This document shows, piece after piece, positions 1 through 64,000 of a DNA stretch of 64,000 bases. Made by a program: the position numbers and the translations under genes. The notes under the pieces were generated by a model. That model searched no databases, was not told the origin of the DNA, and saw nothing but the letters and a program-made list of their open reading frames with translations. Location of the stretch: assembly GCF_000331735.1 (NCBI RefSeq), contig NC_020126.1:6885501-6949500 (forward strand), in the 5' to 3' direction. Positions within the stretch are counted from its first letter, which is position 1. Each line of letters starts with the position of its first letter. The stretch comes from Myxococcus stipitatus DSM 14675. Lineage in GTDB: Bacteria; Myxococcota; Myxococcia; Myxococcales; Myxococcaceae.

Positions 1-3000
1 AGGCGCGAAATAGACGAGGTCCCGAGGAGCCACGGGAGCCTGCTCCGCTCGCGCGGGCCGCAGGAAGAAGTCGCGAATCTCCAGGTGGATGTCGCCCTGG
101 GCATCCGCCACCGCGAGGTCGATTCCGCTCCCGCTCGCGGCACGCGTCACATGAACGAAGCACCGCGCTGGGAGCCGTCCCGAGAGCCGCACCTCTCCCA
201 TCGTGAACGGCAGGTGCAGCTCCTTCGCGGAGTGATTCCAGAAGCCCGCGAGCGCGACCTGCAGCGCGCCATCAATCATTCCCGGATGAAGGAGCACATC
301 CCCGGGCCCCTGCTCTCGCGCGCCTGTCGGAAGAGCGAGCACCCCGAGCGCCTCGTGCTCCGAGGCCCACACCTCTTCCACGGGACGGTACGCGGGACCG
401 AGCTCGAGCCCGTACTCCCGCAAGCTCGCATAGAGCTCACCGCGCGAGATGCGAGGAAGGACGCGGGCCCGAATCGCCGCCAGGTCCAAGCGGCGCGGAG
501 TCCAGGAGGGCTCCGGAGGAAGAACACGCCCCTGCGCGTGGCGCACCACCGCGCCACCTTCGCCACTCGACTGGATGGAGAAGGACCCGTCCTCCGCGCC
601 CTGCTGAAAGTGGAACGAGACCTTCGCGGCCCCACTCTCGGCCCGAACCGGCCGCATCCAGACGAGCCCACCCAACCGGGTGACAGGCTGCCCCGTGACA
701 GTGGACCCCGCCGACCGAGCCATCTCCACCATCGCCGCCGCGGGGAGCACCACGTCGCCGCGCACCACATGGTCAGCGAAGAAGACGTCATCGGCCGTCA
801 ATCGGAAGTCGACGCGCGAGGGCCGCGTCATGACGGGAAGCCAGAAGCGCTCAGGCGCGAAGGCGTGACCGGGCAGATGCACCCTGCGCGGAGTCGTGGG
901 GCGAGGCAACGCGCTCCAGTCGAGCTTGACGCCACTCACCCAGAGCTGCGCCAGCCGCGCGAGGTCCCCACTCGCCGCCACCTCCGCGACGAAGCCGCGT
1001 CCAGCCGCGCCCTCCAACAAGGACGCCCAACCCCGGTGGGAGCGAGCATTCCCCACCGCGAGCAGTGCCCCCGCCCCTGACTCCAGGAACCGCCGAAGCG
1101 CCGCCACCACCTGCTCACGGCCGGAAGCGACAAAGGCCAGTCGCTCATCCATCGCGGTACGCCCCACCTGGAGGGTGTAGGCGACATCCACGAGCCGCTC
1201 GTCGCTCCCTTGTTCCCACCACCGCAACAGGGCCGCCGCCTGAGCGCGGAGCCGCTCCGGGTCCCGCGCCGACAGCACCCACAGCTCCGGCCCACCGGCA
1301 GAGGCCTCGGTGGAAACAGGACGCGGAGGCGCCGACTCCAGGACCACGTGCGCATTGGAGCCGCCAAAGCCAAACGAGCTCACCCCCGCGCGACGAGGCT
1401 TGGACGTCCTGCCCCACTCCACCGGGCCCGTGGCCAGGAAGAAGGGACTGCCCGCGAGGTCGACGTGGGGGTTCTGCTCCGCGCAGTGGAGGTTCGAGGG
1501 GATGACCCCCAGGTGCATGGCGCCGACGACCTTGGCGACGCCCGCGAGCCCCGCGGCGGCCTCGAGGTGCCCGATGGAGGACTTGAGCGCCCCCAGCGCG
1601 CAGACGGGTGGAGCACTCGCATGTGCCCACTCGGAGTAGAGGCCCGCGAAGGCTTCCTTCAGTGCGTTGACCTCGATGGGGTCCCCGAGCACCGTGCCGG
1701 TCCCATGCGTCTCGATGTACGAGACGGTCGCCGGGTCGATGGCCGCATCCCGATACGCGGCGCGGAGCAGCTCGACCTGCGCGGACGGGTCGGGCGCGGT
1801 GAGCGACTGCGCGCGGCCTCCATGATTCTCCGCCGAGCCGAGCACGATGGCGTGGATGGGGTCGCCATCCCGCTCCGCGTGGCGCAGGGGCTTGAGCAAC
1901 AGCATCACCGCGCCTTCGCCGCGCACGTAGCCATCCGCCGAGCGGTCGAACGTGCTGCACCGGAACCTCGGGCTGAGATACCCGCCACGCGCCAGGCTGA
2001 CGTGGAACAGCGGTCCCAGGACCAGGTTCACGCCGCCCACGAGTGCCAGGTCGCACTCGCCAGCGAGCATCGAGCGTCGGGCGCGGTGGAGCGCGACCAG
2101 CGAACTGGAGCACGCGGTGTTGATGGGCGAGCTGGGCCCTCGGAGGTTCAGGAAGAACGACAGCCGATTGGTGAGGACCGTCTCGGAGACCCCCGAGAGG
2201 GTGTACGCATCCACGGGCTGCTGCTCGCGGCACTGCACCTCCCAGTACTCCGAGCCCGCCGAGCCCACGAACACACCGGTCCGACTGCCAGCCAGCGTCG
2301 TCGGGTCGAGGCCCGCGTCCTCGATGCAGTGCCACGCCACTTCGAGCAGGAGCCGCTGACGAGGGTCCAACAACTCCGCCTCGCGCGGCGAGATGCCGAA
2401 GAAGGCCGCGTCGAAGCGGTCCACGTCGTCGATGAAGCCCGCCTTGAAGTCCGGCTCGACGCCCGAGCGCTCGAGCGTGGCGCGAAACGCCTCCGACCCC
2501 GGTCGCTCGCGAGGCATCACGCGGACGCCGTCGGCTCCACGCGCCAGGGAGTCCCAGAACGCCGGAAGGTCCGCTCCGCCCGGCAGTCGACCCGCGATGC
2601 CGATGATCGCGAGGGGCTCCCCTTCGCGGACCCGCCAGTCCTCGCTCTTCAACGAAGCCGCTGAGGCCGCACGTGCCTCAGGGGCCTGCACCGGCGCGGA
2701 GACAGGGCCGGGTGGTTCTGCGCCCACCTCCGTCTGTTGCGTCAAGGCCCGAGGAGCCACACGCGCGCGCGGGTCCTCCGCCAGATGCGCGGCCATCGCG
2801 TGAAGCGTGGTGAACCGATAGAAGGCCGTCGGCGACAGCTCGACGCCAAGCCGGGCGCGGATCTGGACCGCCAACGCCGTGAACCGCAGGGAGCGAAAGC
2901 CATACTCTCCCAGCGGCCGGTCGAGCTCGATGAGGCCCGCGCCAGGGGCCACCTTCTGGGCCAGCTCGCGCAGCACCTCCGCCAGCGCCAAGGCGCCCGC

Positions 3001-6000
3001 AGGAGCCGGGCTCACAGCCGCCCCCAGCTCGGCGGCAAGCACCGCGGGGTCGTCCTTCCCCAGACGAACGCGGTCGACCTTCTGGTTCAGCGTGAGCGGG
3101 AACCGCGCGAGCACCTGGAACGCCGAAGGCACCATGTACTCGGGAAGCCAGCGGCGCAGCTCCTCCGCCAGCCCCTTCACCGAGCGCGGCCGGGACAGCC
3201 GCACATACGCGATGAGCCGGTCATCCTGTCCCTCCGCGCGCCGGAGCACGACCACCGCCTCCGCGATGGCCTCCAGCTTCTCGAGCGCGGCCTCCACCTC
3301 ACCCAGCTCGATGCGATAGCCAGCGAGCTTGACCTGCGCATCCACGCGTCCGACGTACTGGAGCGAGCCGTCCTCCTGAAGGCACACGCGGTCCCCGGTC
3401 CGGTACATCGCGCGACCGCTGGGCCCGAACGGGTCCGGGACGAATCGGTCCGCGGTCAACTCCGGTCGAGCGACGTACCCCCGAGCGACACCCTCCCCGC
3501 CGATGAACAGCTCCCCTGTCTCGAGCGGAGCCACCGGGCGCCCCCGCGCATCGAGCACGTGGCACCGCGTCCGGTCGATGGGGCGCCCCAGCGTGATGGG
3601 AGTCCCGGAGTGGACCTCGCCAGCGGTCGACCAGATGGTCGTCTCCGTGGGCCCATAGACATTCCAGAGTCGAGTGACCCGCGAGAGCAGCGCGTCGGCG
3701 AGCTCACGGGTCAGCGCCTCACCGCCACACAGCGCGACCAGGTCGAGCCTCCGAGTCCACCCGGCCTCGATGAGCATCTTCCAGGTAGAGGGGGTCGCCT
3801 GGACGAGTGTCGCCCCACCCTGTTCGAGCGCCCGGAGCAGCTTCACGCCATCGTGAGCCGTCTCCGTCGACACGAGCTCGACGGTGCCGCCTGTGATCAG
3901 CGGCAGGAAGAGCTCGAGCCCCGCGATGTCGAAGCACACCGTCGTCAGGGCGAAGAGACAATCCTTCGGTCCGCACTTCAGCAGCCGCGCGAAGGACTGA
4001 AGCAGGTTCGTGAGGCTGGAGTGGGTGACCTCCACGCCCTTGGGGCGCCCTGTCGAGCCCGAGGTGTAGAGGACGTACGCGGGCCAGTCTCCCTGGGCCA
4101 CGGGGCCCTGCTCGGGAAGCGGGCCCGGAGTCCCCAGGTCATCCACCCTCAACGACAAGGTGTCGAAGCGAAGCTCCGCGCTCGCGCCGTCCACGAGCAC
4201 GCAGCGCGCGCCCGCATCGGCAATCATGTACTCCAGCCGCTCTCGCGGATACGTCGGGTCCAACGGGAGGTAGGCCGCCCCCACTTCCAAGGTGCCCAGC
4301 AACGCGGGGATGAGCTGCGGGGTCCGCTCGAGCAGGATGCCCACGCGCGCCCCCGGTCCCACGCCGTGCGCCCGAAGCCTCGCCGCGATGCGCGACGCGT
4401 GGGCCACCAGCTCGCGGTACCGCAGCACGGAGCCTCCCGCGCGGAGGGCCACGGCCTCGGGCGCCAGCGCCGCCTGCTCGCGCACGAGCTCGGGCAGGCA
4501 GCGGTCCACGGGACGGTCCGACACCCCTTCTCGCAACGGCTCGTGCGCCATCCGCCGCGCCTCGTGCCTCACGGGAAGAAGCTCGGGGGCCCGCTCCGCG
4601 AGCTCGAGGCGGGAGCGGTCACGAGCGAACAGCGCGTCGAACTCCCCCTCGGGGCCGCAGTCGTGCCAGCTCACGGCACACGTCCACTCCGGACCCGACA
4701 GGGCGGTCAGCGCCTCGGGCTCCACGCCCGTCGCCGAGGAGGCCGCGTCCGAACCCGCCAGGAGCCGTGCCGCGCGCCGTGCCACGTCCTGGGTCCGCGC
4801 ATTCGGGATGTCGCGAACCGCCATGAGGCCCGAGGAGGACGCAAGCGCCCTGAGCAACCCAGGCATCCCGCCCACCTCGTCCCAGCGGGACACCGTCACG
4901 GAGGGGGCCTCCGCGTGCGCGGCTCCCACGCGCAGGACGACGTCGTAGCGGTATCGGGTCAGCTCATTGTGCGCGCGTCCCCGCTTCGGAGTGAGCGAGA
5001 CCCCCGCGATGCGAGGAAACCGACGCCGCAGTGACAGGAAGAACGCCGGGTCCAGCACCAGCTCCGACTCATCCTCCAGGGCGCGCCGGAGCCGCTGAGC
5101 GGCGGGCTCCACCTGTCCCCCCGAGCCCTCTCGCGACTCCGCGAGCCGCTGCACTCCGAGCAGCCGCAGGTTCCGCACGTCCCCCAGGTAGATGAAGCCC
5201 TCGGGCGTGAGCAGCTCGAGCGCGGCCTCGATGACACGCGACAAGTACTCGGACGAGGGGAAGTATTGGATGACCGAGTTGAGGATGATGGTGTCGAAGC
5301 GGCGATGCGCGAGGGCGCGCAGGTCATCCGCCGGAGCCACCTCCAAGGTGACCTTCCGCGCGTCCTCCCCCAGCCGATGCAGATGGCGGCGGACATGGGC
5401 CACCGCGTTCGCGGAGAAGTCCGCGCCGCAGTAGCTCAGGGAATGCGGCGCCAGGCGCCACAGCAGGAGCCCCTTGCCACACCCCAGCTCCAGGATGGCC
5501 CGGGGCGACAGGGCGAGCACCCCCTCCACCGTCGCATCGACCCACTCACGCATGTCCGCCGCGGGAATGGGCTGCCCCAGGCTGTCGCGCCAGCACGTGG
5601 TGTCGAAGAGCGGGTCCGCGCCAGGCTCGCCCTCGTACGAAGCCTCGTAGACCTCACGCCATCGAGCGAGGTGCTCGGTCGTCCGCTCGACCCGGCGCAC
5701 GAGCCGCTCGAGCGCCTTCTCCCAGGCCTCCACCACCCGAGCCGTCGAGCCCGCATCCACGCGGGCCTCGAGCTGTCCTCCCTCCGCCGTCAACCGCAGG
5801 AGCCAACGCGGCGTGCTCCTCGGATGAGGTGAAGGAGCAGCGCCCCACTCCACCTCGACTGTCGGCCCTCGCGAGGCGAGGTCCGGATAGCGCAGCCGGA
5901 GGTCGGCGAAGCGCAGCGACTGCCCCCGCGCGGCCGTCAGCGCACGGCCCAGGGACTCCCGAACCTCCACGGGCCCCGGGTCCTTCGCGGAGACCTCCAG

Positions 6001-7275
6001 GTCCCACTCGCGAACAAAGAGGCCCGCCACCGGAGGCAGCGCCTCACCGGGTTCCGTCCGAAGGGTCAGCAGGAGCGGGGTGCTCCGCTCGCAAGACATC
6101 ACCGCCGAGACGAGCGCCGACGTCACCACCTCATCCGCCTCGGCCCTGTCACGAAGGCCCGCGATGAGCGCACGAAGGCTCTCGGGGAGCACCACCACGG
6201 CGGGCCCCCACGTCTCCGGCGGCGGCTCTGGCTGGGCACTCCGGCGAGAACGCCACAGCGACTCGTCACGCGCGGCGACGGGAACCCAGCGTGCAATCGC
6301 CTCGGCCAGCGCGGGCTCCACGCTGTCGAACCGGGCCCCGACCTCCAGTCCCAGCGCCACGAGCTGCTCGGCGCTCAGCGGCCCCCGCTCACCGTCGACC
6401 AGCGCCCCCAGCAAGAGGTCCTGTCCCACGGTGGCGACCCGGACCCGCGTCCCCTCCCACGCGAGCACCGTCCCCGCCTCCTGCCCGCTCCGCGACGAGA
6501 GCAGCCGGGCCTCCCCCACGCCCACGGCCCGCCCTCGAATCAACACCTTGGGTGTCCCCAGGGGATTCGCGGCGATGCCGAAGTCCAGCGCGCGAACGAA
6601 CGCGGCGATTCGCTCCGAGGACCAGGCCCAATCCACGAGACATCCCGAGGCGGGCTTCATCCGTCGCGGATGGAACACGGTGGCCGAGCGCTCTTGAGGC
6701 CGCGCGCTCAGGTCCCCTCGGACCAATCCATCGAGCAGCTCACCGAAGGACTCGAGCCCCTGCTCGTAGCACTTGAGGTTCAGCGACAAGGACGTCTCGT
6801 CCTCGACGATGGGAAACCCGCGGGTGAGCAGGAGCGGCCCGGCATCGACCTCCGGCGTCATCTGGTGCCAGGAGATGCCATGCTCGCGCTCACCATTCAG
6901 GAGCGCCCAGCTGGCCGCGTGGAACCCGGCGTACCGAGGCAGCGGACCATCGTGGTAGTTGATGGCGCCCCGCCGAGGAACCTCGAGCAGCGCCCCGGGG
7001 ATGATGGAGAAGCAATAGACGCTGAACAGGACGTCGATGTCCTGGGCGCGAAGCCACTCGGGCTCCACCGAGAGCGGGCCCGCGGGCACCCCCGAGTCCC
7101 GCGCCCACTGACGAAGCGCCTCGGACGGGCTCATCACCGCCGCGACGCAGTGCCCCCGCTCGCGCGCAATCTCCGCGCACGCCATCAGCATCGAGCCTTC
7201 CCCCACGAAGGCACATCGCAGACGCGCGGAAGCCCCCAGCTCCACCCGGGATGACCCACCGTCCCCGGCGCTCAT
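1..7275 (-). CDS. Hybrid NRPS/trans-AT PKS starter synthase (F-MT-A(Gly)-PCP-KS-DH...), partial at the left edge
   Basis: This assembly-line enzyme probably loads glycine, formylates and methylates its nitrogen, and extends it with malonate. 2425 residues are visible and the frame is still open at base 1. Domains in order: a formyltransferase (about 20-300; YHDGPLPRYAG near 109 and VDAGPLL near 145 match the Asn/His/Asp site of Met-tRNA formyltransferase); about 200 residues resembling the C-terminal half of a condensation domain; a SAM methyltransferase (ILELGCGKG near 596); an adenylation domain (YTSGSTGRPKG near 1072; code read as D-I-L-Q-L-G-V-I-W, a glycine code); a PCP (FRSLRF near 1462); a KS (Cys near 1720, HGTGTVLGDP near 1859, GHLEAAAG near 1900); and a DH (HxxxGxxxxP near 2169, DGALQ near 2334). 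No AT follows the KS. The ATG overlaps the stop of the upstream acyltransferase. Known rhizopodin carries an N-methyl-N-vinylformamide terminus, which such a starter would explain. The product assignment is inference. Confidence 0.9.
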   Translation of the reverse strand, partial: MSAGDGGSSRVELGASARLRCAFVGEGSMLMACAEIARERGHCVAAVMSPSEALRQWARDSGVPAGPLSVEPEWLRAQDIDVLFSVYCFSIIPGALLEVPRRGAINYHDGPLPRYAGFHAASWALLNGEREHGISWHQMTPEVDAGPLLLTRGFPIVEDETSLSLNLKCYEQGLESFGELLDGLVRGDLSARPQERSATVFHPRRMKPASGCLVDWAWSSERIAAFVRALDFGIAANPLGTPKVLIRGRAVGVGEARLLSSRSGQEAGTVLAWEGTRVRVATVGQDLLLGALVDGERGPLSAEQLVALGLEVGARFDSVEPALAEAIARWVPVAARDESLWRSRRSAQPEPPPETWGPAVVVLPESLRALIAGLRDRAEADEVVTSALVSAVMSCERSTPLLLTLRTEPGEALPPVAGLFVREWDLEVSAKDPGPVEVRESLGRALTAARGQSLRFADLRLRYPDLASRGPTVEVEWGAAPSPHPRSTPRWLLRLTAEGGQLEARVDAGSTARVVEAWEKALERLVRRVERTTEHLARWREVYEASYEGEPGADPLFDTTCWRDSLGQPIPAADMREWVDATVEGVLALSPRAILELGCGKGLLLWRLAPHSLSYCGADFSANAVAHVRRHLHRLGEDARKVTLEVAPADDLRALAHRRFDTIILNSVIQYFPSSEYLSRVIEAALELLTPEGFIYLGDVRNLRLLGVQRLAESREGSGGQVEPAAQRLRRALEDESELVLDPAFFLSLRRRFPRIAGVSLTPKRGRAHNELTRYRYDVVLRVGAAHAEAPSVTVSRWDEVGGMPGLLRALASSSGLMAVRDIPNARTQDVARRAARLLAGSDAASSATGVEPEALTALSGPEWTCAVSWHDCGPEGEFDALFARDRSRLELAERAPELLPVRHEARRMAHEPLREGVSDRPVDRCLPELVREQAALAPEAVALRAGGSVLRYRELVAHASRIAARLRAHGVGPGARVGILLERTPQLIPALLGTLEVGAAYLPLDPTYPRERLEYMIADAGARCVLVDGASAELRFDTLSLRVDDLGTPGPLPEQGPVAQGDWPAYVLYTSGSTGRPKGVEVTHSSLTNLLQSFARLLKCGPKDCLFALTTVCFDIAGLELFLPLITGGTVELVSTETAHDGVKLLRALEQGGATLVQATPSTWKMLIEAGWTRRLDLVALCGGEALTRELADALLSRVTRLWNVYGPTETTIWSTAGEVHSGTPITLGRPIDRTRCHVLDARGRPVAPLETGELFIGGEGVARGYVARPELTADRFVPDPFGPSGRAMYRTGDRVCLQEDGSLQYVGRVDAQVKLAGYRIELGEVEAALEKLEAIAEAVVVLRRAEGQDDRLIAYVRLSRPRSVKGLAEELRRWLPEYMVPSAFQVLARFPLTLNQKVDRVRLGKDDPAVLAAELGAAVSPAPAGALALAEVLRELAQKVAPGAGLIELDRPLGEYGFRSLRFTALAVQIRARLGVELSPTAFYRFTTLHAMAAHLAEDPRARVAPRALTQQTEVGAEPPGPVSAPVQAPEARAASAASLKSEDWRVREGEPLAIIGIAGRLPGGADLPAFWDSLARGADGVRVMPRERPGSEAFRATLERSGVEPDFKAGFIDDVDRFDAAFFGISPREAELLDPRQRLLLEVAWHCIEDAGLDPTTLAGSRTGVFVGSAGSEYWEVQCREQQPVDAYTLSGVSETVLTNRLSFFLNLRGPSSPINTACSSSLVALHRARRSMLAGECDLALVGGVNLVLGPLFHVSLARGGYLSPRFRCSTFDRSADGYVRGEGAVMLLLKPLRHAERDGDPIHAIVLGSAENHGGRAQSLTAPDPSAQVELLRAAYRDAAIDPATVSYIETHGTGTVLGDPIEVNALKEAFAGLYSEWAHASAPPVCALGALKSSIGHLEAAAGLAGVAKVVGAMHLGVIPSNLHCAEQNPHVDLAGSPFFLATGPVEWGRTSKPRRAGVSSFGFGGSNAHVVLESAPPRPVSTEASAGGPELWVLSARDPERLRAQAAALLRWWEQGSDERLVDVAYTLQVGRTAMDERLAFVASGREQVVAALRRFLESGAGALLAVGNARSHRGWASLLEGAAGRGFVAEVAASGDLARLAQLWVSGVKLDWSALPRPTTPRRVHLPGHAFAPERFWLPVMTRPSRVDFRLTADDVFFADHVVRGDVVLPAAAMVEMARSAGSTVTGQPVTRLGGLVWMRPVRAESGAAKVSFHFQQGAEDGSFSIQSSGEGGAVVRHAQGRVLPPEPSWTPRRLDLAAIRARVLPRISRGELYASLREYGLELGPAYRPVEEVWASEHEALGVLALPTGAREQGPGDVLLHPGMIDGALQVALAGFWNHSAKELHLPFTMGEVRLSGRLPARCFVHVTRAASGSGIDLAVADAQGDIHLEIRDFFLRPARAEQAPVAPRDLVYFAP

Positions 7276-8126
7276 GACTCCACCTGCCGACGGACTTGCG
7301 CGACCAGCGCCGTCAGCACACGTCCCGGTCCGACCTCCTCGATGTCCGCTCCGGGTTGTTTCAACAGATATTGAACAGACTCCTCCCACCGCACCGGGGA
7401 GGTGATCTGCTCGACGAGCAACCGCTTGAGGGCGCCACGGGGATAGGGCTTCGCCTCGACATTCGACACCACGGGAATCCGCGGCGACGAGAGCACGAAG
7501 TCCTCGATGAAGGCCTCGAACTCCTGTCGCGCGTCACGCATGCATCGCGAATGAAACGCGGCACTCACCGGCAGCCGCTTGAAAGCCTTCGCCCCCACCC
7601 GGCTGAAGCTGCCTTCGGCCTTCGCCAGGGACTCGAGCGGCCCGGAGAGCACCTGCTGCTCCGGCGCATTGAGGTTCGCGAGGTCCAGGTCGCTCAAGCC
7701 CTCGTCGCGCAACACCTCCCGGACACGTGCGGCGGACAGCCCGATGACCGCGGCCATGCCCCCCTCACGCGCCCGAGCCATCACCGCCGCCCGGCGCTGG
7801 ACCAGCCGCAGGCCCGTGATGAAGTCGAAGGCCCCCGCGGCGAAGAGCGCGTTGTACTCACCCAGGCTGTGTCCCGCGACCATCTCCGGCCGCTGGCCCG
7901 TCTCACGCACCTTCTTGAGATATGACAGGGCATTCACGACATAGAGCGCGGGCTGCGTCCATGCCGTCTGGTGAAGATTTCCATTCACATCATGGAGGCA
8001 CAGCTCACGAACCGACCAGCCCAGGACGGCGTCCGCCGCCGCGAGCTCATCCGGTGCGCTGTCGAACAGCTCCGCCCCCATTCCCAGGCGTTGCGAGCCC
8101 TGTCCCGGAAACACATGGATTCGCAT
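7272..8126 (-). CDS. Free-standing malonyl-CoA:ACP transacylase (trans-AT)
   Basis: FabD-like acyltransferase of about 284 residues. It opens with the family's FPGQGSQ motif, has the nucleophile elbow GHSLGEYNAL, and has the later catalytic His in SAAFHSRCM. It should load malonyl units from CoA onto acyl carrier proteins. The neighbouring synthase has a KS with no AT behind it, so this protein is the likely trans-acting AT for that line rather than, or as well as, a fatty-acid enzyme. The ATG at 8126 was chosen because the FabD fold starts right there; an upstream in-frame ATG at 8210 adds 28 unrelated residues and would run into the preceding gene. The stop TGA overlaps the synthase ATG by four bases (ATGA), which implies translational coupling. 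Confidence 0.92.
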   Translation of the reverse strand: MRIHVFPGQGSQRLGMGAELFDSAPDELAAADAVLGWSVRELCLHDVNGNLHQTAWTQPALYVVNALSYLKKVRETGQRPEMVAGHSLGEYNALFAAGAFDFITGLRLVQRRAAVMARAREGGMAAVIGLSAARVREVLRDEGLSDLDLANLNAPEQQVLSGPLESLAKAEGSFSRVGAKAFKRLPVSAAFHSRCMRDARQEFEAFIEDFVLSSPRIPVVSNVEAKPYPRGALKRLLVEQITSPVRWEESVQYLLKQPGADIEEVGPGRVLTALVAQVRRQVES

Positions 8127-8133
8127 ACATTCG

Positions 8134-9903
8134 TTATAGCCCCCTCCGCGCGGGAAGGTGGCTATCTCTCTCAGCAAAGCGCAGCGCCAGTCGCCGCAGT
8201 CCCCACGCACCCACTGCCGAGCTCACCAAACCCATCACAAACACAGGCACGGCCGGCAATCCTCCAGCCGCAACGGCCCTTTCCACCCAGGAGTCCGTGG
8301 AGAGCGGGACGTCGAGTGTCATCCGTGCCACCAACATCACCAGCAACACCACCGTCACGATGAAGACAGTGCTCACGAATCCGGCGGCATGGGAGAAGAC
8401 ATACGCCACGAGCGTGGATTCGGACGCGAAGGGCAACGAGGCGCGCGAGGCCTGCTCCGCGGAGCTCCGCGCGGACTCGATGGCGGCGAAGGAGGCCTGC
8501 CCCATCGCCTCCCAATCCGGCGCCTGGGGCGTCTGCGCCTGGACCGTGAGCCGCCGCGCGGCCCGCCGCACGCTGCGCTTGAAGAAGCGCCGCAGCTCCG
8601 ACGCGACGCGGAAGTGCGAGTCCAGGGTGAACAAGGCCCCCTCCAGGCGGCGCAGCTCCTGGCAGGCGCGAAGGACCGCCGAGTCGAAGATGATGGAGTG
8701 CCGCCGCATCGTCGTGTGGACCGTCTCGAAGAGGGCGCCGAAGGAGCGCGTCTCGCTGGGCAGCGTCTCCACCTCCGCGCGCTGGGCCCAGGCGCGGACC
8801 TCCCGGGAGACCACCTTCTTGAGGTGGTAGGGCTCCAGCGGAGGCAGGGGCTCGGCCAGCCGCAGCAGCGGGAAGAAGGCCCCCTCGTAGGAGCGCCGCA
8901 GCAGCGCGTGCAGCAGGAAGTGGAAGGCCTCCGCGCGGGGCACGCCCATCTCGAGCGGGAGCACGAACGGCTCGAAGCGATAGCAGAACCGGTTGTCGCC
9001 CAGGAGGACGATGTCCCGCATCCCCTGCACGGGGACCAGCGTCCGCGCCTCCACGAGCTGCCGCATGAAGGAGCGCCAGAGTCGGGACGCCAGCACCTCC
9101 GGGTCCGTCCCGTGCTCCACGAACCAGGCCTCCGGCCCCCCCACGTCGAGCGCCCTCGCCTCCACCTCCTCCAGCGAGGGCCCCTCCACCCGCTCCGCCA
9201 CCAGGACCTCCGGGCCACACAGCCGCTGGAAGACGCGCGGGGAGCTGGCGCCTGGATAGCGGCGGACCTGCTTGCGCAGCTCCCGCATCGCATGGGCCTG
9301 GATGCGCAGGTCCAACCCATCCCTCAATGACGCACGCAGCTCGCGCGCCAGCCGCTCCCAGGGAACGTGGCGCAGCTCGTTCGTCCGGCCCAGCCGGGCG
9401 AAGAAGAGCTCCATCTCCTGGAGCTCGTCATTCAATCGCTGCTCGGCGTTGGGGTCCCGGACGGCCACCCAGACGGGCGCGCCGCCACGCTTCAAGGTGG
9501 CGGCATGAATCTGCCCGAAGACCGAGACACGCGCGGGCCGCTCGTCGAAGTCCACGAGCCGCTGCTCCATGAAACCACCCATGGCGCCCGCGACCACCGC
9601 GCGCGCGTCGTTCATCGGACGCAATCCGCTATCCTCCTCGGGTCCCTCCAGCTCACGGCAGAACGGCGCGGGAAAGACATCCAGGCGCGAGGCCAGAAGC
9701 CACCGGGCCCGATGCCAGAATCCCCCCAATGCATCCAGACGCCGGCGGACCCTCGCGCCTTCACGCGAGGCTCTCGACGGCTGCTGACTGACACGAACCA
9801 GGCTCCGCACCAGCCCCCGGACCAGCCGTCCTCGAGCCAATGCACGCAGGCCCCGCCTCCATCGCCGCATGGAGGCCGGGGGCCTGACTTCAATGTCATT
9901 CAT
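8134..9903 (-). CDS. UbiB/ABC1-like protein with degenerate kinase motifs and a C-terminal membrane anchor
   Basis: 589 residues with the outline of the UbiB/ADCK atypical kinase family. FGQIHAATLKRG (129-140) corresponds to the family's A-rich/QVH loop, and LVAERVEG corresponds to the hinge. Key residues are missing: the VAVK lysine is Arg (VAVRDP, R149), and the catalytic HxDPHPGN and DFG segments are replaced by VQGMRDIVLLGDNRFCYRFEPF-like sequence. Two hydrophobic segments near residues 510-535 and 550-570 suggest a C-terminal membrane hairpin, as in many UbiB proteins. The stop lies 7 bases from the transacylase start, so the gene is probably co-transcribed with the PKS genes. A true UbiB would support quinone biosynthesis; this one looks like a pseudokinase, and its role here is unknown. 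Confidence 0.75.
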   Translation of the reverse strand: MNDIEVRPPASMRRWRRGLRALARGRLVRGLVRSLVRVSQQPSRASREGARVRRRLDALGGFWHRARWLLASRLDVFPAPFCRELEGPEEDSGLRPMNDARAVVAGAMGGFMEQRLVDFDERPARVSVFGQIHAATLKRGGAPVWVAVRDPNAEQRLNDELQEMELFFARLGRTNELRHVPWERLARELRASLRDGLDLRIQAHAMRELRKQVRRYPGASSPRVFQRLCGPEVLVAERVEGPSLEEVEARALDVGGPEAWFVEHGTDPEVLASRLWRSFMRQLVEARTLVPVQGMRDIVLLGDNRFCYRFEPFVLPLEMGVPRAEAFHFLLHALLRRSYEGAFFPLLRLAEPLPPLEPYHLKKVVSREVRAWAQRAEVETLPSETRSFGALFETVHTTMRRHSIIFDSAVLRACQELRRLEGALFTLDSHFRVASELRRFFKRSVRRAARRLTVQAQTPQAPDWEAMGQASFAAIESARSSAEQASRASLPFASESTLVAYVFSHAAGFVSTVFIVTVVLLVMLVARMTLDVPLSTDSWVERAVAAGGLPAVPVFVMGLVSSAVGAWGLRRLALRFAERDSHLPARRGL

Positions 9904-9962
9904 TTCGTCCGCACCAAGGAGAAGAGGGAGCGCGGACGGCGCTCCTCAGGGAGGTACGGAGT

Positions 9963-10271
9963 TCACTCGAACTTGCTGCGGAAGACCTTGGCTGCCTTCT
10001 CCATGGCGCGCTGGCTGTTGGAGGCGAGGTTCCGGATGGCGCCGTCCTTCTCGTCCTTGTCCGCCTTCGCGCTGCGGTCCGCCATCGCCTCCGCGCCCGC
10101 GAGCTGCGCGGCGCTCATCGCGCGCATCATCTTGGAGGCCCCCGCCAGCTGCTTGGAGCCCTTCTTCCGCTTCTTCTTGCGCTTGTTCTTCGCGATGGTG
10201 ATCATCCCGTCTTCGGGATGCAGATAGCTGATGGTGTCCACCGACTTCGCGAGCTTCAATTTCTTGACCAC
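9963..10271 (-). CDS. Small basic hypothetical protein
   Basis: 102 residues starting at GTG 10271 behind a clear GGAGGA ribosome site. The first 25 residues (KLKLAKSVDTISYLHPEDG) look folded. They are followed by a dense Lys/Arg tract (KNKRKKKRKKGSK) and an Ala/Lys-rich helix, so nucleic-acid binding is conceivable. From memory it resembles small DUF6312-type proteins, but this could not be checked. It lies 28 bases downstream of the other small basic gene (10300-10569) and probably shares its transcript. No signal peptide or membrane segment is present. Confidence 0.7.
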   Translation of the reverse strand: MVKKLKLAKSVDTISYLHPEDGMITIAKNKRKKKRKKGSKQLAGASKMMRAMSAAQLAGAEAMADRSAKADKDEKDGAIRNLASNSQRAMEKAAKVFRSKFE

Positions 10272-10299
10272 GGAGTCCTCCCCACTCGAAGACGTTCAG

Positions 10300-10569
10300 C
10301 TAGAAGAACCCACCCAAGGACCGCTTCTTCTTCTTGGGCTTCGCCCGGACAATCACAATCACCGGCTGGGCGTTCGCCGCGACGCGCCCGCTCGCCTGGA
10401 GGTCCTGGAGCGTCTCGCGGACATCGTCCAGGAGCCGCCCCTTTCCCTTGCGCAGCTTCTTGACGGCCTTGGCGCTCTTCTTGCCAAGGTCGAGGAACAC
10501 CGGGTGCGCCTCACCCGCCAACCGCGCGGTGGAGGCATCAACGGCCGTGGCCAGCGTCTTTGTCGACAT
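10300..10569 (-). CDS. Small basic hypothetical protein
   Basis: 89 residues from ATG 10569, which follows GGAGATGG; an ATG 21 bases upstream is possible but less well placed. The protein has a central FLDLGKKSAKAVKKLRKGKG segment, a predicted helix, and a PVIVIVRAKPKKKKR strand and tail. From memory this is the pattern of DUF6200-type proteins, which I cannot confirm here. No catalytic motif, signal peptide or membrane segment is seen. It forms an apparent two-gene unit with the next small basic gene (9963-10271). It lies 79 bases beyond the end of the ECF S-component gene on the same strand, so read-through from that gene is possible. Confidence 0.7.
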   Translation of the reverse strand: MSTKTLATAVDASTARLAGEAHPVFLDLGKKSAKAVKKLRKGKGRLLDDVRETLQDLQASGRVAANAQPVIVIVRAKPKKKKRSLGGFF

Positions 10570-10648
10570 CCCATCTCCTTCAACAGACATCGTGGCACTC
10601 AGCGCAGCCCATCCCCAGGAACTTCGCTCAGGACCTGTTCATCAGGCA

Positions 10649-11284
10649 TCAGACCGGAGGCACGGCCAATTCCACCTTCTCCTCCGGCGCGGCGGAGACC
10701 AGCCCCGCCTTGATGAAGTGTTTGCGCAGGATGCGGCTGGCGAGCACGCCCCCCGCGAGTGCGCCCGTCACGGTGAAGACCAACACGAAGGCGCCCATCC
10801 AGGCATTGAACATCGCCGCGCCCTCCAGCCACCGGGCGCGCATGCTGGGCTCCATGGTCGCCGCGAAGCGCTCCGGGTTGATGACGACGACGGAGTAGTT
10901 GCCCACCGCCTCCAGCGTCTTGAAGACGATGTAGCCCGTGATGACCGCCGACAGGTTCCGGAATGACTGCACCCCGGCGATGAGGTCCGCCAGCACGCCC
11001 GCGAGCAGCACGGGCGGCACGGCCGAGTACATGCCCACCGACATCACCAGCAGGGAGTAGAGCGCCGCGGTGATGAAGAAGACCCCGCGCTTCTGCACGC
11101 GCGACACGAGGATGAGGTAGAGCGGCGCCATGATGAAGGCGCTCACCCCGCCATTGAACAGCCCCATCCCAGGCATCGGCTGAAGGATGGTCTGCATGAC
11201 GATGTAGACCACGATGATGAGCGCGTTGAAGACGCCGATCGTAATGAGATCGCGGGCTTTCAGGTGCTGCAGACCATAGGCCAT
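10649..11284 (-). CDS. ECF transporter substrate-specificity (S) component, MptD/Trep_Strep-like
   Basis: 211 residues with about five or six hydrophobic segments, starting LKARDLITIGVFNALIIVVY. The pattern is that of the large MptD-type S components of energy-coupling factor transporters. It would bind an unknown vitamin or metal in the inner membrane and work with the T and A subunits encoded at 14224-16451. The ATG at 11284 follows a G-rich ribosome site; a longer frame to 11431 lacks such a site and adds a non-membrane extension. The plus-strand vWA gene separates it from its partner genes. Substrate cannot be inferred from sequence. Confidence 0.82.
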   Translation of the reverse strand: MAYGLQHLKARDLITIGVFNALIIVVYIVMQTILQPMPGMGLFNGGVSAFIMAPLYLILVSRVQKRGVFFITAALYSLLVMSVGMYSAVPPVLLAGVLADLIAGVQSFRNLSAVITGYIVFKTLEAVGNYSVVVINPERFAATMEPSMRARWLEGAAMFNAWMGAFVLVFTVTGALAGGVLASRILRKHFIKAGLVSAAPEEKVELAVPPV

Positions 11285-11613
11285 GCCGGTACCCCCCCAC
11301 GTGCGAGGCTTTGAGAAAGACCACAGATGGGGGGTCCTTTCCTCTGGCTTTCGCGCCAAGCGTTGCCCCGCGAACATCGCCTGACGCACTCCGAGCAAAA
11401 TCCAACATTTCCAGAAAGTCGCGACATCCATGTTGCACTGCCAGGTCGCGCTCCGGCACCGTGGAGCCCCACGTGACGGGGTGTCTCCTGTCGCCCGTCA
11501 TGCCCAGACACCCGCAATGTTCAGGTCCGTTCGCTGCGCGGATGCACGCTTGCATCCCAAGGTCCGCTGCGAGCAATTGACCTCCCCGTCCGTTGAAATC
11601 GCAGAGGGAAACC
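11285..11613. promoter_or_regulatory. Divergent intergenic region between the ECF S gene and the vWA gene
   Basis: 329 bases with no credible gene; it should carry promoters for both flanking genes. The only structure I could define is an inverted repeat close to the S-gene start (11293-11299 with 11328-11334). I saw no near-consensus sigma-70 or sigma-54 promoter and no riboswitch I could name. Confidence 0.5.
11293..11334 (-). promoter_or_regulatory. Leader hairpin that would bury the ribosome site of the ECF S gene
   Basis: On the minus strand CCCCCCA pairs perfectly with TGGGGGG across a 28-base loop. The 3' arm is the G-run that serves as the Shine-Dalgarno sequence seven bases before the ATG at 11284. 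Formation of the stem would hide the ribosome site, as in a riboswitch or thermosensor platform. No ligand-binding aptamer was recognised upstream. Confidence 0.35.
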
Positions 11614-14214
11614 ATGTCCACGTCCGAGGCCACCAGTTACACGTTCCGGGTCGTCAACGCGGATGGGTCCGTGTTCGGCAAGGGCTGCTTCACCCACGAG
11701 GGTCCGCCCGCCCGAGGCGCCGTCACGATTCCCGCGGCCAGCGGCCCGAAGCTGACGGAGCTCTGGTACAGCGACCCGCTCGTGGGCACCCTGCGGCTCG
11801 CGGACGTGCGGGCTTTCGCCTTCGGCCCGGAGCAGTTCGCCCTCCAGCTCGCCAGCGGGGATCAGTCCGTGGAGCTCAAGGGCGGCAGCGCCACCACCGC
11901 GAAGCCCGGCCCCATCGCCAGTCACCGCCATGGCGGCAATGACTTCACCAGCCAGGGACGAAGCCTGGAGTTCCCCCAGCCCTCGGAGGCCCTCCCCGAG
12001 GCGACGCAGGGCGCCGCCACCGTGTCGGCGGTGGACCTGGTCGTGGTCATCGACGCCAGCAAGTCCATGCGCCCGGAGGCCGTCGGCCTGAGCGAGACGC
12101 TCAACGCCGCCATCGAGGTCGCCCGCACGCGCTGCCCCTGTGACTTGCGCGTCACCTACCTGGGCATCGAAGGCCTCTTCCAGGGCACGCGCTTCGACAC
12201 CACCGTGCGCGACTACCTGCGGGAGACCGCGGGCGCCAACGAGGCGGAGCTCAAGAGCCGCGCCTACACCTGGGTCGCCGGAGGCAAGGTCCGCGAGGAC
12301 GGAGGGCGGGCCATCGAGGACCTCTCCAACCACTTCGACTGGCGCCCCGAGGCCCAGCGCGCCGTCTTCTTCCTGGGCGACGAGGGCCTGGACGGAGGTG
12401 GCGACGTCAACGCGAGGGATGTCGTCGGCGCCAACAAGGCCATCCAGACCGCGCAGAAGGCCCGGGTGCGCGTCCACACCTACCTGGGGGTGACCGATGC
12501 CTCCCCCTGGGAGCTGGAGGCGCTGAAGCACGAATACGCCCGCGTCGCGGAGGAGACGGGCGGACAGTCCTTCCTGGTGCAGCAGACGCTGGAAGGCTTC
12601 CAGGACATGCTCACGAGCGTCATCTGCGGCAGCAAGTCCGCGCCCCAGGCCGGTGCGCCCGTGAGGAGCTGCTGCCAGGCCGCCGTGGAGAGCCCGACCG
12701 CGGCGGTGGCCGCGACCACCAGCTACACGTTCCGGGTGCTCGGCGCGGACGGTGCCTTGTTCGGCAAGGGCTGCTTCACCCACGAGGGCCCGCCGACCCC
12801 GAGCGCCGTCACCATCCCCCCCGCCACCGGCCCCAAGCTGACGGCGTTCTGGTACCACGACGCCATCGTCGGCAGCCTGCGGCTCGAGGACGTCCGCGCG
12901 CTCTCGTTCGCTCCGGAGCAGTTCTCCCTGGCGCTCGCCAACCCGGACAGCACGCTGGACCTGAAGGCGGCGGGCGCCTCACCCGCGAAGCCGGGCACCG
13001 TCACCCAGCACCGCGGCAAGGAGGGCGACTTCGCCAGCCAGAGCCGGGTGGTGGAGTTCCCGCGCTGGGCCGAGCCCACCGTCACCGTCACCGAAGGCCA
13101 GATGACGGTGCCCGCGGTGGACCTGGTCGTGGCCATCGACGCGAGCAAGTCCATGCGCGAGGAGGCCGTGGGGCTCAGTGAGATGGTGGGCTCCGCCATC
13201 AAGGCCGCCCAGACGCGCTGCCCGTCGAACCTGCGCGTCACCTACCTGGGCATCGAGGGCACCTTCGGAGGCACGCGCTTCGACACCACCGTGCGCGACT
13301 ACCTGCTGAAGTCCGTCGGCGCGGACGAGGCGGAGCTGAAGAGCCGCCGCTTCACCTGGATTGCCGGAGGCAAGGTCCGCGAGGACGGAGCGCGGACCAT
13401 CCAGGACCTCAGCGCCCACTTCGATTGGCGCACGGGCGCGCAGCGCGCCATCTTCTTCCTGGGCGACGAGGGGCTCAACGGCGGAGGGGAGCTTGCCGCC
13501 AAGGACATCGCCGCCGCCAACCACGCCATCGAGGCCGCCGTCTCCGCCGAGGTCCGCGTCCACACCTACCTGGGCGCGAGCAAGGTCAAGGGCCTGGAGG
13601 CGCTCGAGTCCGAGTACGCCCGCGTGGCGAGGGAGACAGGGGGCCAGGCCTACACGGTGCAGCGCTCGCTGAGCGGCCTCCAGAGCATGCTCGAGAGCGT
13701 CATCTGCGGCAGCAAGCCGCCCCCTGTCACCACCACCACGGAGTTCCGCTGCTGCCAGGCCTGCGTGGAGGACTTCGTCGCGCCCAAGCCCGCGCCGCCT
13801 CCCGCGCCGGAGCCCGCCAAGGTGGTGGTGGAGGACGGCAAGCTGCGCACGCTCGAGAAGGTCTACTTCGCCTCCGACAAGGACAACGCCATCCCGGAGT
13901 CCCTGCCGATTCTCGACCACGTCTTCGAACTGCTCCGCACGCACACCGACATCAAGAAGCTGCGCATCGAGGCCCACACCGACAACGCGGGCACCAAGAC
14001 GTACAACCAGGACCTGTCCGCGCGGCGGGCCAAGTGGGTGCGCCAGTATCTCATCCAGAAGGGCATCGCCGAGGAGCGGCTGGACTCCGCGGGCTTCGGG
14101 TTGACCAAGCCCATCGACAGCAACGCCACGCCGCAGGGCCGGGCCAACAACCGGCGCGTGGAGTTCGTCATCGTCGAGGAGCAGCCCCCACCGCCCGTCG
14201 CCCGGCCGATGTGA
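11614..14214 (+). CDS. Duplicated vWA-domain protein with C-terminal OmpA-like domain
   Basis: 866 residues from ATG 11614, which follows GAGGG. Two homologous halves each carry a novel N-terminal module starting TSYTFRV.. with FGKGCFTHEGPP, then a von Willebrand A domain with a MIDAS DASKS (Asp near 147 and 509) and a shared FFLGDEG strand. Each half ends in a CCQA cysteine pair. A Pro/Ala-rich linker leads to an OmpA/MotB-type peptidoglycan-binding domain (about 740-866) with IEAHTDNAG and NNRRVEF. There is no N-terminal signal peptide or membrane segment in the chosen frame, and the TTG seven codons upstream does not add one. The gene ends 9 bases from the convergent ECF T gene. OmpA-like domains normally bind cell wall, so export by a non-Sec route or a phage-tail-like role are both open. 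Confidence 0.85.
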   Translation: MSTSEATSYTFRVVNADGSVFGKGCFTHEGPPARGAVTIPAASGPKLTELWYSDPLVGTLRLADVRAFAFGPEQFALQLASGDQSVELKGGSATTAKPGPIASHRHGGNDFTSQGRSLEFPQPSEALPEATQGAATVSAVDLVVVIDASKSMRPEAVGLSETLNAAIEVARTRCPCDLRVTYLGIEGLFQGTRFDTTVRDYLRETAGANEAELKSRAYTWVAGGKVREDGGRAIEDLSNHFDWRPEAQRAVFFLGDEGLDGGGDVNARDVVGANKAIQTAQKARVRVHTYLGVTDASPWELEALKHEYARVAEETGGQSFLVQQTLEGFQDMLTSVICGSKSAPQAGAPVRSCCQAAVESPTAAVAATTSYTFRVLGADGALFGKGCFTHEGPPTPSAVTIPPATGPKLTAFWYHDAIVGSLRLEDVRALSFAPEQFSLALANPDSTLDLKAAGASPAKPGTVTQHRGKEGDFASQSRVVEFPRWAEPTVTVTEGQMTVPAVDLVVAIDASKSMREEAVGLSEMVGSAIKAAQTRCPSNLRVTYLGIEGTFGGTRFDTTVRDYLLKSVGADEAELKSRRFTWIAGGKVREDGARTIQDLSAHFDWRTGAQRAIFFLGDEGLNGGGELAAKDIAAANHAIEAAVSAEVRVHTYLGASKVKGLEALESEYARVARETGGQAYTVQRSLSGLQSMLESVICGSKPPPVTTTTEFRCCQACVEDFVAPKPAPPPAPEPAKVVVEDGKLRTLEKVYFASDKDNAIPESLPILDHVFELLRTHTDIKKLRIEAHTDNAGTKTYNQDLSARRAKWVRQYLIQKGIAEERLDSAGFGLTKPIDSNATPQGRANNRRVEFVIVEEQPPPPVARPM

Positions 14215-14223
14215 TGGACGGGC

Positions 14224-14949
14224 TCACATCGCGACGAGGTCGACGGCGAAGAGCAGCACGCCCACGAGCGCCGTCGCGATGAAGCCCACGGTGTCCGTCC
14301 GCGTCCAGACGAGCGGCTGGTACCAGCTCTTGTCGCCCTCGCGCTCCATGCCGCGCGTGAGGGCGGAGATGGAGAGCTCCTCGGAGATGCGCACCGCGCG
14401 CATCAACAGCGGGATGACGGTGAGCTCCAGCGTCTGCGCGGGGTACGCGTAGAAGCGCCGCAGCGTGGGCGCCACGCCGCGCAGCCGCATCGCATCCCGG
14501 ATGCTGGCGTACTCGTATTGCAGCGAGGGGACGAAGCGGATCGCCACCGCGAGCGGCAAGGTGACCTGCCGGGGGAACCGCAGCCGCTCCAGGGCCTGGA
14601 TGACCGCGGACAGGTCCTCCAGGCGCACCAGGTACAGCACCAGCAGCGCCGGGGACGAGAACTTCAGCACGGCGAACGCCAGGAACCGGAGGAAGAAGAC
14701 CCACATCGACGTGCCCGTGCCCCCGCCCCCGAAGACGACGTAGAGCACCAGCGGGACGGCCATCCACAGGAAGCGCGCCACCGTCTGCCGCTGTCCCGCG
14801 ACCAGGCCCAGCACGAGGACGACCTCCAGGAGGAGGATTTGGGCGGTGAGTGTCTTCGTGACGAAGGCACACAGGCTCACCAGGAAGAGCTGGAAGAGCT
14901 TCAGCCGCGCGTCCAGGCCCGCGTAGACGTTGGCCTCGCCCGCGCTCAT
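14224..14949 (-). CDS. ECF transporter transmembrane (T) component
   Basis: 241 residues with several membrane spans and the two short Arg-Gly signatures typical of EcfT coupling helices (DAMRLRG and ISALTRGM). The T component forms the membrane scaffold that couples ATP hydrolysis to the S protein. The ATG at 14949 overlaps the stop of the ATPase gene by four bases (ATGA), so the two are translationally coupled. A longer frame to 15081 overlaps the ATPase coding sequence and is a read-through of another frame. The third subunit, S, lies at 10649-11284. Confidence 0.9.
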   Translation of the reverse strand: MSAGEANVYAGLDARLKLFQLFLVSLCAFVTKTLTAQILLLEVVLVLGLVAGQRQTVARFLWMAVPLVLYVVFGGGGTGTSMWVFFLRFLAFAVLKFSSPALLVLYLVRLEDLSAVIQALERLRFPRQVTLPLAVAIRFVPSLQYEYASIRDAMRLRGVAPTLRRFYAYPAQTLELTVIPLLMRAVRISEELSISALTRGMEREGDKSWYQPLVWTRTDTVGFIATALVGVLLFAVDLVAM

Positions 14950-16451
14950 GCCCAGACCCAGGAAGGAGAGCGCGCCGAGGGGAGGTCCAGGTCCATGCGC
15001 AGGCGCCGCGCGGAGCCGACGTCCAGCAGGTAGTCGGCCGCGGTGCGTCCGCCCTCGAGCCGCAGGATGCGTGGACAGCACTGCGCGAGCAGCTCGTAGT
15101 CGTGCGAGATGACGAACACCACCTGCCCCTGGTCCGCCAGCAGGCGAACCTCCTCGCCCACGCGCTGGAGGTTCGTCGCGTCGAGGCCACTGGTGGGCTC
15201 ATCCAGGAAGAGGACATCCGCGCGGCGCATCGCGGCCACGGCGATCGTCAGGCGCTGCTTCTGCCCTCCGGAGAGGGACTGCGGGTGCCGCGCCGCCAGC
15301 CGCTCGATGTCGAAGCGCGCCAGGGTCTCCATGGCCCGCCGCCGCGTCGAGGCCGTGTCCGGCAACCCGAGCATCAGCTCGTCGAGGACAGACTCCGTGT
15401 AGAGCTGGTAGTCCGCGTCCTGGAGGACGAAGAACGAGCCGGCGCGCCGCTGCTTCGCGGAGACGACCTTGTAGGCATGGCGGATGCGGCCCGTGCGCTG
15501 CTCCAGGAGCCCCGTGGCCACGCGCGCGAAGGTCGTCTTGCCCGAGCCGTTCCGGCCGATGAGCCCCACCACCTCGCCGCGCGAGGCCTGAGCGGTGACG
15601 CCGCCCAGCACCACCCGCTCGCCGAAGGCCAATGAGACGTCATGGCTCTGGAAGTAGATGTCGTCCCGCCGCACCGGGGGCAGCGCGCCCAGCTTCGCGT
15701 GGCTGAGGTCCACCTGACGCAGCCCGCGAGCCTCCAGCGCCGACGGTGGCAGCGCGTGCAAGGCCTTGCGCTCGAAGACCTCCACGATTCGCCCCTGCCG
15801 CATGTGGATGAGCTTATCGAGGATGCCGGCCAGGTAATACAGGCGGTGCTCCGCGACGAGGACCACCGCCCCGTCCTTTCGCAGCATGTCGATGATGAGC
15901 CCCAGGTGGCGCGTCGCCTGCGGGTCCAGGTTCGCCGAGGGCTCGTCGAGCACATAGACGCTGGGGCGCATCGCATACGCCGACGCGAGCGCCACCTTCT
16001 GCCGCTCTCCCGTCGACAGCTCGAACACGCTCCGGCCTCGCAGGTTGTGGATTCCCAGCCGCTCGAAGGCCTCGTCCACCCGCTCCTTCATCACGTCGGT
16101 GGGGACACCGAAGTGCTCCGAGGCGAAGGCCACTTCCGACGTCGCGGACGTGGTGAAGAACTGCGAGCGAGGGTCCTGGAAGACGCTCCCCACCTGCTGG
16201 CCAATCTGCCCGATGGACCACCCGCCCACGTCCTGCCCATTGATGCGGACCGTGCCCTGGAGCTTCCCCTCGAAGAACCGGGGCACCAGGCCATTGACGA
16301 CCCGCGTGAGGGTCGTCTTCCCACAACCACTCGCTCCCACCACCACCGCCAGCTCACCCGGCTCCAGGGTCAGCGAAACGTCATCCAGGCCATCGCCGTC
16401 GCCATGCTGGTAGCGGAACGAGACTCCCTCTATCTGGACGACGGGCGCCAT
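14946..16451 (-). CDS. ECF transporter ATPase, two fused ABC domains
   Basis: 501 residues holding two complete ABC nucleotide-binding domains in one chain. The first has Walker A GASGCGKTT (39-47), signature LSTGERQK and Walker B YVLDEP. The second has GRNGSGKTT, signature LSGGQKQR and LFLDEP. Fused EcfA1/EcfA2 proteins are a known variant. It would energise uptake through the T subunit encoded immediately downstream with a 4-base overlap. The ATG at 16451 was preferred over an upstream GTG-type extension because the ABC fold begins within a few residues. It is the first gene of the A-T pair, and its promoter should lie in 16452-16803. Confidence 0.93.
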   Translation of the reverse strand: MAPVVQIEGVSFRYQHGDGDGLDDVSLTLEPGELAVVVGASGCGKTTLTRVVNGLVPRFFEGKLQGTVRINGQDVGGWSIGQIGQQVGSVFQDPRSQFFTTSATSEVAFASEHFGVPTDVMKERVDEAFERLGIHNLRGRSVFELSTGERQKVALASAYAMRPSVYVLDEPSANLDPQATRHLGLIIDMLRKDGAVVLVAEHRLYYLAGILDKLIHMRQGRIVEVFERKALHALPPSALEARGLRQVDLSHAKLGALPPVRRDDIYFQSHDVSLAFGERVVLGGVTAQASRGEVVGLIGRNGSGKTTFARVATGLLEQRTGRIRHAYKVVSAKQRRAGSFFVLQDADYQLYTESVLDELMLGLPDTASTRRRAMETLARFDIERLAARHPQSLSGGQKQRLTIAVAAMRRADVLFLDEPTSGLDATNLQRVGEEVRLLADQGQVVFVISHDYELLAQCCPRILRLEGGRTAADYLLDVGSARRLRMDLDLPSARSPSWVWA

Positions 16452-16803
16452 GCGTTGTGTAGCTGAACGTACCCACACGCGGAGCGAACATCAAGGAAGC
16501 CACACTTACATGGACGGACGCGGTCTCCGTGCCCATGAACTCGGCGCGGGTGTCATGTCGGCTGCGAATTCCTGTGCACCCTCATCGAATTCTCAGACTC
16601 GGAATGAATCGCAGTTTTCATTGTCCTGAAAGAGCCGCACGCCCGGGACCGAGGGACGAACGACATTCCCTGTCCATGGGTTCATCCTCGCCTTCAAGTC
16701 AACAACAAGCATCTTCACGGCGCCACGAAATGTATTCCATTGGTTCCTTCCCATTCGACAGTGATGGTGAAGGCCGTCACGGGAAGCGGAGGCTGAACCC
16801 AGC
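16452..16803. promoter_or_regulatory. Divergent intergenic region before the pyrrole cassette
   Basis: 352 bases between the ECF ATPase gene and the acyl-CoA dehydrogenase gene. It is visibly less GC-rich than the flanking genes, especially 16560-16760, as expected of a promoter region. A GGAGG ribosome site lies 11 bases before the dehydrogenase ATG. No convincing -35/-10 pair, operator or RNA motif could be pinned down, and the short open frames in it look non-coding. Confidence 0.5.
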
Positions 16804-17949
16804 ATGGATTTCGCGTGGACCCCCGACGAGCGTCGGATGAGGACGGCGGCGGTCGCTTTCGCACGGGAGCGGCTCGCCTTCGACCTGGTCTCCCTGGATG
16901 CGCGGGGCGACTTCAATCAAGAAGGCTGGCAGCGGCTCGCGAGCTTCGGCGCCGCGGGCTTCCCCATTCCCCGCCGGTACGGAGGCAGCGAGCTGTCGCT
17001 CTCCGTCACCGCGCACGCGCTGGAGGGCCTGGGCTACGCCTGCGCCGACAACGGGCTGCTCTTCGCCCTGGGCGCGCACCTGTGGGCCTGCACCCTGCCC
17101 ATCCTGCTGTTCGGCAACGAGGCGCAGCGGGAGCGGTACCTGCCAGCGCTCGCGCGCGGAAAGCGCCTGGGCGGCCATGCGATGACGGAGCCCGAGGCGG
17201 GCTCGGATGTCGCCGCGCTCCAGACGACCGCCACGCGCAAGGGCGACACCTACGTCCTCCAGGGGCGCAAGGCCTTCGTCACCAACGGCCCCGTGGCGGA
17301 CGTGCTGATTGTCTTCGCCACGGTGGACCCCTCACGAGGCCGCGAAGGGCTCACCGCCTTCATCGTCGAGAAGGGGCTGCCAGGGCTGCACATCGAGCCC
17401 ACCGGCCCCCGGATGGGGATGCGGACGGCGAGCCTGGGCGAGCTGCGGTTCGAGTCGTGCGAGCTGCCCGTCTCGAGCCGCCTGGGCGAGGAAGGCGCCG
17501 GCCTGACGCTGTTCTCGCAGATGATGGAGTACGAGCGTGGCCTCGTCCTCGCGCCCGCGCTGGGGGCGATGGAGCGGACCATGGAGCGCTGCATCCGGCG
17601 CGCCCGGGAGCGCCAGCAGTTCGGCAAGTCGATTGGCGGCTTCCAGGCCATCTCCACCAAGCTCGTGGAGATGAAGCTGCGCCTCGAGACGGCGCGCGGG
17701 CTCGTGTACCGCTTCGCCTGGCTCAAGCAGCAGGGACGCTCGGCGATGTTCGAGGCCTCGCTCGTCAAGCTCCACGTCAGCGAGTCCTGGGTGCAGACGA
17801 GCATGGACGCGGTGCAGCTCCACGGCGGGCTCGGCTACCTCACCGAGACGGAGCTGGAGCGTGAGGTGCGTGACGCATTGGGAAGCCGGATCTTCTCCGG
17901 AACCTCGGAGCTCCAACGCGAGCTCGTGGCCCGCTCCATGGGCCTGTGA
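16804..17949 (+). CDS. Acyl-CoA dehydrogenase-family oxidase, likely prolyl-PCP dehydrogenase
   Basis: 381-residue flavoprotein with the acyl-CoA dehydrogenase signatures (GHAMTEPEAGSD near 123-134; C-terminal HGGLGYLTE). In pyrrole biosynthesis such enzymes (PltE/RedW type) oxidise prolyl-S-PCP to pyrrolyl-2-carboxyl-S-PCP. Support comes from context: the next two genes encode a proline-coded adenylation enzyme and a PCP. The usual C-terminal catalytic Glu of the EGT motif is Ser here (FSGTSE, S365). A Glu in MMEYERG (E242 or E244) sits where isovaleryl-CoA dehydrogenase-type enzymes place their base, so the protein can still be active. The next gene starts 15 bases after the stop. Confidence 0.88.
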   Translation: MDFAWTPDERRMRTAAVAFARERLAFDLVSLDARGDFNQEGWQRLASFGAAGFPIPRRYGGSELSLSVTAHALEGLGYACADNGLLFALGAHLWACTLPILLFGNEAQRERYLPALARGKRLGGHAMTEPEAGSDVAALQTTATRKGDTYVLQGRKAFVTNGPVADVLIVFATVDPSRGREGLTAFIVEKGLPGLHIEPTGPRMGMRTASLGELRFESCELPVSSRLGEEGAGLTLFSQMMEYERGLVLAPALGAMERTMERCIRRARERQQFGKSIGGFQAISTKLVEMKLRLETARGLVYRFAWLKQQGRSAMFEASLVKLHVSESWVQTSMDAVQLHGGLGYLTETELEREVRDALGSRIFSGTSELQRELVARSMGL

Positions 17950-17964
17950 TGGAGAAACACATCC

Positions 17965-19539
17965 ATGCTGTTTCAGTATCTCTCTGAAAGCGCCCGGTCC
18001 ACCCCTCGCCAGACGGCCGTCATCGACGGGACGCGGCTGTGCTCCTACGAGGAGCTGGACCGAGCCTCCAACCAGGTCGCGCGGACGCTGCGGGAGCTGG
18101 GGATTGGCCATGGCTCGCGCGTCGGGCTGCACCTGGACAAGTCGCTCGAGGCGGTGGTGGGCCTGTTCGGCATCCTCAAGGCCGGCGCGGCCTACGTCCC
18201 CATCGACCCGTCCTCGCCCGAGTGGCGGGTGAAGTTCATCGTCCGGGACTGCCGGCTCGCGGGGGTCCTCACCACGCGCGCCTGGTTCGACTCGCTCCGG
18301 GAAGTGGAGACGTTGGGGTGTCTGCTCCTGGTGGACGGGAGCGCGACGAACCTGCCGCTCCCGGCCGCCTCGCGCCCCGTCGTCCCCGTCACGCTGACGT
18401 GGGAGGACGTGCGCGCGAAGTCCACCGAGCCCGTGCCCCCCGCGCCCGAGGCCACGCCCGAGGACCTGGCCTACGTCCTCTACACGTCCGGCTCCACGGG
18501 CCAGCCCAAGGGCGTCATGCACAGCCACCGCGCGGCGCACGCCTTCGTCGAGTGGGCCTTCAACCTGGCCGAGGTCCAGCCCGGGGACCACGTCAGCAGT
18601 CACGCCCCGTTCCACTTCGACCTGTCTGTCTTCGACGTGTTCGCGGCCGCGAAGGGCGCCGCGGCGCTGGTGCTGGTCCCCACGTCGCTGTCTGTCTTTC
18701 CCCGGGAGCTGGCGGACTTCATCGCGACGCGAGAGATTGCCATCTGGTATTCGGTGCCGTCGGTCCTGACGCAGCTGGTGACGCGGGGCGAGCTGTCGCG
18801 GCACCGGTTCCCCCGGCTGCGCACCGTGCTCTTCGCCGGAGAGGTCTTCCCCATCAAGTACCTGCGCGAGTTCGCCGCCACCATCCCCGGGCCCCGCTAC
18901 TTCAACCTCTACGGCCCCACCGAGACGAACGTCTGCACGTTCCATCGCGTCACCCTCGCGGACCTGTCCCGCTCCGCGCCGCTGCCCATCGGACAGGTGT
19001 GCTGCGGCGACCAGGCCTTCATCGTCCGCGACGACGGCGTGCTGGCGGCGGACGGAGAGGAGGGGGAGCTGTGCGTCGCGGGCCCCACTCTGATGAGCGG
19101 GTACTGGGGACAGGCGGCGCTCACGTGTCAGGGACTGGGTCCCATCCCAGGACATCCCCTGGCCTATCGCACCGGAGACCGCGTCGTGCGCGAGCGGGGG
19201 GTGATGCGCTTCCTGGGCCGCGGGGACGAGCAGGTCAAGGTGCGGGGACACCGCGTCGAGCTGAGCGCCATCGAAGAGGTGCTCCTGCGCCACCCCGATG
19301 TCGAGGAGAGCGCCGCGCTGACGCTGCCGGACGAGCTCGCCGGCAACGAGCTGCGCGCCTTCGTGGTGCTGCGAGACAACGCGAGCGTGAGCCCTCAGGA
19401 CCTGCGGCGGCACTGCGGGGAGTACCTGCCTCGCTTCATGATTCCAGCGCGCATCGACACCTGCGAATCCCTGCCGAGGACCACCACTGGCAAGCGGGAC
19501 AAGGTCCGACTCCAGGAGCAGGCGCGGCAGCTCGTGTGA
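17965..19539 (+). CDS. Stand-alone adenylation enzyme, L-proline--PCP ligase type
   Basis: 524 residues forming one NRPS adenylation domain with core motifs YTSGSTGQPKGV (A3), NLYGPTETN (A5), YRTGDR (A7) and the A10 lysine in TTGKRDK. Reading the binding pocket against GrsA gives D-L-F-Y-L-A-L-V-C-K, which I recognise as the proline code of PltF/RedM-type enzymes. It should activate L-proline as the AMP ester and load the PCP encoded next. It lacks condensation and carrier domains, as expected of the discrete pyrrole-forming trio. It is followed after 40 bases by the PCP gene. Confidence 0.9.
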   Translation: MLFQYLSESARSTPRQTAVIDGTRLCSYEELDRASNQVARTLRELGIGHGSRVGLHLDKSLEAVVGLFGILKAGAAYVPIDPSSPEWRVKFIVRDCRLAGVLTTRAWFDSLREVETLGCLLLVDGSATNLPLPAASRPVVPVTLTWEDVRAKSTEPVPPAPEATPEDLAYVLYTSGSTGQPKGVMHSHRAAHAFVEWAFNLAEVQPGDHVSSHAPFHFDLSVFDVFAAAKGAAALVLVPTSLSVFPRELADFIATREIAIWYSVPSVLTQLVTRGELSRHRFPRLRTVLFAGEVFPIKYLREFAATIPGPRYFNLYGPTETNVCTFHRVTLADLSRSAPLPIGQVCCGDQAFIVRDDGVLAADGEEGELCVAGPTLMSGYWGQAALTCQGLGPIPGHPLAYRTGDRVVRERGVMRFLGRGDEQVKVRGHRVELSAIEEVLLRHPDVEESAALTLPDELAGNELRAFVVLRDNASVSPQDLRRHCGEYLPRFMIPARIDTCESLPRTTTGKRDKVRLQEQARQLV

Positions 19540-19579
19540 GCCATTCCCCCGAGGTATCCATCCGCCGGAGTCCACGTCC

Positions 19580-19879
19580 GTGAAAGAACCCGTGACGAGC
19601 TACACCGAGGAGCAGGTCGGCCAAATCATCCGCGCGCACATCGAGAAGGAGTTCCTCTATCGGAGCAAGGGCCCGGAGCTGGGTGAGGACAACAGCCTCA
19701 TCACCCGCGGAATCATCGACTCGATGGGCATCTTCCGGTTGGTGAACTTCCTCGAGCAGCGGTTCGAGATTTCCGTCACCCCCTCCGACATCGCGATGGA
19801 GAACTTCCGCAGCCTGCGCGCCATCCGGACCTTCACCTGCTCCCGACTGAGCTGTACCGGCCAACGGGAGTCCGCCTGA
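19580..19879 (+). CDS. Discrete peptidyl carrier protein for the prolyl/pyrrolyl unit
   Basis: 99 residues with one phosphopantetheine attachment site in GIIDSMGI (S48) and the four-helix carrier outline. It should carry L-proline from the adenylation enzyme while the dehydrogenase oxidises the ring. GTG 19580 is preferred because GGAG lies 10 bases upstream; a second GTG at 19592 is possible. The stop TGA shares its last A with the ATG of the condensation gene (TGATG), so the two are translationally coupled. Confidence 0.9.
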   Translation: MKEPVTSYTEEQVGQIIRAHIEKEFLYRSKGPELGEDNSLITRGIIDSMGIFRLVNFLEQRFEISVTPSDIAMENFRSLRAIRTFTCSRLSCTGQRESA

Positions 19880-21705
19880 TGCATCCGGACATCTGGAGAG
19901 CCTTCCAGCGCCTGCGCACGCTGCGCTCGGCGGCCCCGCCGCTGGTGACGCACCCGCGCGCCGAGACCTCCCCTGTGTCCTTCCAGCAGGAACGCCTGTG
20001 GTACCTGGACCAGGCCAACCCAGGGGGCTCGGCGTACCACCTCCCCGTGGCCTTCCGCCTGTCGGGCCCGCTGGACTGGCGCGCCCTTCGCCTGACGCTG
20101 GAGGCCCTGGAGCACCGGCACGAAGCCCTGCGCACGTCCTTCAGCTCCAGCCGGGGTGAGGTGGTCCAGTACGTCCGCGCCCCCGGGGCCTTCGTGTTCC
20201 CCACCGTCAGCCTTCGCGACGAGGTGTCCACGCTCGAGGAGCGGGAGATCGCGATGCGGGAGGCCCTCCTGCAAGAAGCCTGGCGCGCGTTCGACCTGCA
20301 GCGGGACATGCTGTTCCGCGCGGTGCTGTTCGTGCTGGACGCGCAGGAGCACGTGCTCATGCTCTGCGTCCACCGCATCATCTGCGACGACGAGTCCCTG
20401 GACGTGCTCTTCCGGGACCTCTCGGAGCTCTACGCCGCGTTCCAGCAGGGCCTCGACTCCCCTCTTCCCACGCGCGAGGTCCACTGCTCGGACCACGCAC
20501 GCTGGCAGCGGGCCTGGATGCGAGGCCCTTGCCGCGAGGAGCTGCGAGCGTACTGGCGGGAGCAGCTGAAGGAGCGACTGCGGGGGCCTCGGCTCACCTC
20601 GCGTCCGAGGCGGGGGAACACCTCCTCGGCCCGGACGCGCAAGCTGGAGCGCTTATCCCTGCGCTTCCCGCCGGAGCTCTCCCGCGCGGTCCTCCAGTTC
20701 TCCCGCGAGGCAGGCGCCACGGTGCACATGGTGTTGCTCGCCGCGTTCCACCTGCTGCTCCACCGGTACTCCGGCGGACAGGAGCAGCACTTCGTGTGCA
20801 GCCCCATCGCCAACCGGCCGCAAGCGGAGACCGAGCACCTGGTGGGCTACTTCGTCAACCTGCTGGTGCTCCCCGCGGACCTGAGGAAGGACCCCAGCTT
20901 CCAGCAACTCCTCGAGCAGGTGCGCGAGGTCGTCGTCGGTGCCCTGCCCCATCAGGACCTGCCCGTTCAGCTCCTGGAGGGACTCGACCTGGGCGGAGAG
21001 CCGCTGTCCCAAGTCCTCTTCGCCTTCGAGAACACGCCTCGCCATCCGTTCCAGCTCGCGAACCTGCGCATCACGCCCCTGGAGCTCGAGGGAGGAACGT
21101 GCGACTTCGACCTCTTCCTCGCGCTGCATGAAGAAGACGGCGTCATCTCCGGGACGCTCGAGTACTCCCGCGAGGGCTTCGCGCACGAGGAGGCGTCGCG
21201 GCTGCTCGTCGACTTCGAGACGGTGCTGAGACAAGCCCTGAGGACCCCCGAGAAGGTGGCCTCGACCTTCCTCCCGGAGCAAGGCCGACGCGGCCCCTCG
21301 AGCACGACGGCCGCGGCGCAAGCGCTCTCGCGCGCCACCCGGCGGGCGCCCCTTCCGCCGCCCGTGGATGTGCTCGAGGCGCTGGGCGCGGCGACACCCG
21401 AGCAGCGCCGCTGCCTGATGACGGACTACCTGCGAGACACCATCACCCAGGTGGTGCTCCGGGGCCAGGAGCCAGACGTTCCCATCCAGTCCCTCCAGGA
21501 GCTCGCGCTCGACTCGCTCCGGCTCATCGAGCTCACCGGGCGCATCCGCACCGAGCTGTCCGTCGACATGCCCGTCTCCCGCTTCTTCGACGCGATGAAT
21601 GTCGAAGTGCTGGCGGACGAATTGATTGCACGGTGGCTGCGCGCGCGGATGCCCGAGCCCCGAATCCCTCCCCTCCACCGCCGTCGAGAGCACCTCACGC
21701 CTTAG
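19879..21705 (+). CDS. Condensation-like domain with altered HHxxxDG motif, fused to a PCP
   Basis: 608 residues. Residues 30-470 follow a NRPS condensation domain (SPVSFQQERLWYLDQ, RHEALRTSF, VGYFVNLLVLP, HQDLPVQLLE). The active-site motif HHxxxDG reads HRIICDD (165-171): the catalytic second His is Arg166 and the final Gly is Asp171, and the DNA reading CAC CGC is unambiguous. A C-terminal PCP (about 510-585) has its serine in LALDSLRL (S546). The domain may be non-catalytic, may use another residue, or may act as a docking platform that receives the pyrrolyl group from the upstream PCP. The start overlaps the stop of the PCP gene by one base. Confidence 0.88.
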   Translation: MHPDIWRAFQRLRTLRSAAPPLVTHPRAETSPVSFQQERLWYLDQANPGGSAYHLPVAFRLSGPLDWRALRLTLEALEHRHEALRTSFSSSRGEVVQYVRAPGAFVFPTVSLRDEVSTLEEREIAMREALLQEAWRAFDLQRDMLFRAVLFVLDAQEHVLMLCVHRIICDDESLDVLFRDLSELYAAFQQGLDSPLPTREVHCSDHARWQRAWMRGPCREELRAYWREQLKERLRGPRLTSRPRRGNTSSARTRKLERLSLRFPPELSRAVLQFSREAGATVHMVLLAAFHLLLHRYSGGQEQHFVCSPIANRPQAETEHLVGYFVNLLVLPADLRKDPSFQQLLEQVREVVVGALPHQDLPVQLLEGLDLGGEPLSQVLFAFENTPRHPFQLANLRITPLELEGGTCDFDLFLALHEEDGVISGTLEYSREGFAHEEASRLLVDFETVLRQALRTPEKVASTFLPEQGRRGPSSTTAAAQALSRATRRAPLPPPVDVLEALGAATPEQRRCLMTDYLRDTITQVVLRGQEPDVPIQSLQELALDSLRLIELTGRIRTELSVDMPVSRFFDAMNVEVLADELIARWLRARMPEPRIPPLHRRREHLTP

Positions 21706-21734
21706 CCACACGATGTCGCAACGGGGTTGCGAAC

Positions 21735-22913
21735 ATGAGCTATCAAGCCGAGGCCTGGGTCATCCACGCGGGCAGCTCTCGTGAACCGCGCCGCGCCCAG
21801 TTGACGCGAACCCGCATCACCGTCGAAGCCATCCAGGACGGCGAGGTCCTCGCCGCACCCCTCTTCGGCTGCTGGGAGGCCAACACCGAACACGCGCTCG
21901 AGCGGCGTCCGTTGGATGTCTGCAAGGCCCGCCAGGAGCAGGAGGTGGTCCTGGGCAACGCGGGGGTCGTCCGCGTGCTGGAGACCGGCAGGAACGTCAC
22001 CGAGGTCCGCTCCGGGCAGCTCGCGATGTTGTTCTCGAGCGGGGAGACGGACGGCCTCGGCTTCATGACGAAGGCCCTGGGCTACGATGCGCCCCGCCAG
22101 ATGGGGTGCATGGCCACGCTGATGAAGCTCAAGGGCCGGCAGCTCATCCCCCTCCCCGAGAACTCGCGTTTCTCCCCCGCCCAGTGGGCCGCCTTCAGCG
22201 TCCGCTACGTCACCGCCTGGGCGAACTGGCGAGTGGCCCAGGGGGCCTTCCGGCTCCAGGTCTCCGAGGCCGACTGTCCGTCCCCGCATGTCTGGGGTTG
22301 GGGCGGGGGCACGACGCTCGCGGAGCTCACGCTGGCCCAGTTCCATGGCTGTCGCGCGGTGATGCTGTCGGGGACGCCCTGGCACCTGGAGGAGATTCGC
22401 TCCGCGGGGCTGGAGGCCATCGACCGGAGGGATTTCGGGGCCATGCGCTATGAGCCCGAGCGGTGGAGCAAGGACGCGGGCTATCGCGAGCGCTACCTCA
22501 CCGCGGAGGCCGAGTTCGTCGCGGAGGTCTCCCGTCGGACGGGTGGAGAGATGGTGCACGTGTTTCTCGAGTACCTCGGCACCCCTGTCTATCGCGCCAG
22601 CCTCAAGGCCCTGGCCCGGCAGGGAGTGCTCGCCACCGCCGGGTGGAAGGCGGGCATGTCCGTCTCCCTCCTGCGCGCCCGGGAGTGCGTCGCCCGGCAT
22701 CAGCACATCCACACCCACTTCGCGCGCTATCAGGAGGGTGTGGACGCGGTGGCCTTCGGGGAGACCCACGGCTGGATGCCCGACGTGGGGCCTCGCATCC
22801 ACGCCTTCGAGGAGCTGCCCGCGCTCGCCGAGGCGTACCACACGGGGGACGCCAACTACTTCCCGTGCTTCAGCATCAACCAGGAGGCGAAGCGGCCACC
22901 GCCAGGGCGGTGA
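21735..22913 (+). CDS. CCR-like medium-chain dehydrogenase/reductase
   Basis: 392 residues from ATG 21735; the longer frame overlaps the preceding gene. It has a Rossmann nucleotide site (GWGGGTTLAELTL) and, in its second half, segments that follow crotonyl-CoA carboxylase/reductase: LEAIDRRDF, HIHTHFARYQEG (compare the GSHFANYxEA loop with its CO2-site His), and a C-terminal HAFEELPALAEAYHTGD. No catalytic zinc ligands are evident. It would reduce an enoyl thioester, possibly with carboxylation, but what such a substrate would be in a cassette without a PKS is unclear. It lies 29 bases after the condensation gene and appears to be the last gene of the operon. Confidence 0.78.
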   Translation: MSYQAEAWVIHAGSSREPRRAQLTRTRITVEAIQDGEVLAAPLFGCWEANTEHALERRPLDVCKARQEQEVVLGNAGVVRVLETGRNVTEVRSGQLAMLFSSGETDGLGFMTKALGYDAPRQMGCMATLMKLKGRQLIPLPENSRFSPAQWAAFSVRYVTAWANWRVAQGAFRLQVSEADCPSPHVWGWGGGTTLAELTLAQFHGCRAVMLSGTPWHLEEIRSAGLEAIDRRDFGAMRYEPERWSKDAGYRERYLTAEAEFVAEVSRRTGGEMVHVFLEYLGTPVYRASLKALARQGVLATAGWKAGMSVSLLRARECVARHQHIHTHFARYQEGVDAVAFGETHGWMPDVGPRIHAFEELPALAEAYHTGDANYFPCFSINQEAKRPPPGR

Positions 22914-22914
22914 A

Positions 22915-22939
22915 GGGGCCCGTGGGCCGGCGGGGCCCC
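22915..22939 (+). terminator. GC-rich inverted repeat after the pyrrole cassette
   Basis: GGGGCCC (22915-22921) can pair with GGGCCCC (22933-22939) across an 11-base loop, two bases after the stop of the reductase gene. There is no T-run behind it, so it is at best a weak or Rho-assisted terminator. Nothing else stands out up to the ffh start at 23128. Confidence 0.35.
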
Positions 22940-23127
22940 ACCGCTGGCCAGGAGGGCGACCGGGCCATTGGGATGCCCCAACCCCTCGGGAGCGTTGGTG
23001 AAATCAGGACCTTGGCCCCCTTCCACCCCGTGCGGGAGGGGGGTGGAGGCCCGGCTCTTCAGTCTTCGACGGCCCGGATGCGCTCCACCGTCGCATCCCA
23101 CCTCCCCCCTGTTATAAAGCGCCCCCC

Positions 23128-24777
23128 ATGCTTGAGACCGTCACCAAGGGCTTCCGCGCCGCCAAGAACCGCCTCGCCGGCAAGAGCGAGCTCACTCCAG
23201 AGTTGGTGGACGAGTCGCTCCGCGACATCCGCGTCTCGCTCCTCGAGGCCGACGTGGCCTTCGACGTGGTGAAGAAGTTCGTCGCCCGCGTGCGCGAGAA
23301 GTCCGTGGGCGAGCTCGTCCAGACCACCCTCACCGATGCCTCGGGCCAGAAGCGCAAGGTCAGCCCGATGGACCACTTCATCAAGATCTGCCACGACGAG
23401 CTCGAGGCACTGATGGGGCCGGTCGACACGAGCCTGAACCTGAAGCCCAAGGGGCAGCTCAGCGGCATCATGATGGTGGGTCTGCAGGGCTCTGGTAAGA
23501 CGACCACCACGGGCAAGCTCGCCAGTCGGCTGCTCCAGCAGGGGCGCAAGCCGCTGCTCGTCGCCGCGGACATCTACCGCCCGGCCGCCGTGGACCAGCT
23601 CAAGGTATTGGGCGAGCGGCTCAAGGTGCCCGTCTACCACGAGCCCGGCGTGCAGCCGCCCGAACTCGCCAAGCGGGGCTACGCCGCCGCGCGCGAGCAG
23701 AAGTGCGACGTGGTGCTCATCGACACCGCCGGCCGACTCGCCATCGACGAAGCGCTGATGTCGGAGCTGGAGTCCATCAAGTCGAACGTGCACCCGGACA
23801 ACATCCTGCTGGTGTGCGACGCGATGATTGGCCAGGACGCGGTGCGCACGGCCGCGGAGTTCGACCGGCGCCTGACGCTGGACGGCTTCATCCTGACGAA
23901 GCTGGACGGTGACGCCCGTGGCGGCGCGGCGCTGTCCATCAAGGAAGTCACCGGCAAGCCCATCAAGTTCCTCGGCATGGGCGAGTCGATGGACAAGCTG
24001 GAGGAGTTCCGTCCGGAGGGCCTCGCGGGCCGGATTCTCGGGTTCGGCGACATCGTCGGCCTGATGAAGGACTTCGAGAAGGTCGTCGACGAGAAGAAGG
24101 CCGAGGAGGACGCGCGCAAGCTGTTGTCCGGCCAGTTCTCGATGAAGGACTTCGTCGAGCAGATCCGCATGGTGCGCAAGATGGGTCCGCTGAAGGACCT
24201 GCTGGAGAAGTTCCCGCTCTTCGGGGACCTCACCGAGCACCTCAACCCGGACGAGAAGGAGCTCACGAAGATTGAGTCGATGTACGACTCGATGACGCCG
24301 AAGGAGCGCCTGCGCCCGGACCTCATCAACGCCAGCCGGATTGGCCGCATCGCCAAGGGCAGTGGTCGCAAGCCGGAGGACGTGCGCGAGCTGCTCCAGA
24401 AGTTCGGGATGATGCAGCAGGTGATGGGGACCATCGGCCAGAACCCGGGCCTGCTGGGCCGCATCCCGGGCTTCAAGCAGCTGGGTCAGCTCTCGCAGAT
24501 GCGGAACATGGACCTCTCCAGCATGTTCGGTGGGGACCCGAAGATGATGGAGAAGATGATGAGCGGCGGCATGCCGGGCATGGGGATGCCCATGCAGCTG
24601 CCCCAGGTGGCGCCTGGCTACACGGCCCCCATGGGCCAGGCGGCCATGGCGAAGGCTCGCCTCATGGGCTACGCGCCCCCCTCCTCCGCTGGCGGAAAGC
24701 CCGAGGACCGCGACGCCATCAAGGAGCGCCGCAAGCGGGAGAAGGACAACAAGAAGAAGAACCGGAAGAAGAAGTAG
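23128..24777 (+). CDS. ffh: Signal recognition particle protein Ffh
   Basis: 549 residues, a little longer than the usual ~450-500. The N domain is followed by the SRP GTPase G domain with P-loop GLQGSGKTTTTGK (about 113-125), DTAGR, and TKLDGDARGG. The C-terminal methionine-rich M domain binds 4.5S RNA and signal peptides. The end has an unusual Met/Gly/Pro-rich stretch and a very basic Lys/Arg tail (KEDNKKKNRKKK-like). It targets nascent membrane proteins to the inner membrane with FtsY. The gene stands alone, with a terminator-like hairpin 27 bases after the stop. Confidence 0.97.
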   Translation: MLETVTKGFRAAKNRLAGKSELTPELVDESLRDIRVSLLEADVAFDVVKKFVARVREKSVGELVQTTLTDASGQKRKVSPMDHFIKICHDELEALMGPVDTSLNLKPKGQLSGIMMVGLQGSGKTTTTGKLASRLLQQGRKPLLVAADIYRPAAVDQLKVLGERLKVPVYHEPGVQPPELAKRGYAAAREQKCDVVLIDTAGRLAIDEALMSELESIKSNVHPDNILLVCDAMIGQDAVRTAAEFDRRLTLDGFILTKLDGDARGGAALSIKEVTGKPIKFLGMGESMDKLEEFRPEGLAGRILGFGDIVGLMKDFEKVVDEKKAEEDARKLLSGQFSMKDFVEQIRMVRKMGPLKDLLEKFPLFGDLTEHLNPDEKELTKIESMYDSMTPKERLRPDLINASRIGRIAKGSGRKPEDVRELLQKFGMMQQVMGTIGQNPGLLGRIPGFKQLGQLSQMRNMDLSSMFGGDPKMMEKMMSGGMPGMGMPMQLPQVAPGYTAPMGQAAMAKARLMGYAPPSSAGGKPEDRDAIKERRKREKDNKKKNRKKK

Positions 24778-24804
24778 GAGCGAGACCGACAGGCTCGTGA
24801 CGGT

Positions 24805-24844
24805 GAAGCCCGCGCTGCCCGGAGGACTCCGGGGCGCGGGCTTC
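24805..24844 (+). terminator. Intrinsic terminator-like hairpin downstream of ffh
   Basis: An 11-base perfect inverted repeat, GAAGCCCGCGC (24805-24815) with GCGCGGGCTTC (24834-24844), and an 18-base loop. It is followed by a short T-rich stretch (TTCGTT). Its place just after ffh and the start of an unrelated lipoprotein gene beyond it support termination. Confidence 0.7.
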
Positions 24845-25000
24845 TTCGTTCCCGGGTGTTGCGGTTTCCGGATGTGTGTCCAGAGGGTGGGACCGTGAGG
24901 GGTGGGTCACGGGTCTGGGCGTTGCCGTGGTAGGCAGGGGCTCCGGCTTGCCCCGAGAGTGGGGCGTGAGCTTGGAACGCTCTCTGCACAGCGGCCCTTC

Positions 25001-26905
25001 ATGACGAACCGACTTCGCCTGTTCACTCCCCTCTTCTCGTTCTTCTTGTTGTTTGGGTGCATCAACGTCCCGGAGGTCGTGGACCCACCGGATGGAGGTG
25101 AGAATCCGGCCCAGGACTTCGAGCTTGGAGTCAGTCCCCTGGAAGAGACCGTAGTCCTGGGTGGGGTGAAGAACCTCCAGGTCACCGTGGTCCGCAAGAA
25201 CGGGTTCCAGGGGAGCGTGGATGTGGCGCTGGAGAGGCCGCCCGCCGGGGTGAGCGCTCCGAGCGTGACGATTCCGGAGTCGGGGACCACGGCGACACTG
25301 CGTGTGAGTGTCGCAGCGAATCTCGCGCCGAGGAGGCTGTCGCTCACGGTTCGCGGGAGTTCAGGAACGACTCAGCAGGACAGGAGCGTGGCGCTGAATG
25401 TGGTGTCCCAGGGGAGCCTGACGGTGTCCTGGGTATCCCCCACAGAGACCCGAAGCGCGGTCAATGGGCCCGTGTCCCTGGAGGTGACCGTGGCAGGGGG
25501 GCAGGCCGAGCAGGTGGAGTTGCTGCGAGGGGAGACGGTGCTCCACACCTGGACGGCGGCTCCGTACCAGTATCAGTGGAACACGGCTGCGGAGGAGGAG
25601 AAGGAGTTTGTACTGAAGGCCCGGGTGACGCGAGGTGGTTCGACGTACTTCAGCGATGAACGTACCGTCGCGGTGGACCGAAGTGCTCCGCGGATCGAGT
25701 CACGGCAGCCCGCGTCAGGGGCGACGCAAGTCAGTGCTCGAGCCGCGATTCAGGTGGCTTTTTCCGAGCCTGTCAGGGTCTCGAGCGTGACAACCACCAA
25801 TGTGGGCCTTTCGGGGAGCGGTGGCTCTGCCATTCCAGCAACGGTGGAAGTCTCGTCGGCTGGTCGGACTGTAACGATTGCCCCGATCAATGTGCTTCCC
25901 ACTTCGACGACTGTGACTGTGAATCTGGGAACCAACAGTCATCCGATTGTGGATATCGCAGGGAACGCGATTGAGTTGCCTTTCAATTTCTCGTTCACCA
26001 CCGAAGGCCCCACTCCAGACACGACCCCTCCAACCATTCTGTCTACAACCCCTGGAAATGCAGTCATTGGAGTTGCGCGAGACACACTGATCGAGATCGT
26101 TTTTTCTGAACCCATGAACAAAGCGTCCGTGGAAGGAGCCTTCGCGATTCTCTCGCCTGCTGGCCTCAACACGGGAACGCTCCGCTGGAATACGTCATCG
26201 ACGGTCATGACTTATTCGTTCCCAACAGAACTCTCGTACGGGGCAGATCTTCGATGGCAGATCTCCACGAACGCGCGCGATGCCGAAGGGAATGCACTGG
26301 CGGCCACAGCCGCGCAAACCTTCAGGGCGATTCGGCAAGGAATCGCCACGTTCGCCTTTGACAGCGGAACCAGCGGGACGGTGGATTCGCCAGGGTTCTT
26401 TCGACAAACCAGCTTCTATAACATGGCCACGGTTGGCGACAACGCAGGCAACTTCATTGAGAGGCTTTTTCTAGGCTTCCAGATGTCAACTCTTCCCGAA
26501 GACCTTACAACCATCCGCCAAGCACGACTCAAATGGTGGACTGGTGGTCAGATTGGAGACCCCTTCGGCAAGCTTGGCCAACTCATCCTTGAGCCAGTGG
26601 ACATTGGAAACGAATTGCCAATCAAATTCGACACTAATCCAGAGCTCGAAGTGGCGTATTACTCGCCCCCCCTCTCATCTGGAATCAACATTCCACCGAG
26701 CTCAATTGGGCGCCCTGGCATTACTGACATCACCCCTATGGTGATCACGGACTGGGCAAACCGGGCATCTCGAAACAAGAGAACCCAATATCGGCTCCGA
26801 TTCGAAATCGGAACAGTCGGAGATGGCGAATTGCATCGCTTGCACTCTACCTACGAGTCGGATCCAAAGCTGGCTGAACTGGAAATCACCTACGAGTATC
26901 CCTGA
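25001..26905 (+). CDS. Secreted lipoprotein with Ig-like repeats and a DNRLRE-type C-terminal domain
   Basis: 634 residues from ATG 25001. The N-terminal signal ends in a lipobox LLFGC (Cys20), so it is a lipid-anchored envelope protein. The middle contains beta-sandwich repeats: a domain beginning FELGVSPLEETVVLGG, then two SbsA-type bacterial Ig-like domains recognisable by SPADGATQV-like openings and IxVxFSEPV/M (DTTPPTILSTTP). The C-terminal ~180 residues resemble the DNRLRE domains of surface proteins. The frame's annotated earlier start would remove the signal from the N-terminus. From about 25700 onward base composition is clearly less GC-rich than the genome around it. It ends in a hairpin shared with the convergent gene. 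Confidence 0.8.
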   Translation: MTNRLRLFTPLFSFFLLFGCINVPEVVDPPDGGENPAQDFELGVSPLEETVVLGGVKNLQVTVVRKNGFQGSVDVALERPPAGVSAPSVTIPESGTTATLRVSVAANLAPRRLSLTVRGSSGTTQQDRSVALNVVSQGSLTVSWVSPTETRSAVNGPVSLEVTVAGGQAEQVELLRGETVLHTWTAAPYQYQWNTAAEEEKEFVLKARVTRGGSTYFSDERTVAVDRSAPRIESRQPASGATQVSARAAIQVAFSEPVRVSSVTTTNVGLSGSGGSAIPATVEVSSAGRTVTIAPINVLPTSTTVTVNLGTNSHPIVDIAGNAIELPFNFSFTTEGPTPDTTPPTILSTTPGNAVIGVARDTLIEIVFSEPMNKASVEGAFAILSPAGLNTGTLRWNTSSTVMTYSFPTELSYGADLRWQISTNARDAEGNALAATAAQTFRAIRQGIATFAFDSGTSGTVDSPGFFRQTSFYNMATVGDNAGNFIERLFLGFQMSTLPEDLTTIRQARLKWWTGGQIGDPFGKLGQLILEPVDIGNELPIKFDTNPELEVAYYSPPLSSGINIPPSSIGRPGITDITPMVITDWANRASRNKRTQYRLRFEIGTVGDGELHRLHSTYESDPKLAELEITYEYP

Positions 26906-26926
26906 CTCCCAGTACAGCAAAGACTC

Positions 26927-26955
26927 AGCGCCAGGGACAGCTCATCCCTGGCGCT
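26927..26955. terminator. Bidirectional terminator between convergent genes
   Basis: AGCGCCAGGGA (26927-26937) and TCCCTGGCGCT (26945-26955) form a perfect 11-bp stem with a 7-base loop. It lies between the lipoprotein gene and the convergent gene at 26942-28042, whose stop codon falls inside it. It should serve both directions; the plus direction continues TTTGG. Confidence 0.75.
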
Positions 26956-28042
26956 TTGGAACAACGAGTCCCTGACTCAGTCTCTTCAAGACCCGCTTCT
27001 TCTGACGGCGTTTGTAGGCCTCATGGGAGTTCTCCCCGAGCTCGTTCTGCTTGGCAGTCTCCTCATCGACAATCTGAAACTCCACCAGCGAGATAACTAC
27101 ACGCCCTTTGCGTGTCCGAGCGTCTTCTTCTGGCGGAGGCAGGTACGCATCCATCCTCACCGGAATATCCACGACAAAGTTGAGAGCCCGATAGGAACTA
27201 CCAGAAAACGTATTCCCGCCTCTATCTTCTCTATCCTCATAGTTGCGGTCGAGATGGAGCTTCGGGATGAACTGTTCAAAATGGGGGTTCTCCTCAAGCA
27301 CTCCCTTGAAGGGCACCAGTGTGTTCTCCGTCTGACCGGGAACCACCAAGTGAAAGGGAAACAGCCGCTGCGTGAGATAATACAGTACGGGCAGCAGATC
27401 TTCTCTTGAACGAGTCACGATTCGAAACCGTGTCCTGTCATAGACCTGAGCTGCAACAGTCTCTTTCTTCGCGAGAAGCTTCGTGACAAGCGAATCCTGC
27501 GTCTTGATGGAATGGGCGAACTCCACCACAGGAAGTCCCTTCTCCTGCATTTCTCGAGCAACCCCCAACACTTTTTCCATCACCAACTCCGCCAGCTCCG
27601 CCTCTGAAATGGCAAGCCGGAAGAGAAGGTCTCGGCCCTCGATATGCTGGATGACGTGCATCACCTTCAGCACGACGCATGCTATGCGTCGGTGCCGAGC
27701 ATTCCCCTTGGCTCCTGATGCCAGAAGGAACAGGTCGTGAATTTCGCCAGGCTTCGCGACCGCATCAGCAACGCGATAGTTGAACGTTTTGCGTAGATAG
27801 GCGACCGCCTCTGCCAGTACGAGCCGGGCCCATGCCTCATCAAAGGGTCGGGAAACATCGAGCTGACAGAGCCGCAGGAATCGGTCGACTTCCTCCCTGA
27901 CCTGGAAGTGCATTCGTCGCCACTCAATAACTGAGCCTCCGCGCAGAATGAGTCGAATGCGCTCAAGCTCACGAAGCCCCATTTCCGCAACCGTACGGAC
28001 AGGGGTGTCGGGAAGTACTGGGGTTAGAGAGGGGGCCTTCAC
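26942..28042 (-). CDS. Uncharacterised protein with RelA/SpoT-synthetase-like motifs
   Basis: 366 residues from GTG 28042 (GGAAG upstream). I believe it belongs to the uncharacterised myxobacterial TIGR04552/TIGR04562-type proteins. The C-terminal half follows the layout of a RelA/SpoT nucleotidyltransferase domain: IKTQDSLVTKL (179-189), YDRTRFRIV (201-209; compare DxxGxRI), SYRALNF (283-289; compare GYRxIH), VEFQI (320-324; compare VEIQI) and SHEAYK (339-344; compare HxxYK). The N-terminal half is mostly helical with a His/Arg-rich HRRIACVVLKVMHVIQHIEG segment. It could synthesise or sense a ppGpp-like nucleotide, but this is inferred only from motif order. Composition is lower in GC than most of the window. 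Confidence 0.7.
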   Translation of the reverse strand: MKAPSLTPVLPDTPVRTVAEMGLRELERIRLILRGGSVIEWRRMHFQVREEVDRFLRLCQLDVSRPFDEAWARLVLAEAVAYLRKTFNYRVADAVAKPGEIHDLFLLASGAKGNARHRRIACVVLKVMHVIQHIEGRDLLFRLAISEAELAELVMEKVLGVAREMQEKGLPVVEFAHSIKTQDSLVTKLLAKKETVAAQVYDRTRFRIVTRSREDLLPVLYYLTQRLFPFHLVVPGQTENTLVPFKGVLEENPHFEQFIPKLHLDRNYEDREDRGGNTFSGSSYRALNFVVDIPVRMDAYLPPPEEDARTRKGRVVISLVEFQIVDEETAKQNELGENSHEAYKRRQKKRVLKRLSQGLVVPKRQG

Positions 28043-28099
28043 ACCTAAGCTTCCTATCCGAGCATGGCAGTTAGGGAAAGAGCTCTATAGAAACAGAAA

Positions 28100-28131
28100 G
28101 AGCCCTCGCTCTAGATGGAGCAAGGGCCCTC
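28100..28131 (-). terminator. Intrinsic terminator after the YwqK-type gene
   Basis: Arms 28100-28111 and 28118-28131 form a stem with a small bulge (GAG-CCCT-CGCTC with GAGCA-AGGG-CCCTC). On the minus strand the stem is followed by a T-rich tail (CTTTCTGTTTC). It lies 25 bases beyond the stop of the gene at 28157-28645. Confidence 0.6.
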
Positions 28132-28156
28132 TGACTTCAGTGCCTGCGTCGGGAAA

Positions 28157-28645
28157 CTACTTGGCGACCATCGGCTTGTCCGCTGAGTAGCGAACCTCTG
28201 AGACCTTCTGGCCACCTTCAGAGTACGACACCTCGACGCCTTCCCGCTTCCCCTTCACCCAGGTCTGCTCCTGCTTCTTCGCACCACTGGGGTAATACTG
28301 CACCCGCCTACCATGATAGTCGTTGCTCTCGAACTCAGTCTCCCCTGTTTTCACGCCATTGGCATCGTAGAAAACCCAACGCCCCGTTCGGAAACCATCT
28401 TTGTACTGTCCCTCTGCTTGTTTCTGGCCATTCGCCCAGAAATCTACATAGGGCCCGTGGTGACGCCCCTTGTCGGCACCTGATTCCTTCACACAGAAGG
28501 CGCCAGAGTCATTGCCCATACGCCTCCCCTGCTGGATGGTTCCAGCCGGGCAGTTGAGGCGCACTTCGCCTTCAGCGGAGCTTCCCTGTGCCAGTGCATG
28601 CGAAGCAATGACTGCCAGACCAAATGCAGCAAGACGGAATGACAT
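28157..28645 (-). CDS. Secreted YwqK/MORN-like repeat protein
   Basis: 162 residues with a signal peptide (FGLAVIASHALAQ, cleavage likely after AQ near 20). A Cys-containing N-terminal part precedes about four tandem beta-hairpin repeats of the MORN/YwqK kind: GPYVDFWANGQKQAEGQY, GRWVFYDANGVKTGETEF, GRRVQYYPSGAKKQEQTW and GVEVSYSEGGQKVSEVRY. Such proteins are often annotated as antitoxins of the YwqK family, but with an export signal and no toxin gene next door that role is unlikely here; an envelope function is more plausible. ATG 28645 follows AGGAG. A hairpin lies just upstream in its leader and a terminator after its stop, so it seems monocistronic. Confidence 0.8.
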   Translation of the reverse strand: MSFRLAAFGLAVIASHALAQGSSAEGEVRLNCPAGTIQQGRRMGNDSGAFCVKESGADKGRHHGPYVDFWANGQKQAEGQYKDGFRTGRWVFYDANGVKTGETEFESNDYHGRRVQYYPSGAKKQEQTWVKGKREGVEVSYSEGGQKVSEVRYSADKPMVAK

Positions 28646-28661
28646 TTGATTTCTCCTTATT

Positions 28662-28693
28662 GGGAGGCGACTGGTGATGGAGCACCGCCTCCC
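28662..28693 (-). promoter_or_regulatory. Leader hairpin upstream of the YwqK-type gene
   Basis: GGGAGGCG (28662-28669) pairs with CGCCTCCC (28686-28693), and an inner GGTG/CACC extends the stem. It ends about 9 bases before the AGGAG ribosome site of the 28157-28645 gene, so it would lie in its 5' leader. It may stabilise the message or regulate translation. Confidence 0.4.
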
Positions 28694-28778
28694 TTTCGAA
28701 CGAAAAATCCTACGATCTATTCACTCATGTCCTGTTCGAAGAGATGCATGAGCAACATTTAGCATCACAGAAACGCGC

Positions 28779-28808
28779 GAAGCCCCATCCCAACAAGGAT
28801 GAGGCTTC
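28779..28808 (-). terminator. Terminator-like hairpin after the Cys-rich lipoprotein gene
   Basis: GAAGCCCCATCC (28779-28790) and GGATGAGGCTTC (28797-28808) pair over 12 positions with a 6-base loop. The one mismatch becomes a G-U pair in the minus-strand RNA, which supports function in that direction. It lies 50 bases beyond the stop at 28858. Confidence 0.6.
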
Positions 28809-28857
28809 ACTCTCTGCGCGAAACCTCACCAAGAGAACCTGGCGAGGCTCGCCCTGA

Positions 28858-29763
28858 CTAGTTCCGAGTCAGGCGACCACAGATCTCATTGCCGTTCGTG
28901 AAGTAGAGACCGATCGACAGCGTCGTCGAAGTCGGCGTGGTGCAGAAGTTCACCGTAAACTCGGCGTTCTTGCCACCATTCGACGTCGAGTACCCGGTGA
29001 TCAATTTCACGCCACTCTCTTCCTCTCCACGGACCTTCACATAGAAGAGCCCTTGCAGGTCTCCCTTCTGGGAAGGGAACGTGAGGCTGCTGCTAGCGGG
29101 TTGATATGCACGGACGCGAGCCTTTGCAGTGCGGCCCGTGGTGCACCAGGAGTTATCAGTGTCAAAGAAGGTTGGAGTGACTTCGTAAATGATCGGCCCC
29201 GTGGACGAAACAGTCCAGATCGGCTGCTTGCCACCCTGGGCAGGGTCGAAGTTGGCGCAGGTGGGCGCCGGAACTTCCGTGCAGGCACCACTGCTGCAGA
29301 ACTGGCCGTACTGGCAGGTGCTCTGGGCCGTGCCGCTGCAGGTATCGCCAGGGTTGCCGCCATCCTCTTCGCACTGACCAGACGCCGTGTCGCACTTGCG
29401 GCCAGAGCCACAGTCGGCGTTCGCGGTGCACTTCGTCACGCAAACGTTGTCCAGGTCCGAGCACACCATGTCGGCGGTCTCGGAGCCGGTGTTGCAGAGG
29501 GCGTCCGTGGAGCACTGGCAGATCTTCGTGCCGGTGGCCGAGCCGTCGATCGACGCACAGGTCTTCGCCGTGTCAGGACAGTCGGAACCCGTCGAGCACG
29601 TCGTCACACAGACGTTCGCATCCGGGTGGCAAATCTCCGTGCCAGCGCACTCGTCGTTGCTGGTGCAGCCCTTCGCGCCGCCGTCGTCGTCACCGCAACC
29701 AGCCATCAAACCGCTCATCGCGCCCAGCGCCGTGAGCATCAGCATCATCTTGCGAAGCTGCAT
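28858..29763 (-). CDS. Cysteine-rich lipoprotein
   Basis: 301 residues from ATG 29763, with GGAGGG nine bases upstream; a longer frame to 29838 has no comparable site. The signal peptide ends in a lipobox LMAGC. About 130 residues then contain many regularly spaced cysteines in CxxDxEC/CxxNADC-type repeats (EICHPDANVC, CVTKCTANADCGSGRKC), a pattern common in myxobacterial secreted proteins and probably disulfide-bonded. The C-terminal ~150 residues form a separate beta-rich domain of unknown type (PIWTVSSTGPIIYEV). It is presumably anchored in the outer membrane. No enzymatic motif is seen. Confidence 0.8.
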   Translation of the reverse strand: MQLRKMMLMLTALGAMSGLMAGCGDDDGGAKGCTSNDECAGTEICHPDANVCVTTCSTGSDCPDTAKTCASIDGSATGTKICQCSTDALCNTGSETADMVCSDLDNVCVTKCTANADCGSGRKCDTASGQCEEDGGNPGDTCSGTAQSTCQYGQFCSSGACTEVPAPTCANFDPAQGGKQPIWTVSSTGPIIYEVTPTFFDTDNSWCTTGRTAKARVRAYQPASSSLTFPSQKGDLQGLFYVKVRGEEESGVKLITGYSTSNGGKNAEFTVNFCTTPTSTTLSIGLYFTNGNEICGRLTRN

Positions 29764-30009
29764 CTTGGAAATCCCTCCGTGAGTCTGCTTGGAATCGTCT
29801 ACCCGGGGCCTCCGGCCTCTGAGTTCAGGCCCCGACATCCATGCAAGCGGGTCGGCTTTAGTCCTCCCCGTCCTGATGTGTCAACGAGTGTCGACACCCT
29901 CACTGACGCCTCGCCCTCGTGGAAATTCAGCAGTCACGAAAGCGAACACTCACATCGGACCTCGGCAGGACAAACGTGTCGCGGAAGACCCAGCGACACC
30001 CTTGTCTGC

Positions 30010-32091
30010 TCAAAACGTGAACGGGAAGTCGATGGGCTCGCCCTGCTTCTTGTGCTTCGGGAAGGCCCACCCCTTGATGAGGCCCGAGATGCAGCTCGCC
30101 ATGTACGTGCTCTTGAACTCATCCGTCTTGCACGTGACGTTCGACGTCTTGCCGCTCGTCTGGATGGACCACCGCATCACCAGCTTGCCGCTCAACATCG
30201 GGTCCTTCTTCTTCTGCTCGTTCACGCACTTCACGATGGCGGGCTTGTTGTTCAGCACCACCTCCATGATGTCCGAACGCTGAAGCGTGTCGGGAACCCC
30301 ACCACCTCCAGGCTCCGGAGGAATGTAGGCCGTGGGACGAGCCTCCGAGGGCTTGGCCTCGACCTTCGGCTTCTTCGTGCCGAAGAGCTCGTCGAAGTCG
30401 TCACTGTCTCCGTCGCTCGAGGATGACTTCTCCGGCCGCGAGGGCCGCGCCTCAGGCTCCTCACGCCGCGCCGTCGACGACGAGGCCCCGGTGGTCCGCC
30501 GAGGCGTCACCGGCCGCTCCACCTTCGCCACAGCGCTATCCACGGGCTTCGCGGTCTCCGCGGGCGGCTGCGCGGCCACGGGCGGAGTCGCCACAGGGGC
30601 CGCCGCCACCGGAGGCGGCGTCGCCGCGGCCACCGGCGTCCCCGTTGCCATGGGCGGAGTCGCCGCGGGAACCGTTCCAGCCGCAGGAGGAGGCTGAGTT
30701 CCCGCAGCACCCGCCGTAGGAGGCGGCTGGGCGGCCGCCACGGGCTGAGCAGCCACCGGGGGCGGCGTGGCCACCGGCGGAGGCGCCGCGGCGGCGGGAG
30801 GCGCCACCGCGACTGGCTGCGGGGCCACCTGATTCTGGCTCGGCGTCTCCGCGCCATTCTTGCCAAGCGTCAGCGCGAAGCCTCCGGCCCCAAGCCCCAA
30901 CACGCCCACGACAATCCCCACCACCAGGCCCATCCGGCCCTTGCCGCCCGCGGGCGCCGGCTGCGCATACGTGGGCGCATATCCCGGCGGGGCCGCATAC
31001 GGTGCGGGCACGGGCTGAGCGTAGGGCTGCTGTCCGTACGGTGCGGGCTGTCCATACGGCGCCATGGGCTGCTGCGGAAAGGCCTGCGGGCCCTGAGGCG
31101 CCGCCATCTGCGCGGCCATCGCCGCACTCGCCCCCATCAACGCGGGCGAGGACACGGGCTCGGGAGGCGGCATCGGCACATCGAGCAGACGCGACTGCGA
31201 CACCGGCTCGCGGCCCAGCGCGGGGGCAGGCGTCGGCGGAGGCTTCGCGAGCGCGTCGTTCTCCTCCTTCACCAGCGAGGCCAGCACGCTGGCGGCGGAG
31301 GGCTTCCACCCCGTGGGCGCCTCGGAGGACGCCGCGAGCACCGAGTCACCCTTCGACGACTTGCCCGCGCTGAACGCCGACTGCACGGGACCCGACTGCA
31401 CCGTGGGCTGGGAGCCCGACACGGGCTCGGGCGCGACGATGGTCGGCTTCGAGGGACGCGGCGCCAACACCGACGCCAGCTCCGCGGTCTCCGACAGCGG
31501 AATCCAGTCGCTGAAGCCCGAACGCCAGCAGAGGCTGTCCGGCCCCACTTCGCCTCGGTCCCACGCGTCCTTCACCTTCTCGACGGAGAGCGGTCCCACC
31601 TGCTTCTCGTCGATGGCCACGTACCAATCGTGCGACGCGGCGGGCTTGGCATCGTCTTCCTTGTCGGGCTCGGCTTCGGCCTCGGCGAGCTTGCGGACGC
31701 TCTCCGCCGTCGCTTCCCGCGCCGCGGCCTCTCCCAGCGCCTCGCCAGACGGAATCTTGTGCGTGCCCGAGCTCAGCACCTGGTCGAAGACCGCGCCAAT
31801 CTCATCCTCTTCCACGTCCGTGAAGAGGCCGCCCTCGGGCGGAGTCCCCAACGTCGCGGGCACCGCGGAGGATGCCGACGCGTCGGACTCCTTCTTCGGC
31901 GTGCTGGCGTCGATGGACGCGGGTGAAGAAGTCGCGGGCTCCGACGAGGAATCCTTCCCCGTCCCGGCGCCCGCCGGGCGCACGGTGATGGTATGGCCGC
32001 ACTTCTTGCAACGAACCTTGACCCCCTTCGGGCCAACTTTGTCGTCGCTGATCATGTACTGCGCGCGGCAGCTGTCACAGACGAAACGCAT
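30010..32091 (-). CDS. gltJ: Adventurous gliding motility protein GltJ (AgmX)
   Basis: 693 residues from ATG 32091. The N-terminus is a zinc ribbon (C5, C8, C28, C31), followed by a GYF-like domain (about 156-200, WYVAIDEKQVGPL), long Pro/Ala/Gln-rich linkers, one membrane span (about 384-407, GLVVGIVVGVLGLGAGG), and a periplasmic C-terminal TonB-like domain (about 595-693, VLNNKPAIVKCVNEQ). This layout is that of GltJ/AgmX, the inner-membrane protein whose cytoplasmic part contacts MglA and the Agl motor and whose periplasmic part reaches the outer membrane complex. It is last in the glt gene order here, 136 bases beyond gltI, and that gap holds two hairpins. The longer frame to 32151 adds 20 residues and is less likely. 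Confidence 0.93.
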   Translation of the reverse strand: MRFVCDSCRAQYMISDDKVGPKGVKVRCKKCGHTITVRPAGAGTGKDSSSEPATSSPASIDASTPKKESDASASSAVPATLGTPPEGGLFTDVEEDEIGAVFDQVLSSGTHKIPSGEALGEAAAREATAESVRKLAEAEAEPDKEDDAKPAASHDWYVAIDEKQVGPLSVEKVKDAWDRGEVGPDSLCWRSGFSDWIPLSETAELASVLAPRPSKPTIVAPEPVSGSQPTVQSGPVQSAFSAGKSSKGDSVLAASSEAPTGWKPSAASVLASLVKEENDALAKPPPTPAPALGREPVSQSRLLDVPMPPPEPVSSPALMGASAAMAAQMAAPQGPQAFPQQPMAPYGQPAPYGQQPYAQPVPAPYAAPPGYAPTYAQPAPAGGKGRMGLVVGIVVGVLGLGAGGFALTLGKNGAETPSQNQVAPQPVAVAPPAAAAPPPVATPPPVAAQPVAAAQPPPTAGAAGTQPPPAAGTVPAATPPMATGTPVAAATPPPVAAAPVATPPVAAQPPAETAKPVDSAVAKVERPVTPRRTTGASSSTARREEPEARPSRPEKSSSSDGDSDDFDELFGTKKPKVEAKPSEARPTAYIPPEPGGGGVPDTLQRSDIMEVVLNNKPAIVKCVNEQKKKDPMLSGKLVMRWSIQTSGKTSNVTCKTDEFKSTYMASCISGLIKGWAFPKHKKQGEPIDFPFTF

Positions 32092-32155
32092 CTTTTCCGC
32101 AAGCCTCGGAAATGACGGGAGAAATCCCGTCAGAATCGTAGAAGTGGCCACCCGA

Positions 32156-32220
32156 GGCGGTCAAGGATCAGTCCCCTGACCGCCCGAATGCTCATCAACG
32201 CGTGAACCCTTTCAGGGTTC
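32156..32220. other. Two inverted repeats in the gltI-gltJ gap
   Basis: GGCGGTCA (32156-32163) pairs with TGACCGCC (32177-32184), and GAACCCT (32204-32210) pairs with AGGGTTC (32214-32220). Neither has a T-tail on the minus strand. They sit just after gltI and before gltJ and could lower or process the message between the two genes. Confidence 0.45.
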
Positions 32221-32227
32221 TACCGCG

Positions 32228-35200
32228 CTATCGGCGCACCTGCACCTCCACGTGTGTGCCGACGGCCACACGCAGACGGTGATGCTCTTCGGACGTCGCG
32301 AACACGAGCAACTCCTTGAGTTTGGTGCGAGGCGGCACACGGAACGAAGCCCCCGTCTCCCCCTGCACCAGACGCCGCACCGGCTCCATCTCCCCCGCCA
32401 CGAAGAGGCCCGCGCGGGCCGCCGTCAGTTCCGCGCCCTCCAGGAACTGGCGCACGGACTGCGGCGTCGCGGTGGGCAGCCACGCCCGGGCCGCCTTGCT
32501 GAGTGCCGCGCGGTCCATGTCGGTGAGGACCTTCTCCAGCGCGCGCCGCTCGGGCTCGACGCCGTGGAGGGACTCGGCGATGCGCACATTGCCCACCACG
32601 AGGTTCAGCGCCGCCTGGAGGATGGCCTCCAGTCGCTCCGCGGGCACGAACTGCGTGAAGGCCAGCTCCGGCCGAGCCAGCGCCAGCGCCCGTCCCAGCA
32701 GGTAGTACACTTCCTTCTGCCCCTGCTCCGCGAAGTACTTCCCACCCACACGAACCGAGGCGGGGTGCGTCTGAAGCAGCTCGACGTTGACCTGCGGCTC
32801 CGGGGCGGGCTCGTTGGAGCGCTTCGCCATGCGCTCGCGCGTGGCGACGAGGAAGGGTGAGTACAGCTCCACCGCCTCCATGCCCAGCAGGCGCGCCACG
32901 TACCGGTAGTGGTGCACGTGGTACTCCTGCGCGCTGGCCACGTCGATGCGGTGCTTGCGAGGCACGAGCTGGTACTGCGTGAAGGGCGCGGCATACAGGT
33001 GCCCCGCCTTCGCGAAGAGCAGCCCCAGCAGCTCCGCCAAGGGGCCACGCGCCTTCGGGTGGAACAGGTGCGAGAGCCAGAGCTGGTCGTCGACCGGACG
33101 CTGCGCCACTTCTTTCTTCTTCGCGTGGGGCCCCAGCTTGACGAGGATCTCCTTCTCGTCCTCGCCCTCTTCCCCCAAGAGGCCCGACGTCGCCTGGGCC
33201 GCGAGCCACGCCAGGTCGTAGTCCTTGCGCATCGCCGCCAGTCGGACGAGCTGTCCGCACACCTTGCGCGGGGACTCGGTGTGAGGCAGCGCGCGACGGA
33301 GCGCGGCGATGGCCTCCTCCTCCTTGCCCGGCATGTTGCCAGCGAGCTCGGCGAAGGCCTCCTGCACACCGGCATCATCGGGCAGGCCCTTGGCGGCCAC
33401 GCCGTAGGCCGCCACCGCGCCCTCCGGGTGCTTGAGCACCTGGTGATAGAGGTCACCCAGCGCGCGCCACAGCGCCATGCGGGCCACGTGGGTCTCCGGC
33501 GTCTTGGGCAGCCGGCCCAGCATCTTCGTGTAGTTCTCCTCCAGTGACTTCCACTGGCGAGCCCCACCCAGCATCGCCTCCAGGGAGCTGAACGCCTCGA
33601 CGAAGCGCGGGTCCAGGTCCAGCGCGGCATTGAACGCCTGGGCGGCGCCGTCCACGTCCTTCAGGTCATCGCGGCGCAGCTCGCCCAAGGCGAACCAGAC
33701 GCGCTTGGCCTTGTGAGGCTCGGACGACAGCGTCGGCAGCGCCAGCATGCGCGCGAGCACGTCCGCGGCCTTCTGGCCCTGCCGCGTCTCGCGCAGGAGC
33801 ACGTAGAGCTGGTCCATCACCTCGAGCGCATCCGGCAGGACCTTCAGCGCCCCCGTGAAGGCATCGATGGCCATGTACGGGTCGTGCAGCTGGTCTCGGG
33901 AGATGCGCCCCAGGTCCAGATACACCTTCGCCTTGGCCTCGCCTTCGAGCACGCCCACGAGTTGCTGGCGCAGGTCCGCGGACTTCTCGTACTGGCCCGC
34001 CTTGTCCATCAGGATGACGAGCGCCCGCAGCGTGGGCTCGTGGCCCGGGTCGATGGCCAGCGCCTTCTCGAAGTGATTCTGCGCGCGGTCCGTCTGGTTG
34101 AGCGCGGCGTGGATGTCACCGAGCTGCCAGTAGACCTCCACCACCTCCAGGTCCGTGAGCTCCTCGCGGTGGTGGATGAGGATGGTCTGGAAGACCTTGA
34201 GCGCGCCCTCGTAGCGGCGCGTCTGCACCAGCAGGTTGCCGTAGCCCTCCAGCGCGGGCAGGTACGTCGCGTCGCGCTCGTAGGCCGTCTCGTAGCAGCT
34301 GAGCGCCTTGTCGCGCTTCCCCAGCTTCTCCGCCACGTAGCCCAGGCGGTAGAGCTGACGGCACAAGTCCGCGGCGACGGCGGCGTCCTTCTCCACCATC
34401 GCCTTCTCCGCCAGCTTGCGCGTGACGATGTCCAGCATCCGCTCGGCGTCGGCCCACTCCTCGTGGGCGATGTAGACATCCGCCAGCGCCCTCGCGGCCT
34501 CCAGGCTGTCCGGGATGTGCTTGAGCGCCTCCTCCCAGTAGCCCGTCGCCGTCTCGCGGTCCTCGCGGGTCTCCGCGTGGTAGCGCGCGACATCCAGCAG
34601 GGCGCGTCCCTTGGCGGCGGGGTCTTCCGTCTGCTCCGCCTCCTGGCGCAGCGTCTGCTCGTAGCCGCTCCAGTCCTTCTCCTGCTCCTGGATGCCCTTC
34701 AGGGCGCGGATGCTGGGCAGGTGGCCCACATCGATGGCGATGGCCTGCTGATAGGCGTTCCGGGCGCTGCCCGTGTCCATCAGCATGTCCTCGTTGATCT
34801 TCCCGAGCCGGAAGTAGAGCTCCACCGCGTCCTTCGACTGGCCGGCGAGCTCCGCCTCCTTCTGCAACATCTCCAGCGCGAAGGGCCAGTTGCCGCTGCG
34901 CTCGTAGAGTTTGCCGAGCGCGTGCAGCGCGGGACGGCTCTCCGCGTCCACCGCGAGCGCCGCGTGGTAGCTGTTGACGGCGCGGTCCACCGCCTTGAGC
35001 TGCTGGTACTGGACGTTGCCGATGTCCACGTACAGCTCCGCCTGCTCCTGCGGGCTGACGGCCAGCGCGAGCTGACGCTCATAGGCGATGAGGAGGTCCT
35101 CCCACCGCGACTGAGCCCGGCGCAGGCGGATGAGCGCCTTGATGGCTTGGACGTTCTGCGGGTCGATGGAGAGCACGCCCTCCACGCACACGTCCGCGTT

Positions 35201-38200
35201 GGCGGGGTTCTGGTACTTGTCCTCCCAGATGGTGGCGCTGCGGAACAGGACGCGAACCTTCTCGCGCCAGTCCTCGCTCAGCTCCAGCATCCGCTCGTAG
35301 ATGGCGAGCAGGTCCGCCGGCTGGTCCAGCTTGGTGTGCAGCCGCTCCAGCGACTCCAGCGCCTCCCGGTTGACCGGGTCCAGCTCCAACGCCTGGCGAT
35401 AGGCGGCGACCGCGGACTCGTCATCGGCGATGTCGCGCTCGAAGACGCCGGCGACCTCCACCTGGATGCGCGCACGCTCCTCGGCCGTGTCCGCCAGGTC
35501 CCTCGCGCGCAGCAGCGTCAGGGCCACGTCGCGCCAGGCCCGCTGACGTCGGTACAACGCGGTGAGCACGCCGAGCGTCTCCGCGTCCGGCTCCAGCTCC
35601 AAGGCACGCAGGAGCGCGGTGGCCGCCTCCGCCGGGTCCTCCAGCTTCTCGTCCCAGACGCGCGCAATCTCCCGAAGGATGCCCTTGCGCTGCTCGATGG
35701 AGCCCGCGGCCTCGAGCTTCTGCTCGAGCGCGACCACATACTCACGCTCGTGGCCGCGTCGTTGGAAGACCGCCGCGAGGCCATCCAGCGCGGTGGCGTT
35801 GGTGGGGTCGAACTCGAGAATCTTCCGGAACGCACCCTCCGCGGACTTGGGGTCATCCAGCCGCGTGTCGTGCACTCGCGCGAGCGTGGCGTAGAGCCGC
35901 TCCGCCAGAGGGCCACGAGGCAGCTCATCCGCCACCTCTTCGTAGACCGCGGCGAGCTCCTCATGGCTGCCCGTCTCGTCCGCCAGCCGCTCCACTTCCT
36001 CGCGCAGCGTGTCGTCCGACGCGTCAATCTGCAGCGCGCGGCACAACGCGAGGAAGGCCACGTCCTTCTGCCCCAGCCGCTCTTCCTGGACCCGGGCCAG
36101 CTCGCGCAGCGAGGCCAGCTTCTCTTCGTCCGTGACGAAGTGAGGCAGGTAGCGGTCGACCGCCGTCGCGTACGCGCGCCAGTCGTTGTACGTCCGGTAC
36201 AGCACGCACACGCGCTCGTAGGCCGTGCGGTTCGCGGGGTCCAACTCCAGCACCTTCTCGAGCGCCCCCGAGGACTGCTCGGGCTTTCCGCCCTGCCCCG
36301 CCCACAGGTCCGCCACCTCGAAGTACGTGGTGACGGCGTGCTCGCGCTCCTCGGCGGACAGGTGCACCTGCACCTTCAACTCCAGCGCGCGCACCGCGTC
36401 GTTCCACGCGCGCAGCGAGATGAACAGCGCGTGCACCCGGTCCAGCTCCGCCACCTGGTGAGGCTCCACCTCGAGCGCGCGCCGAGCCGCGTCCAGCGCT
36501 TCCTCGCGGCGGCCCATCCCCGCCAGCACTTCCGCCAGGCGCAAGCGCAGGGCCTTCACGCCCTCGCTGTTCTCCTGGAGCGGAATCAGCCGACGGAGGA
36601 CCCCCACCAGCTCCTCGCGCTGCTCCGTCTCGTCGTACAGGTCGCGCAAGGTGTCGAGCACCGCGCGGTTGCGTGCATCGCGGTCCAGCGCCGCCTTGAA
36701 GTACGGCACGGCTGCTTCCGGCTGCTTGAGCAGCCGATACACCACACGCCCCAGACGCTCGTTGAGACGCACCACCTCACGAGGGTCCAGCGTCAGCGCC
36801 AGCCGCCCCTCGAGTAGCTCGCGAAGGTCCTGCGGCCGGTCCGCGCGCTCGTAGAGCGACTCCAGCGCGGAGAAGGCCTGCTCGTTGCGCGAGTTCTTCG
36901 CGAGCAGCTCGCGGTACAGCTCGATGGAGCCGCCCAGGTCCGACAGCCCCTCCGCGGACACCTGCGCCATCTTCGAGACGACGCGGTCGCGCTCCGGCCC
37001 CACCACCTTCTCCGCCTGGAGCTTGAGGATGGCGTAGAGCTTCTCCGACGCGGAGGCGGTCTCGTAGATGCTCTCCAGGAGCCGCGCCGAGGCCAGATGG
37101 CCCGGCTCCAGCTTGAGGATGGCCTCATACGCGCTCGCCGCGCGGTCCGGGCTGTCCAACCGCTCCTGGTAGAGCTGCCCCAGGCGGAAGAGATACCCGA
37201 TGCGCTCGGCCTGCTCGGTCGCGTTCGCGACGAGGGCCTCGAGAATGCCCGCCAGCTCCGGCCACGCCTGCAGCTCGAGGTACAGACGGTCCAGCGCCAC
37301 CAGCGCCCGTCCCTGCACCGCCGCGTGCAGCGTGCGCGCCCGCTCGTAGTAGGTCACCGCGCGGTCGGAGTCGCGCAGCTTCGACTCCAGCAGCTGGCCC
37401 AGCTTCAGGCACACCTGCGCCGCGTCGGCGGCTTCGGCGACTCGCGGGAGCGCTTCCTCGTACGCCGCCACCAGCTCGTCGTAGCTGTCGGAGGCATCCG
37501 TCGAGTTCTCCAACCGCCGGCGAACCTCGCCGTCGTTCGGGTCCTCCTTGAACGCACGGAAGAGCGCCAGGAACGTGAGCTCCGACTCCCCCTGCGCCTC
37601 GCGCAGCGTGGCCAGCTCGCCCAACAGGGCCTTGCGCTCGAACGCGTCCGTGGACACGCCGACACGCATCTCGATGAGCTGCGCCAACCGAGGCACATCC
37701 CCGCTCGCGCGGAACGCACGCAGCAGCGTCTCCACCGCGAGAAGGTTCTGCGGCTCGCGCGCCACCACGCCCTCCATCCGGGCCACCGTGCCGGGATGGT
37801 TGGGCTGCACCGCCAGCACCTCGCCGTACATCGTCAGCGCGCCCGTCCGGTCCAACAGGCGCGTCTCGCGCACCGAGGCCAGACGGAACTTCAGCTCCAG
37901 CCCCGCCTCGGGCGGCATCAGCGCGATGCGACGGGCCAACACATCCGCCAGCTCCGGCCAGCGCTCCTGCTTCTGGCAGAGCGCCTCCATCCGCTCCAAC
38001 GCGGCCACGTCGTCCGGCTTGATCTCCAGCAAGCGCCGGAAGGTCGCCAGCGCGCCGAGCGCGTCCTGAAGCTGCTCCTCCTGCAGCAATCCAATCTGCA
38101 GCAGCACCGCCGCGCGACGAGAGGGTTCCTCGGCCACGGCGAGCTGACGGCGCAGCACCTCCAGGAGCTCCGTGGGCTTGCCCTGCGACGCCACCAGCCG

Positions 38201-41200
38201 CACGGTGCCATCCAGCGCCTCGATGTCCGTGGGACGCAGCTCCAGGACACGCTTCCACGACGCCAGCGCCTCGGCCGGCTCGCCCAGGTCCGTCTGAAGC
38301 CGCGCCAGCGCGCGGTACAGCTCCGCCCGCGAGGCGTCTCCCGCCTTGGGCGCCACCTCGATGACCACGACGCTCAGTTCCTCGGGAGCCTCGGCGCGGT
38401 CGACCAGCGACACGCACAGCTCCAGCGAGCGAAGGTCATCCGGCAGCTCGCGCAACGCACGCGTCGCCGCCAGGAAGCCCATCTCCGCGTTCTCCAGCGG
38501 TCCGGCGTACATCTCCGCGATGCGGCGCAGCAGCGCGGCGCGCTCCTGCGGCACCGCCTCCGCCGACACGCGGGACTCCAGCATCTCCACCTGCTTCAGG
38601 TGGTTGCCCACCGCGACGAAGACAGGCTCCAGCGCACTGGCGGCGGCGCCTCGCAGCGGGCTCTCCGAGCGCGCCATCTCCTCCAGCGCCCCCACCGCGC
38701 CCGCGTGTCCCGCCCGCCGCGCCAGCACCGACTGGTACAGCTCCAGCGCGCCACGCGGGTCGTCCAGGCGAGAGAACTTCAACCGCCCCAACCGCACGCG
38801 CAGGTCCGACGCCTCTTCCTGCGCGCCGCGCTCGTCCGCGAGCTGGACTTCCCGCTCGATGTGCTGCGCGAGCTCCGGCCAGCGCTCCATGTCCGCGAGC
38901 ACGCGGCCCAGCAACTTGAGCGCGTTGGTGTTCTCGGGTCGCAGCGCGAGGACCTCGCGATACGACTGCGCCGCCAGCGCCTTGTCCGCCAGCGTCTCCT
39001 CGGCCAGGTGCGCCAGCTCGAACAGCAGGTTCACCTGCGAGGTCGCGTTCGTATCCGCCGCCACCTGGCGCCGCATCACCAGCGCCAGCTCGCGATGCGC
39101 ACCCGTGCGACGATGGACGCGGGCGATGGACTCCAGCACGCCCCGGTTCTTCGGGTCCCTGCGGCTCACTTCCTCGAGCGCGCGGACCGCCAGGTCGTAG
39201 CGCTTGAGGCGGTTGTCATAGAGCGTCGCCAGCCGTCGCCAGAGGTCTCCCGCGAGCGGCTCCTGCGCGCCGCGCTCGAGCTGGTCTTCGTACGCGCCGG
39301 CCACTTCCTCGAACGAACCCGAGTCGGCCGCCAGCCGCTCCAGCTCGTCGCGAACCGACGTCTCCTGCGGGAACTCGTTGAACGCCCTGAGCCGAGCGAC
39401 AAACGCGAGCGACGTCTGCCCCAGCGCCTCGCGCAAGGTCGCCGCCTCCTGGATGGCCTCCAGTCGCCGCTCCGGAGCCACGCCCGGCAGCAACACGTCC
39501 AGGACCTCCACCAGCTTCCGAGCGTCGTTCAAGCCGCGATAGACAGGCTCCAGGAGTCGCGCCGCCTCCACGCGAGGCCCGTCGTGCGCCATCAACCGCT
39601 CCAGCCCCGCCACCACCTGGCCATCGCCTGGCGCCAGCTCGAGCAGACGGCGGTACACCGGCAACGCCTCCGCCGGCCCGACTTCCTTCTCGAGGAGCTG
39701 CGCGCGCTTCAGCAACCAGCCGCGCCGCGCGCCATCATCCGCCGCGCTGTCGGCGAGCTGGTCCAGCACATCCGCCTGTTCGACGAACCGCCGTCCCTTC
39801 GCGTAGAGCTTCTCCAGCGCGAGCAGCCCTTCCGGAACCCGCCGCAGCGCCAGCGCGGAGCGGTACGTCTCCACGGCCCGAGCATCCTCACCCGCGTTGG
39901 CGTAGGCCTCGCCCGCCTTGAGCAGCAGCCCCACGCGCTCATCCGCGTCCTGGGAGAGCTGGGCCTGACGCGTGTACACCTCGGAGAGGCTCTTGGCGTT
40001 CTGCCCCTTCTCGTACAGACGAGACAGCGCCTCCAGCGCCTGTCGGTCCTGCGGAGCGTCCGCGAGCAGGTTCTTCCAGAGCCGCGCGGCCTCCTCGGGC
40101 TGGTCCAACGTCTCGCGCAGCTCCGCGGCGCGGCGCAGGAGCTCCAGCGCCGCCGGGTCTCCCTCGGTGAGCTCCACCGCCGCGGACTCGTAGATCTCCG
40201 CCAGCACCTCGTGCGAGCCCGTCTCGCGCGCCAGTCGCTCCAGGTCCGGGCGCACGCCCTCCCGGTCCAACCCTTGCGCGAAGGACTTCACCGCCGACAT
40301 GAAGGCCAGCGACGTCTGCCGCATGTCGCGCTCGTAGATGCGGCGCACCTCTCCGGCGAGCAGGGTCTTCTCCACCGTCAGCGCGGACTCCATCCGCGCC
40401 TCGCGCAGCGCCACGCGGCGGGCATGGTCGCCCACCTGCGCCAGCACCGGGTCCAGCACCTCGAGCGCGGCGCCGCTCGTGGGCACCGCGGCCTTCACCC
40501 AGGCCTCCAGCGCGCCTCGCGCTCCCGGGTGCCCCGAGTCCTCGGAGAGGATGCGCTTGTAGAGCCCCAGCGCCGCGTTCGGGTCGTCCAGCACCGTGCG
40601 CTGCAACTCCGCCAGGCGGAACGACACCTCACGCCCCTGCGGGCTCTGCCCCTCCTGATTGCGGCGCAACGCCAGCGCCCACGCCAGGTCCTGATGACGC
40701 TCCAGCTCCGTGTAGAGCCGGTCCAGCGTGGCCGCGGCCTCGCGGTTCGCCGAGTCGCGCTGCGCAATCGAACGCCACGCCTCCGCCGCGCTCTCCGGGT
40801 CCGACAGCCGCGTCTCGTGCAGCAACGCCGCCTCGCGCAGGAACGCGAGCTGCTCTGCGGGCTCCGGCGACGCGGCGGCCAGCTTCTCGAGCACCTCCGC
40901 CAGCGCCGCCCACTCCTCGCCCGCGCGGTGCAACCGCTGCAGGGCCCGGAGGCTGTCCAGGTTCCCCGGCTCCAACGACAGGAGCGCACGCAGGGCCTTC
41001 ACCGCGCTCGCCTTGTCGTCGAGCTTCTTCTCGTGCACCTCGGCCAGCTCGCGCAGGAGCGCCACGCGCGCGGGGCCGACATCACCCTCTTCCGCCAGCT
41101 CCTCGATGATCTCCGCGTAGCTGTCCAGCGCGTCCGCGTCCTCCGCCGCCTGCCGCGCCGTGGAGCGCAGGCCCGCGTCTCCAGGGGCCAACCGCAGTGC

Positions 41201-44200
41201 TCGCGCCAGGGCCGCGAAGGCGAGCTCGGGCTGCCGCAGGTGCGCCAGGTGCACCTGCGCCGCATGCCGGAGCACCTGCACGCGGGCCGCGTCGTCCTTC
41301 GCGACCTCCGCCAACACGTCCAGCGTGGCCACGAGCTTGCGGTGGTCCTTGGTCCGCTCCAGCGCGGGCACCAGCACCCTCGCCGCCGCCTCGCGGGCGG
41401 TTCCAGAGGCCAGCATCGCCTCCAGCGCCGCGAGGGCGTCCGGGTCCGACGGACGCTGCATCAGGATGTCCGAGTAGCTCTGCACCGCTTCGGCGCTGCC
41501 ATCCTGCAACCCCTGCAGCAGCTGAGCCCGGCGCAGCTTCAGCCGCGCCGCCTTGTCCGTCTCGCCCGCGGACTCCGCCAGGCCAATCATCCGAGCCAGC
41601 GTGTCGCCCAGCTCACGGGTGCGGCCCGCCTTCTCGTACAGCTCCGCGAGGCGAGGCAGGTGCCGCCCCTCCTCGGCGCCGTGCGAGAGCGCGGACTGGA
41701 GCGCCTCCGCGGCCTGCGCCGGACGCCCCAGCTCCGTGTTCAGGTCCACGAGCTGGAGCAACAGCTCCAACCGCTCCGCACCGCGCGCACCGTGGATGCG
41801 CTTGCGCAGGAGTTCCTCGGCATCCGCCGCGCGACCCGCCCGGCCATACAGCCGCACCAGCCGCTGCAGCACCGCGCCCGACTCGGGGGCCCGCTCCACC
41901 GCGGCTTCGAGCGCGACGATGGCATCCGCCACCAGTCCGCCTTCCTCCGTCAGCCCCGCCGCCTCGGTGAGCAGCGCCAGCGCCACGGCCGGCTCCTCCA
42001 GCTCCGCCGCCAGCGTGCGCAGCACGCGCCCCAGCTCCGAGTGCGCGGACAAGTCCCGCGCGAGCCGCAGCGCCTCGGCGCGCGACGACTCGTCCTTCGG
42101 GTCCTCACGAACCACGCGCACCCGCGTGTCGAAGGCCGCGCGACTGTCGGCCAGCTGCTTCTCGTGGATGCTCGCCAGCAGTGAGAAGAGCCGCTTGCGC
42201 GCGGCCGGCTCCGTCGTGGCCTCCAGCTGCTGCTGAAGTGCCGCCACCTGACGCTGGTGGTCACCTGCCCGGCCATAGTGCGTGGCCAGCGCCTCCGTCA
42301 CCTCGTTCGACCGCACACCCGCCGCGGCCAGCCGCTCCAGTCCACCGACCACCACACCCGTCGAGACGTTCTCCGCCAGGAGCCCGAGGAACAGGTCCGC
42401 CGCGTCCTGCTGACGCCCGAGCCGCTCCGCGTACAGCTTCGCCTGACGCGCCGTCCACTCGTTGCGCTCGAGCTGCGACTCCGCCAGCGCCGCGAGCCGA
42501 CCCGCCAGCGCCGCCGCCTCGTCGAAGCGAGACAACGCCACGCACAGGCCCTGCAGCCGCTGCACAGCGCCAATCTCCTCGGGCGCGAGCTGCACCCACT
42601 CGCGCACCAGCGGCTCCAGCTCCTCCGGCGCGGCGCCCGCGGCCTCTCGCCGCGTCACCTCCGCCTCCAGCCGGGCCTTCGGGTCGTCCGCGAGCGCCGC
42701 GGCCGCCTGCAACGACTTCACGGCCTCCGCCGCCGCCGTGTCGCCGGGCACGCGCGCCAGCACCTCGCGCCACGCGGCCTCCGCGCGCACGGGGTCCGCC
42801 AACGGTCCCTGGAGCAACAGCGCGAGCTGCCGCCACAGCGTCGCGGAGACCTCCGCCACCGTCGCCGCCTGTGCGGCACGCTGCAGCGCCAAGGCCAGGG
42901 CCGGCCGCGCATCGGCCTTCTCCGCGTGCTCCACCACGGAGCCCAGGAGCAGCGGCCGCGCCGGGTCCAGCTCCAGCGCCCGCGACAGCACCTCGAAGGC
43001 GCCTCGCGCGTCCTCCTTCTCCTCGAACATCAACGCGAGCGCCTCGCAGAACGCCACCCGCTCCGCTCGCGGCCGAGGCGCCAGCAGCGCCAGGTCCAAC
43101 AGCGGCACCACGGCCTCCAGCTCCTCGTCGTCCGCCAGGAGCCGCGCGAGCTGGAATGCCGCGAGCGCATGCGTGGGGTCCAGCTTGAGCGCCGCTTCCA
43201 GGTGCGTGCGCGCCGCCGCTCCGTCCCTGAGCTGCGACAGGCACAGCTCCGCCAGACGCAGCCGCATGGCCGCCTGACTCGCCTTGTCCTTCACCGTGCC
43301 CAGGTAGCGCTCCAGCACCGCCACCGCGTCCGCCGCACGCCCACTCTCCAACATCTGCTCCGCCGTGAGACTCGCCGCGTCCGCGCGCGACGGGTCCGCC
43401 GCCACGGCCCGCTCGAAGGCCCCGAGCGCTCCCGGCGCGTCATTCAAGCGGCCCAGGCGCATCGTGCCCACGCGCAGCCACAGGTCCACCTGCGCGCCGC
43501 GGTCCTTCACCTCGCCCGCCATCGCCTCAATCTGCGCAATCGCCGGCGCGAAGTCCCCGCCCGCGCGCGCCGCCATCTTCTCGATGAGCGACAGGCCCTC
43601 GGGCATCCCCGGCCACAGCAGGAAGCACCGGTCCAGCGCCTCCTTCACCTTGCCAGCGGAGGCCGGGTCGTACCAGGCGAACAGCTTGGCCACGAGCAGC
43701 GACAACCGCGCCGCGCTCTTTCGGTCCCGCTCCTCCAACGACATGCTCCGCAGCATCCGCACGCGGTCGCGCCACGTCTGTTCGAAGCGCTGCAGCGCCC
43801 GGCTCGTCTTCTCCACGCGCGCGTTCTGCGGCTCCAGCCCCCGCGCCACCTCCAACACCCGCTGCGCCAGCTCGTGCTCGGTGGGGTCGTCCACCAGCCG
43901 CTCCGCCAGCGCCGCGTACTCCTCCGCCATGCCCGCGTCGCCCAGCGCCTCGCGCTCACGCTCCAGCGCCTCGAAGGCCGTCTGGAATCGCTCCTCGGAC
44001 AACAACAACTGCCGCACCCGGCGGAAGATGGCGCGGTCCGCCTTCGCTCGCGCGGCGCGCTGCAGACACAACACCGCCCGGTCCCGACGGAAGAGCTTCT
44101 GCTCGTAGAGGTCCGCGGCCTTCAGGTAGTGGCCCGCGCTCTCCTCGCCTTGCGTGGCGCTCCCCAGTCGCTCCAATACCTCGGCGAGCGCGGCGGCATC

Positions 44201-44503
44201 CTGCCGCGTCTCATGTAGACGCTTGAGGCCCCGCAGCGCGGGCAGCGGCTCTCGCGCCACCAGCAGCGCGCGCTTGAGCAGCTCCTCCGCGCGCGGCGCG
44301 TTGCGCTGACGCTCATGCGCGAGCTCCGCGGCACGGCACAACAGACGCACCGCTTCGTCGGCGGCGACGTCGCGCGAGCGGCCCTCGTACAAGCGGATCA
44401 ACTCTTCCACTCGGCCGGCTTTCTCCAGTGCGGCCTCGGCTTCGACGAAGCTCCGGTCATCGGACACGCGCAGCGTGGGTCGAGGGGACGTGGACGGTTG
44501 CAT
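32228..44503 (-). CDS. gltI: Giant TPR protein GltI of the gliding machinery
   Basis: 4091 residues from ATG 44503, with no signal peptide or membrane span, so probably cytoplasmic. Nearly the whole chain up to about residue 3650 is helical TPR-like repeats. The pattern recurs as LxxLYExxGR.., LLxRLAxLYExxLxDPxxA and AYxxLLELDPxNxxAL, the repeats being divergent rather than identical. The last ~400 residues are different and may form a folded C-terminal domain ([21 protein letters not shown]). GltI is known as the large cytoplasmic TPR component of the Agl-Glt motility complex; name and position between the upstream glt genes and gltJ agree. A T-tailed hairpin precedes it, so it may have its own promoter. 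The very long plus-strand open frames opposite it are shadows of its codon bias. Confidence 0.92.
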
Positions 44504-44600
44504 GGGGAGGGCGGGCCTCGGGGGGTGAAAATGGAACGCAGCGGGGGCGCCAGCCGCCGGACTTTACCGGCCGCGAGCGCCCCCGAGCAATCATGCAAAA

Positions 44601-44616
44601 CCCGCCAAAGGGCGGG
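44601..44616 (-). terminator. Intrinsic terminator upstream of gltI
   Basis: On the minus strand CCCGCC-CTTT-GGCGGG is followed directly by TTTT. It lies 17 bases after the stop of the RGG/TPR gene and about 100 bases before gltI, so it could end or attenuate transcription from the upstream glt genes. Confidence 0.65.
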
Positions 44617-44633
44617 AATCATTGGTCTTCTTG

Positions 44634-46469
44634 CTACTCGGCCGTCGAAGCATCCGGGGAAGCGTCGCCTTCCTCACCCGCCGGCTCGGCGGGAGCCGGT
44701 GCCACGGCAGCCGCCTCCGGCAGTGCCTTCGCACGCTCCAGACCCGCGCTGTCGTTGAGCTGGGTGTAGAGGGCCATCGCCTTCTCCCGCTGCTGCAGCT
44801 CCTCGGCGAGCTGGGCGGCGCGAGCCACGTTGCCAAGCTTCTCGTGCAGCGGCAGGGCCTTGTCCTTGCGCCCCGCGGCCTCCCACGCATCGGCGGACGC
44901 GGCGACGTCGCCCAGGAGCTCCAGCCACCGGGCACGGCCCGCCGGCTTCTGCTCCTGCTCGGCCCGAGCCAGCTCGCGCTGAGCCAGCTCCTTCGCCTCC
45001 TCATCCAGCTTCAGGCGCTGCATGAAGTGGAACGCCTTGGGAGGAGGCAGGGTGCCCAGCACCTCCACCGCCTCGCGGCGCTGTCCCGCCGCCACGAGCA
45101 GCGTGGCCGCGCCCAGACGGTCCCCGCGCTCCACCAAGCTCTTCACCTCGAGCCCACGGATGCGGTTGGCGCTGGCCATGTCCCGCGAGCGCTCGTACGC
45201 CTTGCGTGCCAGGGTCAGCTTCCCCGCACGCTCGTACGCGAGCGCCGCCTGGTCGAACTGGCGGGCGCGCTCATACAGGCGCGCCACGTTCTCGAAGTCG
45301 CCCTTGCCAACGTAGTGCTCCATGAGGAGCTCGTAGGCGCCGGCCTTCTCCAGCGTGGGGGCCAGCTGATCCGGAGGCAGCGTGCTCACCAGGCGGCGCG
45401 CGGCGTCATTGTCGCCACCCGCCAGCCCCGTGCGCAGGGCGCTCTTGAGGTCCCCACCCGCCTCGAACAACCGGGTGGCCTCCGCGAAGCCGCCGTTGCG
45501 CTCGTGGAGACGCGCCGCGTCACGCGTGCGCCCCATGCCCTCGAGCTGCTTGGCCTGCTCCTTCCAATCGCCCGTCAGCTCCGGCGCGGGGCGACGCTCG
45601 CCCTTCTCCGGACGCTCACCGCGCTCGGGACGCTCCCGGCGCTCGGGACGCTCGCCGCGCTCCCGACGCTCGCCCCTCTCGGGACGCTCACCGCGCTCCC
45701 GACGCTCGCCCCTCTCGGGACGCTCGCCGCGCTCACGGCGCTCCGGACGAGCCTCCGCCCGGGCCTGGGGAGCCGCGGGCTCCTCCACGTCGGGACCGGG
45801 CTGCCGACCGCTGGCGGAGAAGGCCGCCTCGGAGCGGTCCTTGTCGCCCGCGGCGCGCCAGACCTGGCCCACCAGGAACATGACGTCCGTCCACGCGTCG
45901 AACTTCTCCTTCGCGGAGTCCACCGCGGGAGCGGCGGCCTCGGCGGGAGCAGCACCTTCCGCCGCGGGAGCAGCGGCTTCCGCGCCCTCGGAGGGAGCCG
46001 CTTCGGCGGGAGCCTCGGGGGCCTCCACCGGAGCCGTGCTCGCCTCGGCGGCCGGAGCCTCCGGCGCCGCGGGCTTGGGCTGACGCTGCACGCGCAGCAT
46101 CGTGGTGATGAGGCGACCTCGCGTGTTGAGGTCCAGGTCCTCCAGCGACTTCAGGCGCATGGGCCGCAGCGAGCGGACGATCGCCTGCAGCGGGCCCTTC
46201 TCGGCCCCGAAGTCCGTCTTGGACAGCGCCTTCTCCAGGACACTCAGCTCGGAGATGACACGCTGCCCCGGGCCCACGGGCCCTTCATCCCGGCCACGGC
46301 CGCGGCCCTCACCGCGCCCACGGCCTTCGCCCCGTCCAGGACCTCCCGGGCCACCTCGGCCTCCAAAACCACCGCCAGGGCCATCACGGCGCGGGCCCTG
46401 ACCCGGCGCACCCGCGTCACGACCACGCCCACCCTGCCGTGGCCCACCGCTTCCATTCTCCTGAGGCAC
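44634..46469 (-). CDS. RGG-rich and TPR-like protein of the glt cluster
   Basis: 611 residues from GTG 46469 (GGGAGAAAGAC upstream). It starts with about 60 residues of Gly/Arg-rich sequence (GGRGRDAGAPG, GRGEGRGRG) like RGG boxes. A short helical segment follows, then an Ala/Pro/Glu linker, an unusual tract built from GERPERGERRER units (about 240-300), and a C-terminal run of TPR-like helices (YERAGKLTLARKAYERS). It has no signal peptide, so it should be cytoplasmic. The cluster position between gltH and gltI matches an extra TPR gene seen in Myxococcus glt clusters, but I do not know an established function. The low-complexity basic/acidic tracts suggest RNA binding or condensate formation. 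Confidence 0.8.
   Translation of the reverse strand: MPQENGSGGPRQGGRGRDAGAPGQGPRRDGPGGGFGGRGGPGGPGRGEGRGRGEGRGRGRDEGPVGPGQRVISELSVLEKALSKTDFGAEKGPLQAIVRSLRPMRLKSLEDLDLNTRGRLITTMLRVQRQPKPAAPEAPAAEASTAPVEAPEAPAEAAPSEGAEAAAPAAEGAAPAEAAAPAVDSAKEKFDAWTDVMFLVGQVWRAAGDKDRSEAAFSASGRQPGPDVEEPAAPQARAEARPERRERGERPERGERRERGERPERGERRERGERPERRERPERGERPEKGERRPAPELTGDWKEQAKQLEGMGRTRDAARLHERNGGFAEATRLFEAGGDLKSALRTGLAGGDNDAARRLVSTLPPDQLAPTLEKAGAYELLMEHYVGKGDFENVARLYERARQFDQAALAYERAGKLTLARKAYERSRDMASANRIRGLEVKSLVERGDRLGAATLLVAAGQRREAVEVLGTLPPPKAFHFMQRLKLDEEAKELAQRELARAEQEQKPAGRARWLELLGDVAASADAWEAAGRKDKALPLHEKLGNVARAAQLAEELQQREKAMALYTQLNDSAGLERAKALPEAAAVAPAPAEPAGEEGDASPDASTAE
45602..45740. repeat. 36-bp in-frame tandem repeat inside the RGG/TPR gene
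   Basis: Near-identical 36-base units at 45645-45680 and 45681-45716, continuing in part to about 45740, with a more diverged copy before 45645. Each unit encodes 12 residues of the alternating Arg/Glu type (GERPERGERRER). The copy number is likely variable between strains, by slippage. Confidence 0.75.
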
Positions 46470-46487
46470 GTCTTTCTCCCGCTAGAA

Positions 46488-47120
46488 CTAGAACGCGTAG
46501 CGAATGTTCGGCGCCACCGCGAACCCGAACGAGCCACCGGACACGAGGTAGTTCCCCGTGACCTCGACCCCCACGGAAAAGTGGCGCAACCGTGTGTAGT
46601 ACTCCACTCCGGGCCCGGCAAACACAAGAATGTCGGAATCCGGAAGGAGGCTCTTCGGGGAGAACATCGCATAACCCGCGCCGGCGCGGAGATAGAACCA
46701 GGTGCGCTTCACTTCCTGGCTGTCAGCCAGGCCCAGCAGGCGCGCGCGCAGGACGGCGCCCGGGACAAGGGTGAAGAAGTCACCAGAAACCTTGCCCCCG
46801 GACTCGCCGATGTACTCGGCGCTGGTCCGGATGCTGGAACCCATGACGAAGAGCCCCAGCGACACCCGCTCGTTCAGGTCGAACCCCATCTCCACCTGGG
46901 CCATGGGGCCAGAGGAGAAAGGCCGGGGGGTCCCCTCGGCCGCGGGCGGGTTCGTCATGAAGAGCGGGCCGCCGTACAGCGCGAAGTAGAAGCCCCGCTC
47001 GATTTCATCGAACGTGACGGCCGGCCGGTCGCCGGTCGCCGTGGGGGGTGGTTGCTGAGCGCTCGCGGCCACGGGGAGGACGAACACGGCACACAGGGCA
47101 ATGGGAGCGAGGGCTTTCAT
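46488..47120 (-). CDS. gltH: Outer-membrane beta-barrel protein GltH of the gliding machinery
   Basis: 210 residues with a signal peptide (ALCAVFVLPVAASAQ) and a C-terminal aromatic end (IRYAF) typical of outer-membrane barrels. Alternating beta strands (FYFALYGGPLF, SVGVEVTGNYLV, FGFAVAPNIRYAF) fit a small barrel of about eight strands. Position between gltG and the RGG/TPR gene, and its size, match GltH; the name CglE may refer to the same protein, which I recall but cannot confirm. It would be part of the outer-membrane complex that couples the motor to the substrate. The next gene starts 18 bases after its stop. Confidence 0.85.
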   Translation of the reverse strand: MKALAPIALCAVFVLPVAASAQQPPPTATGDRPAVTFDEIERGFYFALYGGPLFMTNPPAAEGTPRPFSSGPMAQVEMGFDLNERVSLGLFVMGSSIRTSAEYIGESGGKVSGDFFTLVPGAVLRARLLGLADSQEVKRTWFYLRAGAGYAMFSPKSLLPDSDILVFAGPGVEYYTRLRHFSVGVEVTGNYLVSGGSFGFAVAPNIRYAF

Positions 47121-47174
47121 GCGGTCCTGAGGTTGACGTAGCTCCAGCGGGGGACGGGAGCCGGGGTGACTGCG

Positions 47175-47199
47175 CGGGCGGCCCGGAGAGGGCCGCCCG
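47175..47199. other. Strong perfect hairpin between gltG and gltH
   Basis: CGGGCGGCCC (47175-47184), loop GGAGA, then GGGCCGCCCG (47190-47199): a 10-bp perfect GC stem. It has no T-tail on the minus strand, so it is more likely an mRNA processing or stabilising stem, or an attenuator, than a classical terminator. Confidence 0.6.
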
Positions 47200-47222
47200 T
47201 GTAACGGGGAAGAGCGCCGGTG

Positions 47223-49157
47223 CTACTCGCCGGACCGCGTGAAGATGAACGGATAGGTGACGACCACCACGCCACCACCCTTGGGCTCGGGGAACTTCCA
47301 CGTGCGCACACGGCTTGCCACACACGTCTCCAGCTCCGCGTTGCCCGCCGTGCTCTGGGCCACCGAGGACGACGCCACCGAGCCCGTGGCGGTAATCACG
47401 AACTTCACCGCCACCTTGCCGCCCAGCTTCGGGAAGCGGTTGAGGAGGCTCTCGTAGCAGTAGCGAATCTGCCCGCGGTTCGCCTGGATGACCTTGCGGA
47501 TGAGCTCCTTGTCCAGCGAGCCCATGACCTCCACCTCGGACGAGGCGATGTTCACGTCGACCGACGACTTGCCACCCAGCACACCCACACCCGTGCCGTA
47601 GGTGCCCGTGCCGCCACCTCGGCCCTTGGTGCCGATGCCGCCGATGCCCACGGTGTCACCCGTGCCGCCGCCGCCACCGCCGCCGCCGCGCAGACCCAGG
47701 CCGCCGAAGCCCCCCGAGTCACCCGCCTTGGCGCCGAACATGTTGCCCATGGCGCTCTTGAGGTCGCCGCCCAGGCCCTTGCTGCCGAAGACGGTGGAGA
47801 TGCCGCCCTTGCCGCCGCCGAAGATCTTGGCCGTCAGCGCGCGGGCCTCGTCCTTCTTGTTCGGGTCGCCCTTGGGCGCGGTGCGGTTGTTGGTCTTGGG
47901 CGCGTCCTTCTTGCCCATCTGACCTTCGTCACCGCGGCTCTTGGCCGCCATCTCGCCGCTCTTCTTCGCCTCCTTCTGCTGATTGAGGCGCTCGAGGAAC
48001 TTGTTCTTCTGCACCTCGGGCGGCTTGATGATGAGCTTGGCGATGCGCGCCGAGTTCGAGGACAGCTCGTCTGAGTACTCATCCCCCTCGCCCGTGCGAT
48101 TGAGCGCGGTGATGACGAACGCGGTGGCCGCGAAGAACACCAGCAGGAAGATGTTGAGCGCGGTGTAGTCGAGCGTCTCCCCCAGCGGCGCCACGACGCG
48201 CTTGGGGACGGCCTGGAACGAGGCCTCGAGCGTCACTCCGCCCAGGTCCACCCAGAAGAAGTCCTCGGCCTCCAGCGTCAGCGAGTACGCGTCGCCCTCG
48301 TGCGAGGCCTTGCCCGCCTCGAGGACCGCCTTGAGATCCAGCGTCTCACCCTTACGGATGAGCCCACCCTTCATCTTCCCCATGAAGCGCACGACGAAGG
48401 ACTGGCCGTCGGTGCGCAGCACCTCGAAGCGGGGGGCACCCAGCTTGTCGTCCCCCATGACGAAGTCGACGCCAGCGGCGCTTCCCACCGCCACCACGCG
48501 CTTGGAGCCCGGGCCGACGAAGAACTCGCCCACCCGCTGATCTCCCCACGAGAAGCGCAGTGCAACCCCCTGCGGACCGCTCGACTTGGAGCGGCGCACG
48601 GTGCGCGGGCGCGGGGCGGCGGCCTCGGCGACCTGCGGGGCCGGGGCCTCGGGGGCCGCGGGCTCGGGCTCCGGAGCCACGGTGGCGTTCTTCTGCGTGG
48701 CGGCCACGGACGCATCCAGCGCGCCCGCGACGGCGGGAGCAGCCACGGCGGCGGCCTGGGCCAGACCGGAAGCGGGCGCGGCGGCGCTCACCACCGGGTT
48801 CTTCTCCGTGGTCTCGTCCGTGCTCGCGGCGGCCGCCAGGTTCACCGCGGCCACGGCGGCGGGGTTCTCCAGGCGGATGGTGGTGCCACCCACCCGGATC
48901 TCGTCGCCGAACGTGAGCTGGCCTTTGTTGACCCGCTTGTTGTTGACGTACGTCCCCTCGACGCTGCCCATGTCGATGATGGACATGGAGCCGTCGCTGG
49001 CGACTTCGATGACGGAGTGGATGCGGCTGACCTTCTCATCCTCCAGGCACAGGTGCGCCGAGGACAGACGGCCAATCTTGATGATGTCGCGCTCGTAGTC
49101 CTTGGAAGCGACCAGCGTGTCGCCCTTGAAGACCTTGAGTGTCAGGGGAACGGCCAT
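47223..49157 (-). CDS. gltG: FHA-domain inner-membrane protein GltG
   Basis: 644 residues from ATG 49157 (GGAG six bases upstream; the longer frame to 49289 adds a non-homologous stretch overlapping gltF). An N-terminal FHA phosphopeptide-binding domain (about 20-95; IGRLSSAH, SRIHSVIE, GTYVNNKR) faces the cytoplasm. A single span (about 330-350, NIFLLVFFAATAFVITAL) crosses the inner membrane. A Gly-rich linker leads to a periplasmic TonB-like C-terminal domain (KVIQANRGQIRYCYES), homologous in type to that of GltJ. This is the layout of GltG, which bridges the inner membrane motor and the periplasmic/outer membrane complex. It lies 79 bases after gltF. Confidence 0.92.
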   Translation of the reverse strand: MAVPLTLKVFKGDTLVASKDYERDIIKIGRLSSAHLCLEDEKVSRIHSVIEVASDGSMSIIDMGSVEGTYVNNKRVNKGQLTFGDEIRVGGTTIRLENPAAVAAVNLAAAASTDETTEKNPVVSAAAPASGLAQAAAVAAPAVAGALDASVAATQKNATVAPEPEPAAPEAPAPQVAEAAAPRPRTVRRSKSSGPQGVALRFSWGDQRVGEFFVGPGSKRVVAVGSAAGVDFVMGDDKLGAPRFEVLRTDGQSFVVRFMGKMKGGLIRKGETLDLKAVLEAGKASHEGDAYSLTLEAEDFFWVDLGGVTLEASFQAVPKRVVAPLGETLDYTALNIFLLVFFAATAFVITALNRTGEGDEYSDELSSNSARIAKLIIKPPEVQKNKFLERLNQQKEAKKSGEMAAKSRGDEGQMGKKDAPKTNNRTAPKGDPNKKDEARALTAKIFGGGKGGISTVFGSKGLGGDLKSAMGNMFGAKAGDSGGFGGLGLRGGGGGGGGTGDTVGIGGIGTKGRGGGTGTYGTGVGVLGGKSSVDVNIASSEVEVMGSLDKELIRKVIQANRGQIRYCYESLLNRFPKLGGKVAVKFVITATGSVASSSVAQSTAGNAELETCVASRVRTWKFPEPKGGGVVVVTYPFIFTRSGE

Positions 49158-49236
49158 GAGGGCTCCTGCGTAGGGTAGTTGCTCGCTATGGACAACGCTC
49201 GCGCCGGCAGGTTCCCACCGGCGACCGGACGCATGA

Positions 49237-49509
49237 CTACAGCTCGCCCACCGACTGCATGACCTTGTCCTCGAAGTCCTCGCGGACACGGATGAGGTTC
49301 GAGTGCTTCACCTTCTCACGCGCGTCGATGTACTCGCCGTCCGGCTTGGTGAGGTCGCCTTCGATGGTGTCGTCCTCGAAGTCGATGTTGGTGGTCTTGG
49401 AGTAGCGCACATTGCCCTCCGCGCCCCCACCTGCCGGCTTGGCGGCATCGTCCTGCGCGAACGCCGGGGACACCGCGAGCACCGCGAACAACATCAGAGC
49501 CTTCCGCAT
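49237..49509 (-). CDS. gltF: Small periplasmic gliding motility protein GltF
   Basis: 90 residues from ATG 49509, with a signal peptide (ALMLFAVLAVSPAFAQ) and a short, acidic, mostly helical mature part (NIDFEDDTIEGDLTKPDGEY) of about 70 residues. Its place between gltE and gltG and its small size match GltF; the name CglF may refer to the same protein. The longer frame to 49629 puts 40 residues in front of the signal and is rejected. It should be a periplasmic adaptor of the Glt complex. Confidence 0.82.
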   Translation of the reverse strand: MRKALMLFAVLAVSPAFAQDDAAKPAGGGAEGNVRYSKTTNIDFEDDTIEGDLTKPDGEYIDAREKVKHSNLIRVREDFEDKVMQSVGEL

Positions 49510-49632
49510 CACTGTCTCCCACGAGGACCCCGCCGGGTCCGTGCCACACGTCATGCCCACGACAGGGGCAGCACAGGTTCGCATCATCCCCCCGGCCCGC
49601 CACATCGAAGGCACCCGGGGACATCCCAACTT

Positions 49633-51084
49633 TCACAGCAGGTCGTCTTCAGGCTCACCCGGCTCGGAAGGATCCGCCGTGCCTGCACTCTTCTTCTCCT
49701 GAGGCGCGGGTGCGGGCGCCGGAGGAGGCGGGGTGCCGCCCGCCGGAGTGGCCTGGGCCGTCGTGCCCGTGCCCCCCGCGGGAGCCACCGCGCCCCCATT
49801 GGGCGCCGGAGCCGGGGCCTGCTTCTTCTCCGCGGCCTGCATCTGGGCCTGCTGCTGCTTCTGGAGCTCCTCCATCTTCTTCGCCTGCTGCTCGGCCATG
49901 GAGGCCTCGCGCTTGGCGCCGACGATGGCCTCCGCCTCGCGCAGCAGGCCGAAGACAGGAGACTCCGCCGACAGGGCCACGTCTCCGCCCGCCATGGCGA
50001 TGTACTTCTTGTACAGCTCGACGGCGCGCTCCGGAGCGTCCTTCACCTTGTGGAGGATGATGGCGCGGTTGAGGCTCACGGCCGCGAGCTCCGCGTCCAG
50101 CTTCTCCGCCTCGTCATACTCCTGCATGGCCTTGTCGTACTGGCCCTGGCCCTTGTACGCGAGGCCCAGGTTGAGGTGCGCGACGGCGTTCTTGCCGTCC
50201 GCCTGCAGGATGCGACGCAGGTGCTCCTCCGCGCCGGGGTAGTCCTCCGAGTCCAGCGAGAGCTGGGCCAGCGCGACATGGGACGGGACGTAGTCGTCGC
50301 GCGCCTCCAGCGCCTTCTTGAAGGACACGCGGGCGCTGTCCGCATCCCCCTCCCGGAGCTGGATGACGCCCACCAGGTGGTGGAGCTCCGGGTCCGAGCC
50401 ATCCAGCTTGACGCCGCGCATGGCCACCAGCTTCGCCATCGAGAGCTGCTTGCGGTCCAGGTTGCTGCGGATCATCACCTTCAGCGCGGTGGTGGACGTC
50501 GGGTCCCGCATCAGCGCGCCCCGGGACAGCTCCATCGCCTTGTCGTGGTCGTTCTGCTGGCGGTAGATCTCCGCCAGCCGCGCGCGCGACTGCGCATCAT
50601 CCGGGTAGCGCTGGAGGACCTCCTGGTAGAGGGCCACCGAGCCCGCGACGTTGCCGGCGTTCTGCTCGATGACGGCCAGGTTCTCCGACGCCTGGCGCAG
50701 CGAGGGCTTCTTCGTGAGCGCGGCCTTGTAGCGGGCCTTGGCCTCGGTGAGGTTGCCCTGGCGCTCGGCGATGACCCCCAGGTTGTACTCGGCCTCCGCC
50801 AGGTTCGCGTCCGACTCCAGCGCCGACTTGAACTTGCGCTCCAGCGCCGGGTAGTCGAACGCCTTGGCCTTCTTCTGCGTGTCGAAGGACTTCACCGCGT
50901 CCTCGAACTTCGCCTTGGCCGTGTTCGAGATGGGCGCCGCGGGGGCTTCCTTGGTGGTCTGCGCGGTGGGGCTCTTGGCCGCCGCCGCCGGGCCCGCGGC
51001 CGTGGACGACGTGCAGCCGGCGGCCACGAGCGACGTGGCCACCAGGAGGGGGAACAGGCGCATGGTACGGGTCGTCCAGTTCAT
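49633..51084 (-). CDS. gltE: TPR lipoprotein GltE (AglT)
   Basis: 483 residues. The N-terminus is a lipoprotein signal ending VAAGC (Cys 24 from the first ATG), followed by an Ala-rich linker, about seven TPR units (residues 60-380, e.g. AEYNLGVIAERQGNL, AHLNLGLAYKGQGQY), and a Pro/Gln/Ala-rich tail. GltE/AglT is the outer-membrane TPR lipoprotein of the gliding apparatus. ATG 51084 is used because it shares one base with the gltD stop (TAATG) and is preceded by GGAGGA; ATG 51063 is an alternative. gltD and gltE are therefore translationally coupled. A 123-base gap separates it from gltF. Confidence 0.93.
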   Translation of the reverse strand: MNWTTRTMRLFPLLVATSLVAAGCTSSTAAGPAAAAKSPTAQTTKEAPAAPISNTAKAKFEDAVKSFDTQKKAKAFDYPALERKFKSALESDANLAEAEYNLGVIAERQGNLTEAKARYKAALTKKPSLRQASENLAVIEQNAGNVAGSVALYQEVLQRYPDDAQSRARLAEIYRQQNDHDKAMELSRGALMRDPTSTTALKVMIRSNLDRKQLSMAKLVAMRGVKLDGSDPELHHLVGVIQLREGDADSARVSFKKALEARDDYVPSHVALAQLSLDSEDYPGAEEHLRRILQADGKNAVAHLNLGLAYKGQGQYDKAMQEYDEAEKLDAELAAVSLNRAIILHKVKDAPERAVELYKKYIAMAGGDVALSAESPVFGLLREAEAIVGAKREASMAEQQAKKMEELQKQQQAQMQAAEKKQAPAPAPNGGAVAPAGGTGTTAQATPAGGTPPPPAPAPAPQEKKSAGTADPSEPGEPEDDLL

Positions 51085-54000
51085 TAGAGGAAGTCCTCCG
51101 GCTCCTCATCCGCGCCCGCCGTCTTCGCGGGCTTGGTGCCATCCGAGGTGGAGGAAGTGGACTTGGTGTCCACCTGGGTCTCTGTCTGCGAGCGCAGCTG
51201 CGCGGTGAGGTCCGTGAGGTCCTCCTGCAGCGTCGCCTTCTGGTTCTTCTGCGCCTCGGCCACGGCCTTGGGCGCGGGAGGCGGCACGTCCTGGATGGCG
51301 GCCAGCACGTCGCCACCGATGATGTGCTCGCGGCTCTTCAGCGCGACCTTCTCCTCCGGCATGAGCGGGTAGCGCTCCGGCTGGTAGGTGGTGCGCAGCA
51401 TCTTCAAGCTCTCCGCGGCGCAGTCGTTGAACACGTCCAGCTCGCGGCTCTTGGCGACCGTGGCGGCGAACGCCTCCGTGGCCTTGTCCTTGAGCGGCTG
51501 GGCCTGGTTGGAGAACTCGTCGCGCAGCGCCTGCTGGGACTCCTCATCCAGGCCTCGCGGCATGGGCGCGTTGGTGACGCGGTCGGCGAAGTGGTCATAC
51601 GCCAGACCGATGCGGTTGAGCGCGCACAGAGAAGGCTCCGGAGCGCCCAGCGCCACCGTCTGCACGTACTTCTTCTCCACCACCTGAAGCGCCTTGCTCT
51701 TGTCCTGGATGCTCGCGCGGAAGCGGTCCGGCGACGGCGGCGCGCCCCAGTACAGCTTCAAGCGGCGGTACTCCGCCCAGTCCAGGTCCACGCCCAGGAA
51801 CTGCGCCTGCGCGGCGGTGGCCAGGGCGTTCTTCTCCAGCGACGTCTGCACGCGGCGGGGCAGCTGGTCGAAGTGCTCGCCCACGCGCTTGTACATGCGC
51901 GTCACGTCGCGCGTCTTGTTCATCTTCTTGTAGAGGTCGATGATGCGCCCCTCGGCCGCGAGGAACTTGCTGGCCGAGCGCATGTTGTCGCGCTCGTACT
52001 CCTCCAGCATCTTGATGGCCCGCATCGCCGCGCCGCTCTTGCCGGTGAGGTCGATGATGGACAGGCGGATGTCATCCGCGTCCTTCGCCCGCGGCCACAG
52101 CTCCAGGTAGCGCTCGCGGTTCTTCAGCGCGGCCTTCGTCTGGCCCAGGCCCTCGCGGTAGGTGGAGGCGTTGAACAGCGCCACCTGCGCCTTGGACTCG
52201 TCCCACTTCTGCGGCACCGCGGGCTTGTCGTCACCGGCATCCTTCTTCTTGCCCTTCGACCTGCCAGCGCCCTTCTCCGTCACGCTGCGCTCGTAGCCGC
52301 GGACGTACAGCTCGTAGGTCCCCGCGGCCTGCTCGAAGTCGCCGATGGCCTCCAGCGCTTCCGCGTTGGCGTAGATGGAATCCGGCACGTACTTGGAGCG
52401 CGGATACTGGGCAAAGAGGCGCGCGCGCACCTCGATGGTCTTATCCAGCATCTTCGCTTTGTAGTAGTCGACGGACGCGTTGTAGAGCGCCAGGTCGGCG
52501 ATCTCCGTCTGCGGGAAGTCGTGCACGAAGTTGAGGTAGGCCTCGGCGGCCTTGGCGAACTCCTTCTTCTCCTCCAACTGGCTGACCAGCTTGAAGGACG
52601 ACTGCTCGATGAGCTTGGCCAGGTCGTCGCGGAACTTGCCCGTCGCCAGCTTGTCGTTGGCGTAGAAGCGCCGCGCCCACTCGTTCACCTTCGCGAAGTC
52701 CTGCAGCAAGTTGTACGAGTCCAGGATGAGGTTGGCGCTGATCTCCGCCGCGCGCGAGCCGTCCTCGAACTTGTACTCGGGGTAGCCCAGGGCGATTTCG
52801 CTGAAGCGCAGCACCGCCTCGTCGAAGTGGTTGTGGCGGTAGTAGATGTTGGCCGCCTTGAAGGCGATCTCCACCCGCTTCTCCCCCTTCGGCACGTACT
52901 TGAGGTAGCGCTCGCACGCGTCGAGCAGCGCCTTCTTCAGCGTGGGGATGGTGGCCTTCTTGGTGATGTCGGAGCTCACCGCCTCGGTCTTCGCCTCGCC
53001 ACGCGACTCGGCGGCCTTGACCACCTCGTCGTAGGCCAGCACGGCGTTGTACGAGGCATTCGGCAGCCACTTGCCCGGCTTGCCCGGCTTCGCCTTGCCC
53101 TTGTCGTCCTTGGCCTCCAGCACCTTGGCGTCCTGGAGCACGACGAGCGTGTAGTTGGCGGCGGCCTTCTCGAAGTTCTGCAGGTTGTCGTTGAGGAGCT
53201 CCGCCCAGAAGAAGCGCAGGTCGTACGCCTTGGGGTTCTCCGGGAACAACGTGAGGTAGTCGCTGTACACCGCGTCCGCGTAACGGAACGTCTCCTCGTT
53301 GCGCGTCTTCTTGCCCTCGTTGTGCCAGGTGACGGCCAGGTTGGACAGGGTGCGCTCGGACAGCTCCTTCGCCTCCGCGAGCAGCTTCTTGTCCTTGTCG
53401 TCCTTGATGACGCCGGAGCTCTCGACCTCCTTCATGATCTTCACGAGCCGGCGCACCTGGGCCACGGTGCGCTCCTTGTTGCCCATGCGAAGGATGCAGT
53501 CGACGATCTTCCCCTGGAAGCCGGGCGCCTCCGGCGACAGCGGCTTCTCCTTGATGAGGGAGTTGAAGGTGATGGCCGCTTCGCGGTCCTTGCCGTCGCC
53601 GTAGTAGAGGTTGGCCAGCTGCTTCATCATCGTGAAGCGGTCGTCGGGGTTGGAGGCCACCTTGCCGAAGTCGGCACGGGCCTGCGCCACGTCGCCCTGG
53701 TGCGAGTACGCACGCACGTAGTCGGTGCGCGCCTCACGGACCAGCGAGCCACGGCCGCTCTTGCCGCCGTCCTTCTCCACCGCGTTGGCGCCGGCCAGCT
53801 CGCCGTAGAGCACCACCGTCTTGAAGCGGTCCTTCGCCGCCTCGTAGTCGCCCAGGTTGAAGTGACACCACCCCTGCTTGTAGAGCGCGAAGGCGTACAC
53901 CTGGCTCTCGGGGAACTCCGCCGCCTTCTTGTAGGCGACGAGCGCCTTCTCCAGCTCCGGGCGCTTTCCCTTGGAGTTGATGAAGTAGTACTCGCCGAAG

Positions 54001-54650
54001 GCCAGGTACGCGTCCGGGATGAACTTGGACTGGGGATGCTTCTCCACCAGGCGCTTGAAGGCGACCAGCGCCTTGCGCTCCTGGCCCTCTTCCATCAGGT
54101 ACTGACCGAGGAAGAAGAGCACCTCGTCCGTGCGCTCGAACTTGGGGTACTCCTGGACGATCTTCGTGTACTGCTCGACGGCGAGCTTGCCGTACTCCTT
54201 CTGCTTGCCGATGAGCTCCGCCTTCTCCGCCTTGGCGCGCTGCTGGCCCGCGGTGTCGTTGGCGTTCATCGCCTTGATGAGATCATCGTCGCGGCGGTTC
54301 GCCTCGAAGAAGTAGAACTTCGACTCCTCCCAGTAGAACTCGCCCAGCCGGAACAGGAGGCTGGGGACCTCTCTCGGGTCAGGAGAGAGGGAGATGATCT
54401 TCTTGAGCGAGGCGATCTGCTCGCGTCGCTTGGAGGCCACCTGCAGCTCCACGCCCAGTCGGAACTGGTCGTATTGGAGCGTGGGGGCAACCTCTTCCTT
54501 CTTCTTCTCGCGGGTGATGTCGCCAGCCAGGGACTTGTCCACCAGAGTGGCGGACTTCCGGCCGAGGTCAGCGTCACGCGGCGTTTTCTTCTCCTGCGCG
54601 GCGGATGCCGAGGCCAGGAGCACGAGGCAGACGAGGAGCGAACGGCGCAT
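51084..54650 (-). CDS. gltD: Large periplasmic TPR protein GltD (AgmU)
   Basis: 1188 residues from ATG 54650, with a signal peptide (SLLVCLVLLASASAAQ). The rest is a long array of TPR/Sel1-like helical repeats with stretches such as SLLFRLGEFYWEES, EVLFFLGQYLMEEG and FALYKQGWCHFNLGDYEAAKD. Length and gene order match GltD/AgmU (about 1200 residues), a mostly periplasmic component that moves along the cell in helical tracks. It is the first gene of the glt cluster on this strand; its stop overlaps the gltE start by one base. A candidate sigma-70 promoter lies at 54745-54774. The longer frame to 54692 is less likely because it precedes the signal peptide. Confidence 0.94.
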   Translation of the reverse strand: MRRSLLVCLVLLASASAAQEKKTPRDADLGRKSATLVDKSLAGDITREKKKEEVAPTLQYDQFRLGVELQVASKRREQIASLKKIISLSPDPREVPSLLFRLGEFYWEESKFYFFEANRRDDDLIKAMNANDTAGQQRAKAEKAELIGKQKEYGKLAVEQYTKIVQEYPKFERTDEVLFFLGQYLMEEGQERKALVAFKRLVEKHPQSKFIPDAYLAFGEYYFINSKGKRPELEKALVAYKKAAEFPESQVYAFALYKQGWCHFNLGDYEAAKDRFKTVVLYGELAGANAVEKDGGKSGRGSLVREARTDYVRAYSHQGDVAQARADFGKVASNPDDRFTMMKQLANLYYGDGKDREAAITFNSLIKEKPLSPEAPGFQGKIVDCILRMGNKERTVAQVRRLVKIMKEVESSGVIKDDKDKKLLAEAKELSERTLSNLAVTWHNEGKKTRNEETFRYADAVYSDYLTLFPENPKAYDLRFFWAELLNDNLQNFEKAAANYTLVVLQDAKVLEAKDDKGKAKPGKPGKWLPNASYNAVLAYDEVVKAAESRGEAKTEAVSSDITKKATIPTLKKALLDACERYLKYVPKGEKRVEIAFKAANIYYRHNHFDEAVLRFSEIALGYPEYKFEDGSRAAEISANLILDSYNLLQDFAKVNEWARRFYANDKLATGKFRDDLAKLIEQSSFKLVSQLEEKKEFAKAAEAYLNFVHDFPQTEIADLALYNASVDYYKAKMLDKTIEVRARLFAQYPRSKYVPDSIYANAEALEAIGDFEQAAGTYELYVRGYERSVTEKGAGRSKGKKKDAGDDKPAVPQKWDESKAQVALFNASTYREGLGQTKAALKNRERYLELWPRAKDADDIRLSIIDLTGKSGAAMRAIKMLEEYERDNMRSASKFLAAEGRIIDLYKKMNKTRDVTRMYKRVGEHFDQLPRRVQTSLEKNALATAAQAQFLGVDLDWAEYRRLKLYWGAPPSPDRFRASIQDKSKALQVVEKKYVQTVALGAPEPSLCALNRIGLAYDHFADRVTNAPMPRGLDEESQQALRDEFSNQAQPLKDKATEAFAATVAKSRELDVFNDCAAESLKMLRTTYQPERYPLMPEEKVALKSREHIIGGDVLAAIQDVPPPAPKAVAEAQKNQKATLQEDLTDLTAQLRSQTETQVDTKSTSSTSDGTKPAKTAGADEEPEDFL

Positions 54651-54744
54651 GGTCTTCCTAAAGCGAGGGGGACCGGCGTCCCCGGTTGCCATTCACTGTG
54701 GCAAGTGGCCGGGAATCTTCGGGAATTTCCATTCGGGGAGAACC

Positions 54745-54774
54745 ACTATGCGCGGTTTCCTCGGGACGGGTCAA
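54745..54774 (-). promoter_or_regulatory. Candidate sigma-70 promoter for the glt operon
   Basis: On the minus strand TTGACC (54774-54769) is followed after 18 bases by CATAGT (54750-54745), about 95 bases before the gltD ATG. The -35 matches five of six consensus bases and the -10 four of six. A TTGACA at 54849-54844 has only a poor -10 at matching distance. Confidence 0.4.
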
Positions 54775-54936
54775 CCCTGACTGGCTGGCTGCTCCAGAAG
54801 TGGAAAGCAGGCCGAAAAACTTTCAAATCTGCTGTGAAAATAGTGTCAAGAGGGTTGCCTTGTCGGACCCACCGGGTATGGGGGGACGGTCGGCCGGCTG
54901 TCCGGTCGCCCACCAAGCCCGGAGCCGTGTCGGATC

Positions 54937-55593
54937 ATGAGTCTGTTGCCGGAGAGCGCCAGCTTCGAGGAGCTGGTGCAGGACTACTTCCTCGCGGTGC
55001 GCGGCGCGGGGCTGATGCTGTCGGCGCTCGACGCGGAGTTGCTGACGGCCTGGGCGCGGGAGGGTGTTCCCTTCGAGGTGGTTGCTCGAGGCATCTCCCG
55101 CTCCGCGGAGAAGGCGCTGTGGGATGCGCGCCCCGGTGAGCCCGTGCTGCGCAACCTCCGCGCGTGCCGCAGACAGGTGGACGCGGAGATCAAGAAGTAC
55201 CGCTCGCTGGCGGCGGGTGCGAGCGCCCCGCCCGAGCCCACCTCGAAGCGTCGCAAGGCCCTGTCGTGGGAGGAGACGCGGCACACCCGGCTCATCGACG
55301 CGCTGGAGGACCTGGCGGGGCGTGAGCCCACCCTGGCGGCTCGGGTGACGTGGCTGCGGGGCACCGTGTTGGCGAACGTCCCACAAGAGCCCGCGGTGAT
55401 GGATGCGCAGGAAGCCTTGAGTTTCCTGGCGTTGCTGCGCGCCCTGCCCTTCCCGCAGCGACGCGAGGTGTGGCGCGGCGCACTTTCGGTGGGTACTGAA
55501 CAGCAGGTGATGTCGGTGCGTGCACGAAAGGTATCCCGGCGATTCCGACTGGTGGCGGCGGTGCGGCGGCGACTGGGCGTGAAGGAAGTCTGA
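54937..55593 (+). CDS. Hypothetical helical protein, paired with a DnaC-like ATPase gene
   Basis: 218 residues, mostly helical and basic at the C-terminus, with no signal peptide or membrane span. The N-terminal 90 residues (FEELVQDYFLAVRGAGLM.., LLTAWAREGVPFEVVARGI) have the look of a winged-helix or DnaD-like DNA-binding domain, but this rests on general pattern, not on a recognised motif. The next gene on the same strand, 57 bases later, encodes a DnaC/DnaI-like ATPase, so a replication-initiation or primosome partner role is a reasonable inference. It starts just outside the glt promoter region and is transcribed divergently from gltD. Confidence 0.65.
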   Translation: MSLLPESASFEELVQDYFLAVRGAGLMLSALDAELLTAWAREGVPFEVVARGISRSAEKALWDARPGEPVLRNLRACRRQVDAEIKKYRSLAAGASAPPEPTSKRRKALSWEETRHTRLIDALEDLAGREPTLAARVTWLRGTVLANVPQEPAVMDAQEALSFLALLRALPFPQRREVWRGALSVGTEQQVMSVRARKVSRRFRLVAAVRRRLGVKEV

Positions 55594-55650
55594 CGAGGGC
55601 GATGACTGCTCACGCGTTCAGTTTGCGATGAGGCAGCGAAGGGCTCTGCT

Positions 55651-56613
55651 ATGGCGATGCGCGAGACGGGTGTGGGAACAAAGGCGAGCGGTGAGGTCTG
55701 CCGTGTCTGTGCCGGCCGGACGTATGTCGTCGAACGGCAGGGAGATCAGGCCCTGGCGCGCGTGTGCGGTTGCTCGGAGAACTGCCCCGTCTGCGGTGGA
55801 CGCGGGCACGTGCTGGTGGAGCGCGAGGCCACCTTCAGCCAGAAGGTGGGGCCCCGGCGCTACGAGGTGATGGAGCCGTGCGGGTGCACGCTGCGGCGGC
55901 GACGGGTGGCCCTCTACAACGAGGTGCGGCTGCCCGGCGTGGTGGCGCATGCGTCGTTCGACAACTACCGGGCCTTCAACGAGGCGCAGGACCGGGGCCG
56001 CGGCGTGGCGATGCACTTCGGCCACCAGTTCGTGAAGGGCGCCACGTCCAAGGGCTTCATCCTGAGTGGCCCGGTGGGCACGGGGAAGACGCACCTGCTG
56101 GCGGCCACGCTGGGACACCTCGTCATCGAGATGGGGGTTCGCGCGCGCTACGTGGAGATTTCGCTGCTCTACGCCACCATCCGGCGCGGCTTCCAGGAGG
56201 GCAAGAGCGGCGGTGAAATCATCGGGCCGCTGTCGGAAGTGGAAGTGCTGGCCATCGACGAGCTGGGCAAGGGCCGCGGCAGCCCGTTCGAGATGGAGAC
56301 GCTCGATGAGCTCATCGCCCGGCGCTACAACGCGGGGCGCACCACGCTGTTCGCGACGAACTACTCGCTGGAGCCCGAGCGGAAGGCGCGGCCCGGTGGC
56401 CCCACGGGCTACCGGACCACGGAGGATGCCAAGGCCGTGGTGAAGGACGCCGAGCTCCTGCGCGAGCGCGTGGGTGAGCGCATCTACAGCCGGCTCTGCG
56501 AGATGTGCACCTTCGTCGAGCTGCCGAAGGACACGCCGGACCGGCGACGCACGCGTCAGGAGATGGACTCGCTGCACCCGCCGCCCACCGGCATGCGCAG
56601 CATGGGACGCTGA
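55651..56613 (+). CDS. DnaC/DnaI-like AAA+ ATPase with N-terminal zinc-binding cysteines
   Basis: 320 residues. Residues 17-79 hold eight cysteines in pairs (C17/C20, C39/C41, C45/C48, C77/C79), consistent with one or two zinc clusters. An AAA+ core follows with Walker A GPVGTGKTHLL (140-150) and Walker B VLAIDELGKG (about 197-206), and a sensor-like LFATNYS. The combination fits the DnaC/IstB family, as a replicative helicase loader (DnaI also has an N-terminal zinc domain) or an ATPase related to it. No transposase is adjacent, which argues against an IS21-type IstB. ATG 55651 is used; ATG 55657 is close. cutA begins five bases after the stop. Confidence 0.8.
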   Translation: MAMRETGVGTKASGEVCRVCAGRTYVVERQGDQALARVCGCSENCPVCGGRGHVLVEREATFSQKVGPRRYEVMEPCGCTLRRRRVALYNEVRLPGVVAHASFDNYRAFNEAQDRGRGVAMHFGHQFVKGATSKGFILSGPVGTGKTHLLAATLGHLVIEMGVRARYVEISLLYATIRRGFQEGKSGGEIIGPLSEVEVLAIDELGKGRGSPFEMETLDELIARRYNAGRTTLFATNYSLEPERKARPGGPTGYRTTEDAKAVVKDAELLRERVGERIYSRLCEMCTFVELPKDTPDRRRTRQEMDSLHPPPTGMRSMGR

Positions 56614-56617
56614 GGCG

Positions 56618-56944
56618 ATGACCGACGCCATCCTCGTCCTGGTCACCGCGCCGTCCAGCGACAAGGCCGCGGAGCTGGCTCGCACCGTGGTGGAGGAGCA
56701 GCTCGCGGCCTGCGGGAACATCCTCCCCGGGCTGCGCTCCATCTACCGGTGGGAGGGCAAGGTGCAGGACGACGCGGAAGCGCTCATCCTCTTCAAGACG
56801 CGCACGTCCCTCTTCGACGCCCTGCGCTCGCGCATCGTCGCGCTGCACCCGTACCAGGTCCCCGAGGTGCTCCGCGTCGACGTCGCGGACGGCCACGCGC
56901 CCTATCTCGCGTGGATTCTGGAGAGCACGCGTCCTTCGCCGTGA
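56618..56944 (+). CDS. cutA: Divalent-cation tolerance protein CutA
   Basis: 108 residues matching CutA1 in length and motifs: ILVLVTAPSSDKAAELA, the conserved VEEQLAACGNILPGLRSIYRWEGKV-type core, and YQVPEVLRVDVADGHAPYLAWI. CutA proteins form very stable cytoplasmic trimers; they are linked to copper tolerance, although the molecular role is debated. The ATG follows the previous stop by five bases, so the gene is likely co-transcribed with the ATPase. It ends six bases from the convergent clpC stop. Confidence 0.93.
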   Translation: MTDAILVLVTAPSSDKAAELARTVVEEQLAACGNILPGLRSIYRWEGKVQDDAEALILFKTRTSLFDALRSRIVALHPYQVPEVLRVDVADGHAPYLAWILESTRPSP

Positions 56945-56949
56945 CGCCC

Positions 56950-59628
56950 TCACACGGGGGGCGCCGCGGGACTGGGCACGGTCTCCTCGCGAGCCCCGGG
57001 CTCGGCCTTGAAGACGAAGTGCCCGTCCTGGAAGTCGATGCGGATGCGCTGGCCCTCGCTCACCTCGCCCCGCAGCAACATCCGGCTGATCTCCGTCTCC
57101 ACTTCCCGCTGGATGACGCGCCGGAGGGGACGCGCGCCATAGCGAGGCTCGAAGCCTCGCTCCGCCAGTGAGTCGCGCGCCGCGTCCGTCAGCTCCAGGC
57201 TCAGGTTCTGCCCGTGCAGCTTGCGACGCGTGGCATCCAGCAGCGAGTCCACGATGCGTCGGAGCTGCTCCGCGTTGAGCGGATGGAACACGATGATTTC
57301 GTCGATGCGGTTGATGAACTCGGGCCGGAAGTGGCCTCGCAGCGCGTTCATCACCGCGTCACGCGCTCGCTCCCGCCCCGTGCGCTCCTCGTCCGCCGAG
57401 CGCTGGAAGCCCATCGCCGCCCTCGCCGCGCCCATGGCCTCCGAGCCCAGGTTCGACGTCATGATGATGACCGCGTTCTTGAAGTCCACCGTGCGGCCTC
57501 GGGAGTCCGTCAGCCGCCCGTCGTCCAGAATCTGCAACAGCAGGTTGAAGACATCCGGGTGGGCCTTCTCCACCTCGTCGAAGAGCAGCACCGAGTACGG
57601 CCTGCGGCGCACCGCCTCCGTGAGCCTCCCCGCCTCCTCGTAGCCCACATAGCCCGGGGGCGCGCCGATGAGCCGGCTCACGGTGTGACGCTCCTGGAAC
57701 TCGGACATGTCCAGGCGAATCATCGCCGCCTCGTCGTTGAACAAGTAGTCGGCCAGCGCGCGCGCCGTCTCCGTCTTCCCCACGCCCGTGGGGCCCAGGA
57801 ACAAGAACGAGCCGATGGGGCGATTCGGGTCCTTCAAGCCCGCGCGGGCGCGACGCACGGCCTCCGAGATGGCCCGGAGCGCGTCCTCCTGTCCCACCAC
57901 GCGCTGCTTCAGCGCGTCCTCCATCTCCAGCAGCCGCTGCCCCTCTTCCTGCCGCAGCTTGCGCGCGGGAATCCCCGTCCACTCGCTCACCACCGTGGCG
58001 ATGTCCTCGGGCGTCACGGCGGGCTCCGTCACCCCGCGCTTCAACTGCCACTGCGTGCGCAGCCCTTCCAGCTCCGTGCGCAGCGTGTCGATGTCCGCCT
58101 TGAGCCGGCTCGCCTCGTCGTAGCGCTCCCCCGCCACCGCCGCGCCCTTGTCCTTCTCCTTCTGGGCCAGCATCGCCTCCACTTCACCCAACCGGTCCGG
58201 CGCGGTGCGAGCCCCCAGCCTCACCATCGCCGACGCCTCGTCGAGCAGGTCGATGGCCTTGTCCGGCAGGAAGCGGTCATTGACGTACTTGTCCGAGAGC
58301 TCGACGGACGCCGTGAGGGACGCGTCGAGAATCTTCACGCGGTGATGCGCTTCGTAGGCATCCCGCAGGCCCCGCAGGATTTCGATGGCCTGCTCCGGCG
58401 TGGGCTCGGCCACCATGACGGGCTGGAAGCGGCGCTCCAGCGCGGCGTCCTTCTCGATGTTCTTCCGATACTCATCCAGCGTCGTGGCCCCCAGACACTG
58501 GAGCTCGCCTCGCGCGAGCGCGGGCTTGAGCAGGTTGGACGCATCCATCGCGCCCTCCGCGCCGCCCGCGCCCACCACCGTGTGGACCTCGTCGATGAAG
58601 AGGATGATCTGCCCCTTGAGGGCGCGAATCTCATCCATCAAGCCCTTGAAGCGCTCCTCGAACTCGCCGCGGAACTTCGTGCCGCCCAGGACGCTCCCGA
58701 TGTCCAGGGAGAGGACGCGCTTGCCCTTGAGCACCTCGGGGACATCGCCCGAGACAATCCGCTGGGCGAGCCCCTCCGCGATGGCCGTCTTGCCCACGCC
58801 CGGCTCGCCAATCAGCACCGGGTTGTTCTTCGTCTTGCGGCTCAGGATGCGGATGACCCGGGTGATCTCCTTCTCGCGTCCGATGACCGGGTCCAGCTCT
58901 CCCGCGCGCGCGAGCACCGACAGGTCGCGGGTGAAGCGCGTGAGGTTCGGAGGAAGTCCCCCATTCCCCTGCCGCCCACCACCTCCCGCCGAGGGCACAT
59001 TGGCCCCGCCCACCGACGCGGCCAGCCGCTTGCGCAGCTCGTTGACGTCGACGCCCGAGAGGAACTGCGCGGCGAAGCTCTCCCCTTCCATGAGGATGCC
59101 CAACAGCAGGTGCTCGGGTCCGATGAAGCTGTGCCCCATCTGGAGCGCCTGGAGCCGCGCAATCTGGAGCACGCGCTTGACGCCCGAGGACAACGCCACG
59201 CCCTGCGCCTTGCGCGGCTCGCGACGCGGCATCACCGCATCCAGCCTCGCCTCGAACGCATCCACGGGCGCTCCCGCCTGCTTGAGCGCCTCACGCAGCT
59301 CCGGGACGGAGTGCACCAACGACAACAAGAGGTGCTCGATGCGCATCCGCTCGTAGCCCGAGTCCAGCGTCATCCGCGCCGCGCGCTCGAGCACCTGCTG
59401 GGCCATCTCCGAGAGCTGCGCGAGCAGGTTCTCCCGCCCTCGAGGACGCGGCCCCATCATCTGCTCGACGAGGCTCTCCAGACTGCCGAACCCATTGTTG
59501 TTGTTGGGCAGCCCCACGCCCATCGCGCTCGCGCAGTGGTTGCAGAGGTTGAGGGCGGTCTCCTGCCCATTGGTCACCTTCTTGAGCATGACCGCGGCTG
59601 GGCGGGTCCGGCAGTTCTGACACAGCAT
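56950..59628 (-). CDS. clpC: ClpC-type AAA+ unfoldase with an McsA-like zinc N-terminus
   Basis: 892 residues. It begins with a four-cysteine motif (C3, C6, C29, C32) like the zinc-binding start of McsA/UvrB-like proteins, then a Clp N double repeat (about 75-205), two AAA+ modules (Walker A GEPGVGKT at 274-281 and GPTGVGKT in the second), and between them a UVR-like coil ([19 protein letters not shown]). The second module has an AMGF loop where ClpP-binding proteins carry an IGF/VGF loop, so it may deliver substrates to ClpP. The zinc domain is usually a separate adaptor (McsA) in Gram-positive bacteria. The gene is convergent with cutA and probably monocistronic. Confidence 0.93.
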
Positions 59629-59809
59629 GGTCGACGACCTCCGCGAACCACTTCGGGCAAGCTAGGAACGCCACGAAGGACGGAGCACGGCAGGCCGCCC
59701 GCACCCGGCGAGCACGCCGCCAAGGCCCCCACATCTCGCCCGGGAATGAGGCCCGCCAGGCAGGCCCTTCTCTTCCTACATGCCGCTGGGAGAACATGGC
59801 GGTCTGCCC

Positions 59810-60256
59810 ATGCGCTCGCTCCCTGGCTCTCATCGGACACGGCGGAATCGGATGGCGACGGCCGCGACGCTCGCCGCATCGCTGCTGGCCGCATGCACCG
59901 CGAGGCGCGTCGAGACCCGGGACGAAGGCAGCCAGCGCATCGAGGACATCATCGGCCGCCCGGAGAGCGAGGAGCCCATTCCCGAGGGCCTCGCCTTCAC
60001 TCCCGACACCGCGTCTCCGCCCATCAGCACGCTGGCCTCGAGTCAGTCGCCCGAGCCTCGCCCCTCCATGGAAGCGGACTCCCGATTGCCGTGGGTGCCG
60101 TACGCGAACGCGCCACTGCTGGGCCTCTGCACGAGCGCGACACGCGGCGCCACCTGGTTCTCCCCAGCGCCCCCCGCGTGTGTCCTCTCACCGGGAGCCA
60201 TCCGCTTCCACATCGCGCCCAGGCCCGGCGGGAGCATCCCAGGCCTGCTTCCCTGA
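59810..60256 (+). CDS. Putative small lipoprotein, low confidence
   Basis: 148 residues from ATG 59810; ATG 59852 is also possible. The N-terminal segment ends in a lipobox-like LLAAC, followed by a short linker and a low-complexity mature part rich in Pro and Ser (SSQSPEPRPS). No similarity is evident. Another plus-strand frame (59796-60467) overlaps it and looks less protein-like, being mainly Arg and Pro. Codon bias supports this frame only weakly. It starts 181 bases beyond the clpC gene, on the opposite strand. Confidence 0.45.
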   Translation: MRSLPGSHRTRRNRMATAATLAASLLAACTARRVETRDEGSQRIEDIIGRPESEEPIPEGLAFTPDTASPPISTLASSQSPEPRPSMEADSRLPWVPYANAPLLGLCTSATRGATWFSPAPPACVLSPGAIRFHIAPRPGGSIPGLLP

Positions 60257-60523
60257 GCGTCGCGACGGCCTATCGGCTGCTCTGCCACGAGGCATGCGGA
60301 CCCTCGCGACTCGGTCGGTGGACCCTCACAGTCTCGCGTCATTCGCACGCGCTCGCGTGTTAGCCACTGAACCCGAGCCACGGCAGCCCTTCACCAGCGC
60401 TTTCGCGCGGGAAGGCAGACAGGCCGCCTGCTGCACGAGGGAACGAACGGAGCGGCGAGCAGAATAGCGCTCGTCCCCACGAACGTTCTCGGCTCGCTCA
60501 AACCCCCAGAGGAGTCGACCCCC

Positions 60524-62128
60524 ATGTCCACACTGCGCAGCCTTTGCCTCATCGGAGCCATTTCCGTGGGCGGACTCACCGCATGCACTGGAAACAAGGA
60601 GCCCCCCTCCGCCGTGGGCGCCATCCCGGATGGCACTCGCCCCACCGTGCCACCCACGCGGCCCGCGCCCGAGCCCACCCGTCCGCCTGTCACCACCGAC
60701 CCCGAGCCCGGCGCTCCCGCCGAGCAGCCCGCATCCGTCCAGTACTCCCGCGAGTGGTTCGTCAGTCCTTCTGGCAACGACACCGCGCCAGGAACCCAGG
60801 ACAAGCCCCTGCGCACCATCTCCAAGGCCATCACGCAGGCGGGGCCCGGTGAAATCATCCGCGTCCAGAAGGGGACCTACGCCGAGAAGCTGGTGTTCGA
60901 CTCCACCGTGCGCGCCGGCACCACCAAGGCCCCCATCACCCTGCGCGGAGAGGGCACACCCAAGCTCGTCCCCACCGGTGACGGCTGGTACATGGCGCTC
61001 GTCCAACGTCCCAACTGGCGCATCGAGGGCTTCGAGTTCGACGTGCGCGGCCAGCGGCAGCTCGCGGTGACGTTCGCAGGTGACACGCAGGGGACGGTGC
61101 TCGCCGACAACGAGCTGCACTCCGGCACGTTCGGCAGCGGCATCAGCACCGACGGTGGCGCGCGCGGCGTCACCATCGAGAACAACCACATCCATCACTT
61201 CGCCCAGGGGTCCGACGACTCCCACGGCATCGTCATCGCCCCCACGTCGAGAGACATCACGGTGCGCGGCAATGACATCCACGACAACTCAGGTGACTCC
61301 GTGCAGTGCCTGGGGCCCGAGGGCTTCAGCAACGACACGCCCGCGAACGGGCTCGTCGTCGAGAACAACCGCATGTATGACAACCGCGAGAACGCGGTGG
61401 ACCTCAAGACGTGTCACAACGTCACGGTGCGCGGCAACGTCATGCATGGCTTCGCCCGGACCGCGACGGCCCGAGGCGAGGCGGTGGTCGTCCACTACTC
61501 CGCGAAGAACATCGCCATCGAGGACAACGACATCTCCGACGCCACGCTGGGTGTCTCGGTGGGTGGCAACCGGGTGGGGGCGCCGCCGACCAACGTCTCC
61601 GTGCGCCGCAACCGCATCCATGACCTGAAGTCGCCCGAGGGCGCCGCCATCCGCATCGAGAACGGCAATGACGTGCGCGTGCTGCACAACACCGTGACGG
61701 GTGTGAGTGGCTTCGCGCTCGTCGTGGGCCACGGCACTGGTGGAGCCTCGTCGAACGTCGTCGTGCGCAACAACCTCTTCAACGCGCGCCACGCCGTCAA
61801 CCTGGGCCCCGAGGCGCCAGGCCTGACGATGGAGTCCAACGGCTACCAGGCCGGCGCGAACTTCACGTTCGGCGACTTCTTCGCGCCCGCCAACGACTGG
61901 AAGGGCACGCCCCTCGCCACGTGGAAGCAGGAGCGGAGCCTGGATGTGAACTCCAGCGAGTCCGCCACCACGTTGACGGATTCGAAGTCCTTCACCCCTG
62001 GGGTGGGGGCGGTGGACCAGGGCATGGACCTGGGCCTGCCCTTCTGCGGCGCGGCCCCTGACATCGGCGCGGTGGAGTCCGGCTGCCCCGAGAACACCCA
62101 GGCGGCGACCGCCTCGCTCACCGAGTGA
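60524..62128 (+). CDS. Secreted right-handed beta-helix lipoprotein
   Basis: 534 residues. The signal peptide ends in a lipobox (GLTAC, Cys21), followed by a Pro/Thr-rich linker and then a DUF1565-like start (SPSGNDTAPGTQDKPLRTI). A long right-handed parallel beta-helix follows (about 120-470), with regular rungs such as NNHIHHF, GNDIHDNSGD, NNRMYDN and RNRIHDL. This fold is common in polysaccharide lyases and other carbohydrate-active proteins; which substrate it acts on cannot be told from sequence. It should be anchored at the outer membrane. The stop codon lies in the first unit of the 74-bp repeat array. GAGGAG precedes the ATG. Confidence 0.85.
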   Translation: MSTLRSLCLIGAISVGGLTACTGNKEPPSAVGAIPDGTRPTVPPTRPAPEPTRPPVTTDPEPGAPAEQPASVQYSREWFVSPSGNDTAPGTQDKPLRTISKAITQAGPGEIIRVQKGTYAEKLVFDSTVRAGTTKAPITLRGEGTPKLVPTGDGWYMALVQRPNWRIEGFEFDVRGQRQLAVTFAGDTQGTVLADNELHSGTFGSGISTDGGARGVTIENNHIHHFAQGSDDSHGIVIAPTSRDITVRGNDIHDNSGDSVQCLGPEGFSNDTPANGLVVENNRMYDNRENAVDLKTCHNVTVRGNVMHGFARTATARGEAVVVHYSAKNIAIEDNDISDATLGVSVGGNRVGAPPTNVSVRRNRIHDLKSPEGAAIRIENGNDVRVLHNTVTGVSGFALVVGHGTGGASSNVVVRNNLFNARHAVNLGPEAPGLTMESNGYQAGANFTFGDFFAPANDWKGTPLATWKQERSLDVNSSESATTLTDSKSFTPGVGAVDQGMDLGLPFCGAAPDIGAVESGCPENTQAATASLTE

Positions 62129-62489
62129 GGCGAGCACGTCCGAAGTCTCCGGCGGCGAAGCGGCTCCAGTCCGCCGGAGGTCTCCACCTGCTCACCGAGT
62201 GAGGTGAGCGCGTGCGAAGTCTCCGGCGGCGAAGCGGCTCCAGGCCGCCGGAGGTCTCCATCTGCTCGCCCAATGAGGTGAGCACGTCCGAAGCCTCCGG
62301 CGGCGAAGCGGCTCCAGTCCGCCGGAGGTCTCCATCTGCTCGCCCAATGAGGCGAGCACGTCCGAAGTCTCCGGCGGCGAAGCGGCTCCGGTCCGCCGGA
62401 GATCTCCACCTGCTCACCGAGTGAGGTGAGCACGTCCGAAGTCTCCGGCGGCGAAGCGGCTCCGGTCCGCCGGAGATATCCACCTGCTC
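62117..62489. repeat. 74-bp tandem repeat with two hairpins per unit
   Basis: Five copies at an exact 74-base period (the CGAAG landmark lies at 62141, 62215, 62289, 62363 and 62437), the last one truncated. Each unit contains a 9-bp perfect inverted repeat, CTCCGGCGG and CCGCCGGAG (62147-62155 with 62171-62179 in the first), and a second hairpin of the form CTCACC..GGTGAG. The second stem varies as CTCACC/GGTGAG, CTCGCC/GGTGAG and CTCGCC/GGCGAG, that is A-T, G-T or G-C at the same pair. The array fills the space between the beta-helix gene and convergent aspartate kinase, overlapping the last codons of the former. Confidence 0.9.
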
Positions 62490-62502
62490 GAGCGGCGAGG
62501 GC

Positions 62503-63696
62503 TCAGCTCCCCAGCAGCTCGCGGTGCAGCCTCGCCGTGAGCGGCTTGAGGTGCGGCTTCTCGACGAGCAGCGTGAGCTGGAGCGGCGACGTATGGGCCG
62601 CATGCACCTGGGCTCCCAGCTCCTCCGCCGCCGCGAGCGCCTGACGCAGCGGCGCCCAGTCCGCGTTGAGGCCCACGCCCACGCACGTGACGGTGCCCAG
62701 CTCCTCGCGCCAGGACACCGCGCCGCTGAAGCGCGTCGCCAGCTCCTTGCGCAGCGCCTCCGGTCCATGGATGTCCGCGAGCGGCACGAGCAGGTACGCG
62801 TGCCCCGCGCCTCCCGGCAACCCATCGAAGCCCAGGGAGCGGCCGCGCACGCCTCGCGCGTCCAGGAACTCCAGCAGCTCCGGCAGCGGGACCTCCTTCC
62901 CCGCGGCCAGCACCGCCAGCTCCGCGTCCGAGGTAACCCCCTTCACGCGCGTGTCCGTCGGCGCGGTCAGCTCGCGCACCAGCGTGCCGCTGCCCTGTGC
63001 ATGCGCGGTGCGGGCCAGGATGGCGATGCCTCGGGACTTCGCCCACTCCACCGCCTGCGCGTTGAGCACCTTCGCGCCCGCGCTCGCCAACTCCTGCATC
63101 TCGTCGTAGCTGAGTGACTCCAGCTTGCGCGCGTCGGGCACCACACGCGGGTCCGCGCTGAAGATGCCGTCGACGTCGGAGTAGATTTCACACGCCTCCG
63201 CCTCCAGCGCCGCGGCCAGCGCCACCGCCGTCGTGTCCGAGCCGCCGCGCCCCAGCGTCGTCACTTCCTTCTTGTAGGACACACCCTGATAGCCGGCGAC
63301 GATGACCACCTTGCCCCGCGCCAGCTCGTCATGGATGCGATACGGCCGCACCTCGACGATGCGCGCCTGGGCATGTGCGTCATTCGTGATGATGCCGCTC
63401 TGGCTTCCCGTGAAGCTGATGGCTGGCACGTCCATCTCCTGGAGCGCCATGGACAACAGCGCCATCGAGATGCGCTCGCCACACGTGAGCAGCATGTCCA
63501 GCTCGCGCCGCGCGGGGTCGGGCGACACCTGCTTGGCCAACGCGAGCAGCTCGTCGGTGGTGTCGCCCATGGCACTCACCACCACCACCACCTGGTACCC
63601 GGCGTCGCGCTTGTCCTTCACCCGGCGCGCCACCTTGCGAATCTTCTCCACGTCCGCGACCGACGAGCCGCCGTACTTCTGGACCACGATAGGCAT
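62503..63696 (-). CDS. lysC: Aspartate kinase
   Basis: 397 residues. It catalyses ATP-dependent phosphorylation of L-aspartate, the first step toward lysine, threonine, methionine and diaminopimelate. The kinase motif KYGGSSV is at the N-terminus, with [28 protein letters not shown] and [12 protein letters not shown] further on. Two ACT domains at the C-terminus (about 260-397) provide feedback control; their ligand (Lys, Thr or both) cannot be read off. ATG 63696 is the natural start. The gene is convergent with the beta-helix gene across the 74-bp repeats and divergent from the ABC gene. Confidence 0.95.
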
Positions 63697-63804
63697 GAGC
63701 GTCTCACTACCCTTGTTGGGTGTGTCCGGGGAACCACACCGATGGGGCTATTGCAGGAGCGCGGCCAGCCCGAGCAGCCCTCGGGCCAGGAACCGGACGT
63801 CGCC

Positions 63805-63832
63805 TTGACACCCCAAGGTCGCCCCCTATAGT
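63805..63832 (+). promoter_or_regulatory. Near-consensus sigma-70 promoter
   Basis: TTGACA (63805-63810), a 16-base spacer and TATAGT (63827-63832; five of six). It would start transcription near 63839, about 78 bases before the ABC transporter ATG at 63917. It lies in the region divergent from aspartate kinase. Confidence 0.7.
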
Positions 63833-63916
63833 CGACCGCGGTCTGCCCGGGCCGTCCGAGATACTCCTCCACGGCCGGCGGCCCAGGCTCGAGCGCGTCT
63901 TCCCTGGAGCCTGCCC

Positions 63917-64000
63917 ATGGCGATGATTGAGGTGCAGCACCTCACCAAGCGGTACCGCGACCGCGTGGCCATCGACAACCTCACCTTCAGCGTGGAAGAG
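63917..64000 (+). CDS. ABC transporter ATPase, partial at the right edge
   Basis: Only the first 28 codons are visible: ATG 63917, then IEVQHLTKRYRDRVAIDNL, the typical beta-strand opening of an ABC nucleotide-binding domain. The Walker A lies beyond the window. A GGAG site precedes the start, and a second ATG at 63923 may be used instead. It could be an export ATPase, such as a gliding-associated GldA-type or a CcmA-type protein, but the substrate cannot be told. Confidence 0.8.
   Translation, partial: MAMIEVQHLTKRYRDRVAIDNLTFSVEE

Follow-up and report, generated by a model that had tools for sequence, protein, structure and literature searches.

Results

The window, the whole 64,000-nucleotide stretch of Myxococcus stipitatus DSM 14675 DNA that was analysed, carries a cassette of five plus-strand genes followed downstream by ffh (23128-24777). 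The first gene encodes a prolyl-carrier-protein dehydrogenase-like protein (DH; 16804..17949), whose best solved relative is 4irn, a 'Prolyl-ACP dehydrogenase' that aligns with aa 2-381 at 480 bits, and which scores below the cut-offs of two NCBIfam models, PigA (396 bits, cut-off 500) and ProlPCPDhRedW (377 bits, cut-off 650). The second encodes an L-prolyl-AMP ligase-like protein (A; 17965..19539); its pocket segment is best matched by 6o6e, an L-proline--[L-prolyl-carrier protein] ligase (129 bits), and next by 7thn, of the same name (82 bits), and its pocket residues read DLFYLALVC when placed by the GrsA numbering. The third is a stand-alone carrier protein (PCP1; 19580..19879), with a PF00550 score of 20.9 bits for a cut-off of 20.8 and eight PDB matches, the best being 2my5 'Peptidyl carrier protein' (40 bits), with PltL at 25 and PigG at 24 bits. 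These three genes, whose joint presence is established by similarity only, resemble trios of the PltE/PltF/PltL type, with matching solved relatives; unlike such trios, they are followed by a gene for a condensation-carrier didomain protein of 608 aa (C-PCP; 19879..21705) and by an MDR-family reductase-like gene (MDR; 21735..22913). The start of the MDR gene, placed by homology, lies 29 bases past the C-PCP stop. The product scores exactly at the PF00107 cut-off (31.8 bits), and its five PDB matches, all of them crotonyl-CoA reductases, are weak (E 1e-6 to 1e-5). A paralogue of 47% identity is present elsewhere in the same genome (G000:C1:1964077-1965240), near hexapeptide-transferase-like, SDR and AMP-ligase genes.

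A scan of positions 16450-23200 for sigma-70 promoters found none. Upstream of the cassette, on the minus strand (10649-16478), are genes for a Trep_Strep-type membrane protein, a CbiQ-like protein and a double ABC ATPase, which are ECF-type transporter-like; in one related genome, G071, the stretch searched holds only a CbiQ-like fragment of this set (L039:13315-13662). Farther along the window, the minus strand carries a 4091-aa open reading frame with high GC3 (32228-44503).

The C-PCP protein consists of a condensation (C) domain (PF00668, aa 29-463; 266 bits against a Pfam cut-off of 30.6, covering profile positions 3-443 of 456) and a second carrier domain (PCP2; PF00550, aa 518-581; 21430..21621) in which the string LALDSL is identical in 9/9 orthologues. 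An earlier note on this DNA had described a C domain with an HRxxxDD motif, fused to a carrier domain and coupled to a pyrrole trio, and these points are borne out. The HHxxxDG active site is absent and the motif stretch reads VHRIICDDES; the codons for H165-R166-I-I-C-D170-D171-E172-S173 occupy 20371..20397, with CGC for R166 (20374-20376) and GAC for D171 (20389-20391), all within an open frame. The gene lies directly 3' of the acyl-CoA-dehydrogenase-like, AMP-ligase and PCP genes. As the same motif is found in three other genomes, a sequencing or assembly error is ruled out, and a length of 608-609 aa across the genomes with this motif rules out a frameshifted pseudogene. A structure model of C-PCP built from 7 sequences has a mean pLDDT of 60.3, too low for the model to be of use.

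We searched 96 genomes of the family, defining an orthologue as a full-length match of at least 60% identity, and found C-PCP orthologues in nine, M. stipitatus included; other matches among those listed did not exceed 44%. Four orthologues have HRxxxDD, namely the M. stipitatus protein and those of G072 (94% identical to it), G061 (91%) and G071 (80%), hereafter the HR clade. Another four, from G062 (M. llanfairpwllgwyngyll...), G065 (M. qinghaiensis), G014 and G015, have HHxxxDG, and that of M. eversor (G056) has HHxxxDD together with W172A. The orthologue comparison proposed in the earlier note therefore gives a split result, with three of the eight other orthologues sharing HRxxxDD, four having the canonical motif and one having HHxxxDD. 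In a tree built on concatenated sequences of the five cassette proteins, the four HR genomes stand apart from the rest (support 100) and M. eversor is the sister of M. qinghaiensis (support 100). The latter pairing is also found, with support of 100, in an ffh tree of six genomes only, in which support within the HR genomes is weak (48-59). Taken together, the sequences indicate that the HR substitution is derived, shared, of an inactivating type and located in a conserved protein.

For comparison, the C domain was aligned with 51 myxobacterial C domains, comprising 21 matches to C-PCP from relatives and the best 30 of 114 matches from the M. stipitatus genome; a position was called conserved when it was the same in at least 90%. 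Every one of the 51 shows HH at the motif, followed by D-G in 48 and D-A in 3, and then, again without exception, Trp, where C-PCP has Glu172. Against these references, which as best-scoring domains are biased to canonical ones, the HRxxxDD deviation is more than chance. The further statement in the earlier note, that other C-domain motifs are intact, did not hold: at 24 of the 128 conserved positions the HR and the HHxxxDG orthologues, four of each and without exception, depart from the consensus (e.g., Y203C, R332P, F363V and E364Q), and all nine orthologues have gaps at two well-conserved columns beyond position 364. Even before the HR/DD change, the C-PCP family was unusual. A further six conserved positions are kept in all HH proteins and lost in all HR proteins, three in the motif (166, 171 and 172) and three elsewhere (137, 199 and 322). 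Fixed differences between the HR and the HHxxxDG proteins, four of each, number 18 in the C domain, and five of them (166, 169, 171, 172 and 174) lie within a span of 10 residues at the motif (scan P=0.0025 for a null in which changes fall uniformly over positions). His165 and Asp170 are retained in all 7 aligned relatives.

The gene content at the site differs between genomes with different motifs. In 4/4 HHxxxDG genomes, a radical-SAM gene lies just 5' of the dehydrogenase gene and a TubC-Cy-A-PCP orthologue just 3' of the MDR gene. Pfam domains found in the G065 and G014 clusters include B12-binding and radical SAM domains and, in the NRPS gene, TubC_N docking, Condensation, A, PCP and KS domains. 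The Condensation domain of this NRPS gene reads DCTFVDSWS, and we take it to be of the heterocyclisation type because of its DxxxxD motif, which is the motif given for such domains in PMC11546977. In G065 three more large PKS-like genes come next, two of them recognised by Pfam and one by similarity only; a stand-alone C domain and a gene for a Rieske protein lie beyond these, and then ffh. No match to the radical-SAM protein reaches E<=1e-30 in M. stipitatus, G072, G061, G071 or G056, and the best match to the NRPS segment in these five genomes is at most 52% identical, against 78-100% in the four HHxxxDG genomes; a relocated NRPS part is thus ruled out.

At the same chromosomal site, directly upstream of ffh, M. 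qinghaiensis has the full cluster, the HR clade (M. stipitatus, G072, G061 and G071) has five genes, and M. eversor has A and C-PCP only. This same-site evidence comes from one full-cluster genome, G065; G014 shows no ffh match within the 73.7 kb fetched, and the stretches from G062 and G015, of 19-20 kb, end short of the far end of the cluster. In DNA comparisons with G065, about 30 kb between MDR and ffh is absent from M. stipitatus, and M. eversor is without three segments of ~2.8 kb, 0.23 kb and 31 kb, the adjoining parts being 92-95% identical. The three deletions in M. eversor leave the A and C-PCP open reading frames behind the apparent old upstream region (L003:6949-10852). As the deletion endpoints differ, truncation would most simply have happened twice, once in the HR clade and once in M. 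eversor. Both truncated lineages have Gly171 changed to Asp and have lost Trp172, so that the motif change appears to accompany loss of the assembly line on two occasions.

Within the HR clade, pairwise dN/dS is 0.14-0.22 for the C domain, 0.13-0.19 for A and 0.10-0.16 for DH. We also fitted a self-written branch codon model (F3x4 codon frequencies, fixed tree, four HR genomes), in which omega averages over sites and p values are uncorrected for multiple tests. The C-domain omega, 0.059 in the background, rises to 0.225 on the HR stem (p=0.0086) and 0.196 on the M. eversor branch (p=0.00017) and is 0.078 in the HR crown (p=0.13). The A gene has 0.150 on the stem (p=0.0083) and 0.066 in the crown (p=0.81), and DH shows no change. 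PCP2 is faster on the stem (0.688, p=0.0012) and looser in the crown (0.072 against a background of 0.027, p=0.028), and PCP1, in a separate fit, is likewise looser in the crown (0.146 against 0.047, p=0.044 from a two-class comparison only). The MDR gene, after a stem value of 0.156 (p=0.039), is tighter in the crown than in the background (0.042 against 0.068, p=0.028). Since the HR-crown omega of the C domain is not significantly different from background, C-PCP in the HR clade appears to be a maintained protein under purifying selection and no evident pseudogene. In each of the four HR genomes, the five reading frames run uninterrupted over their full length. The A3 loop of the ligase is ordinary in M. 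stipitatus, G072 and G061; in G071 (L039) it reads YTSETTEQPKG, with two glycines replaced by Glu in an open frame, and M. eversor has QPTG in place of QPKG. These loop changes look like decay, and function may have been lost in some members.

Replacement of HH...DG by HR...D(D/E) beside a carrier domain is shared with the glycopeptide X-domains, such as those of Tcp12 (4tx2) and kistamicin. PMC11546977 gives the X-domain motif as HRxxxDD, with HRxxxDG printed in one legend; PMC6565677 states that HRxxxDE in the kistamicin X-domain inactivates it and blocks its channel; and the review PMC8949500 describes X-domains as inactive as C domains and as platforms for P450s. When the 78-residue motif segment was compared with 28 PDB sequences, the Tcp12 X-domain 4tx2 ranked first (VHRI..DD.S.DV.FRDL; 52.9 bits, the next at 44.7). 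Over the whole domain, the nearest match of C-PCP is no X-domain, with scores of 229 bits for Txo1, 214 for Txo2 and 126 for 4tx2. The canonical elongation domains Txo1, Txo2 and TycC are among its best whole-domain matches, and from these it differs in the altered catalytic His, Gly and Trp as well as at the 24 conserved positions changed in HR and HH orthologues alike. The order of domains is C-PCP here, in contrast to PCP-X in the glycopeptide systems. None of 11 P450 matches in the M. stipitatus genome lies inside the window, so P450 recruitment in the glycopeptide style is ruled out; horizontal gain of an X-domain is also ruled out, since C-PCP, over its whole length, and the neighbouring genes have their orthologues in the HHxxxDG clusters. 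Because the nearest non-HR orthologues carry HHxxxDG, the HR motif arose independently of the glycopeptide X-domains; C-PCP may work like an X-domain but is no member of that group.

When 195 genomes of the phylum were searched with a 64-residue segment, the 30 loci listed were 22 with HHxxxDG, four with HRxxxDD (all of the C-PCP family) and one each with HHxxxDD (M. eversor), HRxxxDE, HHxxxDR and HPxxxDV. The HRxxxDE locus (HRLIADEAS) is the first C domain, near G038:C1:5034075, of a separate, large NRPS in G038 (G038:C1:5024000-5043900), a second non-glycopeptide case of Arg with an acidic residue. Every H-to-R case considered, i.e., the HR clade, the G038 NRPS and the two X-domains, has an acidic residue in place of Gly, and this pairing suggests an Arg-acid contact in the emptied active site.

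Discussion

Our preferred reading, which we hold at a probability of about 0.52, is that condensation has been lost and that the C domain is kept as a non-catalytic platform for a carrier or partner proteins in a shortened pathway. The possibilities that the earlier note had raised, that the domain may be inactive or may only position carriers, fit best, by analogy with the X-domain motif and from the signs of purifying selection. In the pathway that we infer, the prolyl-AMP ligase would load proline onto PCP1 and the dehydrogenase would convert it to pyrrolyl-PCP1; in full clusters, an HHxxxDG C-PCP and the MDR protein would then hand over to the TubC-docked Cy-A-PCP-KS line. The ancestor of the four HR Myxococcus genomes would have lost the radical-SAM gene and the NRPS/PKS part, most simply by in-place deletion. 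In the same lineage, the C domain would have changed to HRxxxDD(E) and, if the X-domain analogy holds, condensation would have ended, with the Arg/acid pair closing the channel. C-PCP would subsequently have been kept by purifying selection in the remaining five-gene pathway, where its non-catalytic body would most likely hold PCP2 and/or bring DH, A and MDR to the carrier-bound substrate. Loss of the downstream assembly line best explains the derived HR substitution and is the likely trigger of the switch. Points against the platform reading are the three conserved positions lost outside the motif, the single genome with a full cluster at the site, the faster C domain of M. eversor, the looser carriers of the HR crown and the activity of some C domains whose motif is not HH.

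A serious rival to the platform reading, if on balance an unlikely one, is that the cassette is a relic in slow decay, in which condensation became useless once the NRPS/PKS part had gone, drift then altered the active site, and the other cassette genes are going the same way. Loss of the motif in both truncated lineages, the raised omega in M. eversor and on the stem of the HR clade, and the A3-loop changes in G071 and G056 would all be expected from such decay, and the carriers in the HR crown are partly loose, as plain decay would predict. Some members may have lost function, and a substantial part of the probability stays with this reading. Set against it are the five full-length frames in all four HR genomes, the clustering of changes at the motif and the M. 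eversor deletions, which leave A and C-PCP as whole open reading frames. A change of role would be expected to give rapid change on the stem and restored constraint after it, and plain decay a loose crown; in the HR crown, C, A and DH are not significantly off background and MDR is tighter.

Catalysis may instead be altered, with the pyrrolyl group still transferred, to PCP2 or to a small acceptor, with the help of Arg166, Asp171, Glu172 or other residues. Not every C domain depends on its second His, and streptothricin ORF18, which like C-PCP is a C-PCP protein with an altered motif from a cluster with stand-alone A domains, has HQxxxDM and is nevertheless active, condensing beta-lysine units with streptothrisamine (PMC11546977). 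His165 and Asp170, moreover, are kept in all the aligned relatives. The same kind of double change inactivates X-domains and blocks their channel, according to PMC6565677, and none of the other cassette genes is an obvious source of an acceptor; continued transfer is improbable in our view. Least credible, and very improbable, is that the cassette feeds a pyrrolyl thioester in trans to another line, with C-PCP as an adaptor. M. stipitatus does possess a DKxanthene-like, TubC_N-docked Cy-A-PCP-KS cluster at 7.76-7.80 Mb, 52% identical over the NRPS segment, and HH and HR proteins resemble each other in the C-PCP tail. That cluster, however, comes with DH-like (50%) and A-like (42%) genes of its own, C-PCP orthologues occur in only 9/96 family genomes, and the best match to the NRPS segment in G072 is just 43% identical.

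The well-described case of a C domain that passed from a catalytic to a non-catalytic role is the glycopeptide X-domain. That C-PCP is a second, independently evolved platform of this kind is a speculative proposal that we consider rather doubtful. On this view, in the five genes left of a pyrrole polyketide cluster, an H-to-R and G-to-acid switch would have turned a former condensation enzyme into a domain that docks the dehydrogenase or reductase onto substrate bound to a carrier, and a new, small pyrrole compound would be made with no condensation step. If it is true, the switch could be traced through the HHxxxDG orthologues that still exist and through M. eversor, with HHxxxDD as a parallel half-step. 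Active-motif, changed and, in a parallel lineage, half-changed forms at one chromosomal site make the switch and its likely trigger directly testable. Counting every PF00668 domain as a condensation step may mislead here. A fungal C subtype with SHXXXDXX is mentioned in PMC10212144, in the passages of which 'HRxxx' and 'X domain' were not found.

The full HH clusters resemble DKxanthene-like clusters in having prolyl-type DH and A genes, a TubC_N-Cy-A-PCP-KS gene and, in G065, PKS genes, and their homologues in the M. stipitatus genome are 47-52% identical. They differ by having C-PCP, MDR and B12 radical-SAM genes in addition, with the Rieske gene as well in G065. The name 'DKxanthene-like' for the full cluster is inferred from homology with the M. 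stipitatus cluster and from PMC13218925, in which a DKxanthene cluster is reported for M. stipitatus and all Myxococcus species are said to have one, a statement against which the low G072 match stands. DKxanthene, pyrrole and a condensation domain were found together nowhere in the literature covered, which was itself partial. At the end of the G065 cluster (G065:C3, L048:2950-5510), the Rieske protein is accompanied by the stand-alone C domain, which is TubC-docked, has an intact MHHTVVDGAS motif and might act in release by condensation with a free amine.
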